Assembly (NCBI GenBank): GCA_002049455.2
Contig: KV918876.1
Location: 152,386 to 216,385, forward strand
From: Porphyra umbilicalis
Taxonomy: Eukaryota; Rhodophyta; Bangiophyceae; Bangiales; Bangiaceae
DNA: 64,000 bases
Direction: 5' to 3'
A model generated the notes under the pieces. That model saw only the letters and a list, made by a program, of their open reading frames with translations. It had not been told where the DNA came from and made no database searches. Below, one piece after another: positions 1-64,000 of the stretch. Numbering within the stretch: the first letter of the stretch is position 1; every line of letters begins with the position of its first letter. The translations under genes and the position numbers were made by a program.

Positions 1-1
1 T

Positions 2-2431
2 GCTGACGCCGCCAGTGCGGCGCTGCAGGACCGATGGGTGGGGCGCGACGACAGCGACGGTAGCGACGCGTCGGAGGATGGCACAGGTGGCCATCCCGCC
101 GACTACTTGCATCTATCGTCCAGGACGCGACGTGCCGCAACTCGACGTGGTATCTGGTCTGTCGTGAAGACGGTTGGCGACGGGGCGGCGGGGGTGGACG
201 CATTGGCCACCCTGCTCCACTCCAATGCAGCCAACGTCAGGCGCACGATTGCTCTCATTGAGAGACGTGCCCGAGACAACGAGAGGGCGCGCGAGGAGCA
301 GGCATCGATCAGAACCCGTCGCGAGAGCTTTGAAGAACTCACTGGTGGTGTGAGCCTAGCTGTTGTTCTCGGCAGCGGAGCGCCCCTCTCGGTGCCCCGA
401 CAACCTTCAGGGACACATCCAGTTGCCGACTCTTCCGGGACCAGGCTTTCGCTCTGCTCAAGTCTTCCGGTGCTGGGCGCCCCGGCAGTGCATCGCGCCC
501 GTGCGTGCCACAACGCCGCTGTCGATGCCACGGCCGCCGGTGTTGGCCCCTCGAGCCGGGCCTGGGCAGTTGTCCAAGCCGGCGCCGTTGTGGCGGCGTG
601 TGAGGAGGGGCTCCGTCTCCGCGCGGACGCGTCTTTACTGCGAGAGCTGCGCTCGGCGTTGCGGTCGCCCGGGGTTGGTGCTGTGGCAGCGGAAGCGTCC
701 CTAGGCGGGTCTCTTCTCGACGTAGTGGCTCGACGTGTCTCCACCGGAACGCCTATTTCGGTGCCCATCGTGCCACCTCGGACGGACACGACCGTTTTTG
801 AACGGGACACGTTCTCTCGACTGCTCTGCCGCGTTTGTCTGCGCTACGCGTGCCGCTTGCATGGTCCCCCATGCAGGGAGCGATTGCCGAGTACCCCTGG
901 CGTTGTCCCGGTTCATCTTCCGCCCGATCCCCACGTGCTTGCCTCCCTCCAGGCGCACGCGAGGACGTCGGGCGCGGGCCATTCCGTCGCGGGGCAGGAG
1001 CGAAACTCCCCTCCGGCCGGGCAAGGTGCGGCGGTCAGCGCCCAAGTCGATGTCGGTGTCTCGTTGCCATCTCAGTCGGCATTGCGTCGCGCGCGACTGG
1101 CCGGGGCCATCCACGGGGCCATCGGTGTCGCCGCCAGTGCGTGTCCCGACTGCGTATTGGATCCCTGCCGTCATCTGCGTGGAACCGCTGAGGGGGACGA
1201 CGGGTGGACGGCCGACCAAGTTGCTTTTCTTAGAGCTGGTTGCGGAATAGTGGGTGAGCACGACAGTTGTCGTCTGGCCGCATTCGTACCAGGGCAGACG
1301 TGCCGTACTGTGGCGGCCTACATCGCGGCAGTTGGGCTGCCAGAGGAGCGTCGCCGGTTCGTGACGCCTCCACTTGAGGACGCGCCCGAGACTGACTCTC
1401 TTTGTCGTACGACGAGCGCTCCGACGTTGTTGTCCCAAGCTGCTTCTTCCCAACGCCCGCGACAGCAGGGCGCCACCTTCTCCCTTTCTCCGAGCGGCGT
1501 CACCGACGACGATGGGCGTGCTGTGGACTATCGACCGTGCTATCATGTCGGCCGTTGCAGTACCGAGGTGTGCAGGTGCGCCCGGGTGAACATTCCCTGT
1601 GAGAAGTACTGTGGGTGCGCTCGGGTGCGGTGGGTGGGAAGCGCGGACAAGACGAAAGATGCGCAAGCGTCTTCGGCAGCCCCTGAAGCGGCCGCCGTCT
1701 CTCCACCATCGTCGGATGCTACGGCGTCTGCGGTCAGTGGAGCACAAGTCGTCAACGATGCGGGGCGGTCAACGGCTGACGGCTCCTGGGCTGGACCTCT
1801 TTTGGCCTTCTGTGCATCGCAATCGGGGCCGTCACCGGCGCGTGGGTCGCGCCTCTGCTCGCGTCGTGTCTGGTGCTCGTGCGTGGCCCCCTCGCGCTGC
1901 GATTCGGATGATTGCCCGTGCTTTGCAGTCGACCGGGAGTGCGACCCGGACGCTTGTGGGATGTGCGGGGCGCACTTGTCTCCATCGGCCGCTGCCGATG
2001 GCGAGTCCGGTACCAGGCGCTGTCGAAACGTTCAGGTTCAAGTTGGATTGCGCGCTCGGCTTGTACTGGGTTGGTCTGACACGCACGGCTTTGGAGTCTT
2101 TGCGGCGGAACGGGCGGACATCGGCGACTTTGTGGGGGAGTACGTCGGCGAGCTCGTGCCCCACGATGAAGCACATGCGAGAGGGCGGGTGTACGACGCG
2201 ATGGGTGTCAGCTACTTGTACACGCTAACGCGGGACGTCGTACTCGACGCCACTCGAGTCGGCAGTCGCATGCGGTACGTGAACCACAGTCAGGCGCGAG
2301 CGAACCTCGTGCCGAAACTGCTGAGTGTTTGTGGTTAGATCCGGGTCGGCCTGTTCGCTGCGAGAGAGCTTGTACCCGGGGAAGAGCTCTTTTTTGACTA
2401 TGGATACGCCGTCACCGGCTGGCAAGAGTGA
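2..2431 (+). CDS. E(z): E(z)-type histone H3K27 methyltransferase, 5' end outside window, SET domain with in-frame TAG
   Basis: The frame is open from the window edge, so the true start lies upstream. A SANT-like stretch lies at about 1198-1335 (CRLAAF...TCRTVAAYI). The cysteine-rich CXC region follows in two halves. One is at about 1527-1635 (YRPCYHVGRCSTEVCRC, then CEKYCGC); the other is at about 1850-1974 and contains the E(z) signature RECDPDACGMCG. They are separated by about 70 low-complexity residues. The SET domain runs from about 2040, with GFGVFAA, the catalytic YVNHS motif at about 2277-2291, and GEELFFDYGY near the end. This order is that of E(z)/EZH, the catalytic subunit of PRC2, which methylates H3K27 in the nucleus. 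A TAG at 2336-2338 interrupts SET; the same frame continues without any shift through IRVGLFAARELVPGEELFFDY to a TGA at 2429-2431. The gene may be a recent pseudogene, or there may be a base error or readthrough. Family assignment is strong, functionality uncertain. Confidence 0.82.
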
Positions 2432-2747
2432 TTCGTTAAACCATCGTTGTGGTGCCCGGGTCGAGTGTCGGGGGGCTCACCGACAGCTTGTCGGAGTATG
2501 ACTCAGGGGCGTTTGCCGAAATGCACGACGTCTGGTGGCATCTTTGGTGCGTGTCATCAGTCGGCGCTCCGATATACACATTGTGCTGCTTTTTTTTCTT
2601 GTTCTTCTCCCGTCGAGCATGCATGCAGACGGTGGACCAAGAGAACCTGGGACGCGTCCGGTGTCAGCCATGGCCGTCCGGCGATGACAGTAGGGGGTAA
2701 CGAAAGGTTGCAGAGCAAAGCAAGGTCAGGCGAGTTTTACATCGGCG
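2432..2747. other. Convergent intergenic spacer
   Basis: This lies between the 3' ends of the E(z)-like gene and the F-box gene. It contains a T-rich run near 2587-2600. No open frame with recognisable content was seen on either strand. Confidence 0.5.
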
Positions 2748-4001
2748 TCACGGGTGAGGTACTATCACACCAGAGTCAAAGGGTGGTCGGCAAGGTGGAG
2801 TCGACACTGCGCTGTGACGTTGCCATCCCCACGCGACGCAAAGGTGCCGGACACCCAAACACGCTGCGTGCGCAGCCACATCATCCACGACGCCACGGCC
2901 CGGTGCATCGGAAGAAAACGCGTTCACCGCAAACCTCATGATGTGGCCGTCGACGGGCTCCCAGTGCATACAGCGCCTAGGCTGCGCTAACGTCGGCCAT
3001 GCAGCCGCCACCCGGTCGTATACCGCGACAGTGAAGGCCAAAAAGTCGGCCACCCGACTCTCGTCCACGCCACACATTCCACCAACAAACCGGGCCACCA
3101 AACCGGACCGAAGCGCGAGGGCGGCGCGCACCCAATGATGCACGTGATGACGCACAATAGATACAGACACCCCGTGAAGATGTAAACTGCCCGCCGCATG
3201 CGCGCGCACCTGCTCCTGCAAGAATAGCAAGCGCCGCACCCGTAATCGTAGCTTCACGAGGACCAAAGGCATGGCCGCCCAGCGAGCCACACGGGCCGTC
3301 TCGTCTGGGAGCATGGTGGGTGTAACAGTGTTCGGCGATCGACCGACAGCATCTTGAACCGCATCCGCGACCTCCTCGAGCGCGCCAAAAAACGCCATGC
3401 GCAGTACCGTCCCTGCATCAAAACGCACCTCCGCACTGCTGTCCGCCACGACAACGGCGTGTAGCTGAATGCCCCAAACCCAAGTGACTACCTCAGTGGA
3501 CACGTCGCGCGGCGACCGATCACGCACACTGGCAGGTGACGGAAATGGAATCGAAGAAGAAGCAGCCGCAACATGCTCCGCCCACCGTTGGAGGTCGAAC
3601 ATGGGCGTCGTACCACCGCCAAGTCCGTCCATCAGGTGGCTCACAGTGGCGACGACGCGCAACACGAGGAGGATAAACCGTCCTTGCGTCTCCACCTCAA
3701 CCCGTGCGGCCAGTGGCAACGCGCATGGCAGCCGCTCTCTTGCTCCCACCGCGCCACCAAGACCCCCCGACATCGAATGCCCAGAGGCACGGCAGTGAGG
3801 CAGGCGGCGCTCGGCTGACGTCGCGTCGTCTCCGAGAACCGCCCAGCCAATGCATGTGTGCAGGGTGTCGGTCGTGCACGCCTCGCGCCAGCCCGTCGAC
3901 ACGTCAGCCATCGCGAGGCGGTCGCGGACGGGCAACTCGTCCAGCACCAATTGTCGAACCTCAGCTGGGAGGCTCTCGAAACAAGCTGTCGGGGGGCACA
4001 T
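2748..4001 (-). CDS. F-box protein
   Basis: A 417-residue single-exon frame. The ATG at 4001-3999 is preferred over upstream non-ATG extensions because the F-box begins a few residues later. Residues about 7-45 read FESLPAEVRQLVLDELPVRD...VSTGWREAC, which matches the F-box pattern (LP.E....+L..L..+D......VS..W+). F-box proteins recruit substrates to SCF ubiquitin ligases through Skp1. The remaining about 370 residues are Ala/Val/Arg-rich, with no Kelch, WD or LRR repeats that I can recognise, so the substrate-binding part is unassigned. A conserved-looking tryptophan/histidine-rich patch (HHVHHWVRAALAL) lies in the C-terminal half. It is transcribed toward the E(z)-like gene. The F-box call is moderately confident; the target is unknown. 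Confidence 0.68.
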   Translation of the reverse strand: MCPPTACFESLPAEVRQLVLDELPVRDRLAMADVSTGWREACTTDTLHTCIGWAVLGDDATSAERRLPHCRASGHSMSGGLGGAVGARERLPCALPLAARVEVETQGRFILLVLRVVATVSHLMDGLGGGTTPMFDLQRWAEHVAAASSSIPFPSPASVRDRSPRDVSTEVVTWVWGIQLHAVVVADSSAEVRFDAGTVLRMAFFGALEEVADAVQDAVGRSPNTVTPTMLPDETARVARWAAMPLVLVKLRLRVRRLLFLQEQVRAHAAGSLHLHGVSVSIVRHHVHHWVRAALALRSGLVARFVGGMCGVDESRVADFLAFTVAVYDRVAAAWPTLAQPRRCMHWEPVDGHIMRFAVNAFSSDAPGRGVVDDVAAHAACLGVRHLCVAWGWQRHSAVSTPPCRPPFDSGVIVPHP

Positions 4002-4673
4002 GATGCCGCGCAAAGGGGGGATGAGGCCGGGTGAAAGAGGGGATGAGGCCGGGTCAAAGAGAGGTGCACCGGGCTCACCGCGACCAAGCGTGCCATGTGG
4101 CCACAACAGACCGGATCAAGCAGCGTGCCCGAGGAAGTCGCGCGACGTGAGAGCGACCAGTGGGACGCACATGAATTGGCGCCCCGCGATGGCGCCTCGC
4201 TGATGATTGCCGAGTGGTCCAGGCCTGCCCTGCTTCCGCCGAGGACCCGGTCGATCGCCTTGCTTCAATGCCACATGATCGTGTTGGGATGCATACTCCT
4301 GGATGCGCAATAAATACCTAATTGCAGTCCAGCTTTTCAAGAAAAATCACGATTCTTCCTGTTCTTATTGGCTGAAGCCGTCTAAGTTTATCCGCTTTAA
4401 ACTGTGTGAAAAGTCAGTCCAGCAGTATTTGCGCTGTCCTGATGCAAGCTGAATGGTCAATCCCAGTGTTGGCGCCGTGATGTCCTGGTGGCCACGGGGC
4501 CCGGCAGCACGTCAGCTCTGAGCCTCTCCACCTGGCCCTTGCACTCTGCCGCTGCATCCTCGTCGCACCACCAACCTTTGTCGAGCTCGTGGTCATCTTC
4601 GCATACCGAGTACGGCTCCTGGCCGCCGCCTTCGCCCTACCCTTTTTCCCACCATCGCGCGCACCGACTGACC
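4002..4673. other. Divergent intergenic region between F-box and zinc-finger genes
   Basis: About 670 bp that would hold the promoters of two divergently transcribed genes. An AT-richer patch at about 4300-4400 is locally different from the GC-rich flanks. It contains AATAAA at 4309-4314 on the plus strand, but no plus-strand gene ends there. A short imperfect repeat (gatgaggccgggt) occurs twice at about 4020-4050. No TATA box was recognised. Confidence 0.4.
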
Positions 4674-5636
4674 ATGGCTGCTTTCCGCCCTCCCCCTCCC
4701 CCTCCTGGGCCCTCCCCGCCCTCCATCCCGAGCATCGCCGGATTTACTGAGTGTCGTCTGTGTGCAATGACTCTGACGGGGCCGGCGAGCTTCGCTGAGC
4801 ACGTCCGCGGCAAGGAGCATCGCCGTCTGGAGGCAGCTGCGGCGGTCCTTGCGAGCGCCTCGTTCGCGCACCCCTGGGCCTGTACTCTGTGCCCGCTGCA
4901 CAACGACACTGCCAAGAGCCTCTTCTCGCACGTGGGGGGCCATCGTCATCGTCGGGCGGTCGAGCGCTTGCGAACCGCCGGACGGATTCACGAGAACGCC
5001 CCTCTGGTTCCGCGCCTGCGCGCCGCGCTGGACGAGGTTCGTCGGACGGGCGACGAGGACGAGCACTTTGCCGGTCTTTTGGCGGCGGCCGAGGCCGAAG
5101 CCGCAGACGCGGAGGAGTCGGAGTACGACAGCGACTCGGCGGCGCCGCGTGAGGACGGAGCGAACGGCGAGACGGGCAACGGCAACGCCAAGCGGGCGCC
5201 CAACTCTCGGGTGGCCACGTCGGCGATGGACGATGGTCGCCGTGCATCTCAATCCGGTTCTGGCGCTGGCCGGGCTCGTTGCGCTGGTGCTTCCTCTGGG
5301 CGCCAGCACAACGACCGAGACCCACCTGTCGCTCGTGACACCAGAGTGCCGGCTGTTGTTGCCTCCTCGAGTGGCCGCAAGCGGCGTCGCGAAGATGGAG
5401 CTGCCAGCAGGTCGTGGCAAGACACACCTGAGGATGGAGGAGAGACAGGGTGGGGCATTGCTGTGCGCGCGCAATCGAGGAGCGGGGGCGGGCCCGCCAA
5501 TGGCGCGAGCGGCGGCACGATTGTCGTCGTGCCGCAGGGAGCCAACGTACTGTTCGAGTGTCCCCGATGTGAGGGGCTGTACGGCACGGCGTCAGCGCTT
5601 ACGCGGCACATGTGCAGCCCCGCACGTTCTTCGTGA
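4674..5636 (+). CDS. U1-type C2H2 zinc-finger protein
   Basis: 320 residues. The start chosen is the ATG at 4674 in a strong ACCATGG context; the open frame extends upstream only with a GTG. After a proline-rich leader, two U1/matrin-type fingers are visible with spacing C-x2-C-x12-H-x5-H: C27, C30, H43, H49 and C70, C73, H86, H92. A third finger at the extreme C-terminus is C2HC-like (C296, C299, H312, C314). The middle, about residues 120-280, is acidic then Arg/Gly/Ser-rich and probably disordered. Paired U1-type fingers usually bind double-stranded RNA or act in spliceosome assembly, but no specific orthologue is evident, so RNA binding is an inference. The protein family is clear from the motif spacing; the biological role is not. 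Confidence 0.75.
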   Translation: MAAFRPPPPPPGPSPPSIPSIAGFTECRLCAMTLTGPASFAEHVRGKEHRRLEAAAAVLASASFAHPWACTLCPLHNDTAKSLFSHVGGHRHRRAVERLRTAGRIHENAPLVPRLRAALDEVRRTGDEDEHFAGLLAAAEAEAADAEESEYDSDSAAPREDGANGETGNGNAKRAPNSRVATSAMDDGRRASQSGSGAGRARCAGASSGRQHNDRDPPVARDTRVPAVVASSSGRKRRREDGAASRSWQDTPEDGGETGWGIAVRAQSRSGGGPANGASGGTIVVVPQGANVLFECPRCEGLYGTASALTRHMCSPARSS

Positions 5637-5661
5637 TGGTCCGTGTTCTTTGTGATGGTCC
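5626..5661 (+). repeat. 19-bp tandem duplication spanning a stop codon
   Basis: gttcttcgtgatggtcc at 5626-5642 recurs as gttctttgtgatggtcc at 5645-5661. The first copy contains the TGA stop of the zinc-finger gene. Two near-identical units; a small local duplication. Confidence 0.7.
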
Positions 5662-6233
5662 GTGATGGATGTGCCCGTCGTTCTCTCGCCGCTCTTTGTT
5701 CTGCTGCTGTGCGCTGACCATTTATGTGACATTGCGTGAGGCTTTCCTCATCGGTATGTATGCTTTTCATAGTCATTGCATGCCCTGTTCTGTTTTCTCG
5801 TTCACAAGCCATGCTGTTCCCCTTGTTACGGACACTGCTCGATGGCAACTGGGACCGAACAGCAACGTCCTTTCCCCTTTACTGGTTCCCCTCTCCCCCC
5901 CCCCAAAACCGCCGATACAGACACGATGCCGTGTCAGCAGCATCGGCCTCGACAGTGCACGTAGAGAGAGCTCCCTTTCAGCGGCATCTGTCCTGTACTA
6001 TTGGCTTGGTGACTGTACCTCCGGTCACGTCGCCTTTCGAAGTCCCACGCAGACGACGGTACGACACAGCGCCGTCGAACTGCCACCAGCAGCGACCTGT
6101 CTCATGCGCAGAAGACCTGACGGTCCCGCCACCATCCCCAGCCAAGGCGGAGCAGCTGCGAAGAAACAAGTGCAGGAGCAGAGGCACGTACCGCAACAGC
6201 GGACCGGCGGAGGAAACGCCCCCAACAGCGTCG
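5637..6233. other. Spacer between zinc-finger gene and satellite
   Basis: The sequence is less GC-rich than the flanking genes, with a C-run (ccccccccc) near 5888-5897. No recognisable coding content. The last 100 bp grade into sequence resembling the satellite. Confidence 0.4.
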
Positions 6234-7632
6234 CAGACAGGTAGAAGGGAGCCGCTCACGGGCGGCACCGACAGGGGTGGGAGACGTGCCCACCAAAAGC
6301 ACAGGCGGGGAGGGAGAGACGACCAACAGCGGCAAAGACGCCGGACGAGGGGCGCACACAAATAGCATACACGGGCGGAGTAGACGCACCCAACAGCGAT
6401 ACAGACAGATGCGGGAGAGTCGCGGACGGGGGGCACAGACGGGTAGAGGAGAGCCGCTCGCGGGCGGCACAGACGGGGGTGGGAGACGTGCCCACCAAAA
6501 GCACAGGCGGGGAGGGAGAGACGACCAACAGCGGCAAAGACGCCGGACGAGGGGCGCACACAAATAGCATACACGGGCGGAGTAGACGCACCCAACAGCG
6601 ATACAGACAGATGCGGGAGAGTCGCGGACGGGGGGCACAGACGGGTAGAGGAGAGCCGCTCGCGGGCGGCACAGACGGGGGTGGGAGACGTGCCCACCAA
6701 AAGCACAGGCGGGGAGGGAGAGACGACCAACAGCGGCAAAGACGCCGGACGAGGGGCGCACACAAATAGCATACACGGGCGGACTAGACGCACCCAACAG
6801 CGATACAGACAGATGCGGGAGAGTCGCGGACGGGGGGCACAGACGGGTAGAGGAGAGCCGCTCGCGGGCGGCACAGACGGGGGTGGGAGACGTGCCCACC
6901 AAAAGCACAGGCGGGGAGGGAGAGACGACCAACAGCGGCAAAGACGCCGGACGAGGGGCGCACACAAATAGCATACACGGGCGGAGTAGACGCACCCAAC
7001 AGCGATACAGACAGATGCGGGAGAGTCGCGGACGGGGGGCACAGACGGGTAGAGGAGAGCCGCTCGCGGGCGGCACAGACGGGGGTGGGAGACGTGCCCA
7101 CCAAAAGCACAGGCGGGGAGGGAGAGACGGCCAACAGCGGCAAAGACGCCGGACGAGGGGCGCACACAAATAGCATACACGGGCGGAGTAGACGCACCCA
7201 ACAGCGATACAGACAGATGCGGGAGAGTCGCGGACGGGGGGCACAGACGGGTAGAGGAGAGCCGCTCGCGGGCGGCACAGACGGGGGTGGGAGACGTGCC
7301 CACCAAAAGCACAGGCGAAGAGGGAGAGACGACCAACAGTGGCAAAGACGCCGGACGAGGGGCGCACACAAATAGCATACACGGGCGGACTAGACGCACC
7401 CAACAGCGATACAGACAGATGCGGGAGAGTCGCGGACGGGGGGCACAGACGGGTAGAGGAGAGCCGCTCGCGGGCGGCACAGACGGGGGTGGGAGACGTG
7501 CCCACCAAAAGCACAGGCGGGGAGGGAGAGACGGCCAACAGCGGCAAAGACGCCGGACGAGGGGCGCACACAAATAGCATACACGGGCGGAGTAGACGCA
7601 CCCAACAGCGATACAGACAGATGCGGGAGAGT
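6234..7632. repeat. 202-bp tandem satellite, about 6.9 copies
   Basis: Direct head-to-tail copies with a 202-bp period. For example, gggagacgtgcccaccaaaa recurs near 6280, 6482, 6684, 6886, 7088, 7290 and 7492. Copies are nearly identical apart from single-base variants such as ggagtagacg/ggactagacg. The first copy (about 6234-6290) and the last (about 7620-7632) diverge or are truncated. There are no unique spacers, so this is not a CRISPR array. The plus-strand unit essentially lacks TTA, CTA and TCA, so the minus strand is almost free of stops in every frame, giving long Cys/Pro/Leu/Val-rich open frames. I do not regard them as genes. Confidence 0.93.
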
Positions 7633-8499
7633 CCGCGGACGGAGGACACAGGAAACAGGAAAGGCCCTCACGAGAGGCATGGACATCCACCACCTGTGCA
7701 GGATGGTGATTGCTGGAATGTTTCCCGCGACTCAAAGTCTTCCAGCGTTCGACACGAATGTTTCAGTCCTTGTAAAAGACATTTACTGTAAATACGTCAA
7801 CGATCGTCGTGTAAATTTGAGCGATGGTCTCTGCGTCAATCAATGGAAACGCAACACGATTGATCAAAGCCTCGAAACCTGCAAACGATCTCAGTACGAC
7901 GGTCGATGTTTTTTAAAACGGAAGCGGGTACAAAACAGCCGCCCCGCTTTTTCCCACCTTTCTGGTGCTATGGAGACAAAGTCTCAAGCTCAATGCTGTA
8001 CGGCCGCATGTGCACACTACGACTGACAACACGGTGACTGGCACTTGTGACATTCCTTGAGGGAACGACAAAGGGAAGAACGTATATGGCAATGAAGCGT
8101 ATGGTGGTCTTGCTTCACCCGACACACACTTACCGCGCCCTGAGCCAGAATTCACCACAGCGTCGTGCTTGTATCCCGTCGGCGCAGTCTGGTGCGCCCC
8201 AGAACATGCCACGACATATGTAGGCCTCTGAGCGCAGAGCAGAGTGTGAGGTCGTCAAGTCAGATCATTCCAATTGTCAAACTTGCTGGTCTCATTCCGA
8301 GATTGCGGATTTACAACATTCCTATCGAGCAGAGGCGCCCCGTCCCACACCATGTCCATGTGCTTGACGTAGCGATCGTCCAGAACCTCAACCGAAACGT
8401 CGCTTCGAGTGCGTCTCTCGCAATTTTTCTGCAAACCGACGGCAGGAGATCAGCCTCCAGCACGGATTGCAAGAACCTGGCCGTTCTCCGAACCGGCCA

Positions 8500-8529
8500 G
8501 GCTCGATTCTGATTGGTCAGAATCGAGCC
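8500..8529. repeat. Perfect 13-bp hairpin with 4-nt loop
   Basis: GGCTCGATTCTGA at 8500-8512 is followed by TTGG at 8513-8516 and by the exact reverse complement at 8517-8529. No T-run follows it and no gene ends here. It may be the collapsed ends of a small inverted-repeat element or a structured RNA. Confidence 0.85.
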
Positions 8530-9418
8530 CCTCATTCCAGCACGATGAAGTGAGTGTTGGTCCCTGGCGATCCGTCGTCGTCGTCGTCCTGGCCGGTTCC
8601 GCCGTTGCTCAATCGACCGTCCATTGTCACTCACTCCCAACACGTCGTCCCTCGATTTGCTGCTCCCATCGCTCTGGTTCGCGGCGGTTGCTTTCGACAG
8701 TGCTGTTGACACCATCCGACGCACTGTACGTTTTGCGGCACTGCTTGCTCCCACTCATCCAGGCGATCATCGTCATTGCCCATGTTTGCTGTATGCCCTT
8801 GACGGAGGCGACATTTGAGATGGTTGGTCGTTTCTTGGCTCAACGAACCTATGATTGTCCCGACACTGACTTGTTTTTCGCTCTCGACAGCGTCGTTTCG
8901 TTATCGGTGCGACCAACCACCTGCGCTCCTCGACAACAGCCCGACCACCTCGAGTCCCACCTCGATTATGACCAGGAAAGTGGCGACTAGGGGTGGCTCC
9001 GGCGCGACGCTCCCACCAAGACGACGGAACATCGTCGTGTGTGGCACCGCCTGGAGGCGGCGGCAGTGGTGAAGGGGAGTATGAGCCCACTGGTGCGGCG
9101 AACGACGGCGCCATCCGGTCGCTCCCTGCCCTCTTCGTTAGCCAGAACAAAGGCGGCTCTGCGACTCGAGAGACCACTCTGACTTGAACTGTGGTCCTCA
9201 CACTGCGCAGCGCAGAAACAACCGCCGCAGCTGTCACCAGATGGTCCACTGACATCGACAGCAGTAGCGCAACAGGCACACTCGATGCACTTGAATCGAC
9301 AGGATAAAGCGGCGCCTTTTCGTGCGGACTCGGTGACTGACGGGACGGAGATGCAACGCAGTTTGCCTTGTCGGCGGAGGTCCAGTGGGAGGGTCTGCGC
9401 GGACGTTCGGCTTCCATG

Positions 9419-9560
9419 GTCCGCGTGGACGCATGCCAGTGGCGGCAACGGGTGAGATGCAGATGTCGGCGACGGTGGGGGTCCCGAGAGGGGTTCGCTT
9501 GGATGGTCCTCATTCATTGTCCGTGTGGATGCATGCCGGTTGCGGCGATAGGTCGGAGGT
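9419..9560 (+). repeat. Imperfect direct duplication, spacing 100 bp
   Basis: gtccgcgtggacgcatgcc at 9419-9437 recurs as gtccgtgtggatgcatgcc at 9519-9537, followed in both by similar gg(c/t)ggcg(g/a) sequence. Differences are mostly transitions, consistent with an old duplication. Confidence 0.6.
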
Positions 9561-10099
9561 TGGCGCTCCCCCCTTGTACGACCCTGTACCGGCGCCAGTT
9601 GGCGCAGAGCTAGCTCCCCTGGCAACCCACCACCTAGTCAAACCGTTACTCACGACAGCCGCGGCCGCCTAGAACAGCCGTCAAAGGGGGGTATCCCGCC
9701 CCCCCGCAGCCTCTTTACGACTCTGCCCGCGGCCAATTGCTCACGTCCACCCCGTGCTCTTGCTGTGACGGGCGGCGTCGACGTCATCAGTCGTTCCCAG
9801 TTTTGGACAACGCTGAGAGCGGTGACACGACAGTAGCTGTCGGAGATCCCGACCCCGCAAGGCAGTGATGCCGGACGCGTATAACGGAGAGGACGTGGTG
9901 TGCGCAATCTCCCTGACCGCGCGTCAACCCCGACCACCTCTGAGTCCATCACGTGAAGTCGCCCGAGCGGACAACCCCGCATGACACAGCGCGTTGCTTC
10001 TGGAAATGCGCTGAGCCTTGTCACGTCTATGTCCCTTGTTCCCCGTGTTCAATGCCTTTTCCTATTGGGCCGCCCGACAAAAGAGGACGTTCAGCAGAA

Positions 10100-10162
10100 G
10101 CACACGTCTGCTAAAAAAAAAAAGTGCACACACACACACTGTGTTTAACGCACACGTCTGCT
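10100..10162 (+). repeat. Poly(A)/(CA)n tract bounded by 13-bp direct repeats
   Basis: GCACACGTCTGCT at 10100-10112 and again at 10150-10162 brackets an A-run and a (CA)n run. The layout resembles a poly(A)-tailed insertion with target duplication, though a simple microsatellite with duplication is equally possible. Confidence 0.6.
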
Positions 10163-12366
10163 GCCACGGTTGGACCCGGGTCGCGCCTACTGACTGGTAG
10201 AGCCGCCCCGGTACTGCCCCTCCACTACATGCAGGCACACGCATCGTCTACGGTGCATCGTGGGTGGCCGCCGCACCCGCCCCCGTGGGTGGCCGTGGCC
10301 ACGTGCGGTTTGGACGGCGACTCCGCCCCCTCCCTGGCGCCCCTCCTCCCGGCTCTCGACGCCCCCACGCGTTTCTCTGCACAGGAAGAGCCACCACCTG
10401 CCGCCCTGGTTCACACAAGGCGCCCCGATGGCGTCCGGGACGGCGCCGACATGCAGGCCCACAGGGAGCGCCGCCGTGACGGCGCCGTCGACAACGCCGC
10501 CCGCGACCTCGCTGGCGTCACAAACGCCGGGGCCGACAGCTGGAACCAAGGCCGACTCAACAGGATCCCGGACGCTGACGAATAAGGGAGCCCCGACTGG
10601 GTCACAAAAGAGAGAGTGAGACTGACAGGAAGCACAACCGGGCCACTGAGCCACGATAAAGCACAGCAATAGATCCCGGTAGGATCAAGAAAACGAACAG
10701 AAGCCAAAGCGCTGCCAATATCCGTCTTCGACTCCGCAGAGGGCCCTCACTGCAACGTACCGTTAAAGTGTCGTGATCTTCACACGTACGGGTATTCGAG
10801 AGACATGGGCGGAGACACACATACGCCTGTAGCACAGAGAGTGTCGAAAGCTACAGACCTCAATTCCCGTCAGTTCGCGCCCGTGTCTATCTATTTGTCA
10901 TAACAAGGCCACGCACGACTGGATGCAATGACCCCCACATCTCTGACGTACCGCAACAATCCGTACCCATCGTGCGTCGTCGGGGCGACGCCGCTGGCGA
11001 CCGCGACGAGAACTACAGCGCCCTACAGATGAGGAGGCAAATGCGCCTGAACCGACCGTGACGACGGCATGCGAGGGCAACAAGGGTGGTCAAGATGATA
11101 ACGGCGACCGCAGACAATAACGACGGCCGCAGATGCTGCTGGGGACGATGAACGATCGGCGACGACGGTGCGACGGACAGCGACAGCACGACGGACCCGG
11201 TCGCATTGGCACGTGTGCACCCCCCCCCCCCAGTGGGTCGAAAACGCTGTTGCGCGACGACCACGCATTGAAAACGTCCCGAAATCGGGCCAGCGGCGCC
11301 ATCAAAACGTCTGGCCGCGGTTCGGCGACGCGCGAGACTTCGCTCGACTCGCGAGAACTGGGCCACTTTCTTCAAATTTTCTTCGTTTCGGAACGCTTGA
11401 CGATCGTATGAACCGAAAGCGCCAGGTTCGGACCCCTGCGTGTCCATCGGGTGACGAACGGAGCCCTTCCTAACGCCTTGGGTCGCTTCAAACTATTTAA
11501 GTTCCACCGCGCGGACAGAAACAAGTTGCGAAGCATCAACTTATTTGACTTGGCCGCAGGTTGCAGCACGCCGCTGCGCCCGTGTGACTCCAACCAAGAT
11601 GCGGTCCCCGCGTGCGCCGCCAACCAAGGTGCAGTTCCCCTCCTGCGGGCAGCGAATATACATGACGACTTGCCCCTGTGCCCCTGTGCCTGTAGTGCCA
11701 CAATTTTCCCGTCGAGAAGGGCCACTGGAATATGAGAGTGTCCGGCCCGTCTGAAAAACACTTTCGACCAGATCCTCAAGCCTGCAGTGCGCTCGCGCGC
11801 ATTCCGCGAGCAGCACCGACGGTCTGTCAACGCTGCATTTTGGCTCTGATTGGAGGTTGACTGGTTTGTAGCAGCAAGATGCCCACCCCGTGATCACATT
11901 CCACAGAACAATGACAATCAGGTGGAAACTGCGTTGCCCGTCAGACAGCACAATTGCAAATGGCGCCGGTGCCGTCGCCCCGGTGCGTGACGGAAGAGGC
12001 GGGCAGCAGCACGTCGGGCTCAGGGGGACGCGGAGGTGAGGTGGATATTGCACTCTAGGCGGCTCTGCAGTTTTTCTCGACGGGGACGTCGCTGACCGAT
12101 CGATTGGAATCAAAAACGGATGGCAAGCGATCATACTCCGAAGCCCCAACCCAAATCGATCGATCGCAACATATTTAAAAATGGATGGAAACGATCATGT
12201 TCCATGACCCCTACCCGTCTCCCTTCGTCTTTCACAGAGACAGCACCGAAAGCGAGCTGGCCGGCTGCCTCGACCGTGCTGGGCCGTGCGAGGCGCTCTG
12301 AGGTGGAAAGGACGATGCGCCGATTCAACAAATTGTGCGACCACGATCGATTTGTTCAACAATATG

Positions 12367-12372
12367 TTTATT
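12367..12372 (-). terminator. AATAAA polyadenylation signal overlapping the transposase stop
   Basis: On the minus strand CCCAATAAACATATTG contains AATAAA, and its TAA is the transposase stop codon (12370-12368). This is a compact 3' end, as often seen in small DNA transposons. Confidence 0.55.
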
Positions 12373-13402
12373 GGGACAGCACCGCGTCAATGACCTTGTC
12401 CACCCGGTCAAATTGTCCAATTATCTGACGTCGAGTGATGAAACTCGCCGCACGCGCTTGCAACAGGTGTGGATTGTCCAAAAGATCGGGCTGAACGTAC
12501 ACGAGATTTCGAATAATGACCTTGAGGTCATTAAAAACGCCTTCAATGGGCTGCAAGTCGGGGCTGTACGCCGGCAACCGCAAGAACGGCACGCCGTTGT
12601 TTCCAAAGAAGGTGTCGCCACCCACGGTGTGGATCGGTGCATTGTCAAACATGACCACACAGTTGGACGACTGCAGGTGCCATGGGCGACCGGGGACGTA
12701 GACGCCCAGCTTCGGTATGAGCAGCTGCAGAAAGAGACGCCAGTCGGCCGCCTTCAGTCCGCCGTCACGCACGATGACCGACTGGAAGCCGAGAATGCGG
12801 CCGTCCGCCGACACCGCCATAGTAGTGCTCGTGCGGGGGACCGATCTCGGATCCCGACCACGCTCGCGGGTACGCTCATGCGCAAGTGCGCGGCCGTACC
12901 GCCGAAAAACGTCTCCACCATCCGTGTGCGTCTCGTCGACGGAGACGATACTCCGACGCGGGATGCGCCGTCGGGCGACGGCGTGCGCCCTGCGAACAGG
13001 CTCCAACGACTCGCGAAAGAGTCGAAGCACGACCTTGCGGGTAAAGCCAAGTCGCCGCATGTGCAGGTCGACGGTGCTCTGAGAACAGCGAAGACCAACA
13101 AACTCCCCGCTAGGGTGGTCCCGCATGGCCTTGAGCATGGCCGCGTGCTCTCGAAGCAGTGCCCGGGGGTTCTCACGAACGAGCATCACCAACGCCGACA
13201 TCAGTCGGTCGTCAAACCAGCAACTGCTGGCATGAAAAATGCGGTGGACGGGGTCACGCCATGGCGAGCCGTGCTCCCGATAGTAGGCCGCCCAGCGCTT
13301 CAGCGTCGACTTGCGGACTCCAATGTTCTGGTAGATGGTCGCACGAGGCACGTTGTTGTGAAGCATCGACAGAGCGACAAAGCGGACCTCGATGCTATAC
13401 AT
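12368..13402 (-). CDS. Tc1/IS630-superfamily DDE transposase, apparently intact
   Basis: 344 residues from an ATG at 13402-13400. Residues about 5-60 form a helix-turn-helix module (VALSMLHNNVPRATIYQ...STLKRW), followed by a second winged-helix-like part to about 125. The catalytic core shows D156 in SVDETHTD, D253 in VMFDNAPIHT and E287 in YSPDLQPIEGVFNDLK. The last two acidic residues are 33 residues apart, as expected for Tc1/mariner/IS630 DD(33-34)E enzymes, which cut and paste DNA at TA dinucleotides in the nucleus. Length and motif order are complete, with no stops or frameshifts, so it could be active or recently active. I could not define terminal inverted repeats. The stop codon lies inside an AATAAA hexamer, and a minisatellite begins 160 bp upstream of the start. 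Confidence 0.9.
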   Translation of the reverse strand: MYSIEVRFVALSMLHNNVPRATIYQNIGVRKSTLKRWAAYYREHGSPWRDPVHRIFHASSCWFDDRLMSALVMLVRENPRALLREHAAMLKAMRDHPSGEFVGLRCSQSTVDLHMRRLGFTRKVVLRLFRESLEPVRRAHAVARRRIPRRSIVSVDETHTDGGDVFRRYGRALAHERTRERGRDPRSVPRTSTTMAVSADGRILGFQSVIVRDGGLKAADWRLFLQLLIPKLGVYVPGRPWHLQSSNCVVMFDNAPIHTVGGDTFFGNNGVPFLRLPAYSPDLQPIEGVFNDLKVIIRNLVYVQPDLLDNPHLLQARAASFITRRQIIGQFDRVDKVIDAVLSQ

Positions 13403-13563
13403 GCCGCGCCGCCGCGAGCGGCCAAGGCCTCCGAGAGTGAACTTGTCCGCGCGTGCGGGCGTTGAGCGCTGTCTCGCTCAGATGACTCCCACGACAAGTC
13501 CCAGCGTCAACAGACAGGTCCAATGAGGGACAAAAGGGACAGCCGCAGCGACCGGCCGTCCCA

Positions 13564-14407
13564 CGTCGTTGTCGTCGCCCGTTGGCGTCCGTCGATGAGC
13601 ACGACGCGGGCGTGCACCGTCGTTGTCGTCGCCCGTTGGCGTCCGTCGATGTGCACGACGCGGGCGTGCACCGTCGTTGTCGTCGCCCGTTGGCCTCCGT
13701 CAATGAGCACGACGCGGGCGTGCACCGTCGTTGTTGACGCCCGTCGGAGAGCACGACACGTGCGTACCCCGTCGTTGTCCACGCCCGTTGGCGTCCGTCG
13801 AGGGGCACGACGCGGGCGTACCCCGTCGTTGTCGACGCCCGTTGGCGTCCGTCGAGGGGCACGACGCGGGCGTGCCCCGTCGTTGTCGTCGCCCGTTGGC
13901 CTCCGTCAATAAGCACGACACGTGCGTAACCCGTCGTTGTCGACGCCCGTTGGCGTCCGTCGAGGGGCACGACGCGGGCGTGCCCCGTCGTTGTCGACGC
14001 CCGTCGGAGAGCACGACACGTGCGTACCCCGTCGTTGTCCACGCCCGTTGGCGTCCGTCGAGGGGCGCGACGCGGGCGTACCCCGTCGTTGTCGACGCCC
14101 GTTGGCGTCCGTCGAGGGGCACGACGCGGGCGTGCCCCGTCGTTGTCGTCGCCCGTTGGCCTCCGTCAATAAGCACGACACGTGCGTAACCCGTCGTTGT
14201 CGACGCCCGTCGGCGTCCGCCGAGGGGCACGACGCGGGCGTGCCCCGTCGTTGTCGACGCCCGTCGGCGTCCGTCGAGGGGCACGACGCGGGCGTGCCCC
14301 GTCGTCGTCAACGACCACCGGTGTCGGCCGTCGGGCACGACGCGGGCGTAACCCGTCGTTGTCGACCCCTGCCGGCGTCCGTCAGTGGGCACGACGCGGT
14401 GGTGCCC
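13564..14407. repeat. 54-bp minisatellite with 260-bp higher-order repeat
   Basis: About 16 units of a 54-bp motif beginning cgtcgttgtcg and containing gcacgacgcgggcgt. Two units (starting 13726 and 13986) are shortened to about 43 bp with the variant cgtcggagagcacgacacgt. Five-unit blocks starting at 13726 and 13986 repeat in the same order at a distance of exactly 260 bp, which is a higher-order repeat. Because 54 is a multiple of 3, long repetitive open frames appear on both strands; I treat these as by-products. Confidence 0.92.
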
Positions 14408-17400
14408 CGCCCTCGGGCACGCCCGCCGGTGCCGCCGCGTCCAGACAGACCATGCGGCCGCGTCCACGTCCACGACACGCTGGGAGGGCGGGAGGAGAAG
14501 CCCCCGGTGGTAAGGAAGGCCGTCACGTTGCCGACGGGGAGGATGGGAGGGCGGGGGGGGGAGTTGAGGGCGAGTGAGGCCGTCCCGTTGACGTCGAGGA
14601 CGAGCGGAGGGCGAGGGAAGATGGCACAGGTGAGTATGACAGGCCCAACGGACGTCTGATTCGGCCCCCGAGTGTAGAGGAAAGACCGACGCCGGCCCCA
14701 GGTGAGAACGTCGTCTGCGGTGAGGTTTGACGAGGTGGGCCGATGGGGTTACGGCGATGACAATCATCGCTTGACACCATCGCCAGGTGCCCCTTCGTAC
14801 GGGTGGTCCAGTCGGGCGGTGGGGGCCACGGCGTGGAGGGAAGGACGAGACGGGGCACGACGACGCTGCGATAGCCACAAAGAACAAGGGCCCCCCCGCG
14901 ACGTGCAAACTGTGGGAGCCGGGACATCGGATTGGGACAAGTCGTATCGACCTGCAAAAAGAGGAGTCACTCAGCAAAATACGTGGAGGGGCCGACCAAA
15001 GTCAGCCTCGTCCTGAGGGCTACGCGAAACGGGCGCCGGCTGCGAGGTCTCTGGAGCTGGCCTGGCAGCCCTGGGATGCAAAAAGACGTAGGGGCCTTCG
15101 AGTGACATTCTCAAACGGACGGCTGCGGGCCGCTCCCCCGGAATGGCCTCGTGACCTCATTTGTTTGCCCTTGCACGAAACTGCCCAAGGATGACCACGT
15201 GAGATGTTGCCACCGTTCTCAACGGTCCACTGATGCGCGAATGTCATTGGCCGAGCGTCCCGCACGTTTGCTGACAGCACGTTTTTCCCCGCCGCGTCGG
15301 GAAAACGAGGTGGGCCCATTTTTTAGGGATCTGCCATAGTTCGCAGGTCGTAAACCCACCTGCTCCGTTTTCCGTACACTGCGATCTGAAGAAGAACAGA
15401 AGAAAACAAGTACTCTCGATCCGAGCAGGTTCTCATATGGTTCGCAACCGACGTTGTTGGGTATGCTCTCACGCACGCTCGCTGCACAATGTGCTGCGCA
15501 CAACCTTGTATCGTGTTCGCCGCGGCGGGACACAGCCCAGGCACGACCTGCAATGTTCTTTGCCTGTCCAGTTTCTCGTGCCTCCTGTAGCATGCAGGAC
15601 ACTCCCTTGCTCCATGAGAGTTCTTGTGTCCGAACGCTTGTCCAGCGCGTCCGTAGTGTGATGAAGGAGACGCTAGGCACTTTTGTCGTCAGCACCGGCG
15701 CCTTGCGCATTGGTGTCCAACCCGGCTACGAACGTCTCTGCGACCGCGTTGCAGTCTTTGTAGCAGGTCACAGCTGCACAGAGGAAGACTCATATGCTCG
15801 TAGACTGTACGTGCGTCGTTTAGCACCGAAGTATGTGGCTTACTTGTTTCCTGGGCAATAGTGCGGTTGGGCGGCTGACGATGCTGGTCGGGTCTGACGG
15901 CCGGCGGTGCGCTCGGCGGTCCGTGGCGGTGATGGGGGGGCGGTCGGGGTGGGCGTCGCTGGCGTCGTCGGTGCCACGGCGGGCGCGGCATCAGCGGCTG
16001 TGCAGTGTGCGGCAGGGATATGTGCGCGCGTGGGCGGCGCGGGCGCGGCGAGCTGGCCGCCACGTGGCGTGGCGGCGGCGGCGGTCGCGGGTATCTGTCG
16101 GACAAGAGTAGAGGAAGCGGTTGTGGGGACATGTCATGGCGCGTGGGCGCGCGGTCGACCGGCACGGGCGACAGCAGCAGAAGCAGCATGCTCTGAACGT
16201 TGCAAAAGATAGGAGGGGAGCTGCTTGTATCCTGCACGAAAGAAGAGGGTGTATGGGCCCCCGCTGAAGACGATAGCGACCGCCATGCATCGTCGTGATC
16301 TTCGAGTGAGTGAGACTGCGTCCGCCGCCACAGCTGCGTCCCCAGCGTGCAAGAGCCAGCGGCGGGGAGCTCGTCGCCATGCATGCGTTTCCATTGTCGT
16401 ACGTACTGAGCATCCTCACCTCCAGTCCTCGGCTCCAGGCGGGCGCCCCCCTGCCTCCCCGTCGTAAACTGACCGATCTGACCTCCCGCTCAGCGACAAA
16501 GGCTTCTTCAACGCTTCATGTGACAACCCACGACAGACCGACAGAGTGAGCGGTCCAGTGCTGTTTCCCGGTCTATATAAGCTGCCAGCTGCCGTGGAAA
16601 GCCGCGGGGTAGAATGAGAATGAGTAGCCGGCGCGCCCGACTGCAGATAGGCAACGACCGACCTCTATCATAGCCGCACCTTCAGGAGAGAAGCAGTCAC
16701 TCCGCAGACAGACGCGGGCTGGACTACCTGCCACGGCCAGCGCGTCTCTCGAGATCAAACAAAGCGTAGAAAATCGTGGATTGCTTCCACAGGTGGGGGG
16801 GTAGCTAAGGCGCGCTCCTCCGTCACTGGGATTGCGTTGATGCCCGACCCCAGGCGGTACGGAGCGGCAACGGGAATCCATGGACCTAGGCAGTGGTCTA
16901 TTTATTGTGCTTCTCACAACAACTGGACCTCGGTGCATCAGCTTCCGTTGCAAAATCACTGTTTCATTGGCTCAGGGGGCGGTCAATGATGCTGAAGCGG
17001 ATGTTGCGGATCCAGTTTTTGTGTGAAGCACAATGAAGGCAGGCGCTCTTCGGGGCCTTGTCCGTTGCACCTGCCGACCAAGTCGGGGTCAACCGGCCCG
17101 GCAAGGGCTTGTGCCGTAGTCGCCACCACCGTGGGCGCGGCAAGCTGTACAGTGGACGGTCGGCCTGAGCGACCACCCAGCTGCCGCGCACCGACAGCTG
17201 GCACTGAGGAGGCGCGGACGTGCCGCCGAGGGTGCGATCCGGGGCGCTGAGGGTTCCGCCACGCGGCCATGAGACATCCTGACAAAAAATGAAGTAGCCC
17301 AGTGGGCGAGACAAGTGATTGTGCTGCCACCGTCTCCCGTTTTGCGGTTGGACGGGTCATCAGCTGTCAGCCACCACCGCTCCATTCGACTCGACGCGTC

Positions 17401-18956
17401 CTCGACTGCCGATTTCCACGCTGCGCCCCCCACTCTCACGCGTGTTCTTTGAAAGGTCGCCGCAGACGCCAGTTTGTGTCTGTTCGCACACCGACGGACC
17501 GATGACACACTTTGATCGCTCCAAAGCCCGCTGCAAACAGAACTCGCCGGCGTTGATTGGTCGACCCATTGCCGTCTTCGACGGCAGGTGGCTCAACCGC
17601 CCAACCGCTCCGCGTGAAAGCTGGCGGAGCCACCGCCCACAGCCTGCGAGGCGGCCAACTGACGGGACCCTTTCGGCAGACGACGGACCCCCCGCCAAAC
17701 ACCTTAAACGCCAGGCACTGGGGTGGGCCCGCCCCGCTGCTCTTAACCGAACGGGTCACTGCCATCGTCGCACGAACGCGGTCCTGGTGGGCTTTGAGCT
17801 CACCTGTTGTCAGACTCCGCTGCCACTTCCGCCCGCAACGGGCTCCTGATCGCAGCGTCAATGGCCCCCGACGCTCAGCGCATGAGCGGCTGCCCTGTTC
17901 CCATCGTGGCGGCCCACACTGCCGCGTTCCCGTTAGAGTCGGGCCGTCACGCGCGGACGACCTCGAGATCCTCGTCCAGCAGCGCGGCGCCGCCGTGTGA
18001 GCAGCAGACGCCAGCGTCCCGCCTGGGGCAGGTAGCCGCGGGGGGGCGGGGGGCGGGGTTGGAGCGCTGCTCCCCGCCGTGCCGTTGGGCAGCCGACCCG
18101 CGCACCCCCCCGCCGTCCGTCGGCCCGGTGGCCCGCCTCATCGGCGGTGCCACGCGGCGGCTCCGTCGACGCCCGCCCCCCGTTCTACGGACTCGCTGGT
18201 GCCCTTCCCGAGCCACAGAGCGGCGACCGCACCTGCGGAGCGAGCGCGCGTGCCGCGGCAGCGGCGGCGGCTGCGGTGGCAACCCCCCCGTCGCCCCCGC
18301 GCGCCCCCTCCCATTTCGTCCTCCGCGAGGCCCCCCGGCCGCCCGCGTGTGTGCGTGGCGGCCCACTGGACGCACCGGCGCCCGCACAGTGGCGCCGCCG
18401 TCGGGGAAGGGCGAGCGCGAGGGGCGTGTGTGTGTGCTCGCAGGCGCGCCCGGGGTGTGTGCTCGGCCGCGTCGACTGTGGCCGAATCCACCGAGCGGGG
18501 GGGCCGTCTCTGGCGGGTGGTGGTGGTGGTACCCTGGCCCCACCAGCTGGCCCCCGCGGCGGTCGCGCTCGGGGCAGCCACTCGCTGGGCACCGTGCGTC
18601 CCCATCGTGTCCGCTTTGGCCAACGCGTGGCCTGCCTGCAGACGGTGCGTGGCCGGGGGAGGGAGGTGACGAGGGGGAGGCGAGTGCACCAGGAGAGGCG
18701 TGTGCCCCAACGAGGGTCGCTGCACCCGCGCGCACGCACGCGGGGCGGCGGGGAGCTCGGGCCGACGAGGGGTGGCAGAGCGTGACTGCGTGTCGATACA
18801 CACCGCCCCGGCGCCGTGGACCGGGAACGCGGCCGCGACCCGCGACCTCCACGCGGGTGTGACGCGGCGTGGCGGGGCGGGCAACCGACCGACGGACGGC
18901 GGCGGCGGCGTCGGCGGCGGCCGGTCGTGCGCCCCCCCCCCCTCCCGGGCGCCACG
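14408..18956. other. 4.5-kb region without recognisable genes; 5' flank of the PH-kinase gene
   Basis: The left part, to about 14640, is degenerate GC-rich sequence related to the minisatellite. From about 14700 to 17900 the sequence is mixed in composition, with short incoherent frames. From about 17950 it becomes extremely GC-rich and merges into the 5' region of the kinase gene. A TATATAA at 16574-16580 has no gene within 2 kb downstream. Nothing else supportable was seen. Confidence 0.45.
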
Positions 18957-19786
18957 ATGAGTGTCGTCGGCGTCTTTTTCCGCTCCCACCCGCAGCAAAC
19001 GCGGCGGTGGCGCAAGCGTGGCGTGCCCGCCGCGCTGGCTGACGAGGAAGCTCCCGCGGACGGGTCGGCCGGGGGGGTGACGCAGGCGCCGGCGCTGCCA
19101 CCAGCGTGCTCGCCGGGCGGCAGCGCCCTTGCCGACGGGCCAGACGACGACGCGGGCGCGGCGGACGGCAGCCTGCCACCGGTGGCGGCTGACGGCGGCG
19201 GGGACCCCGCCAGCGGCAGTGGCAGCGGCAGCCTCGCACTTTCCGCCGCCGGCAGCGGGGACGGGGGGATGTGCCGCCGCGGGCTGTCGGGTGACGGTTT
19301 CCCAGAGGCGTCGGAGCTGCCGCTGCTCTCCTCCCTAACCGAGGAGGAGTCGGTCGACGATGGGTTTGGGCGCAGCCGCTCGGCGGGGAGGAGGAGGGGG
19401 GAAGCCCCCGCCGCCCCCGCCGCCCCCGCCGCCCCCGCCGCCGCGCCGCCGCCGCGGGCGGGGGACCCCGATGGGGGGCGGGGGGCGAGTCGCGGCAGCC
19501 GCCGCCGGGCGGCGGCGGCGGCGGCGGCGGCGGCGGGCACAACCGCCACGGCGGCGGCGGCGGCGGCGGGCACGACCGCCGCCGTGGTAGACGCGTCGGC
19601 CCCGCCAGCCGGCGCGGGTGGGGGGCGGCGCAAGCCCCCGCCCTCGGTCGCCCCACCGATGACGCTCTCCCCGTCGCTCCGCGCGGAAGCGGAGGAGCGT
19701 CTCGGTATTCACCGCCGCCGCAGCGCGTTGAAGGAGAGCGCGAGCGGCGACAGCGTCGAGGGCGTAACTACCCCACGGGCGATGGA

Positions 19787-19818
<32 letters not shown>

Positions 19819-20546
19819 TGGCGGTGGCGGCCGCCGACCCGCCGCCAACCGCTGCGGCACGACGGCGCACGCCGCCCGTGGCACCGGTGCGGCCGCCCAC
19901 GAGTGGGGGCGGCAGCAGCAGCACCCTCCCGCCGGTCTCGCGGGAGGCTGGCGGCCCGGCGACGGCCGGGGCGGCCCCCCCCTCGGCCGCCGCGGCGCCG
20001 GCGGCCCCCCCCCACCCCGCCCTGGTGCGGCCCAAGTCCAAGCGCCTCCCCACAGCAGGCCGCACGTCCCTAGCCAAAATCCCCTTCCCCGGCCGCCGCC
20101 GCAGCCGCATTGTCGAATCCGCGTCCTCGTCCGTGGCGGACGGGGGCCCCAAGTCGCTGGGCGCGGCGGACTTCAACCTGGCGTCGGCCCGCCACGGGTC
20201 GACGATCGACCTGCGGTCGTCGGCGGCGGCGGCGGCGGCGGCCGAGACGGAAGCCGCTGCCGCAGCCGCCGCTGACCCGGCGGGGGGGGACGCCGCCGCG
20301 TGCGGGGGGAGGCGAGGGAGGAAGAGCACCCGTGGGAGCGTGCGGGGAAGCCAACCGCCGTTGGGGCGCGCGCGGTGGGGGGGAGGGCGCGACGGCCGCC
20401 GCTTGCTGTTTGGGGGGAGCGCCCCGACGCTGGCGTCCTACACCCAGGATACGCCGCGGGCCGGGGCGGGCCGGCGCGGCGGGGGGGGTGGTGGCGGCGG
20501 CGGCGGCGGCGGCACTGGCGGCGGAGGCGGCGGCGGTACCGGTGGC

Positions 20547-20581
<35 letters not shown>

Positions 20582-22974
20582 GCGGAAGGCGCGAGCTGAG
20601 GTGCGCGCGCTCGGCGACTTTCTCGACGGCCCCGAGGTGGAAGAGGAGCGCCTCATTTACGGTGGCGTCGACGTGGCCGACGACACCTCCCGCGCGGCCG
20701 TCACGACCGCGGCCCCCTACCCGCCCGCCCGTCACGTCGGCGGGGGCGTTCACTCGCCGCTCGCGCCGAGCCTCGCCGCCCCCGGCGCGGCGCCCGTCAA
20801 GTTCCGCCACGGCCACGTTGGGGGCGTCCGCTTGAGCGGGTGGGTGTCCAAGCCCGGCCGCCGGGTGGCGGCCAAGAGCCACAGGCGGTTTTTGGAGCTC
20901 GTCGACGGCGTCCTCCGCAACCGCCGCGACCCGGAGTCGCCGCCGACGTGGGAGTTGGAACTCGTCGACGCGACCGTGTCGCCGGGGCCGGGCGACCGGG
21001 AGCTGACGCTCGCCGTCGCGGGCGGCCGCACGACCGTCCTCATTGCCGACTCGACCGCGTCGCGGCGGGCGTGGCACGGCGCGCTGACGGCGGCGACGGC
21101 GCGGGTGTCGGACTTTTACCAGTTTGGCAAGCAGATTGGGTCGGGCGCCTACTCGCAGGTGCTCCTCGGGCGGGACAAGGTCGAAAACACACTCGTGGCG
21201 ATCAAGGTGTTGGAGAAGCCCCCGGGCGACCCGGACCGCCTCGAACTCATCCGCCGGGAGGTGGATGTTGTCAAGCGCGTCGCCCACCGGGGCGTCGTGC
21301 GGATCTTTGACGTGTTTGAGTCGCGCGAGAAGACGTATGTGATCATGGAGTACATGGCGGGGGGGGAGCTGCTCGACGTCATCACGGAGCAGGAGCGGCT
21401 GTCGGAGCGCAATGCGCGACACGTCATCCGGGAGATCCTGCTGGTCGTCGAGTACCTGCACTCGCGCAACATCGTGCACCGGTACGTCTTGGGGGGGGGG
21501 AAGGGGCACGAGTAGGGATCGCGACAATGGTGTGAGGGGAGGTGGCGCGCGGTGTGACGCCCACAAGATCGGCGAGGCAGACTCGATGTGCGCGTGCGTA
21601 ATGCGGGAGTCGCCGATGGGATTGGGCGCCCGTGGTGCCCGGACGATCCACTGACCATGTGCCTCTACTGCCTTTGTTTCTCCTTCTGTTGTTCTTGGCT
21701 GGCAACTGCAACTTCCCTGCGGTTCGCGTCCCGTTTGCCCTGCTGTGCTTTCTTGTGGCCTGGCTTGCGGTTTGTCGTGCGCAGGGACATCAAGCCCGAG
21801 AACATATTGTGTGACGGCCGCTCGTGGCCGCTGCGCATCAAGCTGACGGACTTCGGGCTGTCCAGGGAGTTGTCTAACTCGGGCGAGGAGTGCATGCGGT
21901 CTCACTGGTACGTTGTGGGGGGTCGGTAGGGGTTGGCGAAGGTAGTGGTGTGACATTGTCGTGGCTGGCTGCGTCTACCATGAATGGCGCGCACAGCGAT
22001 GCATCCTCGCGGATTGTTTTCTCTTGTCGGTTCGTGGTCTAACGTTGTACCTGGGTTTGTTCTATTCTGCCTGTGCTGTCATCCTTGCGCTCTTCTGGTG
22101 TGTCCTCCTGCTTCACAGTGGCACCGCGTACTACCTCGCCAAGGAGGTCTTTGACGGCAACGGCTATGGCAAGCCTGTAGACCTCTGGGCCGTCGGCATT
22201 GTACTCTTTGTCATCCTGTCGGGCCGCTTTTGCTTTTACGGCGATACTGACGAGCGGTTCATGCGGCGGCTGCGCGCGGGCGTGCGCTTTCCTGAATCCG
22301 AGTGGTCGACGATCTCAGAGGGCGCCCGCTCCCTCATCCGTGGCCTCCTTCGCCCCGACCCGGCGACCCGGTTGACAGCCTCTCAAGCGCTGCGGCACCC
22401 GTGGTTGCAGCCGGCGCGCGACCGCGCAGGCGACCCAACGCCGGTCGCCCCATCACTGGCTGGCTCGACCGGCATCAGTGGCGGCGGCTGCAGCGGCAGC
22501 GGCGGCACCAGCCCCCATCGGTGCAACGCGTGCGAGTCGTGCCTCGCTGGCGGCGGCGGTGGTAGCGGCGGCAGCGGCGCGGCCGACCGGGGCGGTGGGC
22601 GCACCGGCGTGGCACCGCTGCCGGCCTTTTCGCCGGGGACGGCGGGGATGGGCGGCCGGCCGCCCCGTCGCGCCGGTAGCAGCGTCGGCGGAGGCGGCCT
22701 GAGCCTCTCGGCCACCTCATCTGAGCAGAGGGTGGCGTCCGAGTCGGCGGGTGGCTGCGGCGGCCGGTACGGCAACGGGGGCGGCGGCGGTGGGCGTAGC
22801 AGCAACGGGGGCTCTGGGGCACCCCTCCCGCCAATGCCAGAGGAGAGCATGAGCCTTCGCCTCGGCCAGTACATGCCGCCGTCGATTGACGCGGAGCGGA
22901 CGATTGCGGGCTTTGCCGTCAACGTGCCGCCGGTCACGAGGCGGGGAGCGGGCGGCGCCGTGCGCACCGACTAG
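18957..22974 (+). CDS. PH-domain serine/threonine protein kinase, CAMK type, 3 exons
   Basis: Exons 18957-21481, 21785-21907 and 22119-22974 join into 1167 residues. Both introns (303 and 211 nt) start GTACGT and end CAG, and removing them restores the kinase core in frame. The first falls inside HRD (H-R/D) and the second just before the activation-segment GTAYY. The start is the ATG at 18957. Residues 1-620 are low-complexity Ala/Gly/Pro/Arg with long Gly and Ala runs. A PH domain spans about 624-714 (SGWVSKPGRRV...SRRAWHGAL). The kinase spans about 719-978: GSGAYSQVLLG loop, VAIKVL lysine, HRDIKPEN, LTDFGLS, then LAKEV where most kinases have APE, and HPWL near the end. The Gly/Ser-rich tail is probably disordered. 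PH plus a CAMK-like kinase resembles protein kinase D without C1 domains, suggesting recruitment to phosphoinositide membranes (inference). Confidence 0.88.
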
Positions 22975-24069
22975 AGTGAGGGGGGTGGGGGGTTTGCATC
23001 CCCTGGCACCCCCGGGGTTGTTGTATCTATTGCGGCTCGGCCGCTGTCGGTGGGGATCGATCACCCACCCCATCTTTATGCTTCGTACCAACGGGGCGCT
23101 GAGTGCCTCTGGGGTTGAGTGCCTTGGGTTTCTCCTCTCTTTTCGCTTCTCTTCTTCACTGCTGATTCCACCTCGATTACTCAGTCATGCCCTTTGCTCG
23201 GTCTCAAGCGGCTCTGGCCAGATGCCTCCCAAGCTGCTGCCAGAAGTGCTTCCCGAGTTGCCCTCGCCCGAGACGCTGGCTACGGGCAGACTGCGAGCAA
23301 AGCTAGTGGCCGCGCGTCGGGCGTTGCGTTCCTTTCCAGTCGCACGGCCGTGGGGCGGGCGCTTGCCGTCGCCCGTCGCGGCGCGCTGCGCGCCCGAAGC
23401 CACCCCGCCTCGACACGTGGTAGCCACGCTTGCCCCGGATCACGGACCACGTCAGCGGACTCGCCAATTTCAATTGCTACAACCGATTGGGCAGTGTGGG
23501 CGGTCCCGTTCGACCACAAACGCCAGCCGCGCCCAGTTTGGGAGAGCGTTGCCCGCGCTCTCAACCCCCCCTCCCACGTGCCCCCCGGCCCAACCGCGGG
23601 GAGGCGCGCTCGGGCCGCGCCGTGCGTGGGGGTGGGTGGGGGACGAGCGCGCCCGGCTCGCCTGCGGCCCATACATCGCGCCCCGCGGCTGCACTGGGGC
23701 GGTTGCGCGCGCTTCCCTGGCCGCAACCCGCTGCCGCGCCGTTCCCACGCCTTGCGCATTTCGGCGGTGCTCGGTCTTGGGTGGTCGCCTGCTCAAGGAG
23801 TGTTTACGCCCACCCCCCCGCGTTCACTGCCGCCTGCACCGCTGCGGCGCGACGTGCACGGGGCGGCGTGGCCTGCCGTGCCGCCCGCTCGCGGCCGCAC
23901 CCGCCGCCTCCTGCTTCCTTGCTTCCACGGCCACACCGCGCGCGCCCGGTTGCTGGCAGAGGTGCCGCGACGGTGCGTCCTCGCGTTGGTGCCGTCGGCC
24001 CCGTCGGCCGTTGCGGCGGCGGGTGTGTCTCTGACGGTGCCCCCACCCGCCCCCCACCGTCTTGACGGC
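22975..24069. other. Spacer and 5' flank of the Tudor/AT-hook gene
   Basis: The frame of the downstream gene stays open through much of this stretch, but its translation is Arg/Pro-rich and without motifs before the ATG at 24070. A G-run (gggggtggggggt) lies at 22980-22993. It probably holds the 3' UTR of the kinase gene and the promoter and 5' UTR of the next. No TATA box was seen. Confidence 0.45.
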
Positions 24070-26388
24070 ATGTGTGCGCGTGTGCGGCGCAGCTCGGCGG
24101 GGGCCCCCGGCTCGGCCGCCCCCGCCGACGCTCCGGATTCGGCCGACGCGGCGGTGGCGGATGTGGCGATGACGGACACGTCGGCGGCGGCCACGCCCGG
24201 TGAAGCGGGGGCGGAAAAGGCGGGGGAGGCCTCCTTCGTGAACACTGCCGCCGCGTCGGCGGGGACTGGCGAGGCGGGCTCGACGACGGCCGTCGCCGAC
24301 GGGGCGGCGGCGGGCGGCAACGCATCCCCGCCGGTGACCATATCACCGACGACGCCGGCGAGCGGGGATGCGGCCGTCGCAGAGGCGCCCGCCGACGGCC
24401 AGGCGGCCGTCGCAGAGGCGCCCGCCGACGGCCAGGCGGCCAGCGGCGAGGGGGCGCCGTTGGCCGCTCCCACATCCCCCGCGTCGGCGGCGCCGGGGGC
24501 GGCAAACGCGGTGACGCCCGGCCGGGACTCCCTGTATGGCTCCCGGATAGAGGTGTTTTGGCCCCTCGAAGGGTGTTACTACTCCGGGGCGGTCGCGCCC
24601 GCGACCGTTGGCTCCCGCGCGGCGGCGGCGGCGGACGGGGTGCGCGTCGAGTACGATGATGGGGATACGGAGGATATTCGGCTCGGGCGGGAAAAGTGGC
24701 GGCTGCTGCACAAGACGTCTGGGCAGGCCATTTTTTGGCACAACCCGGTGGAGGTGCGCGGCGCCGACGAGGACGAGGAGGGAGACGACGCGGCAGCCGA
24801 TGCGGCCGCCGACGCGGCTGGCGCCGCACCAGACGGCTCGTCTGGTGCGGGGGGTGCGCCCAATCCCAACGACGAGCAAGTCTCGTCGCCGTCGAGGGGG
24901 CGCGGCCGCAAAAAGGGCCCCCCAAACAAGCGCAAAGCCGTTGCGGCGCTGCCCCTGACGCCCAAGAAGCGCGGCCGCCCGTCGTTTGCCGCCAAGGCCG
25001 CGGCTGCCGCGGCAGCAGCGGCGGCGGCGGCGGCGGCGGGGGATGCCGGCGCCCCCCCCGCCGTCGGGGGCGTGGCCGAACTCGTCAGCGGCAGCGAGCG
25101 GGTGGACGGGGCGACGGTGCCCGGCGGGTCGCTCTCGACGCCGCCGCGGGGCCGGCGGGGCCCCAAGCCCGGCACCCCCCGCGGCGGCGGCTCGACGGCC
25201 AAGAAGCGCGCGGCGGCCACCCCCAATGGCGGCGGCACCCCCGGATCGACGGGCCCGCCGCCGTCGTCGGGCAAGAAGCGCATCGGGCGCCCGCCAAAGG
25301 TCCGCGACGCGGGCGCGTTGGTGGTGTCGGCGGCGGACGCGGCGAGCCTCCAAAACGACCTGACGGGGCTGCGGGGGGCCGTCGCAACGATGAAGGTGCA
25401 GTTGGGGGATTTGGCGGCGCAGGTGGCGGCGTTGACGGCGGCCAAGGGGGCGGAGGCGGGGAGGCAGGCGGGGGAGCCGGCGGCGTCCCCGCCGGCGGCG
25501 CGCCCATTGGCTGTGGTGGGGCCGACGGGGGAGGGGTCGCCGTCGGTGGCGGCACTGGCGCCGGCGCTCGTCGCGTCGGCAGCAGTCATGGCGGCGGCGC
25601 AGGCGGTGGCGGACGTCAAGGCGGGGGGCATGCCGCCGGCGCCGCCTGCACCGCCGCCAGCGGCAGTGGCGGCGGCCATAGCGGCAGTGGCCGAGGCGCG
25701 CGCGGCGGGCGTGACGCCGGCGGCGGCGTCCGTGCCCGTGGCTGTGAAACCGCCGCCGGGCGAGGAGGCAGACGCGGCGGTGCCGGCAGAGGCGCCCGCC
25801 GTTGCGTCGGCAGAGCCGTCCACTGCTCCATCGGCTGAGACGACCGCCGTCCCGTCTGCGGGGACGCTGCCGGCGGTCATGGCGCCGGCCGAGCCGCCGG
25901 CGGTCGTGGCGCCGGCCGAGCCGCCGGCGGTCGTGGCGCCGGCCGAGCCGCCGGCGGTCGTGGCGCCGGCCGAGCCGCCGGCGGTCGTGGCGCCGGCCGA
26001 GCCGCCGGCGGTCGTGGCGCCGGCCGAGCCGCCGGCGGTCGTGGCGCCGGCCGAGCCGCCTGTGGTTGTGGCGCCGGCCGAGCCGCCGGTGGTCGTGGCG
26101 CCGGCCGGTGAAGCGGCGGGCGTGGCCGCCGCCGAGGCGGCTGCGCCAACGGCGCCGTCCGCGTCGGCCTCCGCCGCGCCTTCGCCCGACGCGTCGGCGG
26201 CCGCAGAGGGGGTGTCGGCGGGTCCTGTGGCTGGCAACGACGTCACCGCCGCCGCCGCGGAGGCGCGTGGGGAGCGCGAAGCGCCGGTGAGCGCGGCCGC
26301 CGACGCGGACGCGTCCACGACTGGCGTGGTGCTCACCGGCAAGGAAGCCGCGGACGCGGAGGCGTCGTCGTCGGCGCTTTTGATGTGA
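24070..26388 (+). CDS. Tudor-like and AT-hook chromatin protein
   Basis: 772 residues from the ATG at 24070; an upstream start in the same open frame cannot be excluded. After an acidic Ala-rich leader, residues about 156-215 form a Tudor-like fold signature: GSRIEVFWPLEGCYYSGAV...VEYDDGDTEDIRL, then KWRLL. This is the pattern of chromatin Tudor domains such as those of PDS5-like proteins. Four AT-hook or hook-like motifs follow: RGRGRKKGP near 275, KKRGRP near 300, RGRRGPKPG near 360 and KKRIGRPPK near 402. A short leucine-heptad coiled coil lies at about 428-460. The rest is Ala/Pro/Val-rich, with eight 9-residue repeats near residue 604 onward. The likely role is a nuclear protein that binds AT-rich DNA and possibly methylated histone or arginine marks; this is inferred from domains, with no named orthologue. 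Confidence 0.78.
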   Translation: MCARVRRSSAGAPGSAAPADAPDSADAAVADVAMTDTSAAATPGEAGAEKAGEASFVNTAAASAGTGEAGSTTAVADGAAAGGNASPPVTISPTTPASGDAAVAEAPADGQAAVAEAPADGQAASGEGAPLAAPTSPASAAPGAANAVTPGRDSLYGSRIEVFWPLEGCYYSGAVAPATVGSRAAAAADGVRVEYDDGDTEDIRLGREKWRLLHKTSGQAIFWHNPVEVRGADEDEEGDDAAADAAADAAGAAPDGSSGAGGAPNPNDEQVSSPSRGRGRKKGPPNKRKAVAALPLTPKKRGRPSFAAKAAAAAAAAAAAAAAGDAGAPPAVGGVAELVSGSERVDGATVPGGSLSTPPRGRRGPKPGTPRGGGSTAKKRAAATPNGGGTPGSTGPPPSSGKKRIGRPPKVRDAGALVVSAADAASLQNDLTGLRGAVATMKVQLGDLAAQVAALTAAKGAEAGRQAGEPAASPPAARPLAVVGPTGEGSPSVAALAPALVASAAVMAAAQAVADVKAGGMPPAPPAPPPAAVAAAIAAVAEARAAGVTPAAASVPVAVKPPPGEEADAAVPAEAPAVASAEPSTAPSAETTAVPSAGTLPAVMAPAEPPAVVAPAEPPAVVAPAEPPAVVAPAEPPAVVAPAEPPAVVAPAEPPAVVAPAEPPVVVAPAEPPVVVAPAGEAAGVAAAEAAAPTAPSASASAAPSPDASAAAEGVSAGPVAGNDVTAAAAEARGEREAPVSAAADADASTTGVVLTGKEAADAEASSSALLM
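25881..26096 (+). repeat. 27-bp coding minisatellite, 8 units
   Basis: Eight in-frame units encoding APAEPPAVV. The last two differ (APAEPPVVV) and carry silent changes such as tgtggttgtg. It lies inside the Tudor/AT-hook gene and is likely length-polymorphic. Confidence 0.93.
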
Positions 26389-26789
26389 GGCGCCGCCGCC
26401 GCTGCCCGCCGGTCGGTTTGTGGCGTCGGGCGCGGTGGGTGGTGTGGTAGGGCCGCGGCGGTTGGGATTGGCGGTCCGCGGCGATCAGTGGGCTTTGCCG
26501 TGTGGAGGTTGGCGCCGTGTCGACGTGACCCTGGCCGCATGCAGTGCACCCATGCGGGGGGTGGTCGACCACGGAACCGTTGTTCCCCGTGGTGTTTGTG
26601 GAGCGTTGGGTGCTTGTGTCGTGGGCCTCGCTGGTCAATGTGCCGCGCCCTCCGGCTGGTGGCGGCACCCTCTCGAGCGGGTCGTTGCACCGCCACGGGG
26701 GGTGGCGTCGAGCGCAGCGCTCGGCTGGTCGCTGTGCTCGATCTGCCTGGTTGGTGGCTTTGTGCGATTGTAAAGTGAACCAGTGTCTA
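26389..26789. other. 3' flank of the Tudor/AT-hook gene
   Basis: About 400 bp of GC-rich sequence leading to the inverted-repeat element. No coding content was recognised. It may contain the 3' UTR. Confidence 0.4.
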
Positions 26790-27566
26790 CGTACAGTACG
26801 TACCCAATATTATTTGCCCACCCTGGAAAGGCTATTGCGGTCGTCAATGGGATTGGATAATCGGCCTCTCTGGCCCTGATCTGCCACATTCTGGGGACTT
26901 GAGCGTGAAGCGTTCACCCGGTGACCTACGAAGAAGCGCCCCCAGCTTGTCACCAGCGGATAGAAACTCACCAGAACCATCATGGCGGGATTTCGAAGGA
27001 CCCCCATCACCCCTCTGCAGGTAGGCGCGATCAAGGAGATGGTCGCCAACAAACAGCTCAACGGCGACATGGCAACGTCCATCAGCCACAATCGAAGAAC
27101 GGATGCTCACGTCGCTACCACCACTGGCTGACAATGTAAACAGGGACAGGACAAAGGTGGTGAGTGAATGCGAGCTGCCCGGGCTCCGTCTGCTGGAGCA
27201 GGACGCCCCCTTCGCCAGTCTGGCAGAATATAATGAATAGCACGATGCCGAGAGCACCAACACTGCTGGAGGGCCCTCTCCCCCCCACTTGTCTTTCCAA
27301 ACGATGCAGGAGGCCGTCAAGGGCCTTGGATTGTCATCTCGTTCTCCTGCCAAGAAAATTCTCCACGTCTGCCAACAAGGACACACGCCTCGTGGACGAG
27401 GAAACGCGGGTCGGAGACCGACCACTGGGTGTTGGTCTTCTTCTCCGACAAAGGCTCCTTTGTCGTGCGGCAGCAGCAAGCGCGGTTTGTGTGAGGCCGG
27501 TCTGGGCAACCGTGCGCATTGGCCACGGATAGGGGTGGACAAGTAATATTGGGTACGTACTGTACG
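26790..27566. mobile_element. Non-autonomous Tc1/mariner-like element with 34-bp terminal inverted repeats
   Basis: 26790-26823 and the reverse complement of 27533-27566 match at 32 of 34 positions (core CGTACAGTACGTACCC, then AATATTA). If the ends are read as CAGTACG..., the element is 26794-27562 (769 bp) flanked by TA on both sides, exactly the TA duplication and CAGT terminus expected of Tc1/mariner elements. Interior frames show no DDE triad and are interrupted, so it is non-autonomous or decayed. The transposase at 12368-13402 is of the same superfamily, but a link is untested. The insertion sits between the Tudor/AT-hook gene and the ANTH-kinase gene. Confidence 0.85.
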
Positions 27567-27753
27567 TTGTATCGAGCAACAGGAAACGAGACAGCAACCG
27601 CGGGACTTCAAAAAAAAAAGAAGAGAACTATAAGACTACGGAGCCACCTCGCCTCCACCAGCCTGAGACCACGGCCGGCGGGCAGCCGAAGCCAAGAAAG
27701 GGAACAAGAGCAACGCGGAAAACCCGCCGCCTCAACGACTGCGGCCACCCCCC

Positions 27754-30700
27754 TCAGCCCGGCGCCTTGGCCAACACCGTCACCACCTCCTCAAACGACG
27801 GTCGCGCCGCCGCCGCCTGCGCCCAACACCGCTGCATCAAGTCCCGGTACAGCTGCAGGCAGTTGGGCGGCGGGGGCGGGCGGTAGCCCTCGTCGACGAC
27901 CCGCCCCGCGACCGCGTGCGGGTCCTCCCCCGGGTACGGGGGCGTGCGGGTGACGAGCTCCCATATCAAGATCCCAAACGCGTACACATCCGACGCGGGC
28001 GTGTGCGGGGCGACGGCCGCGAGGACCTCGGGCGCGAGGTACTGCAGCGTGCCACACAGGCCACCCGCGGCCGACTCGCCCGCGGCCGTCGCCACGGCGG
28101 TCGCCAACCCAAAGTCGCTGACCTTGGCCGTAAACGAGCCGTCGAGAAGCACGTTGGCGCTCTTGAGGTCCCGGTGCACGAGCGACTGGGCGTGGAGGTA
28201 GGCCATCCCCCCCGCCACGTGGGACAGGATGCGCTTGACGACCGGCCACGTCGGCGCCACGCGCGCCTTGTGCAGCACGTCAAAGAGCGTGCCGCGGGAC
28301 ATGTATTCGGTGAGGACCATCGGGTCGGGCAGCGCCGTGCGGGCGGCAACGACGCGGAGCACGTGCGGGTGGCGGAGGGAGAAGAGGACGCCGACTTCGG
28401 CACGGAACGCGGCCACGGCGGCTTCCTTAGTGGCAAGCGCGGGGGACAACTTCTTGATGGCCACCGGCTCGTCTTGGTAGGTGCCCTTAAAGACCTCCCC
28501 AAAGGCGCCCGAGCCGAGCTTCTCGCCCGTCCGCAACCGCCGGACGACCACGTCGACGATCGGCGGTGGGGCGGCCTTTTTGGCCTTGCGACCAGGTGGG
28601 CCGCCGCCGCCGCCGCCGCCGCCGCCCCCGCCCGGCGGTGCGGGCGCCCGGTCGTGGCCAGTCGGATCAGACGGCCCACGGGTGGGGAACCCCCCATTGG
28701 GCGGCGTCGCCGCCTCCCGCCCGTCTGGCCGCCCCCGCCGGTCGTCCTCCTCCGAGCTGTACCCCCCACGGCCCCGCCGGTCGTGGTCATGGTCCTCCAC
28801 GCTGTCCCAGCTGCGGCGGCGCCGCTCGTGGCGGTCCTCCCGGCGGCGCTCCCGATAGTCATCGGCGCTATCCTCCGAGCGGCTGTCCTCCTCCTCGCTG
28901 CTGCTGCCGCGGTCGCGGCGGCGGCGCCCGCCGCCGCGACGGCGGCGGCGCTCGTAGCTGCTCCCGTCGCTCTCGCTGCCCGAGCGGCGGCCGCCGCCGC
29001 CCGCGCTGAGCGCCGCCTGCGCCGCGAGCGCGTCGGCCGCCTCGCACACGGCGCAGTGGCAAAAGGCCGGGTGGGGGCGGAGGCCGGCCGCCGGCGCACC
29101 GCCCGCAACGACTAGCGCCGTCGACGCGGGGGCCTTGGCGCGGAGGCCGAGGTAGCCCCGCCCGTCGGCGGCGCGGCGGCCGCCCTGGTAACCGCCGCCG
29201 CCGACCCCCCCGGCGCCGCCGCCACCGGCGCCCGGGTAGTCAACCTCCCCATCCTCATCGTCATAGCCGCCGCCGCCGCCGCCCTCCATGCCCTCGGGCG
29301 CCGGCAAGGCCAGATACTTGCCCTGGTTGGCAATCGCCTCGAGCGTCACGGGGGAGGCGCCAAAGGCGCTTGCCAGCGCGTGGATGTCGCTCATCCCCGG
29401 TGGCGGCCGGTCGGGCGCGCGCGGCGCTTCGGGCGCGCGCTCCTCCCCAATGCCGACCAAGTCGCCGACCGAGCGGTCGATTTTGGCCTCGGCCTCGGCC
29501 GCGGCGGCAGCGGCGGCCGCCGCCTTGATGCCCGCCTTGGCCGCCGCCTTGGCCGCCCGCGCCGCCTCCTTTTCCGCCGCCCGCGCGGCGCGCTCTTGCT
29601 CCTTGGCCGCCGCGCGGGCGGCGCGGCGGACGTCCTTGGCCGCCGCCCGCTCCGCGGCCGTGTCCACCTCCTCGAGCGTCACGTCGGGCGCGGACGCGTC
29701 GAGGCGCAACGCCCGCACGGGGGGCGGGAGGAGCGGCACGCCCGCCGCCGCCGCGCCGAGCACCTCCCGTGTGCCCCCGTAGCAGCGGTCAAAGGGGTCA
29801 ACCATCTTGCCGCGCGTCACCGCATCGTCGACGCCCTCAATGAGGGCGACGGCGGCGGCGAGCGAGCCGGTGGCCTCGACGGCCAGCGTCGCGGCTGCCG
29901 CGCGGGCAACCTCCCGCGGCTCCCCGGCAATCGCCGCCATCCGGCCGGCGAGGCCGGCCATGGAGTCGGCCAAATCCGCAACGCCCGTCAGCACCTTGCG
30001 GCGGCGGCCGGTGAGGGACGTGTCCCCCGTCGGCGTCACCGCCCACCCGCCCGTAAACGAAAAGGCGGCGAGCATGTGGAAGCGCGCCTTGCGTCGCAAA
30101 AACGCAGCGTAATCCGCAATCTCCCCGCCCGCAAACAGGTAGGCCAGCGGGTGGGCGGCGTCTGGGTCGTCGACGCTCTCCACCGCCTCGCGGCTCCACG
30201 AGTCCGACGCCCACGCGAGGAAGGCGTCGTTGCGGCGCACGAGGCTGAGAAGCGAATCGTCGCCCGCCTCGAGCAGCAGCCGGTGGACAAGCGTCAACGC
30301 TTGGAGCGCCGCGACCGGGTTCTTGGAGAGGGGGCGGCGGAAGAGCGACGCAAACACATCCTCCCCGCGCCCACCATCGCGCACCGACGACAAGACGGTG
30401 GCGTACGCGCGGGGGTCGACGCCCCCGGCCCGCGCGCTGCCGTCGGTCAGCCGCGCAACGGCGCCGTCGAGGGGGTCTGCCGTCCGCGAGGAGCGGCGGC
30501 GGGTCGGCATGCCAAACGGATCCAAGTCGTCCTCGTCGTCGTGGCCTTCGGCGCCGGGCAGTGGCGGCGGCAGGGGCGTGTTGGGCGCAAAGAGGGAGAC
30601 CTGCGCGCTGTGTACATTGGGGGCGGCGGTAGGGGCCCCGGCGCGGAGTTTGGAGACCAAGTCGGTCAGCGACGGGCTGTCGGCTGCGCGGCCGCCGGCG

Positions 30701-31677
30701 TCCTTGTCATCGTCATCGTCGCGGTCGTGCCCGTCGCCGCCGCTGCCGCCGCCGCCGCCGCCATTGCTTGCCGCCGCCGTGGCAGCCGCCGCCGCGGCGG
30801 CGGCAGCCGCGCGCTTGGCCTCTCGCTTGGCTTCCCGCTTGTCCTTCTTCCCTCCCTCCCCACCGCCGCTGCCGCCGCCGGCCGCCTCCCGCAGCTGCGC
30901 CAACGACGGCCGCCCGGCCGAAGGCCCGACCGCACTGGCGAGCGCCGACGCCAGCACAGGCGGCAAGCCGTTCGGCAATTCCCTCCCCGTCACCGCCGCA
31001 GCGGCCACGGCCGGCGCCCGGCCCGTCGCCAGCGCGGCGAGGAGCACGCCCACGTCGTACACGTCGTCGGCTTCAGTGAGCTCCGCGTTGGACGAGCCGA
31101 TGGCCACGCGCTTTGGCCCAAAGCCGCCGAGGATGGCGCCCGTCGCGTCTGTGTTTTTGGGCCCGCCCCCCACGAGAAACACCGTGTCGACGGCCACGTT
31201 GCCGTGCGGCGAGCCGCCCGGCATGGCGAGCAGCGCCGCCGCCACATCCCGCCCGACGGCCGCGACGGCGGCGGCCGGCAACGCCGGCGGCGCGGCCGCC
31301 GACGCCTTTTTCGACGACTTGGACGCGCGGCGGGGCGTCGCGAGTTCGGACAAGAAGGTGATGGACGGCGCGTCGGGGGAGCGGTCGACAAACACGTCGA
31401 CGAGCTCCAAGACCAGCGGCGACGCGACCGACGCTTTGCGCCACGTGGCCGCCTCGTCGACAAGCGCCTCCACGTCGTCGACGGCGGGCACGACGACGCG
31501 CTTGGCAACGAGCTGCCGGGGGGGGTCGCCGCCGGCCCCACCGGCGGGCGCCGCGTCCACAACGTGGACCGATACGGGGCCGCGAGCGGCGCCGAGGGTG
31601 CGTACAAAGGTTAGCGCCCACTGCCGGCCAGACGCGCCGGCGAGTTCTAGCGTCGCGCCGGCGGCGCCCCACGCCAT
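27754..31677 (-). CDS. Pseudokinase-ANTH-TKL kinase fusion protein
   Basis: 1307 residues, single exon, from an ATG at 31677-31675. Residues about 20-275 look like a degraded kinase fold. LVAKRV retains a lysine, but HRD is replaced by HGN and DFG by GFG, followed by a helix-F-like DVYDVGVLLAALATG; this suggests a pseudokinase. Residues about 395-540 resemble an ANTH/AP180 N-terminal domain (PLSKNPVAALQALTLVHRLL), which binds phosphoinositides and clathrin-coat components. An Ala/Lys/Glu-rich coiled coil (about 655-740) and an Arg/Ser/Glu-rich stretch (about 895-985) follow. Residues about 1042-1305 form a complete TKL kinase with GSGAFGEVFKG, VAIKKL, HRDLKSANVLL, DFGLA and APEVL. A role coupling endocytic coats to Raf-like signalling is inferred. 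The TKL domain is certain, ANTH likely, the pseudokinase moderately likely. Confidence 0.82.
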   Translation of the reverse strand: MAWGAAGATLELAGASGRQWALTFVRTLGAARGPVSVHVVDAAPAGGAGGDPPRQLVAKRVVVPAVDDVEALVDEAATWRKASVASPLVLELVDVFVDRSPDAPSITFLSELATPRRASKSSKKASAAAPPALPAAAVAAVGRDVAAALLAMPGGSPHGNVAVDTVFLVGGGPKNTDATGAILGGFGPKRVAIGSSNAELTEADDVYDVGVLLAALATGRAPAVAAAAVTGRELPNGLPPVLASALASAVGPSAGRPSLAQLREAAGGGSGGGEGGKKDKREAKREAKRAAAAAAAAAATAAASNGGGGGGSGGDGHDRDDDDDKDAGGRAADSPSLTDLVSKLRAGAPTAAPNVHSAQVSLFAPNTPLPPPLPGAEGHDDEDDLDPFGMPTRRRSSRTADPLDGAVARLTDGSARAGGVDPRAYATVLSSVRDGGRGEDVFASLFRRPLSKNPVAALQALTLVHRLLLEAGDDSLLSLVRRNDAFLAWASDSWSREAVESVDDPDAAHPLAYLFAGGEIADYAAFLRRKARFHMLAAFSFTGGWAVTPTGDTSLTGRRRKVLTGVADLADSMAGLAGRMAAIAGEPREVARAAAATLAVEATGSLAAAVALIEGVDDAVTRGKMVDPFDRCYGGTREVLGAAAAGVPLLPPPVRALRLDASAPDVTLEEVDTAAERAAAKDVRRAARAAAKEQERAARAAEKEAARAAKAAAKAGIKAAAAAAAAAEAEAKIDRSVGDLVGIGEERAPEAPRAPDRPPPGMSDIHALASAFGASPVTLEAIANQGKYLALPAPEGMEGGGGGGYDDEDGEVDYPGAGGGGAGGVGGGGYQGGRRAADGRGYLGLRAKAPASTALVVAGGAPAAGLRPHPAFCHCAVCEAADALAAQAALSAGGGGRRSGSESDGSSYERRRRRGGGRRRRDRGSSSEEEDSRSEDSADDYRERRREDRHERRRRSWDSVEDHDHDRRGRGGYSSEEDDRRGRPDGREAATPPNGGFPTRGPSDPTGHDRAPAPPGGGGGGGGGGGPPGRKAKKAAPPPIVDVVVRRLRTGEKLGSGAFGEVFKGTYQDEPVAIKKLSPALATKEAAVAAFRAEVGVLFSLRHPHVLRVVAARTALPDPMVLTEYMSRGTLFDVLHKARVAPTWPVVKRILSHVAGGMAYLHAQSLVHRDLKSANVLLDGSFTAKVSDFGLATAVATAAGESAAGGLCGTLQYLAPEVLAAVAPHTPASDVYAFGILIWELVTRTPPYPGEDPHAVAGRVVDEGYRPPPPPNCLQLYRDLMQRCWAQAAAARPSFEEVVTVLAKAPG

Positions 31678-33195
31678 GGTTGGGGCAGGAAGGGGAGGGG
31701 GAACGACCAACCACCCAGACGGCAAAACGCAATGCGGGCAAAAGGGGGGATCGCACAGGCCAAAGCGCCCGAGGGCGGGCCGAAAGGATCAAAGTCAGGC
31801 CAGCGGGTAGGGGGGGGACGCGGGGAAGCAGAGGGTGGCGATCGCAGTCACCAACAGCGCCAGACACGTAGCCCGCAGCGCATGGCATCCACGGTGGTTG
31901 CACAACCAAACCCAGCCGCCCAGCAATGACGCCAGGGTCAGCCGAGGCGTGACGTGCAACCTCACCGCGATTCTGCGGAACATGCTCCCTACTTAGCCTA
32001 CATGTATTTGTTGCCATTGCACGATTGGTCCTCAACTGTTGCAGTACAAGTCGAGCACAAAGAACTCCGAACCCCGAGAATCAATTGTCCGGCCCCACGA
32101 ATCTGAGACGTTCTATTGGCTCTCCAACGGCCAGTTCCGTGAAGATTCAAGATTCTTCTTTTTCTTGAGATTTTCTTCCGTTCCAGTCCGTATCAGATGG
32201 GCAACGGGCGCGAATCGTTGCGATATCGAGATTTTTTGGGAGATACGCAGAAAAGTGCAGAAAAACGAAGGCGTCAAATGGCGATACCCAGGCACAACAG
32301 ACCAGCGCCTGCCCCGCGGCACCGGTACACTGCGGTGACAGCTGAGACCCACCACAGAAACGAACATGCACCCCACGTCGGCCCGGCACGAGGCGCCCGC
32401 CCATACCGGCTGGCGATGGCGCCACAGCCGAAGCCGTGTCAGATGTCTGACGGCGGCCGTCGTCGCGGTGGTTAAGTATGGGTCCCAAACCACGGGACAA
32501 CGGCACGCCAGAACGCCTCTAACATCCGCAGAGGAAGAGGACCCAAATGCCGCGCCTTCCACTGGTGGTGGGAGCGTGCTGCCTGCAGGGGTGTGCCGGC
32601 TGGCACGGCTCCAGCCACCGTGTTGTATGTTGTTTTCAGGGACGGATCTCGACCAGCCGCTTGGTCTGTCCTCTGACTACCCTCGGGCGAGGCGGTGCGA
32701 GGTCTTGACACATTCCCCGCCTCGACGCTACGGGCAGTCGCACAACGGCTCTCCGCAAGCCGGCCGCCAGGTATTGTAGCGGCTCAGCGCTGCCCCCGCG
32801 GTGCAGACAGCCCCTCTTTGGATGGACACAACTTACCGCGCGGGAGCAAACGTTTGCCAGCCATGAGGCGCCGCCAAGCCTGCATGCTCAGCAACTTGGG
32901 CCGGCGCGGGCCGGGCGGGGCCCCCCGCTGTCGGTGCGCTCCGAACGGCAGGGGTCTTGGTGGGGTGCCGCAGCTCCCCGACGGTGGGGCGACGAGCAGA
33001 ACGACATGGCCGCTGTACTCGTTGCAGCATGGTGCGCCACGGGCACTTTCTCCGCCACAGGAGGAGCCACGACCAATGAGACCTAGGATGCCACGACGAC
33101 CCATGGCCCAGGGGCGCACGGAGCGCGACCTGCCGGCCATCCACGGAGGTGCGCAGCCGTCGTCTTCGCTGTTCAGTTGTGTGCGCATCAACTGG
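31678..33195. other. 1.5-kb intergenic region, divergent promoters
   Basis: This lies between the ANTH-kinase gene (minus) and the cystine-knot gene (plus). An AT-richer segment at about 31990-32330 (gattcttctttttcttgagatt) stands out and resembles decayed repeat DNA. No coding content was recognised. Confidence 0.4.
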
Positions 33196-33203
33196 TATAA
33201 GAG
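33196..33203 (+). promoter_or_regulatory. TATA box of the cystine-knot gene
   Basis: TATAAGAG, 204 bp upstream of the ATG at 33400. If transcription starts about 30 bp downstream, the 5' UTR would be about 170 nt. The position and orientation fit this gene; no experimental support. Confidence 0.5.
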
Positions 33204-33399
33204 GAGGCCTCTGAGCCATAGCAGCGGCCCAAAAGCTGCTCCTTCCTCACCGAACCCTTACCGACCACGCCTAGCCTGGTACGCCCAAGCACCAACCCCA
33301 GTCGTCCCTCACTCCCTTTACAAAACGGATCCCAAGTCGTCTGCGTCGGGCCATCTCCACAGCCAAGGCAGCAACCGTCGTCGATTGCCACTCGCCAGC

Positions 33400-33714
33400 A
33401 TGGCCCCCGCCCTCCGCCACGGGCACGTCGCTGGCCTGGTAGCCCAAACGCTGGCGGCGGTCCTCCTGGTGGCGGCGTCGGTGGCCCCCGCCATGGCGAC
33501 GCCTCCCTTGGCGGCCGCCGCAGACGCGCGCCACCCCGCCGAGCCCGTCAACGCGGCTACCGTGCCCGGCGCGTCTGCGCGCGTGCAGTCGGCCGCGCGC
33601 GTGCAGGTGGACCCCCCGTGTTTGCCCCGCGGCGCCACCTGTTGGGGCCGCCCCGAGCCCTGCTGCGGCGGCCTGCGGTGCTACAGCATCATCATTACGT
33701 CGCGCTGTGGGTAG
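33400..33714 (+). CDS. Secreted cystine-knot (knottin-type) peptide precursor
   Basis: 104 residues from the ATG at 33400; the frame is open further upstream but that part has no motifs. Residues about 12-32 form a hydrophobic signal peptide ending at a likely AMA cleavage site near residue 33. A cysteine-free Ala-rich pro-region extends to about 70. All six cysteines lie in the last 31 residues: C74, C81, C88, C89, C94 and C103. The spacing is C-x6-C-x6-CC-x4-C-x8-C, the classical inhibitor-cystine-knot framework. Such small secreted knots include defence peptides, protease inhibitors and channel modulators in plants, fungi and animals; nothing here identifies the target. A TATA box lies upstream. 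Processing would release a peptide of about 30-35 residues. The pattern is precise but the gene is short, so coding is likely but not certain. Confidence 0.68.
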   Translation: MAPALRHGHVAGLVAQTLAAVLLVAASVAPAMATPPLAAAADARHPAEPVNAATVPGASARVQSAARVQVDPPCLPRGATCWGRPEPCCGGLRCYSIIITSRCG

Positions 33715-34417
33715 CCGGCCGGCGTGCCGGGGGGGGGGGGTCAGGTGGGGAGGTTGGCGGGGGGGGGGGGGCGGGGGGGCAGCGGCATCGGTGATACCCC
33801 ACCGGCCCTCTGTTCGGCGTAGGCGTCGATCCCGAGTGCGGGGCTGGCACCGCGCAGCGGTTCTTGTCTGGTAGCGGGTGGAAGAACGACGGTGGCGAGG
33901 GACCACTGCCGGCTGGCAAACCGTGTAATGTTTTCTCTCTGTTGCTCAGTGACCTCGGGCTGCTTCCCCCCGCGCTACATTGCTTGTACGCTCACCTTCC
34001 CCCCTCCTCTCCCAGCCTCCCCAAAATATGTCTCGCAGGGGTCAATACGGGGGGAAACCGCTTCCAGTACTGCCCCGCCCGCGACCAAGGCATGACCGGC
34101 AGTGACAGCCCTACAAAACGCGCGGGTCTGCGCCATCCGTGCCGCATCCTCAGGACAATCAAGTGGAGAGTGAAGCAAAAAGAGCCCTGCACAGAAGAAA
34201 TCCACACCCAGCGAACCGCCCCGCGCAGCGGTTCGCCCCGCGCCATCCGTACAGACCCACAAAAAAAGGAGCCATCGAGAGTGCGCCGCTCGACCCCGCC
34301 CAATGGGGCCAGCGTGGCGCGCACCGCCCTGGCACACCCCCCGGCCTCTCGCCGAAGCCGCAAACCCCCCTCCAGCCCCCGACAACCCCCCCCCCCCCCC
34401 CTCCCCCCCCCGGTCGC
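33715..34417. other. Convergent spacer with G and C runs
   Basis: Long G-runs at about 33729-33738 and 33761-33770 and C-runs at about 34387-34411 flank otherwise unremarkable sequence between the 3' ends of the knottin and purU genes. No gene seen. Confidence 0.45.
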
Positions 34418-35584
34418 TCAATCCTCAAACACCACCGTCTTGCGGCCAAACACAATGACCCGATCGTTGAGGTGCCACCGGAGGGCGCGCGCGAGCACGA
34501 CCCGCTCCAAGTCCCGCCCCTTGCGCACGAGGTCTGCCACCGAATCCCGGTGCACCGCCCGCGTCGTGTCCTGCTCGATGAGGGGCCCCTCGTCCAACTC
34601 GGCCGTCACATAGTGCGCCGACGCGCCGATGCGCTTGACCCCCCGCGCGTGCGCCTGGTGGTACGGCCGCCCCCCCGTAAACGACGGCAGCAGCCCGTGG
34701 TGGATGTTGATGACCCGCCCGGCGTGGCGCTCGCAAAAGCCCGCCGACAGGACTTGCATGTAGCGCGCCAGGACGACCACGTCGACCGACCGCTCCACCA
34801 TGAGCTCCTCCAGCGCCGCCTCCTGCCGCGCCTTGGCGGCGGCCTTGTCACCGTCCGCCCCCACCTCAATGGGCAGGTGCACAAACGGGACATTGAACAT
34901 GGCGGCGACCGGCGCGAGCACCGCGTGGTTGGATACCACTGCCGCCACTTCACAGCGGAGCTCCCCGGCGCGCACGCGCATGAGCAAGTCGACGAGGCAG
35001 TGGTCGGCGAGAGAGACGAGCAGCACCACCCGCTTGACCGCCGACGCGTAGCTGAGCGTCCACTCCATTGCGTCGCGGGCGGCGAGGTCGACGAGCGCCG
35101 ACTCGACGACGCCCATGTTGGCCGCCCCGACGTGTACCTCGGTGTAGTCAAAGACGAGGCGCTGGAAGTAGCGGTGGCAGTCCATGTCACTAAACTGCTC
35201 CGAGGTGAGGATGTTGCAGCCGTACCCGTAGAGCAGCTGGCCGAGGGAGGCAACGACGCCCTTCTTGTCGGGGCAGGAGATGAGGAGGGTGGCGAGCTTC
35301 CGGGGGGGGTCGGGCTCAGCCGCGCCGCCCGACGTGGCGGCCGACGCCGTCGGGTCGGGCGCCGAGGGGGGGGTCGTCGGCGCCGCCGCCGTCGTGGCAC
35401 GTGGCGGCCGGCGGACGGCCGCGCGGCCGAGGCTGGTGCGGCAGCGGGCGGCCGCCCGGCAGGCAGCGGTCGACAGGCGGTCGGCAGGGCGGCCGAGACG
35501 GGCCGCGGCGGCGGCTGCCACAAACGCCGGGGGGGGCGCCCCCGCCGGGCCGCGCCGCGAGGCGGGAGCAGGCGGCCACGCCAT
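34418..35584 (-). CDS. purU: Formyltetrahydrofolate deformylase, organelle-targeted
   Basis: 388 residues from an ATG at 35584-35582. PurU hydrolyses 10-formyl-THF to formate and THF, balancing one-carbon pools and supporting photorespiratory glycine metabolism in plants. An ACT domain begins near residue 95 (TLLISCPDKKGVVASLGQLL), and the formyltransferase-type catalytic domain spans about 180-375. The catalytic set is present: N and H in INIHHGLLPSF (about residue 293) and D in ELDEGPLIEQD (about residue 331). Conserved HLPI, ARYMQVLS and GAS(A)HYVT are also seen. The catalytic part equals the full bacterial length of about 280 residues. The extra about 95 N-terminal residues are Ala/Arg/Pro-rich with almost no acidic residues before residue 65, as in mitochondrial or plastid transit peptides. 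The enzyme call is firm; the compartment is inferred. Confidence 0.93.
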   Translation of the reverse strand: MAWPPAPASRRGPAGAPPPAFVAAAAAARLGRPADRLSTAACRAAARCRTSLGRAAVRRPPRATTAAAPTTPPSAPDPTASAATSGGAAEPDPPRKLATLLISCPDKKGVVASLGQLLYGYGCNILTSEQFSDMDCHRYFQRLVFDYTEVHVGAANMGVVESALVDLAARDAMEWTLSYASAVKRVVLLVSLADHCLVDLLMRVRAGELRCEVAAVVSNHAVLAPVAAMFNVPFVHLPIEVGADGDKAAAKARQEAALEELMVERSVDVVVLARYMQVLSAGFCERHAGRVINIHHGLLPSFTGGRPYHQAHARGVKRIGASAHYVTAELDEGPLIEQDTTRAVHRDSVADLVRKGRDLERVVLARALRWHLNDRVIVFGRKTVVFED

Positions 35585-36521
35585 TGTCGCGACGAGGCGA
35601 GCAACCACACGCACCAAAAAGCAGGGGGGGACGGCGGAGGAGAGGGGAGGTGAGGCGAGGGGGGATGAGGGACAAAGTGCAGACCGAGAGCACTCGCCCA
35701 AAAGCAACACGGTCGCGGTGGCGCGCCGCTTGGGGCGGGGCGCTCGGCGACAGGTCGCCGCCAGTCGAGGGGCGGCCAAGGTGGGCACGGGGGCGCTTGG
35801 CGGGCACGGCCTTGCAAGGGCGGCGGGGCACCCACCGCAGCACCCGTACGGGTGCTCACGGCCGTGTGCGGGGCGCTGCCGGGGACCACGCGCGGCCGCG
35901 GCGCAGATACCGCGCCGCGGGGGGCGGCGCGGGGACCCCGCGGCGCGGCCAACGGGGCGGAGAAGGTTGCGGCCAACGCCGCGGGGGGCGATGCCGCCCC
36001 CCGATTGGCAGATCCACCGCGAGGCTCCCGGCGGGCGCCGGCGGACGGGCACGGCGGGGCGCCCCTGTCGCCATCGGTCGGAATCGGGGTGTGCGCTGGC
36101 GGCCGCCCCCGCGGGTGCCGACCGGCGCACGCGGGTGGGCGCGCGCAGCGCAGCCGGTGGTGGGCGGGGGAGGCCCGCGGCCAACGCCATGGGCGCCACC
36201 GTGGACCATGGTGGGCGGGATGGAGGCGCTGGCAAGCGGGATGAACACTGGCGCCGTGGTGCCCCCCGTTGCGCCGCCCGTTGCGCCGCCCGTTGGCCAG
36301 AGTGTCTGCGGTGCCGTCTGGTGCATGGCGGAGAAAGCCGGCGCCGGCGCTGTGGATTGGTGGGCAGGTACAGGGTGCGCCTGGTCGGTGACGGCGCCTG
36401 CGCCCCTGCGGCCAGTGGCCGTGTTGTTGTTGCTCCCTGTTCACCACACAGCATCCACGCGTTCCGCTCTTTCCCCCGCTCACCGCCCTCCCGCTGCCCA
36501 CCCCCCCCCCCTCACAACGCG
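35585..36521. other. 5' flank of purU, 3' flank of the BLTP2-like gene
   Basis: GC-rich sequence with several incoherent overlapping frames. A short tandem duplication (cgttgcgccgcc) occurs at about 36268-36295, and a C-run at about 36501-36510. No promoter motif was identified. Confidence 0.4.
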
Positions 36522-39500
36522 TCAAGCCCTCAAAAAGTTCCCTCGCCGCGATGACACCGCCGTCTCCGCCACGGGCTTGTCCCCATACAGCAGTTGCAAG
36601 CACTTGGCGCGCCGCGCCTCCTCGTGCTGCGGCAGCGTCATGCCCCGCCCCATGGAGCTGCCGTCCGTCGACTCGACGCTGTCGCCGGCACCCGCCGCCG
36701 CGCCGGCGCCGCGCGGCCGCGCCGTCCGCCCGTCGGCGGCCGCCACCTCACGCCCGGGGGTGCCCGCCTCGGCGCCCCCCGCGCCGCCGCCCGCCGCCCA
36801 GACGGTGGCCGCCCCCCCGCGGGGTGACGGCCCCGCGTCCCCATCGTCGTCTCCACCGCTGGCCGCGTCGGGCAGCGCCGGCCTCGGGGACCGCCCAATC
36901 TTGGTGAAGAGCGAGTCGACGACCGCCTCTGCCCCGGACAGCATCCGGTCGCGCGTGCCGCGGATACCAAAAAGCTTGAGTTTGGTGTAGTTGGACGCCG
37001 CCCGCTTCGCCACCGTGAAGATCATGTCCTGCTTGACGCGGTTGAAAAATAGCTTCCACGTCCACAGCTGGCTGCTGTACATTTGGCTGGGCGCGCGCAC
37101 GGTCAGGTCGCGGAAGTCGAGGAGGCCCTTGGCGTCGGTCTCCTTGGACTTGTACGAGGCCGTCAGCTGCACCTCCCCGATGTACACGTACTTGAACAGC
37201 ATTGTGCTCGCGCCGCGCGCCTGCATCGCAACAACGTCGTCGGCGCGGGAGCGGGCGTGAAGCGGGCCAGATGCAGCTCGGCGCGTCGCCTCGCCCGCCT
37301 CCCCGTCGTCCGCAGCGGCGGCTGCCGACGCGGCAGCCGCTCGGCGGCGGCGTATGTAGGCCGCCGTGCGCGTCGCAATGCGCACAGGCGCAGATGACGA
37401 CTCGGATGCGTCTGGCCCCGTGTCCGCCACCTCTACATCCAACTCGTCTGACGGGAAAATGAAGCGGAAGAGTGCCTGGAAGAGCCGGTGCGTCATGGCA
37501 GCTGTCAGCGGTGCAATGTTGATGGTCAGCACCTCGTACACGGGGATGCCCCCGACGCGGTCAATCTGTAGCGCATACCACTTGAAGGCGACCGCCGAGC
37601 CGTCGGTTGACTTAATGGCCGACCGCTGACTGAGGGGCGACACCGACAGTGCCGGCCGCGAGGGTCGGGCACCACCACCCCCACCCCCGCCACCGTCGCT
37701 GCTCGGCCCATCGCCCGACTGCACGGCTGTAGCCGCGAGCGATGACGGCTCGCCCCCGGCTGCCGCTCCCCCCGTCGCAGCGCACCCTGCCCCTTGGTTG
37801 TGTACGACGCTACGGTGGTAGAGTGAAAAGTCTGGTTGCAGGATCGACCGGAAGTACCCATGCTTCATCCGGTTCTTAACGTCCACGTCCGCAAACGTAA
37901 ACTCCTGCGACGACCCGCGGCCAAGGTAGAAGACATGCCGACACACCAGGTCGTCGAGCGTCAGCTCGACCAGCGGCGGTCGGTCGCCAATCAGCTCCCG
38001 GAGCGTCCATGATGAGCGATCGAACGAGTAGGATAGGTACATGCTCGTGTAGAGCTCCCCGCCGCTGTCGCCGTCTGCCCCGCCGCCACCGCCCGGTCCA
38101 TCACCGACGCCCGCAGGCGACGCCAACGCCGTGTCTCCCGACTTGTGTTCTTTTCGCAGGTAGGTGGTCAGTGCCTTGAGCTTGGCCTTGTACCGGCAGC
38201 GGCAGGCAAACAGGTCAGTGTCGCCCGCTTCGGGAAGCACCAGCCCCGCCATCAGCTCCTCTTGTGCCGTATCGAGTGCGTAGTTGAACTGGTGTAGTAC
38301 GTTGCGAAGGCGGCGGCGCTGGTCGACCAACTCCGCCGTCGACACGTGGCCGCCGGCCAGCTGCAGGTTGTAGCGCAGCGCCGACAGCTCTTCATTGACG
38401 TCGATCGACAGCGGATCCCGCTGCATCAGCACCTTGATGATTACGTTCATGAACGTCTGCAGCTGCGGGGAGGTGGTAAACATGTGCAGCGCCGGTACGG
38501 AGATGTAGAGCGTCGACGGCCGCACGTGCTCGTCCGTCGCAGTTCCGTCACCCTCGTCGTGCGCCTTGTTGGTCAGGTACACCATGTCAAGCGCGAGCGG
38601 GTCCGTGGTCAGGCGTGTCAGCGGCAAGAGCTTCTCGTCGGGCAATGTCGCGGCCTTGGGCGACAACCACACCGAGTCGACGTCGAAGTCATCCACCCCA
38701 TCGATGAGCGTGTAGATGTGGCTCTTGTCGAGATGCACCCGCGTTTCTGACTCGACAAAGGTGTCAGCGCCGCCGACCTGCGTGTCCTGCTCGACAGTCT
38801 TGCGGATGAAGCCAAGGTTGGCCCAGTCACTCGCGAGGAAGAGGTAGCCCTTGGTTTCAGGTGACCCAAACAGCACCTGCGGGTTCGAGATGCGGAGCTC
38901 AAACTGGGCGCGGCTCTCCAGGATCCGCCGGCCGGCGACCGCAACGGTGCCGCTGGGGGAGGTGGTCGCGTCGGCGCCACCTGACCCCGCGCCGCCATCG
39001 CCTGCCTCGATGACGGGCACGTCAGAGAGTACCTCCCCCGTCACCGGATCAATCTCGTCAAGCAGCTCTAGCAGCGTCCCTGCCCCAGGCCCATCCCCAC
39101 CACGGCGGCCACCACGCCCGCCACCCCGACGTGGCGCGTACGACGTCGAGTGGCGGGTCAGCGAACCTTCCGAGCCGACCACCGACGCAGCCTCGCTGCC
39201 GACCTCTCCCCCCGTACCGACCGTGCCCGACGTCATCAGCTCTGGCCCAATGTCGTCTTCCAGCTCGTCATCGTCTGGGAAAAACGAGTCGTACTCGTCC
39301 TCATCTGGCTCCCCATCTCCCAGCGGAAGCGATTCGACGTTGGACGCCCGCATCGTAAAGCTCTTTTCCGCAAACGCTTCCGGCCACGTCCACACCGAGT
39401 TGCGGCGTGTCGGCGACCACACCATCCGTACGTCGTGGATGCCGAGGCGGAGCTCAAACTCGGCGGTTTCGAGCTTGGAGCCCCGTTGAAAGCTGTCGCT

Positions 39501-42500
39501 CTGCGAAAAGGTGTGGAAGGGAGACGTCGTCATGTCCATTGTGCGCCCAAAGCCGGAGCTGCGCGGCCGTGACACGGCCGCCGTCGAGACACGATGCGAC
39601 GGGTCGTCCGACAGTAACACCTGCGAGATGGAGCAGAGGAAGCCCATATCATGCTCGTCGCCGCCCAAGTCCAGGTCCGGCAGCCGGATGCGGGTGTGGA
39701 GGTCCCGCACGTCGACGACACGCTTGGTCATCTCCACTCGCCGCCCGGGCAGCCCCGTGATGGGCATCACCACGCGCACGCGGTTCATGACCAGGTCGAC
39801 GGACGTGTGTCGCACAGACGCAAGTAGGCCATGTCCGACCTCCAGGTTGTTGTACACCATCACGTTGAGGTCACGCGTCGTCACGCTCACCCGCACCTTG
39901 TGCATAATCGAGCCGGTGGTCTCGGACGCCGGCGGTTTACGGCCTGGTTCGGCCCGCCGGGCGGCCGGCAGGCAGCTGACTTCGGCTTTGGAGAGCATCC
40001 GGATGACCCGCCGGAGCGTCGTGATGCCATCCGAAAAGAGCACGCTGCAGCCGGCGGGCGCAATCCACCCCTCATCCCGCACAGACGCACGCTTGGCGTG
40101 CGTCGTGCTCGACGCGCTCGACTGGAACTCGGCGGCGGCCGCAAAGCTGCTCGGATCTGCCGGCGGCTCCCGGTCAAGCGCCGGCGCCGGCGGCGCAGCA
40201 CGCAAGGCACCACGGCTGCGCCGGCGGCCGCTTGACGCAGCTGCCTCGCCGCCCTTGACAGGCGTGCCCTGCGGACCAGCGCTCTCCACGGACCGGTCGA
40301 CCCGACCGCTGTTGGCACGGCTGGCACGGCGGGGCGCAACGGAAGCGGCAGCCACGGCCGCGTCGTCCGCCGCCATCGTGTGGAGGGCAGAGTGGGAGCT
40401 CGCCCGGCGAGACGCGCGCGGGCGCGCAACGCCTTCGTCCCCGACACCACCGCCACCACCGGGCGGTCGATCCTGCTGTTGCTCCTGCTGCGGCTGCGGC
40501 TGCGGTTGACGGTACCCGCCGCCCCTTCCACCCGCAACTGAAGTTCGCTGCGCGGCCACGTTGCAGCTGGCCTCATAGCCCGGCTCCCCCGGGCGCGGCA
40601 CGTGCGCGTGCGCGACGCGCACGTCGACGCGCAGCTCCATGCCCACCGACCGCATCGACGCGTACGAGTCGTGCCCGACAATGGACGACAGCGGCGTCTG
40701 CCACGTCGTGTAGTCCCCCGCGGGCGACACCGTGATTGTCGCAGGGGTCTCATCCCACCATAGAATGGATTGGGTGAGAACGCCCCCGTCGGGCGCTGTC
40801 GCCACAGGCGCGGCGGCGGGCCACGGCGAGGTGGACTCCCTCGCGCTGCGCGGCACGCCAATGTGGGTCCGCCCGTCCGACGAACGGAAGGAGCGGTTCC
40901 AGGCAGAGGCGACCGGCGTCCCCGTCGACAGCCCTGCTTGCCGCGCGTGAAGGGCGGACCCCTCCCGGTCCCGGCCCGCCGGCAACACCGCCGGGAATGG
41001 TAGGCAGTAGTGGTCCGTCGCGTCACCCGACGCGTGCACGGACGGGATGGGCGTCAGCAGCACCGCCACAGGCGCAAACGTGACGACCGAGCGGCGGTGG
41101 ATGTGGAAGACTGCCGGGCGGATGACCAACCGGTCACCCGAAAATTCGATCGGTGCCGGCGTCGCCGCGTCTTCCAGCCGGGACATGACGTACAGGAGCC
41201 GGTCGGCGGCCACGTCAACATAGTGGTCCGTCAAGGTATAGGGCGACGAGGAGCCGCCGAGGCGCCCGCGGAGCTTGGTCGCGGTCACCCGTAGCCCCCC
41301 GTGCGTCGTCAGGCGCATGGTGTCAAACCAGGGCAGACGCGGGGAGGGATCCTTGCTGCCGCCGCCAAACCGCGCGCACGCCTTGGTAAAGTCCATAAAA
41401 ACTGGCACGAATGCCGTGTTCCAAACCGCTTGCAGGCGGCCGACCTTGAGGTGCGCGTCACAGAATAGCTTTTGGGAGCCAAGGCCCTTGACGAGCGTCG
41501 CGCGGGAGCGGCGGCCGAGCGCGACCGTGGTCGTTGCCCAGTACGGTGCGACCGTGCGCGGGGTGGCCAGTCCAAACACCGCGTCTGCGAGCGTCGCCTC
41601 GTCAAACGACACAAAGGCGGTCGGGTAGTCCCGAAAGCCCAGCCGCGCGCCTCGGAGCACGGCCGACACGGAGCGGAAACCGAGGTCCGCCCACCCCGCC
41701 CGGTGGTCGCGTGGGTGGGTACCCCGCTCCGGCATGAAGCTGTCGAGTCGCCGCACCTCGTCGAGTGACGCGGCCGACCCCCGCCGCATCGTCTCGGCGT
41801 CCATGACCATGGAGAAGTTCGCAGACGCGAGCGTCAGCGACGCGAGCGCCGCACTCTGCAACGGTGGTAGGTGGCCGTCGGCAATGATAAGCGGCGGCGA
41901 CGCCGCTGCCAGCTGCTGCGCGCGGTCCACATAAATGTCCGAGTCCCGCTCCTTGAGCTGCGCGAGCAGCGTGTCGCCGAGCTCCGCCAGTTGCCGGTCG
42001 GAAAGCTCCACGAGTTTGTCCTCCATGAGGTCGTTGCGGTGCAGGCGCTCCCGCGTCTCATCTTGCATGAGCGGGAGCATGCGGGTGAGCCACCCGTTGA
42101 GGGGGTCGTCCTCCAAGTACACCTCCACATCCGACAGGGAGATGTGGAGGTCGGGCATCGGCTTCTTCTTGCCGGCCGAGCCGCCGCCAGCGCCGCCGAC
42201 AAAGCGAGGGGCGGCGGCGGCAGAAGAGGTCGTTGACGACGCCGACGCCGACCGCGGGGTGGGCGCCGCACCGGACTCGACGGGGGTGTCGCGTGCCTCG
42301 GCCCACTCCTCGTCGCTGCTTGCGTCGGTGGCCACAAAAACCCCGGACGATAGCGGGCTCTCCGGCAAGGTAGCGCGCGAGCCGCCAAAACCACTGGCGC
42401 CCTTTCCTCTGCCACCCGCAGCGGACGGCGGCAATGGCGAGGGGCTTCTCGCGCTTCCCCCAACGGTTGCCGTCTCGACGGCCACCGCACCGGTGGCCAC

Positions 42501-45500
42501 CACCGCCGCTGCCGTCGCTGCCGCCGCCGCCGATGCGCGCGCCAGCTTCCGCGCCTTGGCAAGCGTCACCACCGCCTTGATGCGGATGATCCACTCGTTG
42601 AGGCGCGTGCCAAAGGCAAAGTCGTGCGGGAGCACCGACCGAACGCCCACGCCGTGGATTTTGATCGCCTGCGGGCGGGCGGTCGGCGCCATGGAGACGA
42701 GCGGATTGTCCAGCCGGATGGTCGTCGCATGCGCAAACGGCACGTCTTGGAGGAACCACGTGACGCCCGCCACCTCCCACACGGGGTCGGCGGGGGACAT
42801 GGCCGCAACGCCAACGACCGACGCGCCGCTGGACGGGCCGTCGGGGAAGGAGGCCTTGACTTTGGCGTCGCTCAGCGTCAGCGTCAACGACCGCAGGGCG
42901 GTGAGGGTGCGCTCCAGACCCGACGCGGTGGCGGTGCCGGCCGGCCGCGGGCGGCCGCCGCGGGCGCCCCCGCCGGCGGCGGCAGACGTCGCGCCGCCCT
43001 CGCGGGGGCGCTTGGCGCCCGCCACTGGCGCCAGCGGCGGCGCGGCGGCGACCGGGCGCCGTGGCCCAGACGGGCGACCGGCCGCGGGGCCCCCACCCCC
43101 CGCCGGCCACCGTGACAGCACGAGACCGACCGGCGCCGCGTCGTCGCCAGCCCGACCCCCCGCGCCGCCGTCATCGTCCCCCCCCCGCCACGCCGCGCGC
43201 GCGCCGCGGACCGCGTCTGGGATTGAGTCAAAGGCCGTCTGCAGGTCATAGTCCCACCGAAAGTCCGCGCCAGCCACGTGCATGGCGACCCGGCTCTCCG
43301 CGTTGACCGACCCCGCCACGCGGGCGACCTTGGCGGTCGTCCCCACCCCGTCGGCGGTGACGTGGAGGAGGGAGGTGCTCTCCACCGCAGCATCGACCAT
43401 GATGGGTGCCTCGAGTGCTTCGAGCGTCGACGACGCCGCCGTGCCGGGGCGGACGAGGGCGGGGATGTGCACGCGGCTGACGAGGACGACCAGCGCTTGG
43501 GTTTCGAGCGGGGGACCCGGCGCCGCCAACGCCGGCCCGCCCACGGGCGCCGTGGCGGCGGCCGCTGCCGCCGTCGCCGCTGCCGCCGCCGCCGCCGGCC
43601 CACCGTCGTTCATCGGTGGCGGCGGCACCGGCACATCCGCCGCCGGCATTGACGCCGGCAGCGGAAACGGGAGCAACTCGGACCCCGGCCCCGTCAGCAC
43701 CGACTCGTCCGCCCGTGGTAGGCCCGCCCCCCCCGCCCCATCCGGCCGTCCGACCCACAAAAAGCACCCATTCCGCACGTCCACCGACGCCTCCATGCGC
43801 GGGCGGGCGGCCAGCCCGCCCGAAAACATAAACGACCGCGCCCACCGGTCATGTTCCGACGGCGCCGCCGCCGCCGCAGCGTCCGCCTCGGCCTGCCGCG
43901 CGGCGGCTAGCAACGCCCCACGGCTGCCGTCCCAGCTGTGCCGCGACGCGGGCGTCGACGCGGCGAGGGCGGGCGTCGGCCGCAGGGCGGCGGCGGCGAC
44001 GCGGAGGCGCGCGAGGAGGGTGGCGAGGGCGACCGGCTCGGCGCCCGCCGCCACGCCGTCGACGGTCGCTTCGAGGCGGACCACGTGCGCGGCCGCCACG
44101 TTCACGTCGATGGACCCGTGGAGCCGCGCCACGTACACGGTCGCCGCGGGCCGCGACGCGGCAATGGTGGCGACGGCAGCAGCTTGGGTGGGGGAGGTGT
44201 GGAGCGCGTCGGTAGACGCCGAGGAGGAGCACCGCCCGTCGGTCGACGGGCTCGAGTCCCCTCCGTCGCCCCCGTCGCCCCCTGCCGACGCCGACGCCGC
44301 GGCGCTCGGCGGCGTCACGCCCGGCCCGCCCCCCCGCGCCGGCCCCGGGGCGCTCGCCACCGACGACAGCTCGTCCGACGCAATCCCCACGGAGGATTCG
44401 GACGCGGGGTCGTCGACGGGAAGGCCCGCCGCCGCCGCCGCGGGCGCGGTCGTTGCGGCCAATGGCAGCGCCGGCGGCGACGGCGGGGCGGCTAGGCCGC
44501 CAACCGCTGCCACCGCGGCTGCCGCCGACGCCGAGGCGCCGGCGGCAGCGGCCGCCGCGGCGGCCGCCGCCACGTCCCCTGCGCGCCCCCCGCCGCTGGT
44601 ACCGACACCGTTGCGGCCGTCGACTGACAAGCGCATCCCCGACGACGAGGAGGAGAGCCCCCCGACCCGCGTGCGCGCCGCTGGGTCGGCGTAGCACAGC
44701 CGGTGGAGGGTGCGCTCGTCAAGGGCCTCGGACGCGAGGGAGCCCGCCCGGAAGCCGTCGAGGGTCAACACCGACCGCGATGCGAGCTGCTGGTGCTGCT
44801 TGTCCGTACCAAACGACTTGATGCGAAGCCGGGTGATCGTCACAAAGATGCCGTCCTCTGCGGGGGGGGGCGGCGATGACGCGTCGGAGGACACCCCCGC
44901 CGCGGCTGCATCCGCGTCGCCGCCCGGGAGTATGCCCCGCTCGCGCCGCACCGCCCCTGCGAGCCCCCGTGCCCGCCCGCTGCCGTCATTACCGCCCCCT
45001 TGCCGTGCGCGACCCCACGGCGTGGCCGCCGAGCTGACGGGCGCCCCCCCACCCCCCCCCACCGGCGGTGCTACCGCCCGCACGGTCACCTCCTCCACCG
45101 TCGCCCACCCGTCCCAGTAGCGAATCGCGCCCTGCGGCCGCGGCCGCGGCAGCACCGGGATGAAGCGGGGGAGCTTCCCCTGCAACGCGCGCGTGTGGCC
45201 GGGACACAGGTGCAAGTCGAGGCCGCCCGTGGAAGCGGTGACCACCGGCCCCGTGGCCGGCAAGCCGCCGCCACCGTCGCCGCCGTCGCCGCCCGCGTCC
45301 CCCCCCAGGCACACGGCCACGCGTGGCACCGCCACGTACAGGCGGAGGTCGTCGAGCACCCCCGAGCGGCGCCCCTTGAGCGGCGTAATCGCATTGGCGG
45401 CGACCGTGGCGGTGACGACAAACGTCGTTGGCAGGGTTACGGAGGCCGCTGACCGGGGCAGCGTGACCGACAGCCGCTCCGCAGACAGCGCAAAGCGGCC

Positions 45501-46182
45501 TGCGAGGAGCCCCACCGGTCGCGCCTCGAGCACCAACCCAGACGCGGCGACGGTCAACGCGCCGGGGCGCTCGACAGACAACTCGTCGAGACGCACGTGG
45601 AAGGCGCGGAAGCAGACAATGGTGACTTCGGTGGCGGTCGTGCGCGCCACGTTTTGGATGTAGTTGGCCCACCCGCCCGGCGCCAAGTCGGACGGCGCGC
45701 CAAGCGGCGGGGGGGGGGCGCCGCCGGGCCCCCCGCGGCGGAGGCGGCCGCGGCGGCGGGCGGCACGGCGCCATTGCCGGCGGTGCGGCGGAGCAACACA
45801 CGTTGGAGTAGGCCGCCCACCCCACGCCCACCCGCGGGGACTCCCCCCGACTCCCCGCTGCCGGGTGCCGCGCCGGCGCCACCCCCCAGTCGGGATCCCC
45901 CCCCCCCGCCACTGGTGGTAGGCGCACCACCACCCGCGTCGCGTGCACATCGACGAGCGCCCCACGGAGTTGCTCCGATAGCAGCGCGCTTAGGCGCGTC
46001 GAGACGGTCACGGACAACCCGGCCGGCAACAACTCTGACGCCCCGGGGGAGGCGGACAGCTCGACAGAGCCGGAGCGCACGCGTACGCTGATGGACAGGC
46101 GACGGAGGAGGAGCGCGACCGCGGCGGCGGCGGCGGTAGTGATGGTGGTCAGGACCGCGACGGCCACCAGCAGCGCCCCCAT
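36522..46182 (-). CDS. BLTP2/SABRE/FMP27-type bridge-like lipid transfer protein, about 3,220 residues, N-terminal frame break
   Basis: The ATG at 46182-46180 opens a hydrophobic anchor (residues 2-26, MGALLVAVAVLTTI...), then RRLSISVRVRSGSVELSAS, as at the start of hydrophobic-groove lipid-transfer proteins. The main frame continues uninterrupted from about 45720 to the stop at 36522 in one exon. NYIQNVARTTATEVTIVCFRA resembles the early repeating-groove segment of the family. Near residue 1350 VEVYLEDDPLNGWLTRMLP, then MEDKLVEL, corresponds to the EDDPFE...D.K+.EL block of SABRE/hobbit/BLTP2. RDYPTAFVSFDEATLAD follows in the FMP27 GFWDK-like region, and the C-terminal LWTWKLFFNRVKQDMIF block fits the family. 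Such proteins bridge the ER to other membranes and move phospholipids. The start and the main frame do not join directly: between them lie an 11-G run (45897-45907) and a 10-C run (45709-45718). One lost base, or one added base in each run, restores continuity. Confidence 0.83.
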
Positions 46183-46841
46183 CAGGGTGGTGAGGTCATG
46201 GACGGTGGCTGGTGGGGGGGGGGACGGGAGGGAGGATTGGGGTTGGGAGAGAAGAGAGCAGAGAGCAGACAAACAGATAGGAAGCACGGGGGGGTGGACG
46301 GGTAGGGCCCTGTCCCAAGGGACGAGGTAGCGCTGTGCGGCGCCTCCGCCGCGAGCGCGTGCTGACAAGGGGCTGCGCGGCTCGGTTGCATGCCAAGCAT
46401 CCGCACCCCCTCTCTACTTCACGACACGCCACTTCCGACTGCTTCCTGACCACCACCACCACCGCGCTCGCCACGCGACTGTCTGGCTCAATTGCATGCA
46501 GAACCGGTACAATTTGCATGTGATCACTGCCAATCGCAGGATGCCAACGATTGCGAGAAGGGGGGCTATATCGGAGCAGCAGAGTGAAGAGAAGAAGAAT
46601 CGTACATGTATTTCTGCAGTAGACTGAAAATCCCGCGGCCCTCCGTGTTTTGTAAGCCATTCGACAAATTCATCAAAGCGTGGCAGCAGGCGACGACATA
46701 CAGTACACTGGAAGGCTGCGCTGCTGCGCTTTCAGCCCTCCGCATCGTCGGAAACCCTGTGCCGCCTGACGAAACCCAAACGGTACAGGACGAACCCGAA
46801 CGGCACGAAGTCGTTCGGCTGTTGTTCGAGTGTTCGTCCGG

Positions 46842-48173
46842 CGAACGAACGCCGGATTTTTCCCGGTTTTCGTCCAACAGAGTGACAATCCGCCCACAGC
46901 GACCTGTCAGAGAGGTGCTTGTCCAGGCCTCTGTGAGAGGCATACACACAGCCAGCCCGGCTCGAAGTCGATTTCCATGACAGTCCCAGATCTTGACAAC
47001 AACAAACATGGCCAATCAGAGTCCCTCTGGCGGCAAGGTCACCAAGTCTATGAGACAAGTCAAGCCTCGAGTGCTGGTGCAACTCCAAGTCCGAATGAGA
47101 AGGTGCTCCTGGAGCATCATGAGAGCGTCCTGCAATCGACCGCAGACAAACTATTGTATTGGTGAAAACGTTAGTTATTTGATTTTTCAAACATGGGCAC
47201 CCAACCGTGCCTGTCGTACGGTCTTGCCGGGCCAAGGAGAGGTGTGCCGGTCTGGAGTGGAAGCTACAGGAGAGGGGCGAGCTCTACGAGAGCAACCGAC
47301 ACATCTTACTGACAGGGCAGTCCTTGCCTTGGCTGACTCTTCCATGTCCGCCATCATCCCCTGGTCCACACTCACGCACTCTGGTTGCCATGCTGCTGAA
47401 GGAGCCTTCCTGCATCTGGGGCGGCAGCAGCGGACAAGAGATGGAGGATACTGTGGAGGCGCAAGTTTTACGACGCGGGGGAGCGGCAATGGCTGTGGAC
47501 GTCGACAGCGGTGAACGTGTAGAAGTACAGCGGCGTCGGTGGGGGGGGGGGCAGCGGTGCGCGGGGGGCGGGAGGTCGGAAGGGACGAGGTCTGGACGTG
47601 AGCAAGAAGGGGCAGGTGCAGGGATTTGTGGAGAGTTGAGGCGTGGGGAGGGAGGGGCAAGGTGGGGTGGGGGACGGCGGGCAGGGGGACGGCGGGGAGG
47701 GGGACGGCGGGGAAGGGAACGGCGGGGAGGGGGACGGCGGGGGGGTGGACGGCGGGGAGGGGGACGGCGGGGAGGGTGACGGCGGGGAGGGTGACGGCGG
47801 GGAGGGTGACGGCGGGGAGGGTGATGCCGGGGAGGGGGACGGCGGGGAGGTGGACGGCGGGGAGGGGGACGGCGGGGAGGGGGACGGCGGGAAGGGGGAC
47901 GGCGGGGAGGGGGAAGGTGGAGAGGCAGAAGACTGGTGTCCTTAGCTTAGCAGTCTTAGTCGTCATCATTATTAGAGAAATTGTAGCACCGGAAGAAGTA
48001 CTGTCAGGAGGGTGCCAAGCTGTGTTTTGGGCGCCAACGTTTGTCCGGACGAAAGGCCTTTCGTTCGGCCGCTCGTCTCACCGGACGACTGCCGATCGCT
48101 GCGGCTGACGAATGTCGATTCGTCCGGCGGATGCAATCCGAACGAGAACCGGACAACAAAGAGCGTTCGTTCG
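46842..48173. repeat. Possible decayed inverted-repeat element
   Basis: CGAACGAACGC at 46842-46852 has its exact reverse complement at 48163-48173. Inside each, after about 10 unmatched bases, CCGGTT(T/C)TCGT recurs. TTCGTCCGGCG motifs occur near both ends. It is a weak, diverged terminal-repeat pair with no transposase between. Confidence 0.35.
47670..47928. repeat. 15-bp G-rich minisatellite, about 17 units
   Basis: Units of GGGGACGGCGGGGAG with single-base variants (ggtgac, ggtgat, gggaag). The period is a multiple of 3 and so produces spurious Gly/Asp- or Pro-rich open frames. Confidence 0.9.
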
Positions 48174-49523
48174 AGGGCACCCGATTTGCGACGATTGGGC
48201 CTCACTCATCATGAGTGATCCTGGAGCACCAGACCTCACTCCATGCAGGGAGTGCGGTCGATTGCAGAGGGTGCAAACCTGACCTGGTCCTTCCTCCGGG
48301 ATATCATCTTTGTTTTTCGCCCGTCCTGGTGTACCTTTCAGCATTTTCCGGCCATTGCATTGTTTTGACACTCCAACCGGCCCAACGCTCTGGCGGTGAT
48401 TGTCAGAGACGACCGCTGCTTTGCCATGAATATCACGCTGTGTATCCGGGATAGGATAGCACGATGCACGGCGCTGGTGTATGACCTCTGCTGGAACGTA
48501 TCTAAGAATCGGTGGCCGGTCATCCAGCATGATGGCGGTTGGTTGACAGTGCCGCGTTCAATGGAGCAACCTCCTCGAGAATACTTGTCCGCATGCAACT
48601 GTCCTCATCCTCGACGGCCCCTTTCCAGGGAGCCATCCGCGATGGGGTGATGTCCCAGACAACCCGCCTGGCGCTGACCTGCAGCATGGAACTGGATCAA
48701 ATCGAATGGGGGAGCCGATACACGTCGCGCGCGCCCTGTTGCCGAACAAGCCTGGACATGCGGACACATCGTTCAGCTCGGCCGCGCTGTGGCGCTTGCG
48801 GGGCACGGCTAAGACACATCGGCAGCGGGAAACGTGACGGTATCGGCTAGAGCACGCGCCGGCCACCGTATCGAAGCTCAGCAGCCATCCAGGCCGACGG
48901 GGCTATGCAGACCATGCCCAACAAAGGGCTGCTGCAATCGGCCCGAGTTGCTGTTTCATTTCACTGGCAGAGCGTCGAGGGCTGGAGCGGGTCAGGATCA
49001 GTCGCGCAGGTGAGTCCAGGGTCCATCCAGGATACAGGACCGTCGGAGGTCACAAAGCCTTCGGCTGGCTTTGCGTGGCCAGCGCCAGTGGCACACAGTA
49101 GGCCGGTTCATTGCGGTCGTCACGGGGGTATCCAACCGGCCTGTTTGTCCCCAACAGAGGCGTTTCGTCCTCCCCCGTTCCGACTTGTTGAACCGTCCTG
49201 ATAGGACGGTATTGGCATATGAAGTCGCTGAGGTTTCGTCTGAGCGTCGCCAGGGGCTCGTTTCCGGAGTGCTGCTCGCCTCTTATCCTTCGAACGCGAC
49301 GTGCTGTCGCCAGAACGCCACAAAAAAAAAAAAACAGAAGTCCCCGCCCGAGACTAAAACGTCGTGGTTTGCTGTCAGGCCTGAGTGAATGTCAGCCGCG
49401 CCCAGCCTCGCCACCCCTCAGCTCGGCTGCCAGCAGCATCCGACAAGACTACGTTGCGGTGCGAGTCAGCCGAGATTGCGAGCCGACAAGACGCGCCGGA
49501 CATCGTCTACAGGGAACTAATTG

Positions 49524-49650
49524 CCATCGGAAGCCCGATTCCGATGTCATCTCGGACCCACAGGATCGAGTCATCGGCTGGGGGTTTGGATGGAGATGGA
49601 TGGCTTCGCCGATGTGACTTCGCCGATGCAATTCATCGCATCGACCGATG
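49524..49650. promoter_or_regulatory. Left cluster of CCGATG/CATCGG motifs
   Basis: Motif copies at about 49524, 49541, 49571, 49609, 49623 and 49645 in both orientations within 127 bp. A similar cluster lies at 59067-59165. They bracket the transposase gene pair and resemble subterminal transposase-binding arrays. Confidence 0.45.
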
Positions 49651-49765
49651 TCATCAAGATTTCTACGTATCTCGGTCTGGGGAGCGGGCTGTCTGGGGCG
49701 TGTCCCGACCATCGTATCTGAATGGACGCCGATCCAGTGGGCACGTGTCGGTGCGTTGCTTTTTC

Positions 49766-49876
49766 GGCTGCTCTGGGGCACCACATCGCAGCGGAAGCGC
49801 ATCTCGTAAGCGGCTGCTTTGGCTGCTCTGGGGCAGCCCCTGGGAGCGGAAGCGCAGGCGGACCGCCAGCCCCCCC
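49766..49876 (+). repeat. 55-bp tandem duplication
   Basis: ggctgctctggggca at 49766 and 49821, and agcggaagcgca at 49790 and 49845, keep an identical 55-bp offset. It lies downstream of the partner gene inside the candidate transposon. Confidence 0.75.
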
Positions 49877-50190
49877 TCCACGGATGGGTCACGACAACGA
49901 CAAAACAACATTAGAAGGACAGTGCACAGCGCTACTGCGCTGCCTACTCGCTGGCATTACATCGCTCCAGCCGTGAGCACACCAGCACTCCCTCCACCCT
50001 CCGGCTGCAACAAAGAGCGACAATCAAAACACAGGGAAGGCCAAAGCATGCAACCGAGAAGGGGCACGCAAACCAACCGAAAGGCACAAGAGAACGACGG
50101 CGACATCACAGAGAGCGCGAGTGTTGTGGCGTAGAAGACAAGCAGAGAGAAAGACGAGCGCCAACTCGAGCAAAGGCAGTAGCGGTGGCG

Positions 50191-52683
50191 CTAGGCCGCC
50201 CCCGCGTTCAGCGCAGGCGCCGGGGCGCCCGCGGGAGCTCCATTGAGCGCTGCCACAGCGGCTGCCTCTGCCTCAGCAGCCAGAGCATTGGCCGCCTCCT
50301 CGGCCTCCGCGGCCGCCCTCGCCATGTCAGCGAGAGTTCGAGAACCGGTGATGGGCACCGGCTTGTGCGGAAAGACGAATAGGTCAGCATCCTCCGCGTC
50401 GTTGATGATCATCCCGTGCCACATGCTCTTGCTCAACGGTACAAACACCTTGAGCGCGAGCATCTCCCAGCGCCATCGGTCGTACCAGCCACCCATTCCG
50501 GGTCGACGACCGTCGCCGCCGGCCTCAACCTGCTCCAGCATCGAGCGCACGAAGCAAGCAGAAAGGGCAACGTGCCCCCACGTCAGGTAGAGGTGCTCGC
50601 GGTCGCCCACGTTGGCGGGCGGCACTATACGGTCCTTGACAGCCAAGAGCTCAAACATGGCCTTGGCGGCCGCCGCAATGCCCTTGAGACCGAGCTCTGA
50701 CGCCTCAAACTGCAGCTTAACGACCTGCTCACCGCCGTCCTCCACATGGCAGTTCTCGAGCCATTCCGTCGCTTTCCGCGGCGGCATGTTGTCGGCGTCC
50801 TCACCCACCGCTTTGCACCACGCCGCCACGGCACGCTTCTTGATCTCAAAGAACGCGTGGGAGATGCATTGAGTGATGAGCTGGTAGGCACGGCGCGTCT
50901 TTTTCGTGCGCTTCCCTTTCTTAAAGCCCGATGGACTGGATGGCGCGGCGATTTCCGACAGCAAGAAGTTGTTGGCCGCGTACTCGTCCACGGAGAGCTC
51001 GTCCTTAGTCTCCTCGACGATCACCTTCCAGTCGGCCTCTGCATCGTTGACAACGTCGCGGGTGATGTTCGCCGTCCCAACACTGGAGTAGGAGCGGATC
51101 TTGACGCGGCTGCGGACGCGCAGCATCTTGAGGGTGCCCTCTTGCTCCTTCGTGAGCTGGCGGCCGCGTGCCGCGGCTGCCTCGGACGCCGTGCTCAGCC
51201 GCACGTCCCCAATGGTGCTTGCGCCGATGAGGGCATTCATCTCGTCATAGTCGCAGTACTTCTCGTCGTACACGTTGCCGTCCTCGGCGCCCCGCATGGC
51301 GGTCTTGAAAGAGCTTTTCTTGAGCTCCGCGACTTCCACGGCCAGAGTCTCAGAGGCCTTGCCGCGCTTTTCCACCGTCTGAAACAGCTTGCGCACGTCG
51401 CGCGACAACGAACCGACGGTAGAAAGGACGCTCTTGGCCGCAGCGACGAACTCGACCATCTGGTCGGCGGTGATTTTGGAGTCACCGTTACCAGCGTCCT
51501 CAGACGATGGCGCGGCCACAGCGCTGGCCGCCGCGGTAGCGTCCTTGTCGACGCGCGCCACTTCCGCGTCCTTCCCACCGGAGCGCACGGCCTCCACCGC
51601 CTCGGACGCGGCACCTGGGACTACTGTCTGCATGCGGGAGGTGGCCTCGGCGCCCTCGACGACCGCCTGCTGGCGGAAAGCCGAATTGGCGACCGGATCG
51701 CTCGCCGAGCGTGCATGCGCGACCTGAGCCACCGATCGGCCTGCCAACGTTGGTGAGGCAGCGGTTGTGGCCGAAAAGGACGCCGCAGGAGGCGCTGAAG
51801 GCACGCAGGGAACTCGGGGTCGGCGAGCGCCCACCCGACGGCCGGCGCGCATGAGCGCAGGCGGCACCACAGGAGCACGTAACGGCTGTTAAGGCCGAGG
51901 TAGGGCGGCAGCCTCCGCCGTAGCATTCGACGCCGCCGCAGGACGCGGCGGCGATGGAGACGCGGTGTCACGGAACGAGGGCTGCCGCATCGGAGACGCC
52001 TCCATCGGCTGCAAGCTTGGACGCATCCCAATCGTCACGCTTGATTCCGGCGAGGGAAAAACCGGCGTGATTGGTGACGGCTGCGTTGCCGCCATCAGCT
52101 GCCTAGCCGGCATCATTGCCGTCATGCCGTGAGGACCCCGCGCGTTGACGGCGCTGAGGGCGCCGGTGGTCACGGCAGTGTAATCGCCGTCGTGAGGCGG
52201 CATCAGCGGCGTCTGCGGCACCGACGTAGTGAACGGTGCTGCCACCGCGCCCATCGCGCTTGGGTACGACGCATGCATGCCGGCGGCGGGGCTGCGAAAG
52301 CCTTGGACACCCAAGAAGGGCGGCGAGTACTGCGCCGGCCCAGAAAAAGCCGGGAGAGGGGGCAAGCGCGGGGCACCAGCCAGTGAGCCCGACAGGAACA
52401 GCTGGGGGTCGTACAGCGGCGGCGGAGGAGACGAGAACTCTACCATTGGCGGGGTCGCAGCCTGGCCGCCAGAAGCGTACGAGGAGCCGATCCGAGCAGG
52501 AAGAGAGCCCGACGCAGGCGTAAAGATGCCGCGACCCTCGACGAGCGATGATGAGCTGCGGTCACCTCGGTTTGAGTTCCCTGCCGAGACGAGCACGCGC
52601 GCTGCCTTGCGCACACTGCGGGCCCGAGCGGCCGACGTCGGTGAAGAGTCCCGCGTCGCGCGCTTCTCCCCTCGCCCATCCAT
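50191..52683 (-). CDS. Transposon-associated protein of unknown function, in-frame TAA
   Basis: ATG at 52683-52681. The first 264 residues are Pro/Ser/Ala-rich (likely disordered, ending ALPRP), then a TAA at 51891-51889. The same frame resumes at once (QPLRAPVVPPALM) and stays open for about 565 more residues to the stop at 50191. The second part contains a coiled-coil-prone segment (KLFQTVEKRGKASETLAVEV), a lysine/arginine-rich patch (KKGKRTKKTRRAY) and an ordered, tryptophan-containing C-terminal half, then an Ala-rich tail. I recognise no known domain. It is divergent from the transposase and inside the same candidate element, so a TnpA-like DNA-binding or accessory role is plausible but unproven. 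The TAA may be a decay mutation, lie in an unrecognised intron, or separate two genes (the second starting at the ATG at 51852). Confidence 0.6.
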
Positions 52684-54576
52684 GGCTAGCTGCAAGACGG
52701 GCACAGGAAGAAGACTCCAAGTACGGGGCCCCGGTGAAGTGAGCGGGCACGCGAAGTGGGGCGGCGGGAGGCGCTTGTTGAAGGCGACCTTGAGGTTGCG
52801 GCCAATGGCCGGTGGTGGGGTGGTGGACTAATCTCATCATGGAAGCCAACTCCTCCGTACTCTTGTAGTCCGGCTGGCAGCTCGCCCTGCAGGTAGGCCA
52901 CATCAAGTAGTAGGCAAGCAAAGCTGGTGAGGGGCGCCCCTCGCGCGTACCGCACAGGTCCATAAACAAACGGTCCACAAACCCCCAGGTGATGCAGTGA
53001 CACAAAACGGCGCGGCAGAGTCAGTGCAGTGCTCTGCAGGTGGGGGTGTATCTCCCGCCGCGTGTGGAGTGGAGCCACAGCCACTTGGCAATCAACCGCT
53101 ACATACAAATCACAAGCGTCGTATCGTCACACAACGAACGCCCGACTCTTACCGGACCTGTCGCAGCTTCGTCAGGCGCCAAGCGTCAAAGGGCGCCGGT
53201 GAATAGCAAGGCTTGTCAATCAGCACGCCCCTAACAGAGAGCGTCCTAGCAGAGAGCGTCCGTTAAAGGTCAAGTGCATCATGCAATGATGGCTGCCTGT
53301 GCCGGCCTCACGTCAACCTTCTCGGAAAATCAAGGCAGTTGCCGTCAGAGTGAGCACGTGATGTGACGACTCTCGAATTGCCAAGCGAGGCGGAAAGTGG
53401 AGCCGAGGAAACCGTGCGCGCTGTCCTCTACCAAAGGACGTGAGACTCACCAGCGATGCACCGAGACAGCCAGTACCGAGGCGCCTTGTCCACGTGCCCC
53501 GGTCTTTGACGTCCAGCACCCTGACCAAAGTCATCCAGGTGTCGCCAATCACAAGAAACGCGGCGCATGATGATGAGTTCTGTCGACGTGAGTGGGGGGG
53601 GGCGCAACGTGACGCAAGAAAGCGCGCGCTCCAACGAGAGCGGGCCATCGGCCCACCTCAGATTTTACAGACGGCACGTCGTCGAGCGAAAATTCAAAAA
53701 AAGTACCTGCCAAGCGGCCAGACGGTCGTCGATTTGGCGTAATTTCTTCCCACGATCTGAACCCGCTCCTGCCCAAGCGCGCTCGGCAACAGGCTCAGAG
53801 CTCGTTCGGGTGAAATTTCCGAGCAGCGGCTCGAGTACTGGATGGCAATTGTATTCGTCCGGATTTGTATGGACAGCGAGGGAGAAGACTGGTCGTTGCG
53901 GACAGCTGCTGGTCAGTCAACCGGCACCGCGCGTTGCCCTTTGTGCTGCTTGCGTGTCTGACCTCGCTGCCGCTCGTCGCCATGGCAGACAGCTCTGTGC
54001 TGCTGCTGCTTGTCCCGACTGCGGGAACGGCTCTTGACTCATGGTGCACGCCTCTGACCTGCTTTCCAGCTGCCACCGGCCAGGCGTTTTCGTTTGCACG
54101 CGCGGCTTGGGCGCGACCGTCGCGCTGGGTGACGGCCTCCCCACACCCCCGGCCGTGAGGGCTGGGGGCGCAGAAGCTGTCACTCATGGTCGGGAAGGAG
54201 GTGTCAAGGCGAGCACCCCCGCCGCCGCCCATGCACGCTCACTCTTTTGGCCGCTTAGCGCCACGAGCTGACAAGCAAGTGGTCGCCCCAATGTGTAAGC
54301 AGTCGAGCCGGGCCGGGGGGCAGTCCTACGCTGGACCTCTAACGGGCGTGGAGAAACTCTTTGCCTGCTCGGACAGTCCGCGGGCTGGCATGCATGCGAC
54401 TCCTGCGAGAGGGTACTAAAGTCCGGACCGGCCGCGTCCTCCCGTATCTTCCATTTTCCTGCTCGACCACCCTCGCTTCTTGTTGCCACTCCCCTCCCCT
54501 GCCCTATTCTGCTTGTGCAGCAACTACCGGTTTCGGCATCGGCCGTCACGCGGCCGTCACAGGGCACTGTGGCGGC
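52684..54576. other. 1.9-kb divergent intergenic region of the candidate transposon
   Basis: Head-to-head promoters are expected here. A 17-bp tandem unit with cagagagcgtcc occurs twice at about 53233-53262. A G-run lies at 53592-53600. No TATA box or open frame of note. Confidence 0.4.
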
Positions 54577-57500
54577 ATGTCGGACCGCCCCCCAACCCGG
54601 CAAGCCGTTGATCGGTCTACGCGGGCGGGCGAGCCATTCCGACCGCCTGTCCGCCGCGGCCCTTTGGATTGCCAGACCTGTGGTGCGCCGTTTAAGTCCC
54701 GCGGGGGGCTTGTCTGGCATCGACTCAATGCCCATCTACGCGTCTCCAACGAGCTTGGCAACACCACCAACGAACCTGGAGGAGCACGTGGCGCCGCCCC
54801 CGGTGGCCGCCGTGTCGCGGCTGACGGCGCGGACCACGCGGCCGCTCGCGGAGCGGCCCTGAGTGGCGTAGACGGTGGCCATGACACTGTCGGGGCGCCG
54901 GGTGGTGCGACTACTCGTGTGGGTGGCGCGTCTACCGACGCCGCCGCCCCCGCCAGCGGCGCCGCTGGGAGTGTCGGCGGCGGGCAGCAGGCAGGCAATG
55001 ACAGTACTCCCTGTCAAGCGCGTCGGGTCGCAGGGGAAGATGCGACGGCTGAGAGCGCGGCGGTGCGGGCCGCGCTTGACCCAACGAAGAACATGTCCGA
55101 GGCGGTCAAGAACGAGCTCCGTGCGTTGATCGAGGCGACGCGCCAGGAGCTTCCCGACACTGATGAGCCGGCATCTAAGCGCCGGCGGCTGGCGGCAGGG
55201 GCTTCGACAGAGCCGGTTTACACGTACTCCACAGTCTCCACCGCCATTCGCGCGCTGTACGAGAACGAGGGCGATTGGGACCGTGCTGAGCCGATCATAG
55301 AGCGGCGCAACGGCTGGCGTCCAGGCCGATTCGACTCTTTCCGCTTACGTGCGGTTGAGCGCTTTGCTCTACGAAGTGGCGGGCCCGGCCTGTCTTTGCA
55401 GTGGCTCGAAGGCCTTTACGATCTGCTGGACACGTGGGATAGGACAAAACCTGGGATGCCAATTGACGACAAGCACAAGGATCCCATACGCAAGTCGTTT
55501 AAGTCGGTCAATGCCTTCAAAGATGGCGTGCGCGACGACGTTGATGACGCCGTCCTTGGGGCGGGCTGGCTCAAGTGCACCCTTGTCGTCGATGGCGAAA
55601 GCTTTGTGGCGCTGTTTAGGCCGGTGCTCGAGGTCGTCCTGCGTATGCTGAAAGCGGGGAAGAGGGTGCGTTTCTGGAGCGGCGACGACGGCCCCGCGCC
55701 GCCCACTGACGCACGAGAATCGGTGTTTGATGGGGACGCCTTCCGTCTCAGCGAGTCGGCCTTAATGGCCGACAAGGACGACCCAAACTGCTTTGTGCTG
55801 GCGCTGCACGTATTCAGTGACGCTAGCCAGCTCTCTTGGTCCGGCGGTACGTTTCGGTTTCTCACCGGGGGAGCATGCGTGCGTCGCTCATCTGGTCGGA
55901 CCAAGACCATCCGGTCCGGCCGTATCTTGCTCGTGATCTTGGTGAAGGCGAGCTTGTGCTGACGCGCCTGCCCTTTTCCGTCTCATCCTTGTGCATTGTG
56001 TTGGTTCTCTCTCGTGTAACTCTGCACCTCGCCGCAGCACACAAGCTGTACCCGCTTCGTGTACGCGTCGTCAACGTCATCACTGGTGACGTGGACTGGG
56101 AGCCTGTGGCCTACATTCCCATTGTCCGCAAGCAGAAGGAGCCGTCCTCTGATGTGCGGGCCCGTGCCCGCCGTAACGCTATCCTTCAGCGTGTGCTGTA
56201 CTTGGCGTTCCGCACCGCCATTGCAGCAAGCCGCATCGGCGTCAAGGTCGAAATGCATGGCCGGACGCTCGTGGCTTTTCCAAGGGTTCTCCTCTACTTA
56301 GGCGACCAGCCAGAAGAGAAGGCCGTCCTATGTTTGAAGGGAGGCACTTGCAAGTTTCCGTGCTCTTGCTGTTTAGTTGCAGCCGAGGTGGCCGGCTCCC
56401 CAGCCGCCCTCGAGGCGGCTGATCGGTGCGCAGTGGAGGGATTGCGGCACCAGATTGAAGCAGAGACATTGGAGCGCCGCCGTTGCAACCCCGAGCGCCT
56501 GGCCGAGCTGGAGGCGCTCGGCAGCGCGCACAGCCGAGTGCCCGCCTTAGCCGCCATGTTTGGGCTCTCTACGGATCCTTTCCTCCTCTATCGGATTGTT
56601 GGCTTTGACACGCTGCACGTACGTGAATGGCTATCTCTATCGTCGCTACGCTTCTGCACCTGCTCTCTTTTGCCAATCGCTCTCGTTGATGAGTACAGCC
56701 CAGCTGACACTCCACTTTTCTCTGACATGCCGCTACCTGACGTATCATGGGTGCCCACGACGCAGGTGCTGGACCTGGGAGTTACCCGGCTTCTCGTCCA
56801 CCGCTTGGTGCGTGTCTTTCCGCACATTTGCGAGGGACACTACCCTTTGTGTGAGACCATAGCCGCGACGTATCGCGCGGCGAACCGACGGTTAGAGTTC
56901 CTGGGACGGCGATGTAAGGCCAGTCGTCTCCCCCCTGGGTATGTGCACGGATTGCCAATGATGTTCGATGTTGTATTTTCTTTGGCGTGCTGCAGGGGGT
57001 GACCATGTGCTGCAAGGGGTGCCTGAGTTCTTGTCTGACCGTCTCTGTGGGACTCGTTCATGTCACCGTACAATTACTATTGGTACCTCCCACTGCGCGT
57101 GGTTGTTGTGCCTACAGGTACATTGTGGGGGCGGGAGAGCCACAGGCCACGTTCACCGGCTCTCAACAACGGGCCGGCGTGTACGCCCTTCCGTTTGCAG
57201 TGGACGGGTTGTTTGGCTTTGGCAGACCGCGGCCCCCATCCAAGTCTAAGCACAGGTCGAAACACAAACCCAAGAGGAAAGCAAAGAAGAGCCGGGCGGC
57301 GGCGCGCGCGAAGGCGCCGAGTGCTGGCGGTGACGGCGGTAGCAACGGCGGCAGGCTCCTGTTTGGCGCTACGGACGAGAGCGAGGAGCTACCTGCCGGC
57401 TACTCCTTCGACTGGGAGGCGTACCGCTCCAAGTTCGGTGACACGCCGATTGAGAAGGCGGTCACCATTTTGTTCTCAGAGTACGCCTCCCTGTACAGCC

Positions 57501-58621
57501 GCATCGCCGGTTGGACCACGTCGTCTACGGCGCCACCCATGTCGCTCACAGAGGGGCGGTCCATCGCCGACCAGGCGGAAAACTTTGTCATCAACATTAT
57601 GTCGCCCATCCTTGGCTTCGTGCAGACAAGCAAAGTGCACAAGCTGCTCGCGCACGTCATGGACGTCATACGCTTCCACGGGAACCTCCGCCACGGCAAC
57701 ACCGCCGACAACGAGGCCGCCCACAAGGATGACAAGCCGTTCTATCGCCGTAAGAACATGAACATGTCCACCTACGCGCAGCAGCTCGTCCGGCAAGCTC
57801 AAGGTTCCCGCGCCGTTGTTGCCCAACACGATGTGGCCGACGCCACGGCCCGCCGCACTCTCCCGCTTGTTCCCGCACCTCACAAGGGTGGTGCTCCTGC
57901 TGCGGCGGCTAGCGACGGTGAGCCCTCGGCCGCAGCAACAGCCGGAGGCACACCATCACCTGCCGCAGCGGCGGCAAGTACCGAGCGCGAAGCGGTCGCG
58001 CACCGGCCGGCACACAGCTTGAAGCGATGCACCATTGGCGAGCTGTCTCGGAGGCCGGGGCTGCATGCACTTGGTCAGCTGTTCTCCCTGCCATCCGACC
58101 ACAAGGTGCCGGTTCTGGCCACCGTCGAGATCGAGGCCACCTTCGACTGCCAGACGCACGGTAAGCAGCTCCTTCGAGCGTCGCCGAAGTTTATGACTGG
58201 TGAGCCCTGGTACGACGCTGTGTTCTTCACGGTGGCTGGAAGTGCCACGCACGGTAGCGGTGTCACGAGCGACGACGGTGAGGCGGACGTCCTCCTCGCC
58301 GGCGAGGTACGAGCCATCATCCGCTGCAAGGAGGCGGACTACGCCGTCATTTGCGAAATGGCCGTCGTTGACCCTGTCGCCGGTTGCCCCCTCGAGGAGC
58401 GGCTTTGCACACGCTTTAGGTGGGCGGGCGGCTCAACCGGTGGCCCAGTCATCCGGGCTGTACCAGTGCATGACATCACGCGTGTTGTCCATATGGTTCC
58501 TGACTTTAACGACTTGGCCAAGCGCAAAGGGATGGGGGCGGCACCTGCAACGTATGGCTCGTCCAGCAGTGACCGCGGCGCAATGCGGTACTACCTCAAC
58601 GAGTTTTATCCGTGGCAGTGA
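54577..58621 (+). CDS. Plavaka/CACTA-like transposase, 4 exons, 1175 residues
   Basis: Exons 54577-55846, 56038-56618, 56766-56938 and 57118-58621 join in frame. The introns (191, 147 and 179 nt) begin GTACGT, GTACGT and GTATGT and end in CAG. An N-terminal C2H2-like finger (CQTCGAPFKSRGGLVWH, about residues 35-55) resembles the finger of Plavaka elements. Block order also matches: SDASQLSWSG joins AHKLYPLRVRVVNVITGD, then GRTLVAFPRVLLYLGDQPEE, then a Cys-rich KFPCSCC. FDTLH|VLDLGVTRLL is restored across intron 2 (compare FDALHV.DLG). ALPFAVDGLFG and then NTADNEAAHKDDKPFYRR recall the TE..E.LHK...YR..N block. It would catalyse cut-and-paste transposition. All exons are stop-free, so it could be functional. 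Superfamily placement is from remembered motif order, not a search. Confidence 0.8.
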
Positions 58622-59782
58622 GGGGGGGGGGGGGGGGGGGTGGGGGGCGGAGGGGGGCAAGAGCGAGGAGAGACTGCAGATGGCGGGCTATCACGTGGGC
58701 GCTAGTGTTGTACCTACACCATCATCGGGTTTCATACCAACGTGCGCGAGGGAGGTGGGGGGGGGCGCGACAGTATTGGCGGTGGCGGGGGTGCAGTGCA
58801 CCCGACGGGAGCAGAGCAGTCTGACGGCGGTGGGCAGCCGAGCAGAACTTGGCAGCGGCGAAGTCAACAGCCCCACTGCAGGCGGCGAAGTGAGCACTAG
58901 CCCTTGGCGCTGTGGACAAGTCGAAAGCATCGCGCCGTGCACGTGTGCAGATCCTCGTTCTCCAATGAGAACTATTGACGTTGCACTCAAACGTGCCACA
59001 GCGGTGGGCTCGGTCCGTCGGGCGAGGCCGCAATGAATCTTCGACGTCCACGTCAGGGTCTCGTTCCCATCGGATGGATCGCACCGATGGCTTCGTGGAT
59101 GGGGCCATCGAAGTCCGATTTCGATTGTTCGATGCGCCATCGGCGCTCCGATGTCTTGCCGATGGCAAAAAAGTCCATTGGAGACGATCCTGAACGATTC
59201 AAATCGAAGCGACTGTCAAGAGGCGGGAGCGGGGTACCGCCTCCCACGTACTCGCGAGCCACGGCACAGCCGGAACCAGTCGTGGAATCTATGGGGCACA
59301 CACAGCGTACAGTACACGGCCTAGGCGGACAAGTGGCCGGAGGGCACCACCCTGACACTGTGTGATTCGAGCCGTGCGAGCGTGTGTGTTGACCCCCTCG
59401 GGTCGGGCACAGAACCGCAAACCCCTGCCGGTCACCTGTCAAGATTTGGGGTGCGCGCCGTGCGACCATCAACCTCCACCCGGCGGCGTCAGGCTGCCTG
59501 GCGCACGACACGCACCGCGGGCGGTGCGCGCGCGCCCGGTACCATCCATTTGGCCACAGGTCGGCTGACTCCGGCAACGTACGTGCCCGCCCGAGGCGCC
59601 GCGCCGGACTCGGCCACTCGCGGTTTGGCCGGGAGCCGCTCCTCACCAGTGGGGACCGCCTCTGCCCCGTCTCGCACCGCATGTCGGGCCAGCACAGGGG
59701 CGGGCGAGAGGAGGCACTCGTCGCGTCTGCGCACCCCCCATGGGCAAAACGCCATCCCCTCCGCCGTTGGCGGTGCGCCGCC
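58622..59782. other. 3' flank of the transposase and 5' flank of the amine oxidase
   Basis: It begins with a 19-21 base G-run just after the transposase stop (58623-58641), then mixed sequence including the right CCGATG cluster. No genes recognised. Confidence 0.45.
59067..59165. promoter_or_regulatory. Right cluster of CCGATG/CATCGG motifs
   Basis: CCATCGG at 59067 and about 59137, CCGATG at about 59084, 59148 and 59159, and GCCATCG at about 59104, in both orientations within 99 bp. It mirrors the left cluster at 49524-49650. Confidence 0.45.
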
Positions 59783-59789
59783 TATATAT
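59783..59789 (+). promoter_or_regulatory. TATA box of the amine oxidase gene
   Basis: TATATAT within cctatatattcc, 137 bp upstream of the ATG at 59920, in very GC-rich surroundings where such a string is unlikely by chance. Confidence 0.6.
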
Positions 59790-59919
59790 TCCACACGGTC
59801 GGGCGGGGGTGTGCTGCGAATGTCGCGTCGGCCTGCCCACCACACGGCGCTTTCGCTGGCGACGGGCACAAGCGCGGACGGTGCTCGCCGTGCTTCCCAT
59901 TCCCTAGACCATCCCCGCC

Positions 59920-61965
59920 ATGGCGGTTGGCTCTGCGCGGGTGCTTGGGGCGCCCTCCCCCTCCCCCCGCCGCCGTCGCCGGCCATCCCGCCTCGCCGCG
60001 GTTGTGGCCGCCGCCGCGGCCACCACCGCCGTTGCGGCGGCGGCGTCGCCAGCGGCCGCTGTCGACCGGTACGACGGGTGCTCGACGGTGATTGTCGGGG
60101 CGGGCATTGGCGGCGCCTACACCGCGTGGCGCCTCGCCGTCGACGATGGCGGGCGCAAGGCGGGTGGCCGCTCGATTTGCGTCTTTGAAGCCGCCGCCCG
60201 CCCCGGCGGCCGCATCCTCACCTTTCGCGACGCGCCGTCGCCGTTTGACGGCTCCGCCGTCGATCTCGGCGCGTACCGCTTCCACCGCGGGGAGAACGTG
60301 CTGGTGCGCTCCGTCGCGGAAGGGCGCCTCGGCCTCGTGACGCACTGCTACTCGGATCCGCTGGGCGACACGCTGCGGGGGATGGCGGCGGGCGTCAACG
60401 GGACGGCCGACCACGTGACGAAGCGGGTGTCGGTGTGCCCCCCGGCATTGCGCCCCGTGACGGTGGCGCGGGGGGTGCGCTTTGCCGCCCCCCCGGGTGC
60501 CGCCTTTTCCCGTGCGGACCCCATCACGGACAGGGTGGAGGGCGTCGCCTACAACCCGTCGCTTCCGTGGGTGATCCCCCCCCCGGGGCGGTGGGGGCCG
60601 ACCGCGGCGCTGCGCGCGCCGCGGACCGCGTTTGGGTTGCTCCTGGGGCCGCGCTCGCCCATCCCCGAAGTCGCCAAAAACTTTTTGCGCCTCGTGCGCG
60701 CGCCCACCTACGACGCGGCCATGATCGTGGCCGACGACATAGTCGGCAAGCTGCGGGGCGCCGCGTACAAGGGCATCAAACTCCACGAGGTGACCGTCTA
60801 CCAAGTCGCCCAAGCCGAGGGCATGTCCCCCGAGGAGCTGGCGCTCTCCCAAGACACCAACGTCGGCAGCGGCGTCTTTGCGCAAATGACCGTGGCGGAC
60901 TTTTTGGCCGACGCGCTGCGGGGCATTGCGCTCGGCAAGGGGGACTTTGACGGCCCCCGCGATTACGTGACGCCCGTCGCGGCCGACGCGTCGGGCGCCG
61001 GCGTGCGGCGCATCGGCATGGGCACCATCGTCGAGGGGCTCCTCGACGCGGCCAAGGGCGCGGGCGTCCGCGTCTTTTACAAGACGCGCCTGACGGGCGT
61101 GCGGCGGGCCGGCTCGGGGGTGCGCTTGTCGTTTTCCAACGGCGCGTCGGTGGCGGCGGGGCGCGCCTTTTTGAATATGGGAAAGCCCGACGTGGCGGCG
61201 CTCGGCGCCACCTCCCTGCCGACGGCGGGGGCCACGCGGCCCTTTGCGCGCGCGTTTGGCGCCCTCAAAGTCGTCGGCCTCTCCAAAGCCTACTGCTGGT
61301 GGTCCGACGCGTGGTGGCTGACGCGCATCAACGCGACGGCGGGGGTGGTGGCGACGGGCGGCGCGCTCAGCTCCGCCCGCTACCACGACGGCTCCGTGCG
61401 GTGCGCCGACGCGGCGGCGCGCACCGGCTGCGCCGGCTCCATGCTCGTCTCGTACAATGTCGGCGACGCGGCGGGGGCGGAGAGTGGGGGCTACCTCGCC
61501 TCCCACGACGGCACGGGCTACTACCCGGGGTCGGGCACCGACGCGGTGCGGGTGCTCAAGGCGGGTTCTCTCACCGCCCGCCAGCGGCTGCTGTGGGCGG
61601 CCATCAATGAGGAAGTCGGTCGCGTGCACGGGCCGGTGTTGGCGGCGGCGGGGGGGGGCGCCGCCCCGCCCCCGCCCGACGTGTGTGCGACCGCCTCGTG
61701 GGTGGACGTTGGCGTGCACATTGCGTCGGCGCACAACTCGGGGCTCGACGAGAAGGACGATGCGCTCGAAGCGTTTGTGTCGCCCGTGCCGGGCGTGCGC
61801 CTGCACCTCGTCGGCGAGGCGTACGGGCAGGCGCACGGGTGGGCAGAGGCGGCGCTGCGGTCGGCGGAGCGGGCGCTGTACCACGGCGTCGGGCTCGGGC
61901 GGCCGGCGTGGTTGGACGCGCGCGCGCACACGAGCTTGATCGTCAAGTTCAACCGAGGGGGGTGA
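59920..61965 (+). CDS. Secreted or lumenal FAD-dependent amine/L-amino-acid oxidase
   Basis: 681 residues, single exon, ATG at 59920 in GCCATGG context. An Arg-rich N-terminus (about residues 17-23) followed by an Ala/Val stretch to about residue 48 looks like a signal or targeting peptide. The dinucleotide-binding motif VIVGAGIGGAYTAWRL follows at about 57-72, then VFEAAARPGGRI for the ribose-binding acidic residue. The C-terminal FAD motif HLVGEAYGQAHGWAEAALRSA lies near 630-650, as in monoamine, polyamine and L-amino-acid oxidases. The region between is full length for the family. Such enzymes oxidise amines or amino acids to aldehyde or keto acid plus ammonia and hydrogen peroxide; extracellular forms serve nitrogen scavenging or defence in algae and other organisms. 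Substrate cannot be told from the sequence. A TATA box lies upstream. Confidence 0.88.
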   Translation: MAVGSARVLGAPSPSPRRRRRPSRLAAVVAAAAATTAVAAAASPAAAVDRYDGCSTVIVGAGIGGAYTAWRLAVDDGGRKAGGRSICVFEAAARPGGRILTFRDAPSPFDGSAVDLGAYRFHRGENVLVRSVAEGRLGLVTHCYSDPLGDTLRGMAAGVNGTADHVTKRVSVCPPALRPVTVARGVRFAAPPGAAFSRADPITDRVEGVAYNPSLPWVIPPPGRWGPTAALRAPRTAFGLLLGPRSPIPEVAKNFLRLVRAPTYDAAMIVADDIVGKLRGAAYKGIKLHEVTVYQVAQAEGMSPEELALSQDTNVGSGVFAQMTVADFLADALRGIALGKGDFDGPRDYVTPVAADASGAGVRRIGMGTIVEGLLDAAKGAGVRVFYKTRLTGVRRAGSGVRLSFSNGASVAAGRAFLNMGKPDVAALGATSLPTAGATRPFARAFGALKVVGLSKAYCWWSDAWWLTRINATAGVVATGGALSSARYHDGSVRCADAAARTGCAGSMLVSYNVGDAAGAESGGYLASHDGTGYYPGSGTDAVRVLKAGSLTARQRLLWAAINEEVGRVHGPVLAAAGGGAAPPPPDVCATASWVDVGVHIASAHNSGLDEKDDALEAFVSPVPGVRLHLVGEAYGQAHGWAEAALRSAERALYHGVGLGRPAWLDARAHTSLIVKFNRGG

Positions 61966-63469
61966 GGGGGCGCCGGCGCGCGCAGCTGATTGTCCCCGGT
62001 CTCGTGCAACGTAGGATTCTTTTTTTTCGGAGCGTGTCCACCCACCCGGAAAGGGACGACGCGACCAGGCGCGTCGGCCGCCCCCGACAGAGGCGGAGAG
62101 AATTGCCACCAAAGCGGCCGGGCGGCCCCACACCCTTGTGGTGCCGCGCCAGACCGCTCGGCACCCCTCGCCGCGCGGAGGCAGGGCGGTTCCGAGCCGG
62201 TCCATTCCGCCTTTCCCCCCCATCCCGTATCCACCGGCACCATCTGTACAGTACGGATCGTACGCACGGCCGTGCGCGCCCAGCCCCCCGCGGCGCCTCG
62301 CAAGTGGCGAATGACGCAGTGATTCATCTCCGTCGTTGGCTCGGGCTCGTCTTTCACCCTGAAAGTGAAACGACTCGCATTGTCATTCGTCATTCGAGTC
62401 CCCGCCGCGTGCGTCGAGGTCGTCCGTCCCCCACTGTCGGTCGGTCGCTCGCGCGCGGACCCCCCCGGCGTGTCCGCCTTGCCCGAGGGGCGTCCCACAC
62501 CGCCCCCCCCCTCATTTATCCCTCACTCGTCTTCCTCTGTGCCTGTCAGTCATCCTCATGGAACTCCTCTCGGGTGTCTACGGTCCGCCGCTGCCACCTC
62601 CACGACCACCCACCCCGCCGACGTCCTCGGTCGGGTCGGCGGCGCGGCTGCCACGGTAGCGCCGCCATCTGCGTGGCTTCCTCCCCCTCTTCCCACCCCG
62701 AAAGCCCTCCTGCTTCATTCTACCTTTACCTTGGCGGAGGTGGTAAGCCGAGTCTCCTCTACCCGGCCCGCCGTACCGCGGGGGGGGGGGCGCGCCCGCG
62801 GCACCGGGGCGGCGTAGCCGCTGCAACAACCGCCACTAGGCCAGTCGTTGGGTGCACTTCCCGCCTGCTGGGCGCTCACGCTTGATCGCGCGCCGCGGCT
62901 TTCGCCGGCGCCCCGGCTTGGTGAGCGGCCGCCGCCCCCCACGGTCCGCGCGACCGCGTCGGCGGCGCGCGCGGCGGGTGTGCGGGTGACGCTGGCGTGG
63001 CTGGCAGTGGCGGTCGCCACCCTCTCCGTGGCACCCCCCCTGCGGGTGTGGTCCCCAGGGGGAACGCCTCCCGCCGCACCCGACCCGACACTTGGGGGCG
63101 GCGGTCGGGTGTGGGGTCGGGCGGCGGGCGGCGGAGCGGCCGAGCGGCCGCCGTGCCGTTGCCCGTCATCCCGTGGCGGTCGCGGCGTCGCCGGCCCGCC
63201 GCCCCCTGCCCACGCCGCCGGCGGGGGCGGCCCTGGGGATGGGGACGGGCCGACCGCGGCGTGTGCCCTCCGCCCGCGGCGGGGTGCGCCGCTCGCCGTG
63301 AGGCCGTCTCGTGACGGGCGGCCGGCGGCCGGCGGCGGCCGCCGCGCCCCCACGCTCCGCCCGCCCCGCCGCGGTCGCGGCGGCCGCGCGTTGGCCCCGC
63401 TCGCGCGCGCCGCCGTCAACCCCCCCCCACGCCGTGCCCCCCCCCCCCCCACCGCCCCACCCATTGACC
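61966..63469. other. 1.5-kb GC-rich spacer
   Basis: Between the amine oxidase stop and the next start. It becomes extremely G/C-rich toward the right, with long C-runs at about 63421-63452. Open frames are simple-sequence only. It probably contains the promoter of the last gene. Confidence 0.4.
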
Positions 63470-64000
63470 ATGGTCGGCCGACGGGCGCCGCCGCCGCCCC
63501 GCCGGCTGCCGCCTATCGTTGCCCGCGCCGTCCGCCGCGCCCGCCGGTGGGCGGCGGGCCCCGTCCCCGCCGGCGTCGGCGGCGTCGTCGGGCGCGCCCT
63601 TCCCTGCGGCGGGCCGCCGCCGTCAGTGGCCGCCGGCGCCGTCAAGCCCCCACGCTCCCGCCTGGCGGCGCTGCTGCGCGGCGGCAGCGATGGCGGACGG
63701 CGGCGGGGGCGGCCGCCCCTGGCCGCCGCGGTCGCGGCGGCGGGCGTGTGCGTGGCGATGCTCGCGGGCGTGGCGCTGCTCGCGTGCACCCCCGCGCGTC
63801 GGGGGGGGGGCGGCGCACCGGCGGCGGCGGCGGCGGCGGCGGCGGGGCCCGCGCGGGCCGCCGCGCGGGTGGCCAACATGGGGGGGGGGGGGGGGGGGGC
63901 GCCGCGGCTGACGGGGGGGGTGCCGCCGCTGCCGCGCGCCGCGCCGCCCGGCGTGCGCGCGTCGGCAGGGGGGGCGGCGCGGCGGCCGCTTTTGCGATTG
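63470..64000 (+). CDS. N-terminal part of a probable membrane protein, runs off the window
   Basis: ATG at 63470 in an ACCATGG context opens a frame with no stop to the end of the window (177 codons). About 80 Arg/Pro/Gly-rich residues (a positive cytosolic side or targeting sequence) precede a hydrophobic segment at about residues 84-105 (LAAAVAAAGVCVAMLAGVAL). Ala and Gly runs follow, including six consecutive GGG codons at 63881-63898. It could be a signal-anchored protein or an organelle-targeted precursor. No domain is visible within the window, and the length of the G-runs makes the downstream frame sensitive to base errors. Confidence 0.5.
   Translation, partial: MVGRRAPPPPRRLPPIVARAVRRARRWAAGPVPAGVGGVVGRALPCGGPPPSVAAGAVKPPRSRLAALLRGGSDGGRRRGRPPLAAAVAAAGVCVAMLAGVALLACTPARRGGGGAPAAAAAAAAGPARAAARVANMGGGGGGAPRLTGGVPPLPRAAPPGVRASAGGAARRPLLRL

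Follow-up and report, generated by a model that had tools for sequence, protein, structure and literature searches.

A putative secreted knottin precursor encoded in a red algal genome

Can a short open reading frame (ORF) with six cysteines, lying in a window of 64,000 nucleotides (the whole stretch of DNA that was analysed), be considered a gene, and if so, is its product a knottin? In PMC2984590, knottins are defined by disulfides I-IV and II-V being crossed by III-VI, and the scaffold is described as common to about 30 families; PMC4503680 reports knottins from fungi, insects, plants and animals.

Layout of the precursor

The sequence-only reading described a 104-residue precursor with six terminal cysteines spaced 6-6-0-4-8, and the translation and cysteine positions bear this out; the observation is confirmed. 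The locus comprises the following features:

33400..33714 (+), ORF for a putative secreted knottin-like precursor, 104 aa plus stop (translation, codon choice, GC3)
33400..33498 (+), signal-peptide-like segment, residues 1-33 (hand-made rule; residues 4-31 helical in AlphaFold2)
33499..33618 (+), cysteine-free pro-region or linker, residues 34-73 (sequence; dibasic site absent)
33619..33711 (+), knottin-like domain, residues 74-104, loops 6-6-0-4-8 (cysteine positions, AlphaFold2, fold and sequence matches)
33196..33203 (+), TATAAGAG, possible TATA box, 204 bp upstream of the ATG (sequence; weak)

The only cysteines of the precursor, at residues 74, 81, 88, 89, 94 and 103, all fall within the last 31 residues, and the ORF ends one residue past Cys 103. 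At the N-terminus, R6 is followed by the uncharged 12-residue core LAAVLLVAASVA (mean Kyte-Doolittle value of 2.68) and then by a cleavage-like site between AMA and T. A signal-like start, as judged by a hand-made rule rather than a trained predictor, was found in 12 of 717 ORFs of 60-160 aa, read from their first ATG, in 257 kb of sampled sequence (the window and 20 other loci, with 615 bases counted twice). The signal peptide and cysteine-free pro-region proposed previously are both upheld, insofar as the start is signal-peptide-like by this rule and residues 34-73 contain no cysteine. An AlphaFold2 model of the whole precursor has a helix at residues 4-31, with residues 31-70 being of low confidence, in blocks with pLDDT values of approximately 51-55. 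We infer from the sequence that the precursor would enter the secretory pathway via residues 1-33. Targeting to the plastid or mitochondrion instead of export, to which the Ala-rich N-terminus with its Arg and Ser might point, appears highly improbable given the long uncharged core and the signal-peptidase-like site that follows it; the three predicted disulfides also fit the secretory route. The plastid transit peptides of red algae reportedly begin with Phe, a residue absent from the translation of the entire precursor. The putative mature peptide, of around 31-33 residues, has four Arg against one Glu and a hydrophobic hairpin tip, YSIIITS, with an exposed Arg in loop 1 (CLPRGATC).

The gene had also been credited with its own TATA box. 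The placement of TATAAGAG upstream stands, the first ATG downstream of it being the start of the ORF with none between, but its value as support does not: the window contains three copies of TATAAG where 1.45 would be expected, and at least three were reached in 21 of 100 shuffles. This motif is consequently weak evidence for a gene.

Evidence for coding

The frame is open over 345 codons from 32677 and, as it is already open so far upstream, the openness of the ORF proves little; it would equally suit a chance frame carrying a chance cysteine pattern. GC contents at the three codon positions are 0.75, 0.66 and 0.89 in the ORF, whereas the 723 bases preceding it, read in the same frame, have 0.66 at each position, and GC3 in 30-codon windows is 0.87-0.93 inside the ORF versus 0.50-0.87 before the ATG. 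The yardstick for coding sequence was provided by four Pfam-bearing stretches of the window, in which GC3 is 0.84-0.92; a preference of Bangiales for G or C at the third codon position is reported in PMC7423979.

Scored conditionally on the amino acids of the ORF, synonymous codon choice gave a value of 16.3, close to the coding-style expectation of 17.0 (SD 6.0) and far from the -22.7 (SD 9.1) of a null built from the base triplets of the window, none of whose 20000 draws scored as high; the score of the mature part by itself was matched by 51 of 20000 draws from this null. The margin is smaller when the null is matched to the base composition of the ORF itself: of 4000 draws in each case, 10 match the score of the ORF, 70 that of the mature part and 50 that of the remaining residues. 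On this composition-matched scale the ORF scores 5.36, less than the 12.21 (SD 5.15) expected of coding sequence. Plain codon log-odds, which take in amino acid make-up, are low: the ORF has 0.078 per codon, at around the 5th percentile of coding windows (which is 0.058, with a median of 0.30); relative to 823 windows open in whichever frame, it falls between the 75th and the 90th percentile. Taken by itself, the mature part has a negative value of -0.249, which its cysteine-rich make-up may explain.

The cysteine framework itself was compared with chance in an order-4 Markov simulation of 83.85 Mb, which contained 141 CC-type and 687 looser inhibitor cystine knot (ICK) spacings, but no exact framework and no precursor-type ORF (that is, one with exactly six cysteines, in a terminal position, and a hydrophobic start); as these criteria were chosen after the gene had been seen, and the null lacks real genes, this result represents a bound rather than a formal P value. 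In the 257 kb of real sequence the peptide gene is the sole CC-type match, among 11 looser ones, and among the six short ORFs there whose six cysteines are their only ones and lie close to the C-terminus, no other begins with a hydrophobic stretch above 2.3. Across all 51 loci examined (289,497 bases), the CC-type ICK spacing was found in only three, all of which contain the peptide gene. A chance frame, while in keeping with the upstream openness and the low plain log-odds, therefore seems very unlikely in the face of the synonymous codon choice and the simulation, and the ORF is supported as a coding gene by synonymous codon choice and third-position GC in the coding style of the genome.

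Predicted fold and similarity to known peptides

Structure prediction of residues 72-104, suggested by the sequence-only reading, yielded a confident AlphaFold2 model from the single sequence without relatives (pLDDT 89.0, pTM 0.49), which has a knottin fold with a cystine-stabilised beta hairpin and for which the matches are mostly to ICK peptides: 22 of 27 structural matches, judged by their titles. No Foldseek match had an E value below 0.001. The best was to Asteropsin G, a marine sponge knottin, with a probability of 0.95 and 39% identity over 31 columns; it differs in having an animal host, and the Foldseek E value is only 0.13, with that of the sequence match being 1.2. Residues 74-104 are hence predicted to adopt an ICK-type fold. 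The protein resembles knottins in its small secreted-type precursor, its six cysteines with CC as III-IV and its predicted compact fold with a C-terminal hairpin; it is unlike known examples in its red algal host, in lacking a family-level match over Pfam cut-offs, and in its disulfides being predicted.

Searched against PDB sequences, the precursor had nine matches at E values of up to 10, the best being to Ado1 (0.0021) and one being to an unrelated protein, a subunit of ATP synthase, with most of the alignment in the pro-region. The mature 33-mer had 12, headed by 2n8f (1.3e-4) and Ado1 (6.3e-4). Eleven of these 12 carry names that we take to be those of ICK peptides, the remaining one, 2mxm, being without a name. 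Four shuffles of the 33-mer with the cysteines fixed gave 0, 5, 0 and 9 matches, with a best E value of 0.071; as shuffles with the cysteines in place match worse, the loop residues appear to contribute to the similarity, although four shuffles are few. This result, like the confident fold obtained from a single sequence, also argues against a chance ORF.

All Pfam matches fell below cut-offs: Toxin_30 at 19.0 bits (mature part) against 24.5, Conotoxin at 17.6 against 25.1 and Toxin_35 at 14.1 against 26.8. The last carries no information, since one of the four shuffles also matched Toxin_35 (at 0.013). The best for the mature part, Toxin_30 (PF08117), is the Ptu family, the gathering cut-off of which was likewise not reached by the precursor (17.9 bits). 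The Ptu/Ado1 family of assassin bugs and the spider hexatoxins provide the best sequence matches, with Ado1 aligning over the first five cysteines; however, this similarity stops before the last loop, and the algal peptide has no venom context. The resemblance is likely to represent convergence on the scaffold. The plant antifungal knottin profile PF11410 was not listed for the protein at E values of up to 10, with HMMER filters dropping weak matches, and NCBIfam gave only three matches, far under cut-off and all to the Ala-rich part.

Elsewhere, according to PMC4503680, the knottin scaffold bears inhibitor and signalling roles. A secreted knottin acting as a protease or amylase inhibitor, or as a signalling peptide, rather than against microbes or grazers, would be congruent with the plant trypsin inhibitor SOTI-III being among the structural matches, with a weak sequence match of the 33-mer to trypsin inhibitor 3 (4aor, E value of 3.2) and with the exposed Arg of loop 1. 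Nevertheless, no inhibitor family was matched by the protein in Pfam at E values of up to 10, and we regard such a role as unlikely.

Paralogues and relatives

The genome searched consists of 83.8 Mb in 665 contigs. The precursor matched itself and seven other places with E values of 0.037-9.7, in none of which were the six cysteines aligned; all seven were inspected and rejected as paralogues, being Ala/Pro-rich in composition or partial matches. The mature 33-mer matched only itself. Amongst profile searches of the genome, PF08117 recovered the peptide gene (E value of 0.17) and, at 6.3, a frame of 32 aa on the strand opposite a retroelement frame, whereas none of the following exceeded its cut-off: PF02950 with one place (1.45), PF11410 with one weak and unrelated place (9.5), and PF07740 with five (best 0.63). 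PF10530 matched nothing in this genome or in the control genomes. As PF02950 and PF10530 fail to list the peptide gene itself, such searches are insensitive for so short a domain. The recommended search for paralogues yielded none beyond the peptide gene, although with this reduced sensitivity; the gene is apparently single-copy, as assessed by searches that may miss distant paralogues.

The retroelement-like locus of the weak PF08117 match has, on the plus strand from position 561, a frame of 729 codons that is polymerase-like, and by eye also RNase H- and integrase-like.

Further afield, a pattern search of a genome contig collection with no other eukaryotic genome in it found 592 stretches, and one of a viral contig collection 86 stretches, with no confirmed relatives in either; this is a point in favour of a chance ORF. 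A fold search among viral models gave 12 matches, the best with an E value of just 0.37.

CBM1 domains of the same genome

Five of 39 Foldseek rows were cellulase binding domains or cellobiose dehydrogenase chains, three of which (4qi4, 4qi6 and 4qi7) have a CBM1 at the chain end, as identified with a profile of six-cysteine CBM1 domains. Because of these weak fold matches the genome was searched for CBM1, giving 11 matches over cut-off on four contigs and one below cut-off. The CBM1-repeat protein loci are:

L036, L038, L040 and L043, on contig C125
L039, L042 and L044, on contig C350
L037 and L041, on contig C487
L045, on contig C113

At least four of the repeats have six cysteines: one on C125 of the form C-x6-C-x9-CC-x5-C-x10-C, and three on C350 of the form C-x6-C-x9-CC-x4-C-x9-C. 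Two of these domains score 27.7 and 38.6 against the CBM1 cut-off of 20.6, and a profile built from the four retrieves CBM1 structures of fungi, the best at 7.3e-9, together with a weak match to agelenin, an ICK peptide, at 0.083. The repeat proteins are probably related to the polysaccharide-binding wall protein of Porphyra, described in P. purpurea as having four apparent polysaccharide-binding domains (Liu et al. 1996, as cited in PMC3160888).

The peptide shares with such domains six cysteines in the same order, the CC pair and a first loop of six residues. It differs in loop 2 (six residues, against nine in the CBM1 domains) and the last loop (eight, against 9-10), with loop 4 having four residues here and 4-5 there, in having CWG for CGG and in missing most aromatic residues, and with them the aromatic face. 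It could accordingly be viewed as a shortened and diverged relative of six-cysteine CBM1-type wall domains, functioning as a small wall- or polysaccharide-binding protein, given the presence of such domains in the same genome, the Foldseek rows and the best of four pairwise comparisons with Cys-fixed shuffles (p = 0.015). Yet the other pairs gave p values of 0.13, 0.48 and 0.53, with 0.139 for the sum; the profile score was equalled by 305 of 1994 shuffles; the hhalign probability was 0.6%; and CBM_1 (PF00734) was absent from the Pfam matches of the peptide at E values of up to 10. We consider this reading quite unlikely. Membership of CBM1 lacks support, as the peptide is below listing in Pfam, has CWG rather than CGG and exhibits no significant overall similarity beyond the cysteines; common descent is unsupported beyond the cysteines by the shuffles and hhalign, and stays a testable idea.

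Host genome and surroundings

A red algal origin, as had been surmised from the window, is supported by the phycobiliprotein-family matches of the assembly, 10 of 11 of which are on contig C665, which evidently represents a red-lineage type of plastid, and by the average GC content of the window of about 68%; the ranges reported in PMC7423979 are 64-68% in Bangiales versus 37-57% in the remaining red algae. The gene is thus that of a red alga, probably of the Bangiales. It lies on a 216 kb contig with eukaryotic genes, its neighbours being:

27754-31788 (-), kinase ORF of 1344 codons (PK_Tyr_Ser-Thr, E value of 4.5e-59; first ATG at 31677)
34418-36511 (-), PurU-like formyltransferase ORF
36522-45989 (-), Hobbit/FMP27-family ORF, a single open frame of 3155 codons (E value of 3.5e-47)

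The peptide ORF lies between the first ATG of the kinase ORF and the end of the PurU-like ORF (34418). The kinase ORF, which runs away from it, also has a faint ANTH-like match under cut-off (E value of 0.00068), and the Hobbit/FMP27-family ORF appears to be a giant gene having few introns, if any. Neither the Rfam scan nor the tRNA scan produced a match in the window.

Long tandem arrays are found at 6234-7651 and 13549-14409 (a 202-bp unit in seven copies, 98% alike, and a 54/260-bp array). Sense-strand G runs lie just past the stops of the peptide ORF (33729-33771, +; G12 and G13), the PurU-like ORF (34386-34411, -), the Hobbit-family ORF (36501-36511, -) and an ORF ending at 58621 (58622-58640, +; G19). 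In the 257 kb, runs of at least nine G up to 60 nt downstream follow 4 of 30 coding-like stops, the counts being 23 of 1031 for flat stops and 23 of 788 for the others, in classes that are rough and with the stop of the peptide ORF itself being outside these four; C runs likewise follow 0 of 30, 8 of 1031 and 8 of 788.

Discussion

We judge there to be an even chance that this gene encodes a secreted knottin that is most likely a defence peptide, with the fold taken from the model and the secretion and function from the features of the precursor. The nuclear gene, apparently single-copy and single-exon, would produce a chain steered into the secretory pathway by residues 1-33, with the pro-region being either trimmed or kept as a linker. 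Three disulfides, I-IV, II-V and III-VI, would then make for a highly stable peptide, some 31-33 residues long, which may act outside the cell to defend the alga from microbes or grazers; the target bound by its loops would be a membrane, a wall or an enzyme. In plants, small cationic secreted knottins often protect their makers; it is for this reason, and because there is no recognisable module around the gene, that defence is favoured here. To our knowledge, little is known of peptide defences in red algae.

The titles, abstract openings and some passages of the papers searched contained no red algal knottin. The sequence-only reading that none has been characterised in this type of organism holds to that extent, but is tempered by the six-cysteine CBM1 domains in the same genome. 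More tentatively, and as a possibility that we would place below even, this may be a free-standing red algal knottin gene, apparently single-copy and with its kin undetected, that arose either independently or from the alga's own CBM1 domains through the shortening of loop 2. If so, the knottin scaffold would reach the red lineage, and there would be a concrete route from a carbohydrate-binding mini-domain to a knottin. Should the peptide be real, it would extend the range of the scaffold to red algae and provide a stable peptide from a group of edible seaweeds; given that this genome also carries CBM1 domains with six cysteines, the repeated origin of the knot would become a testable question.
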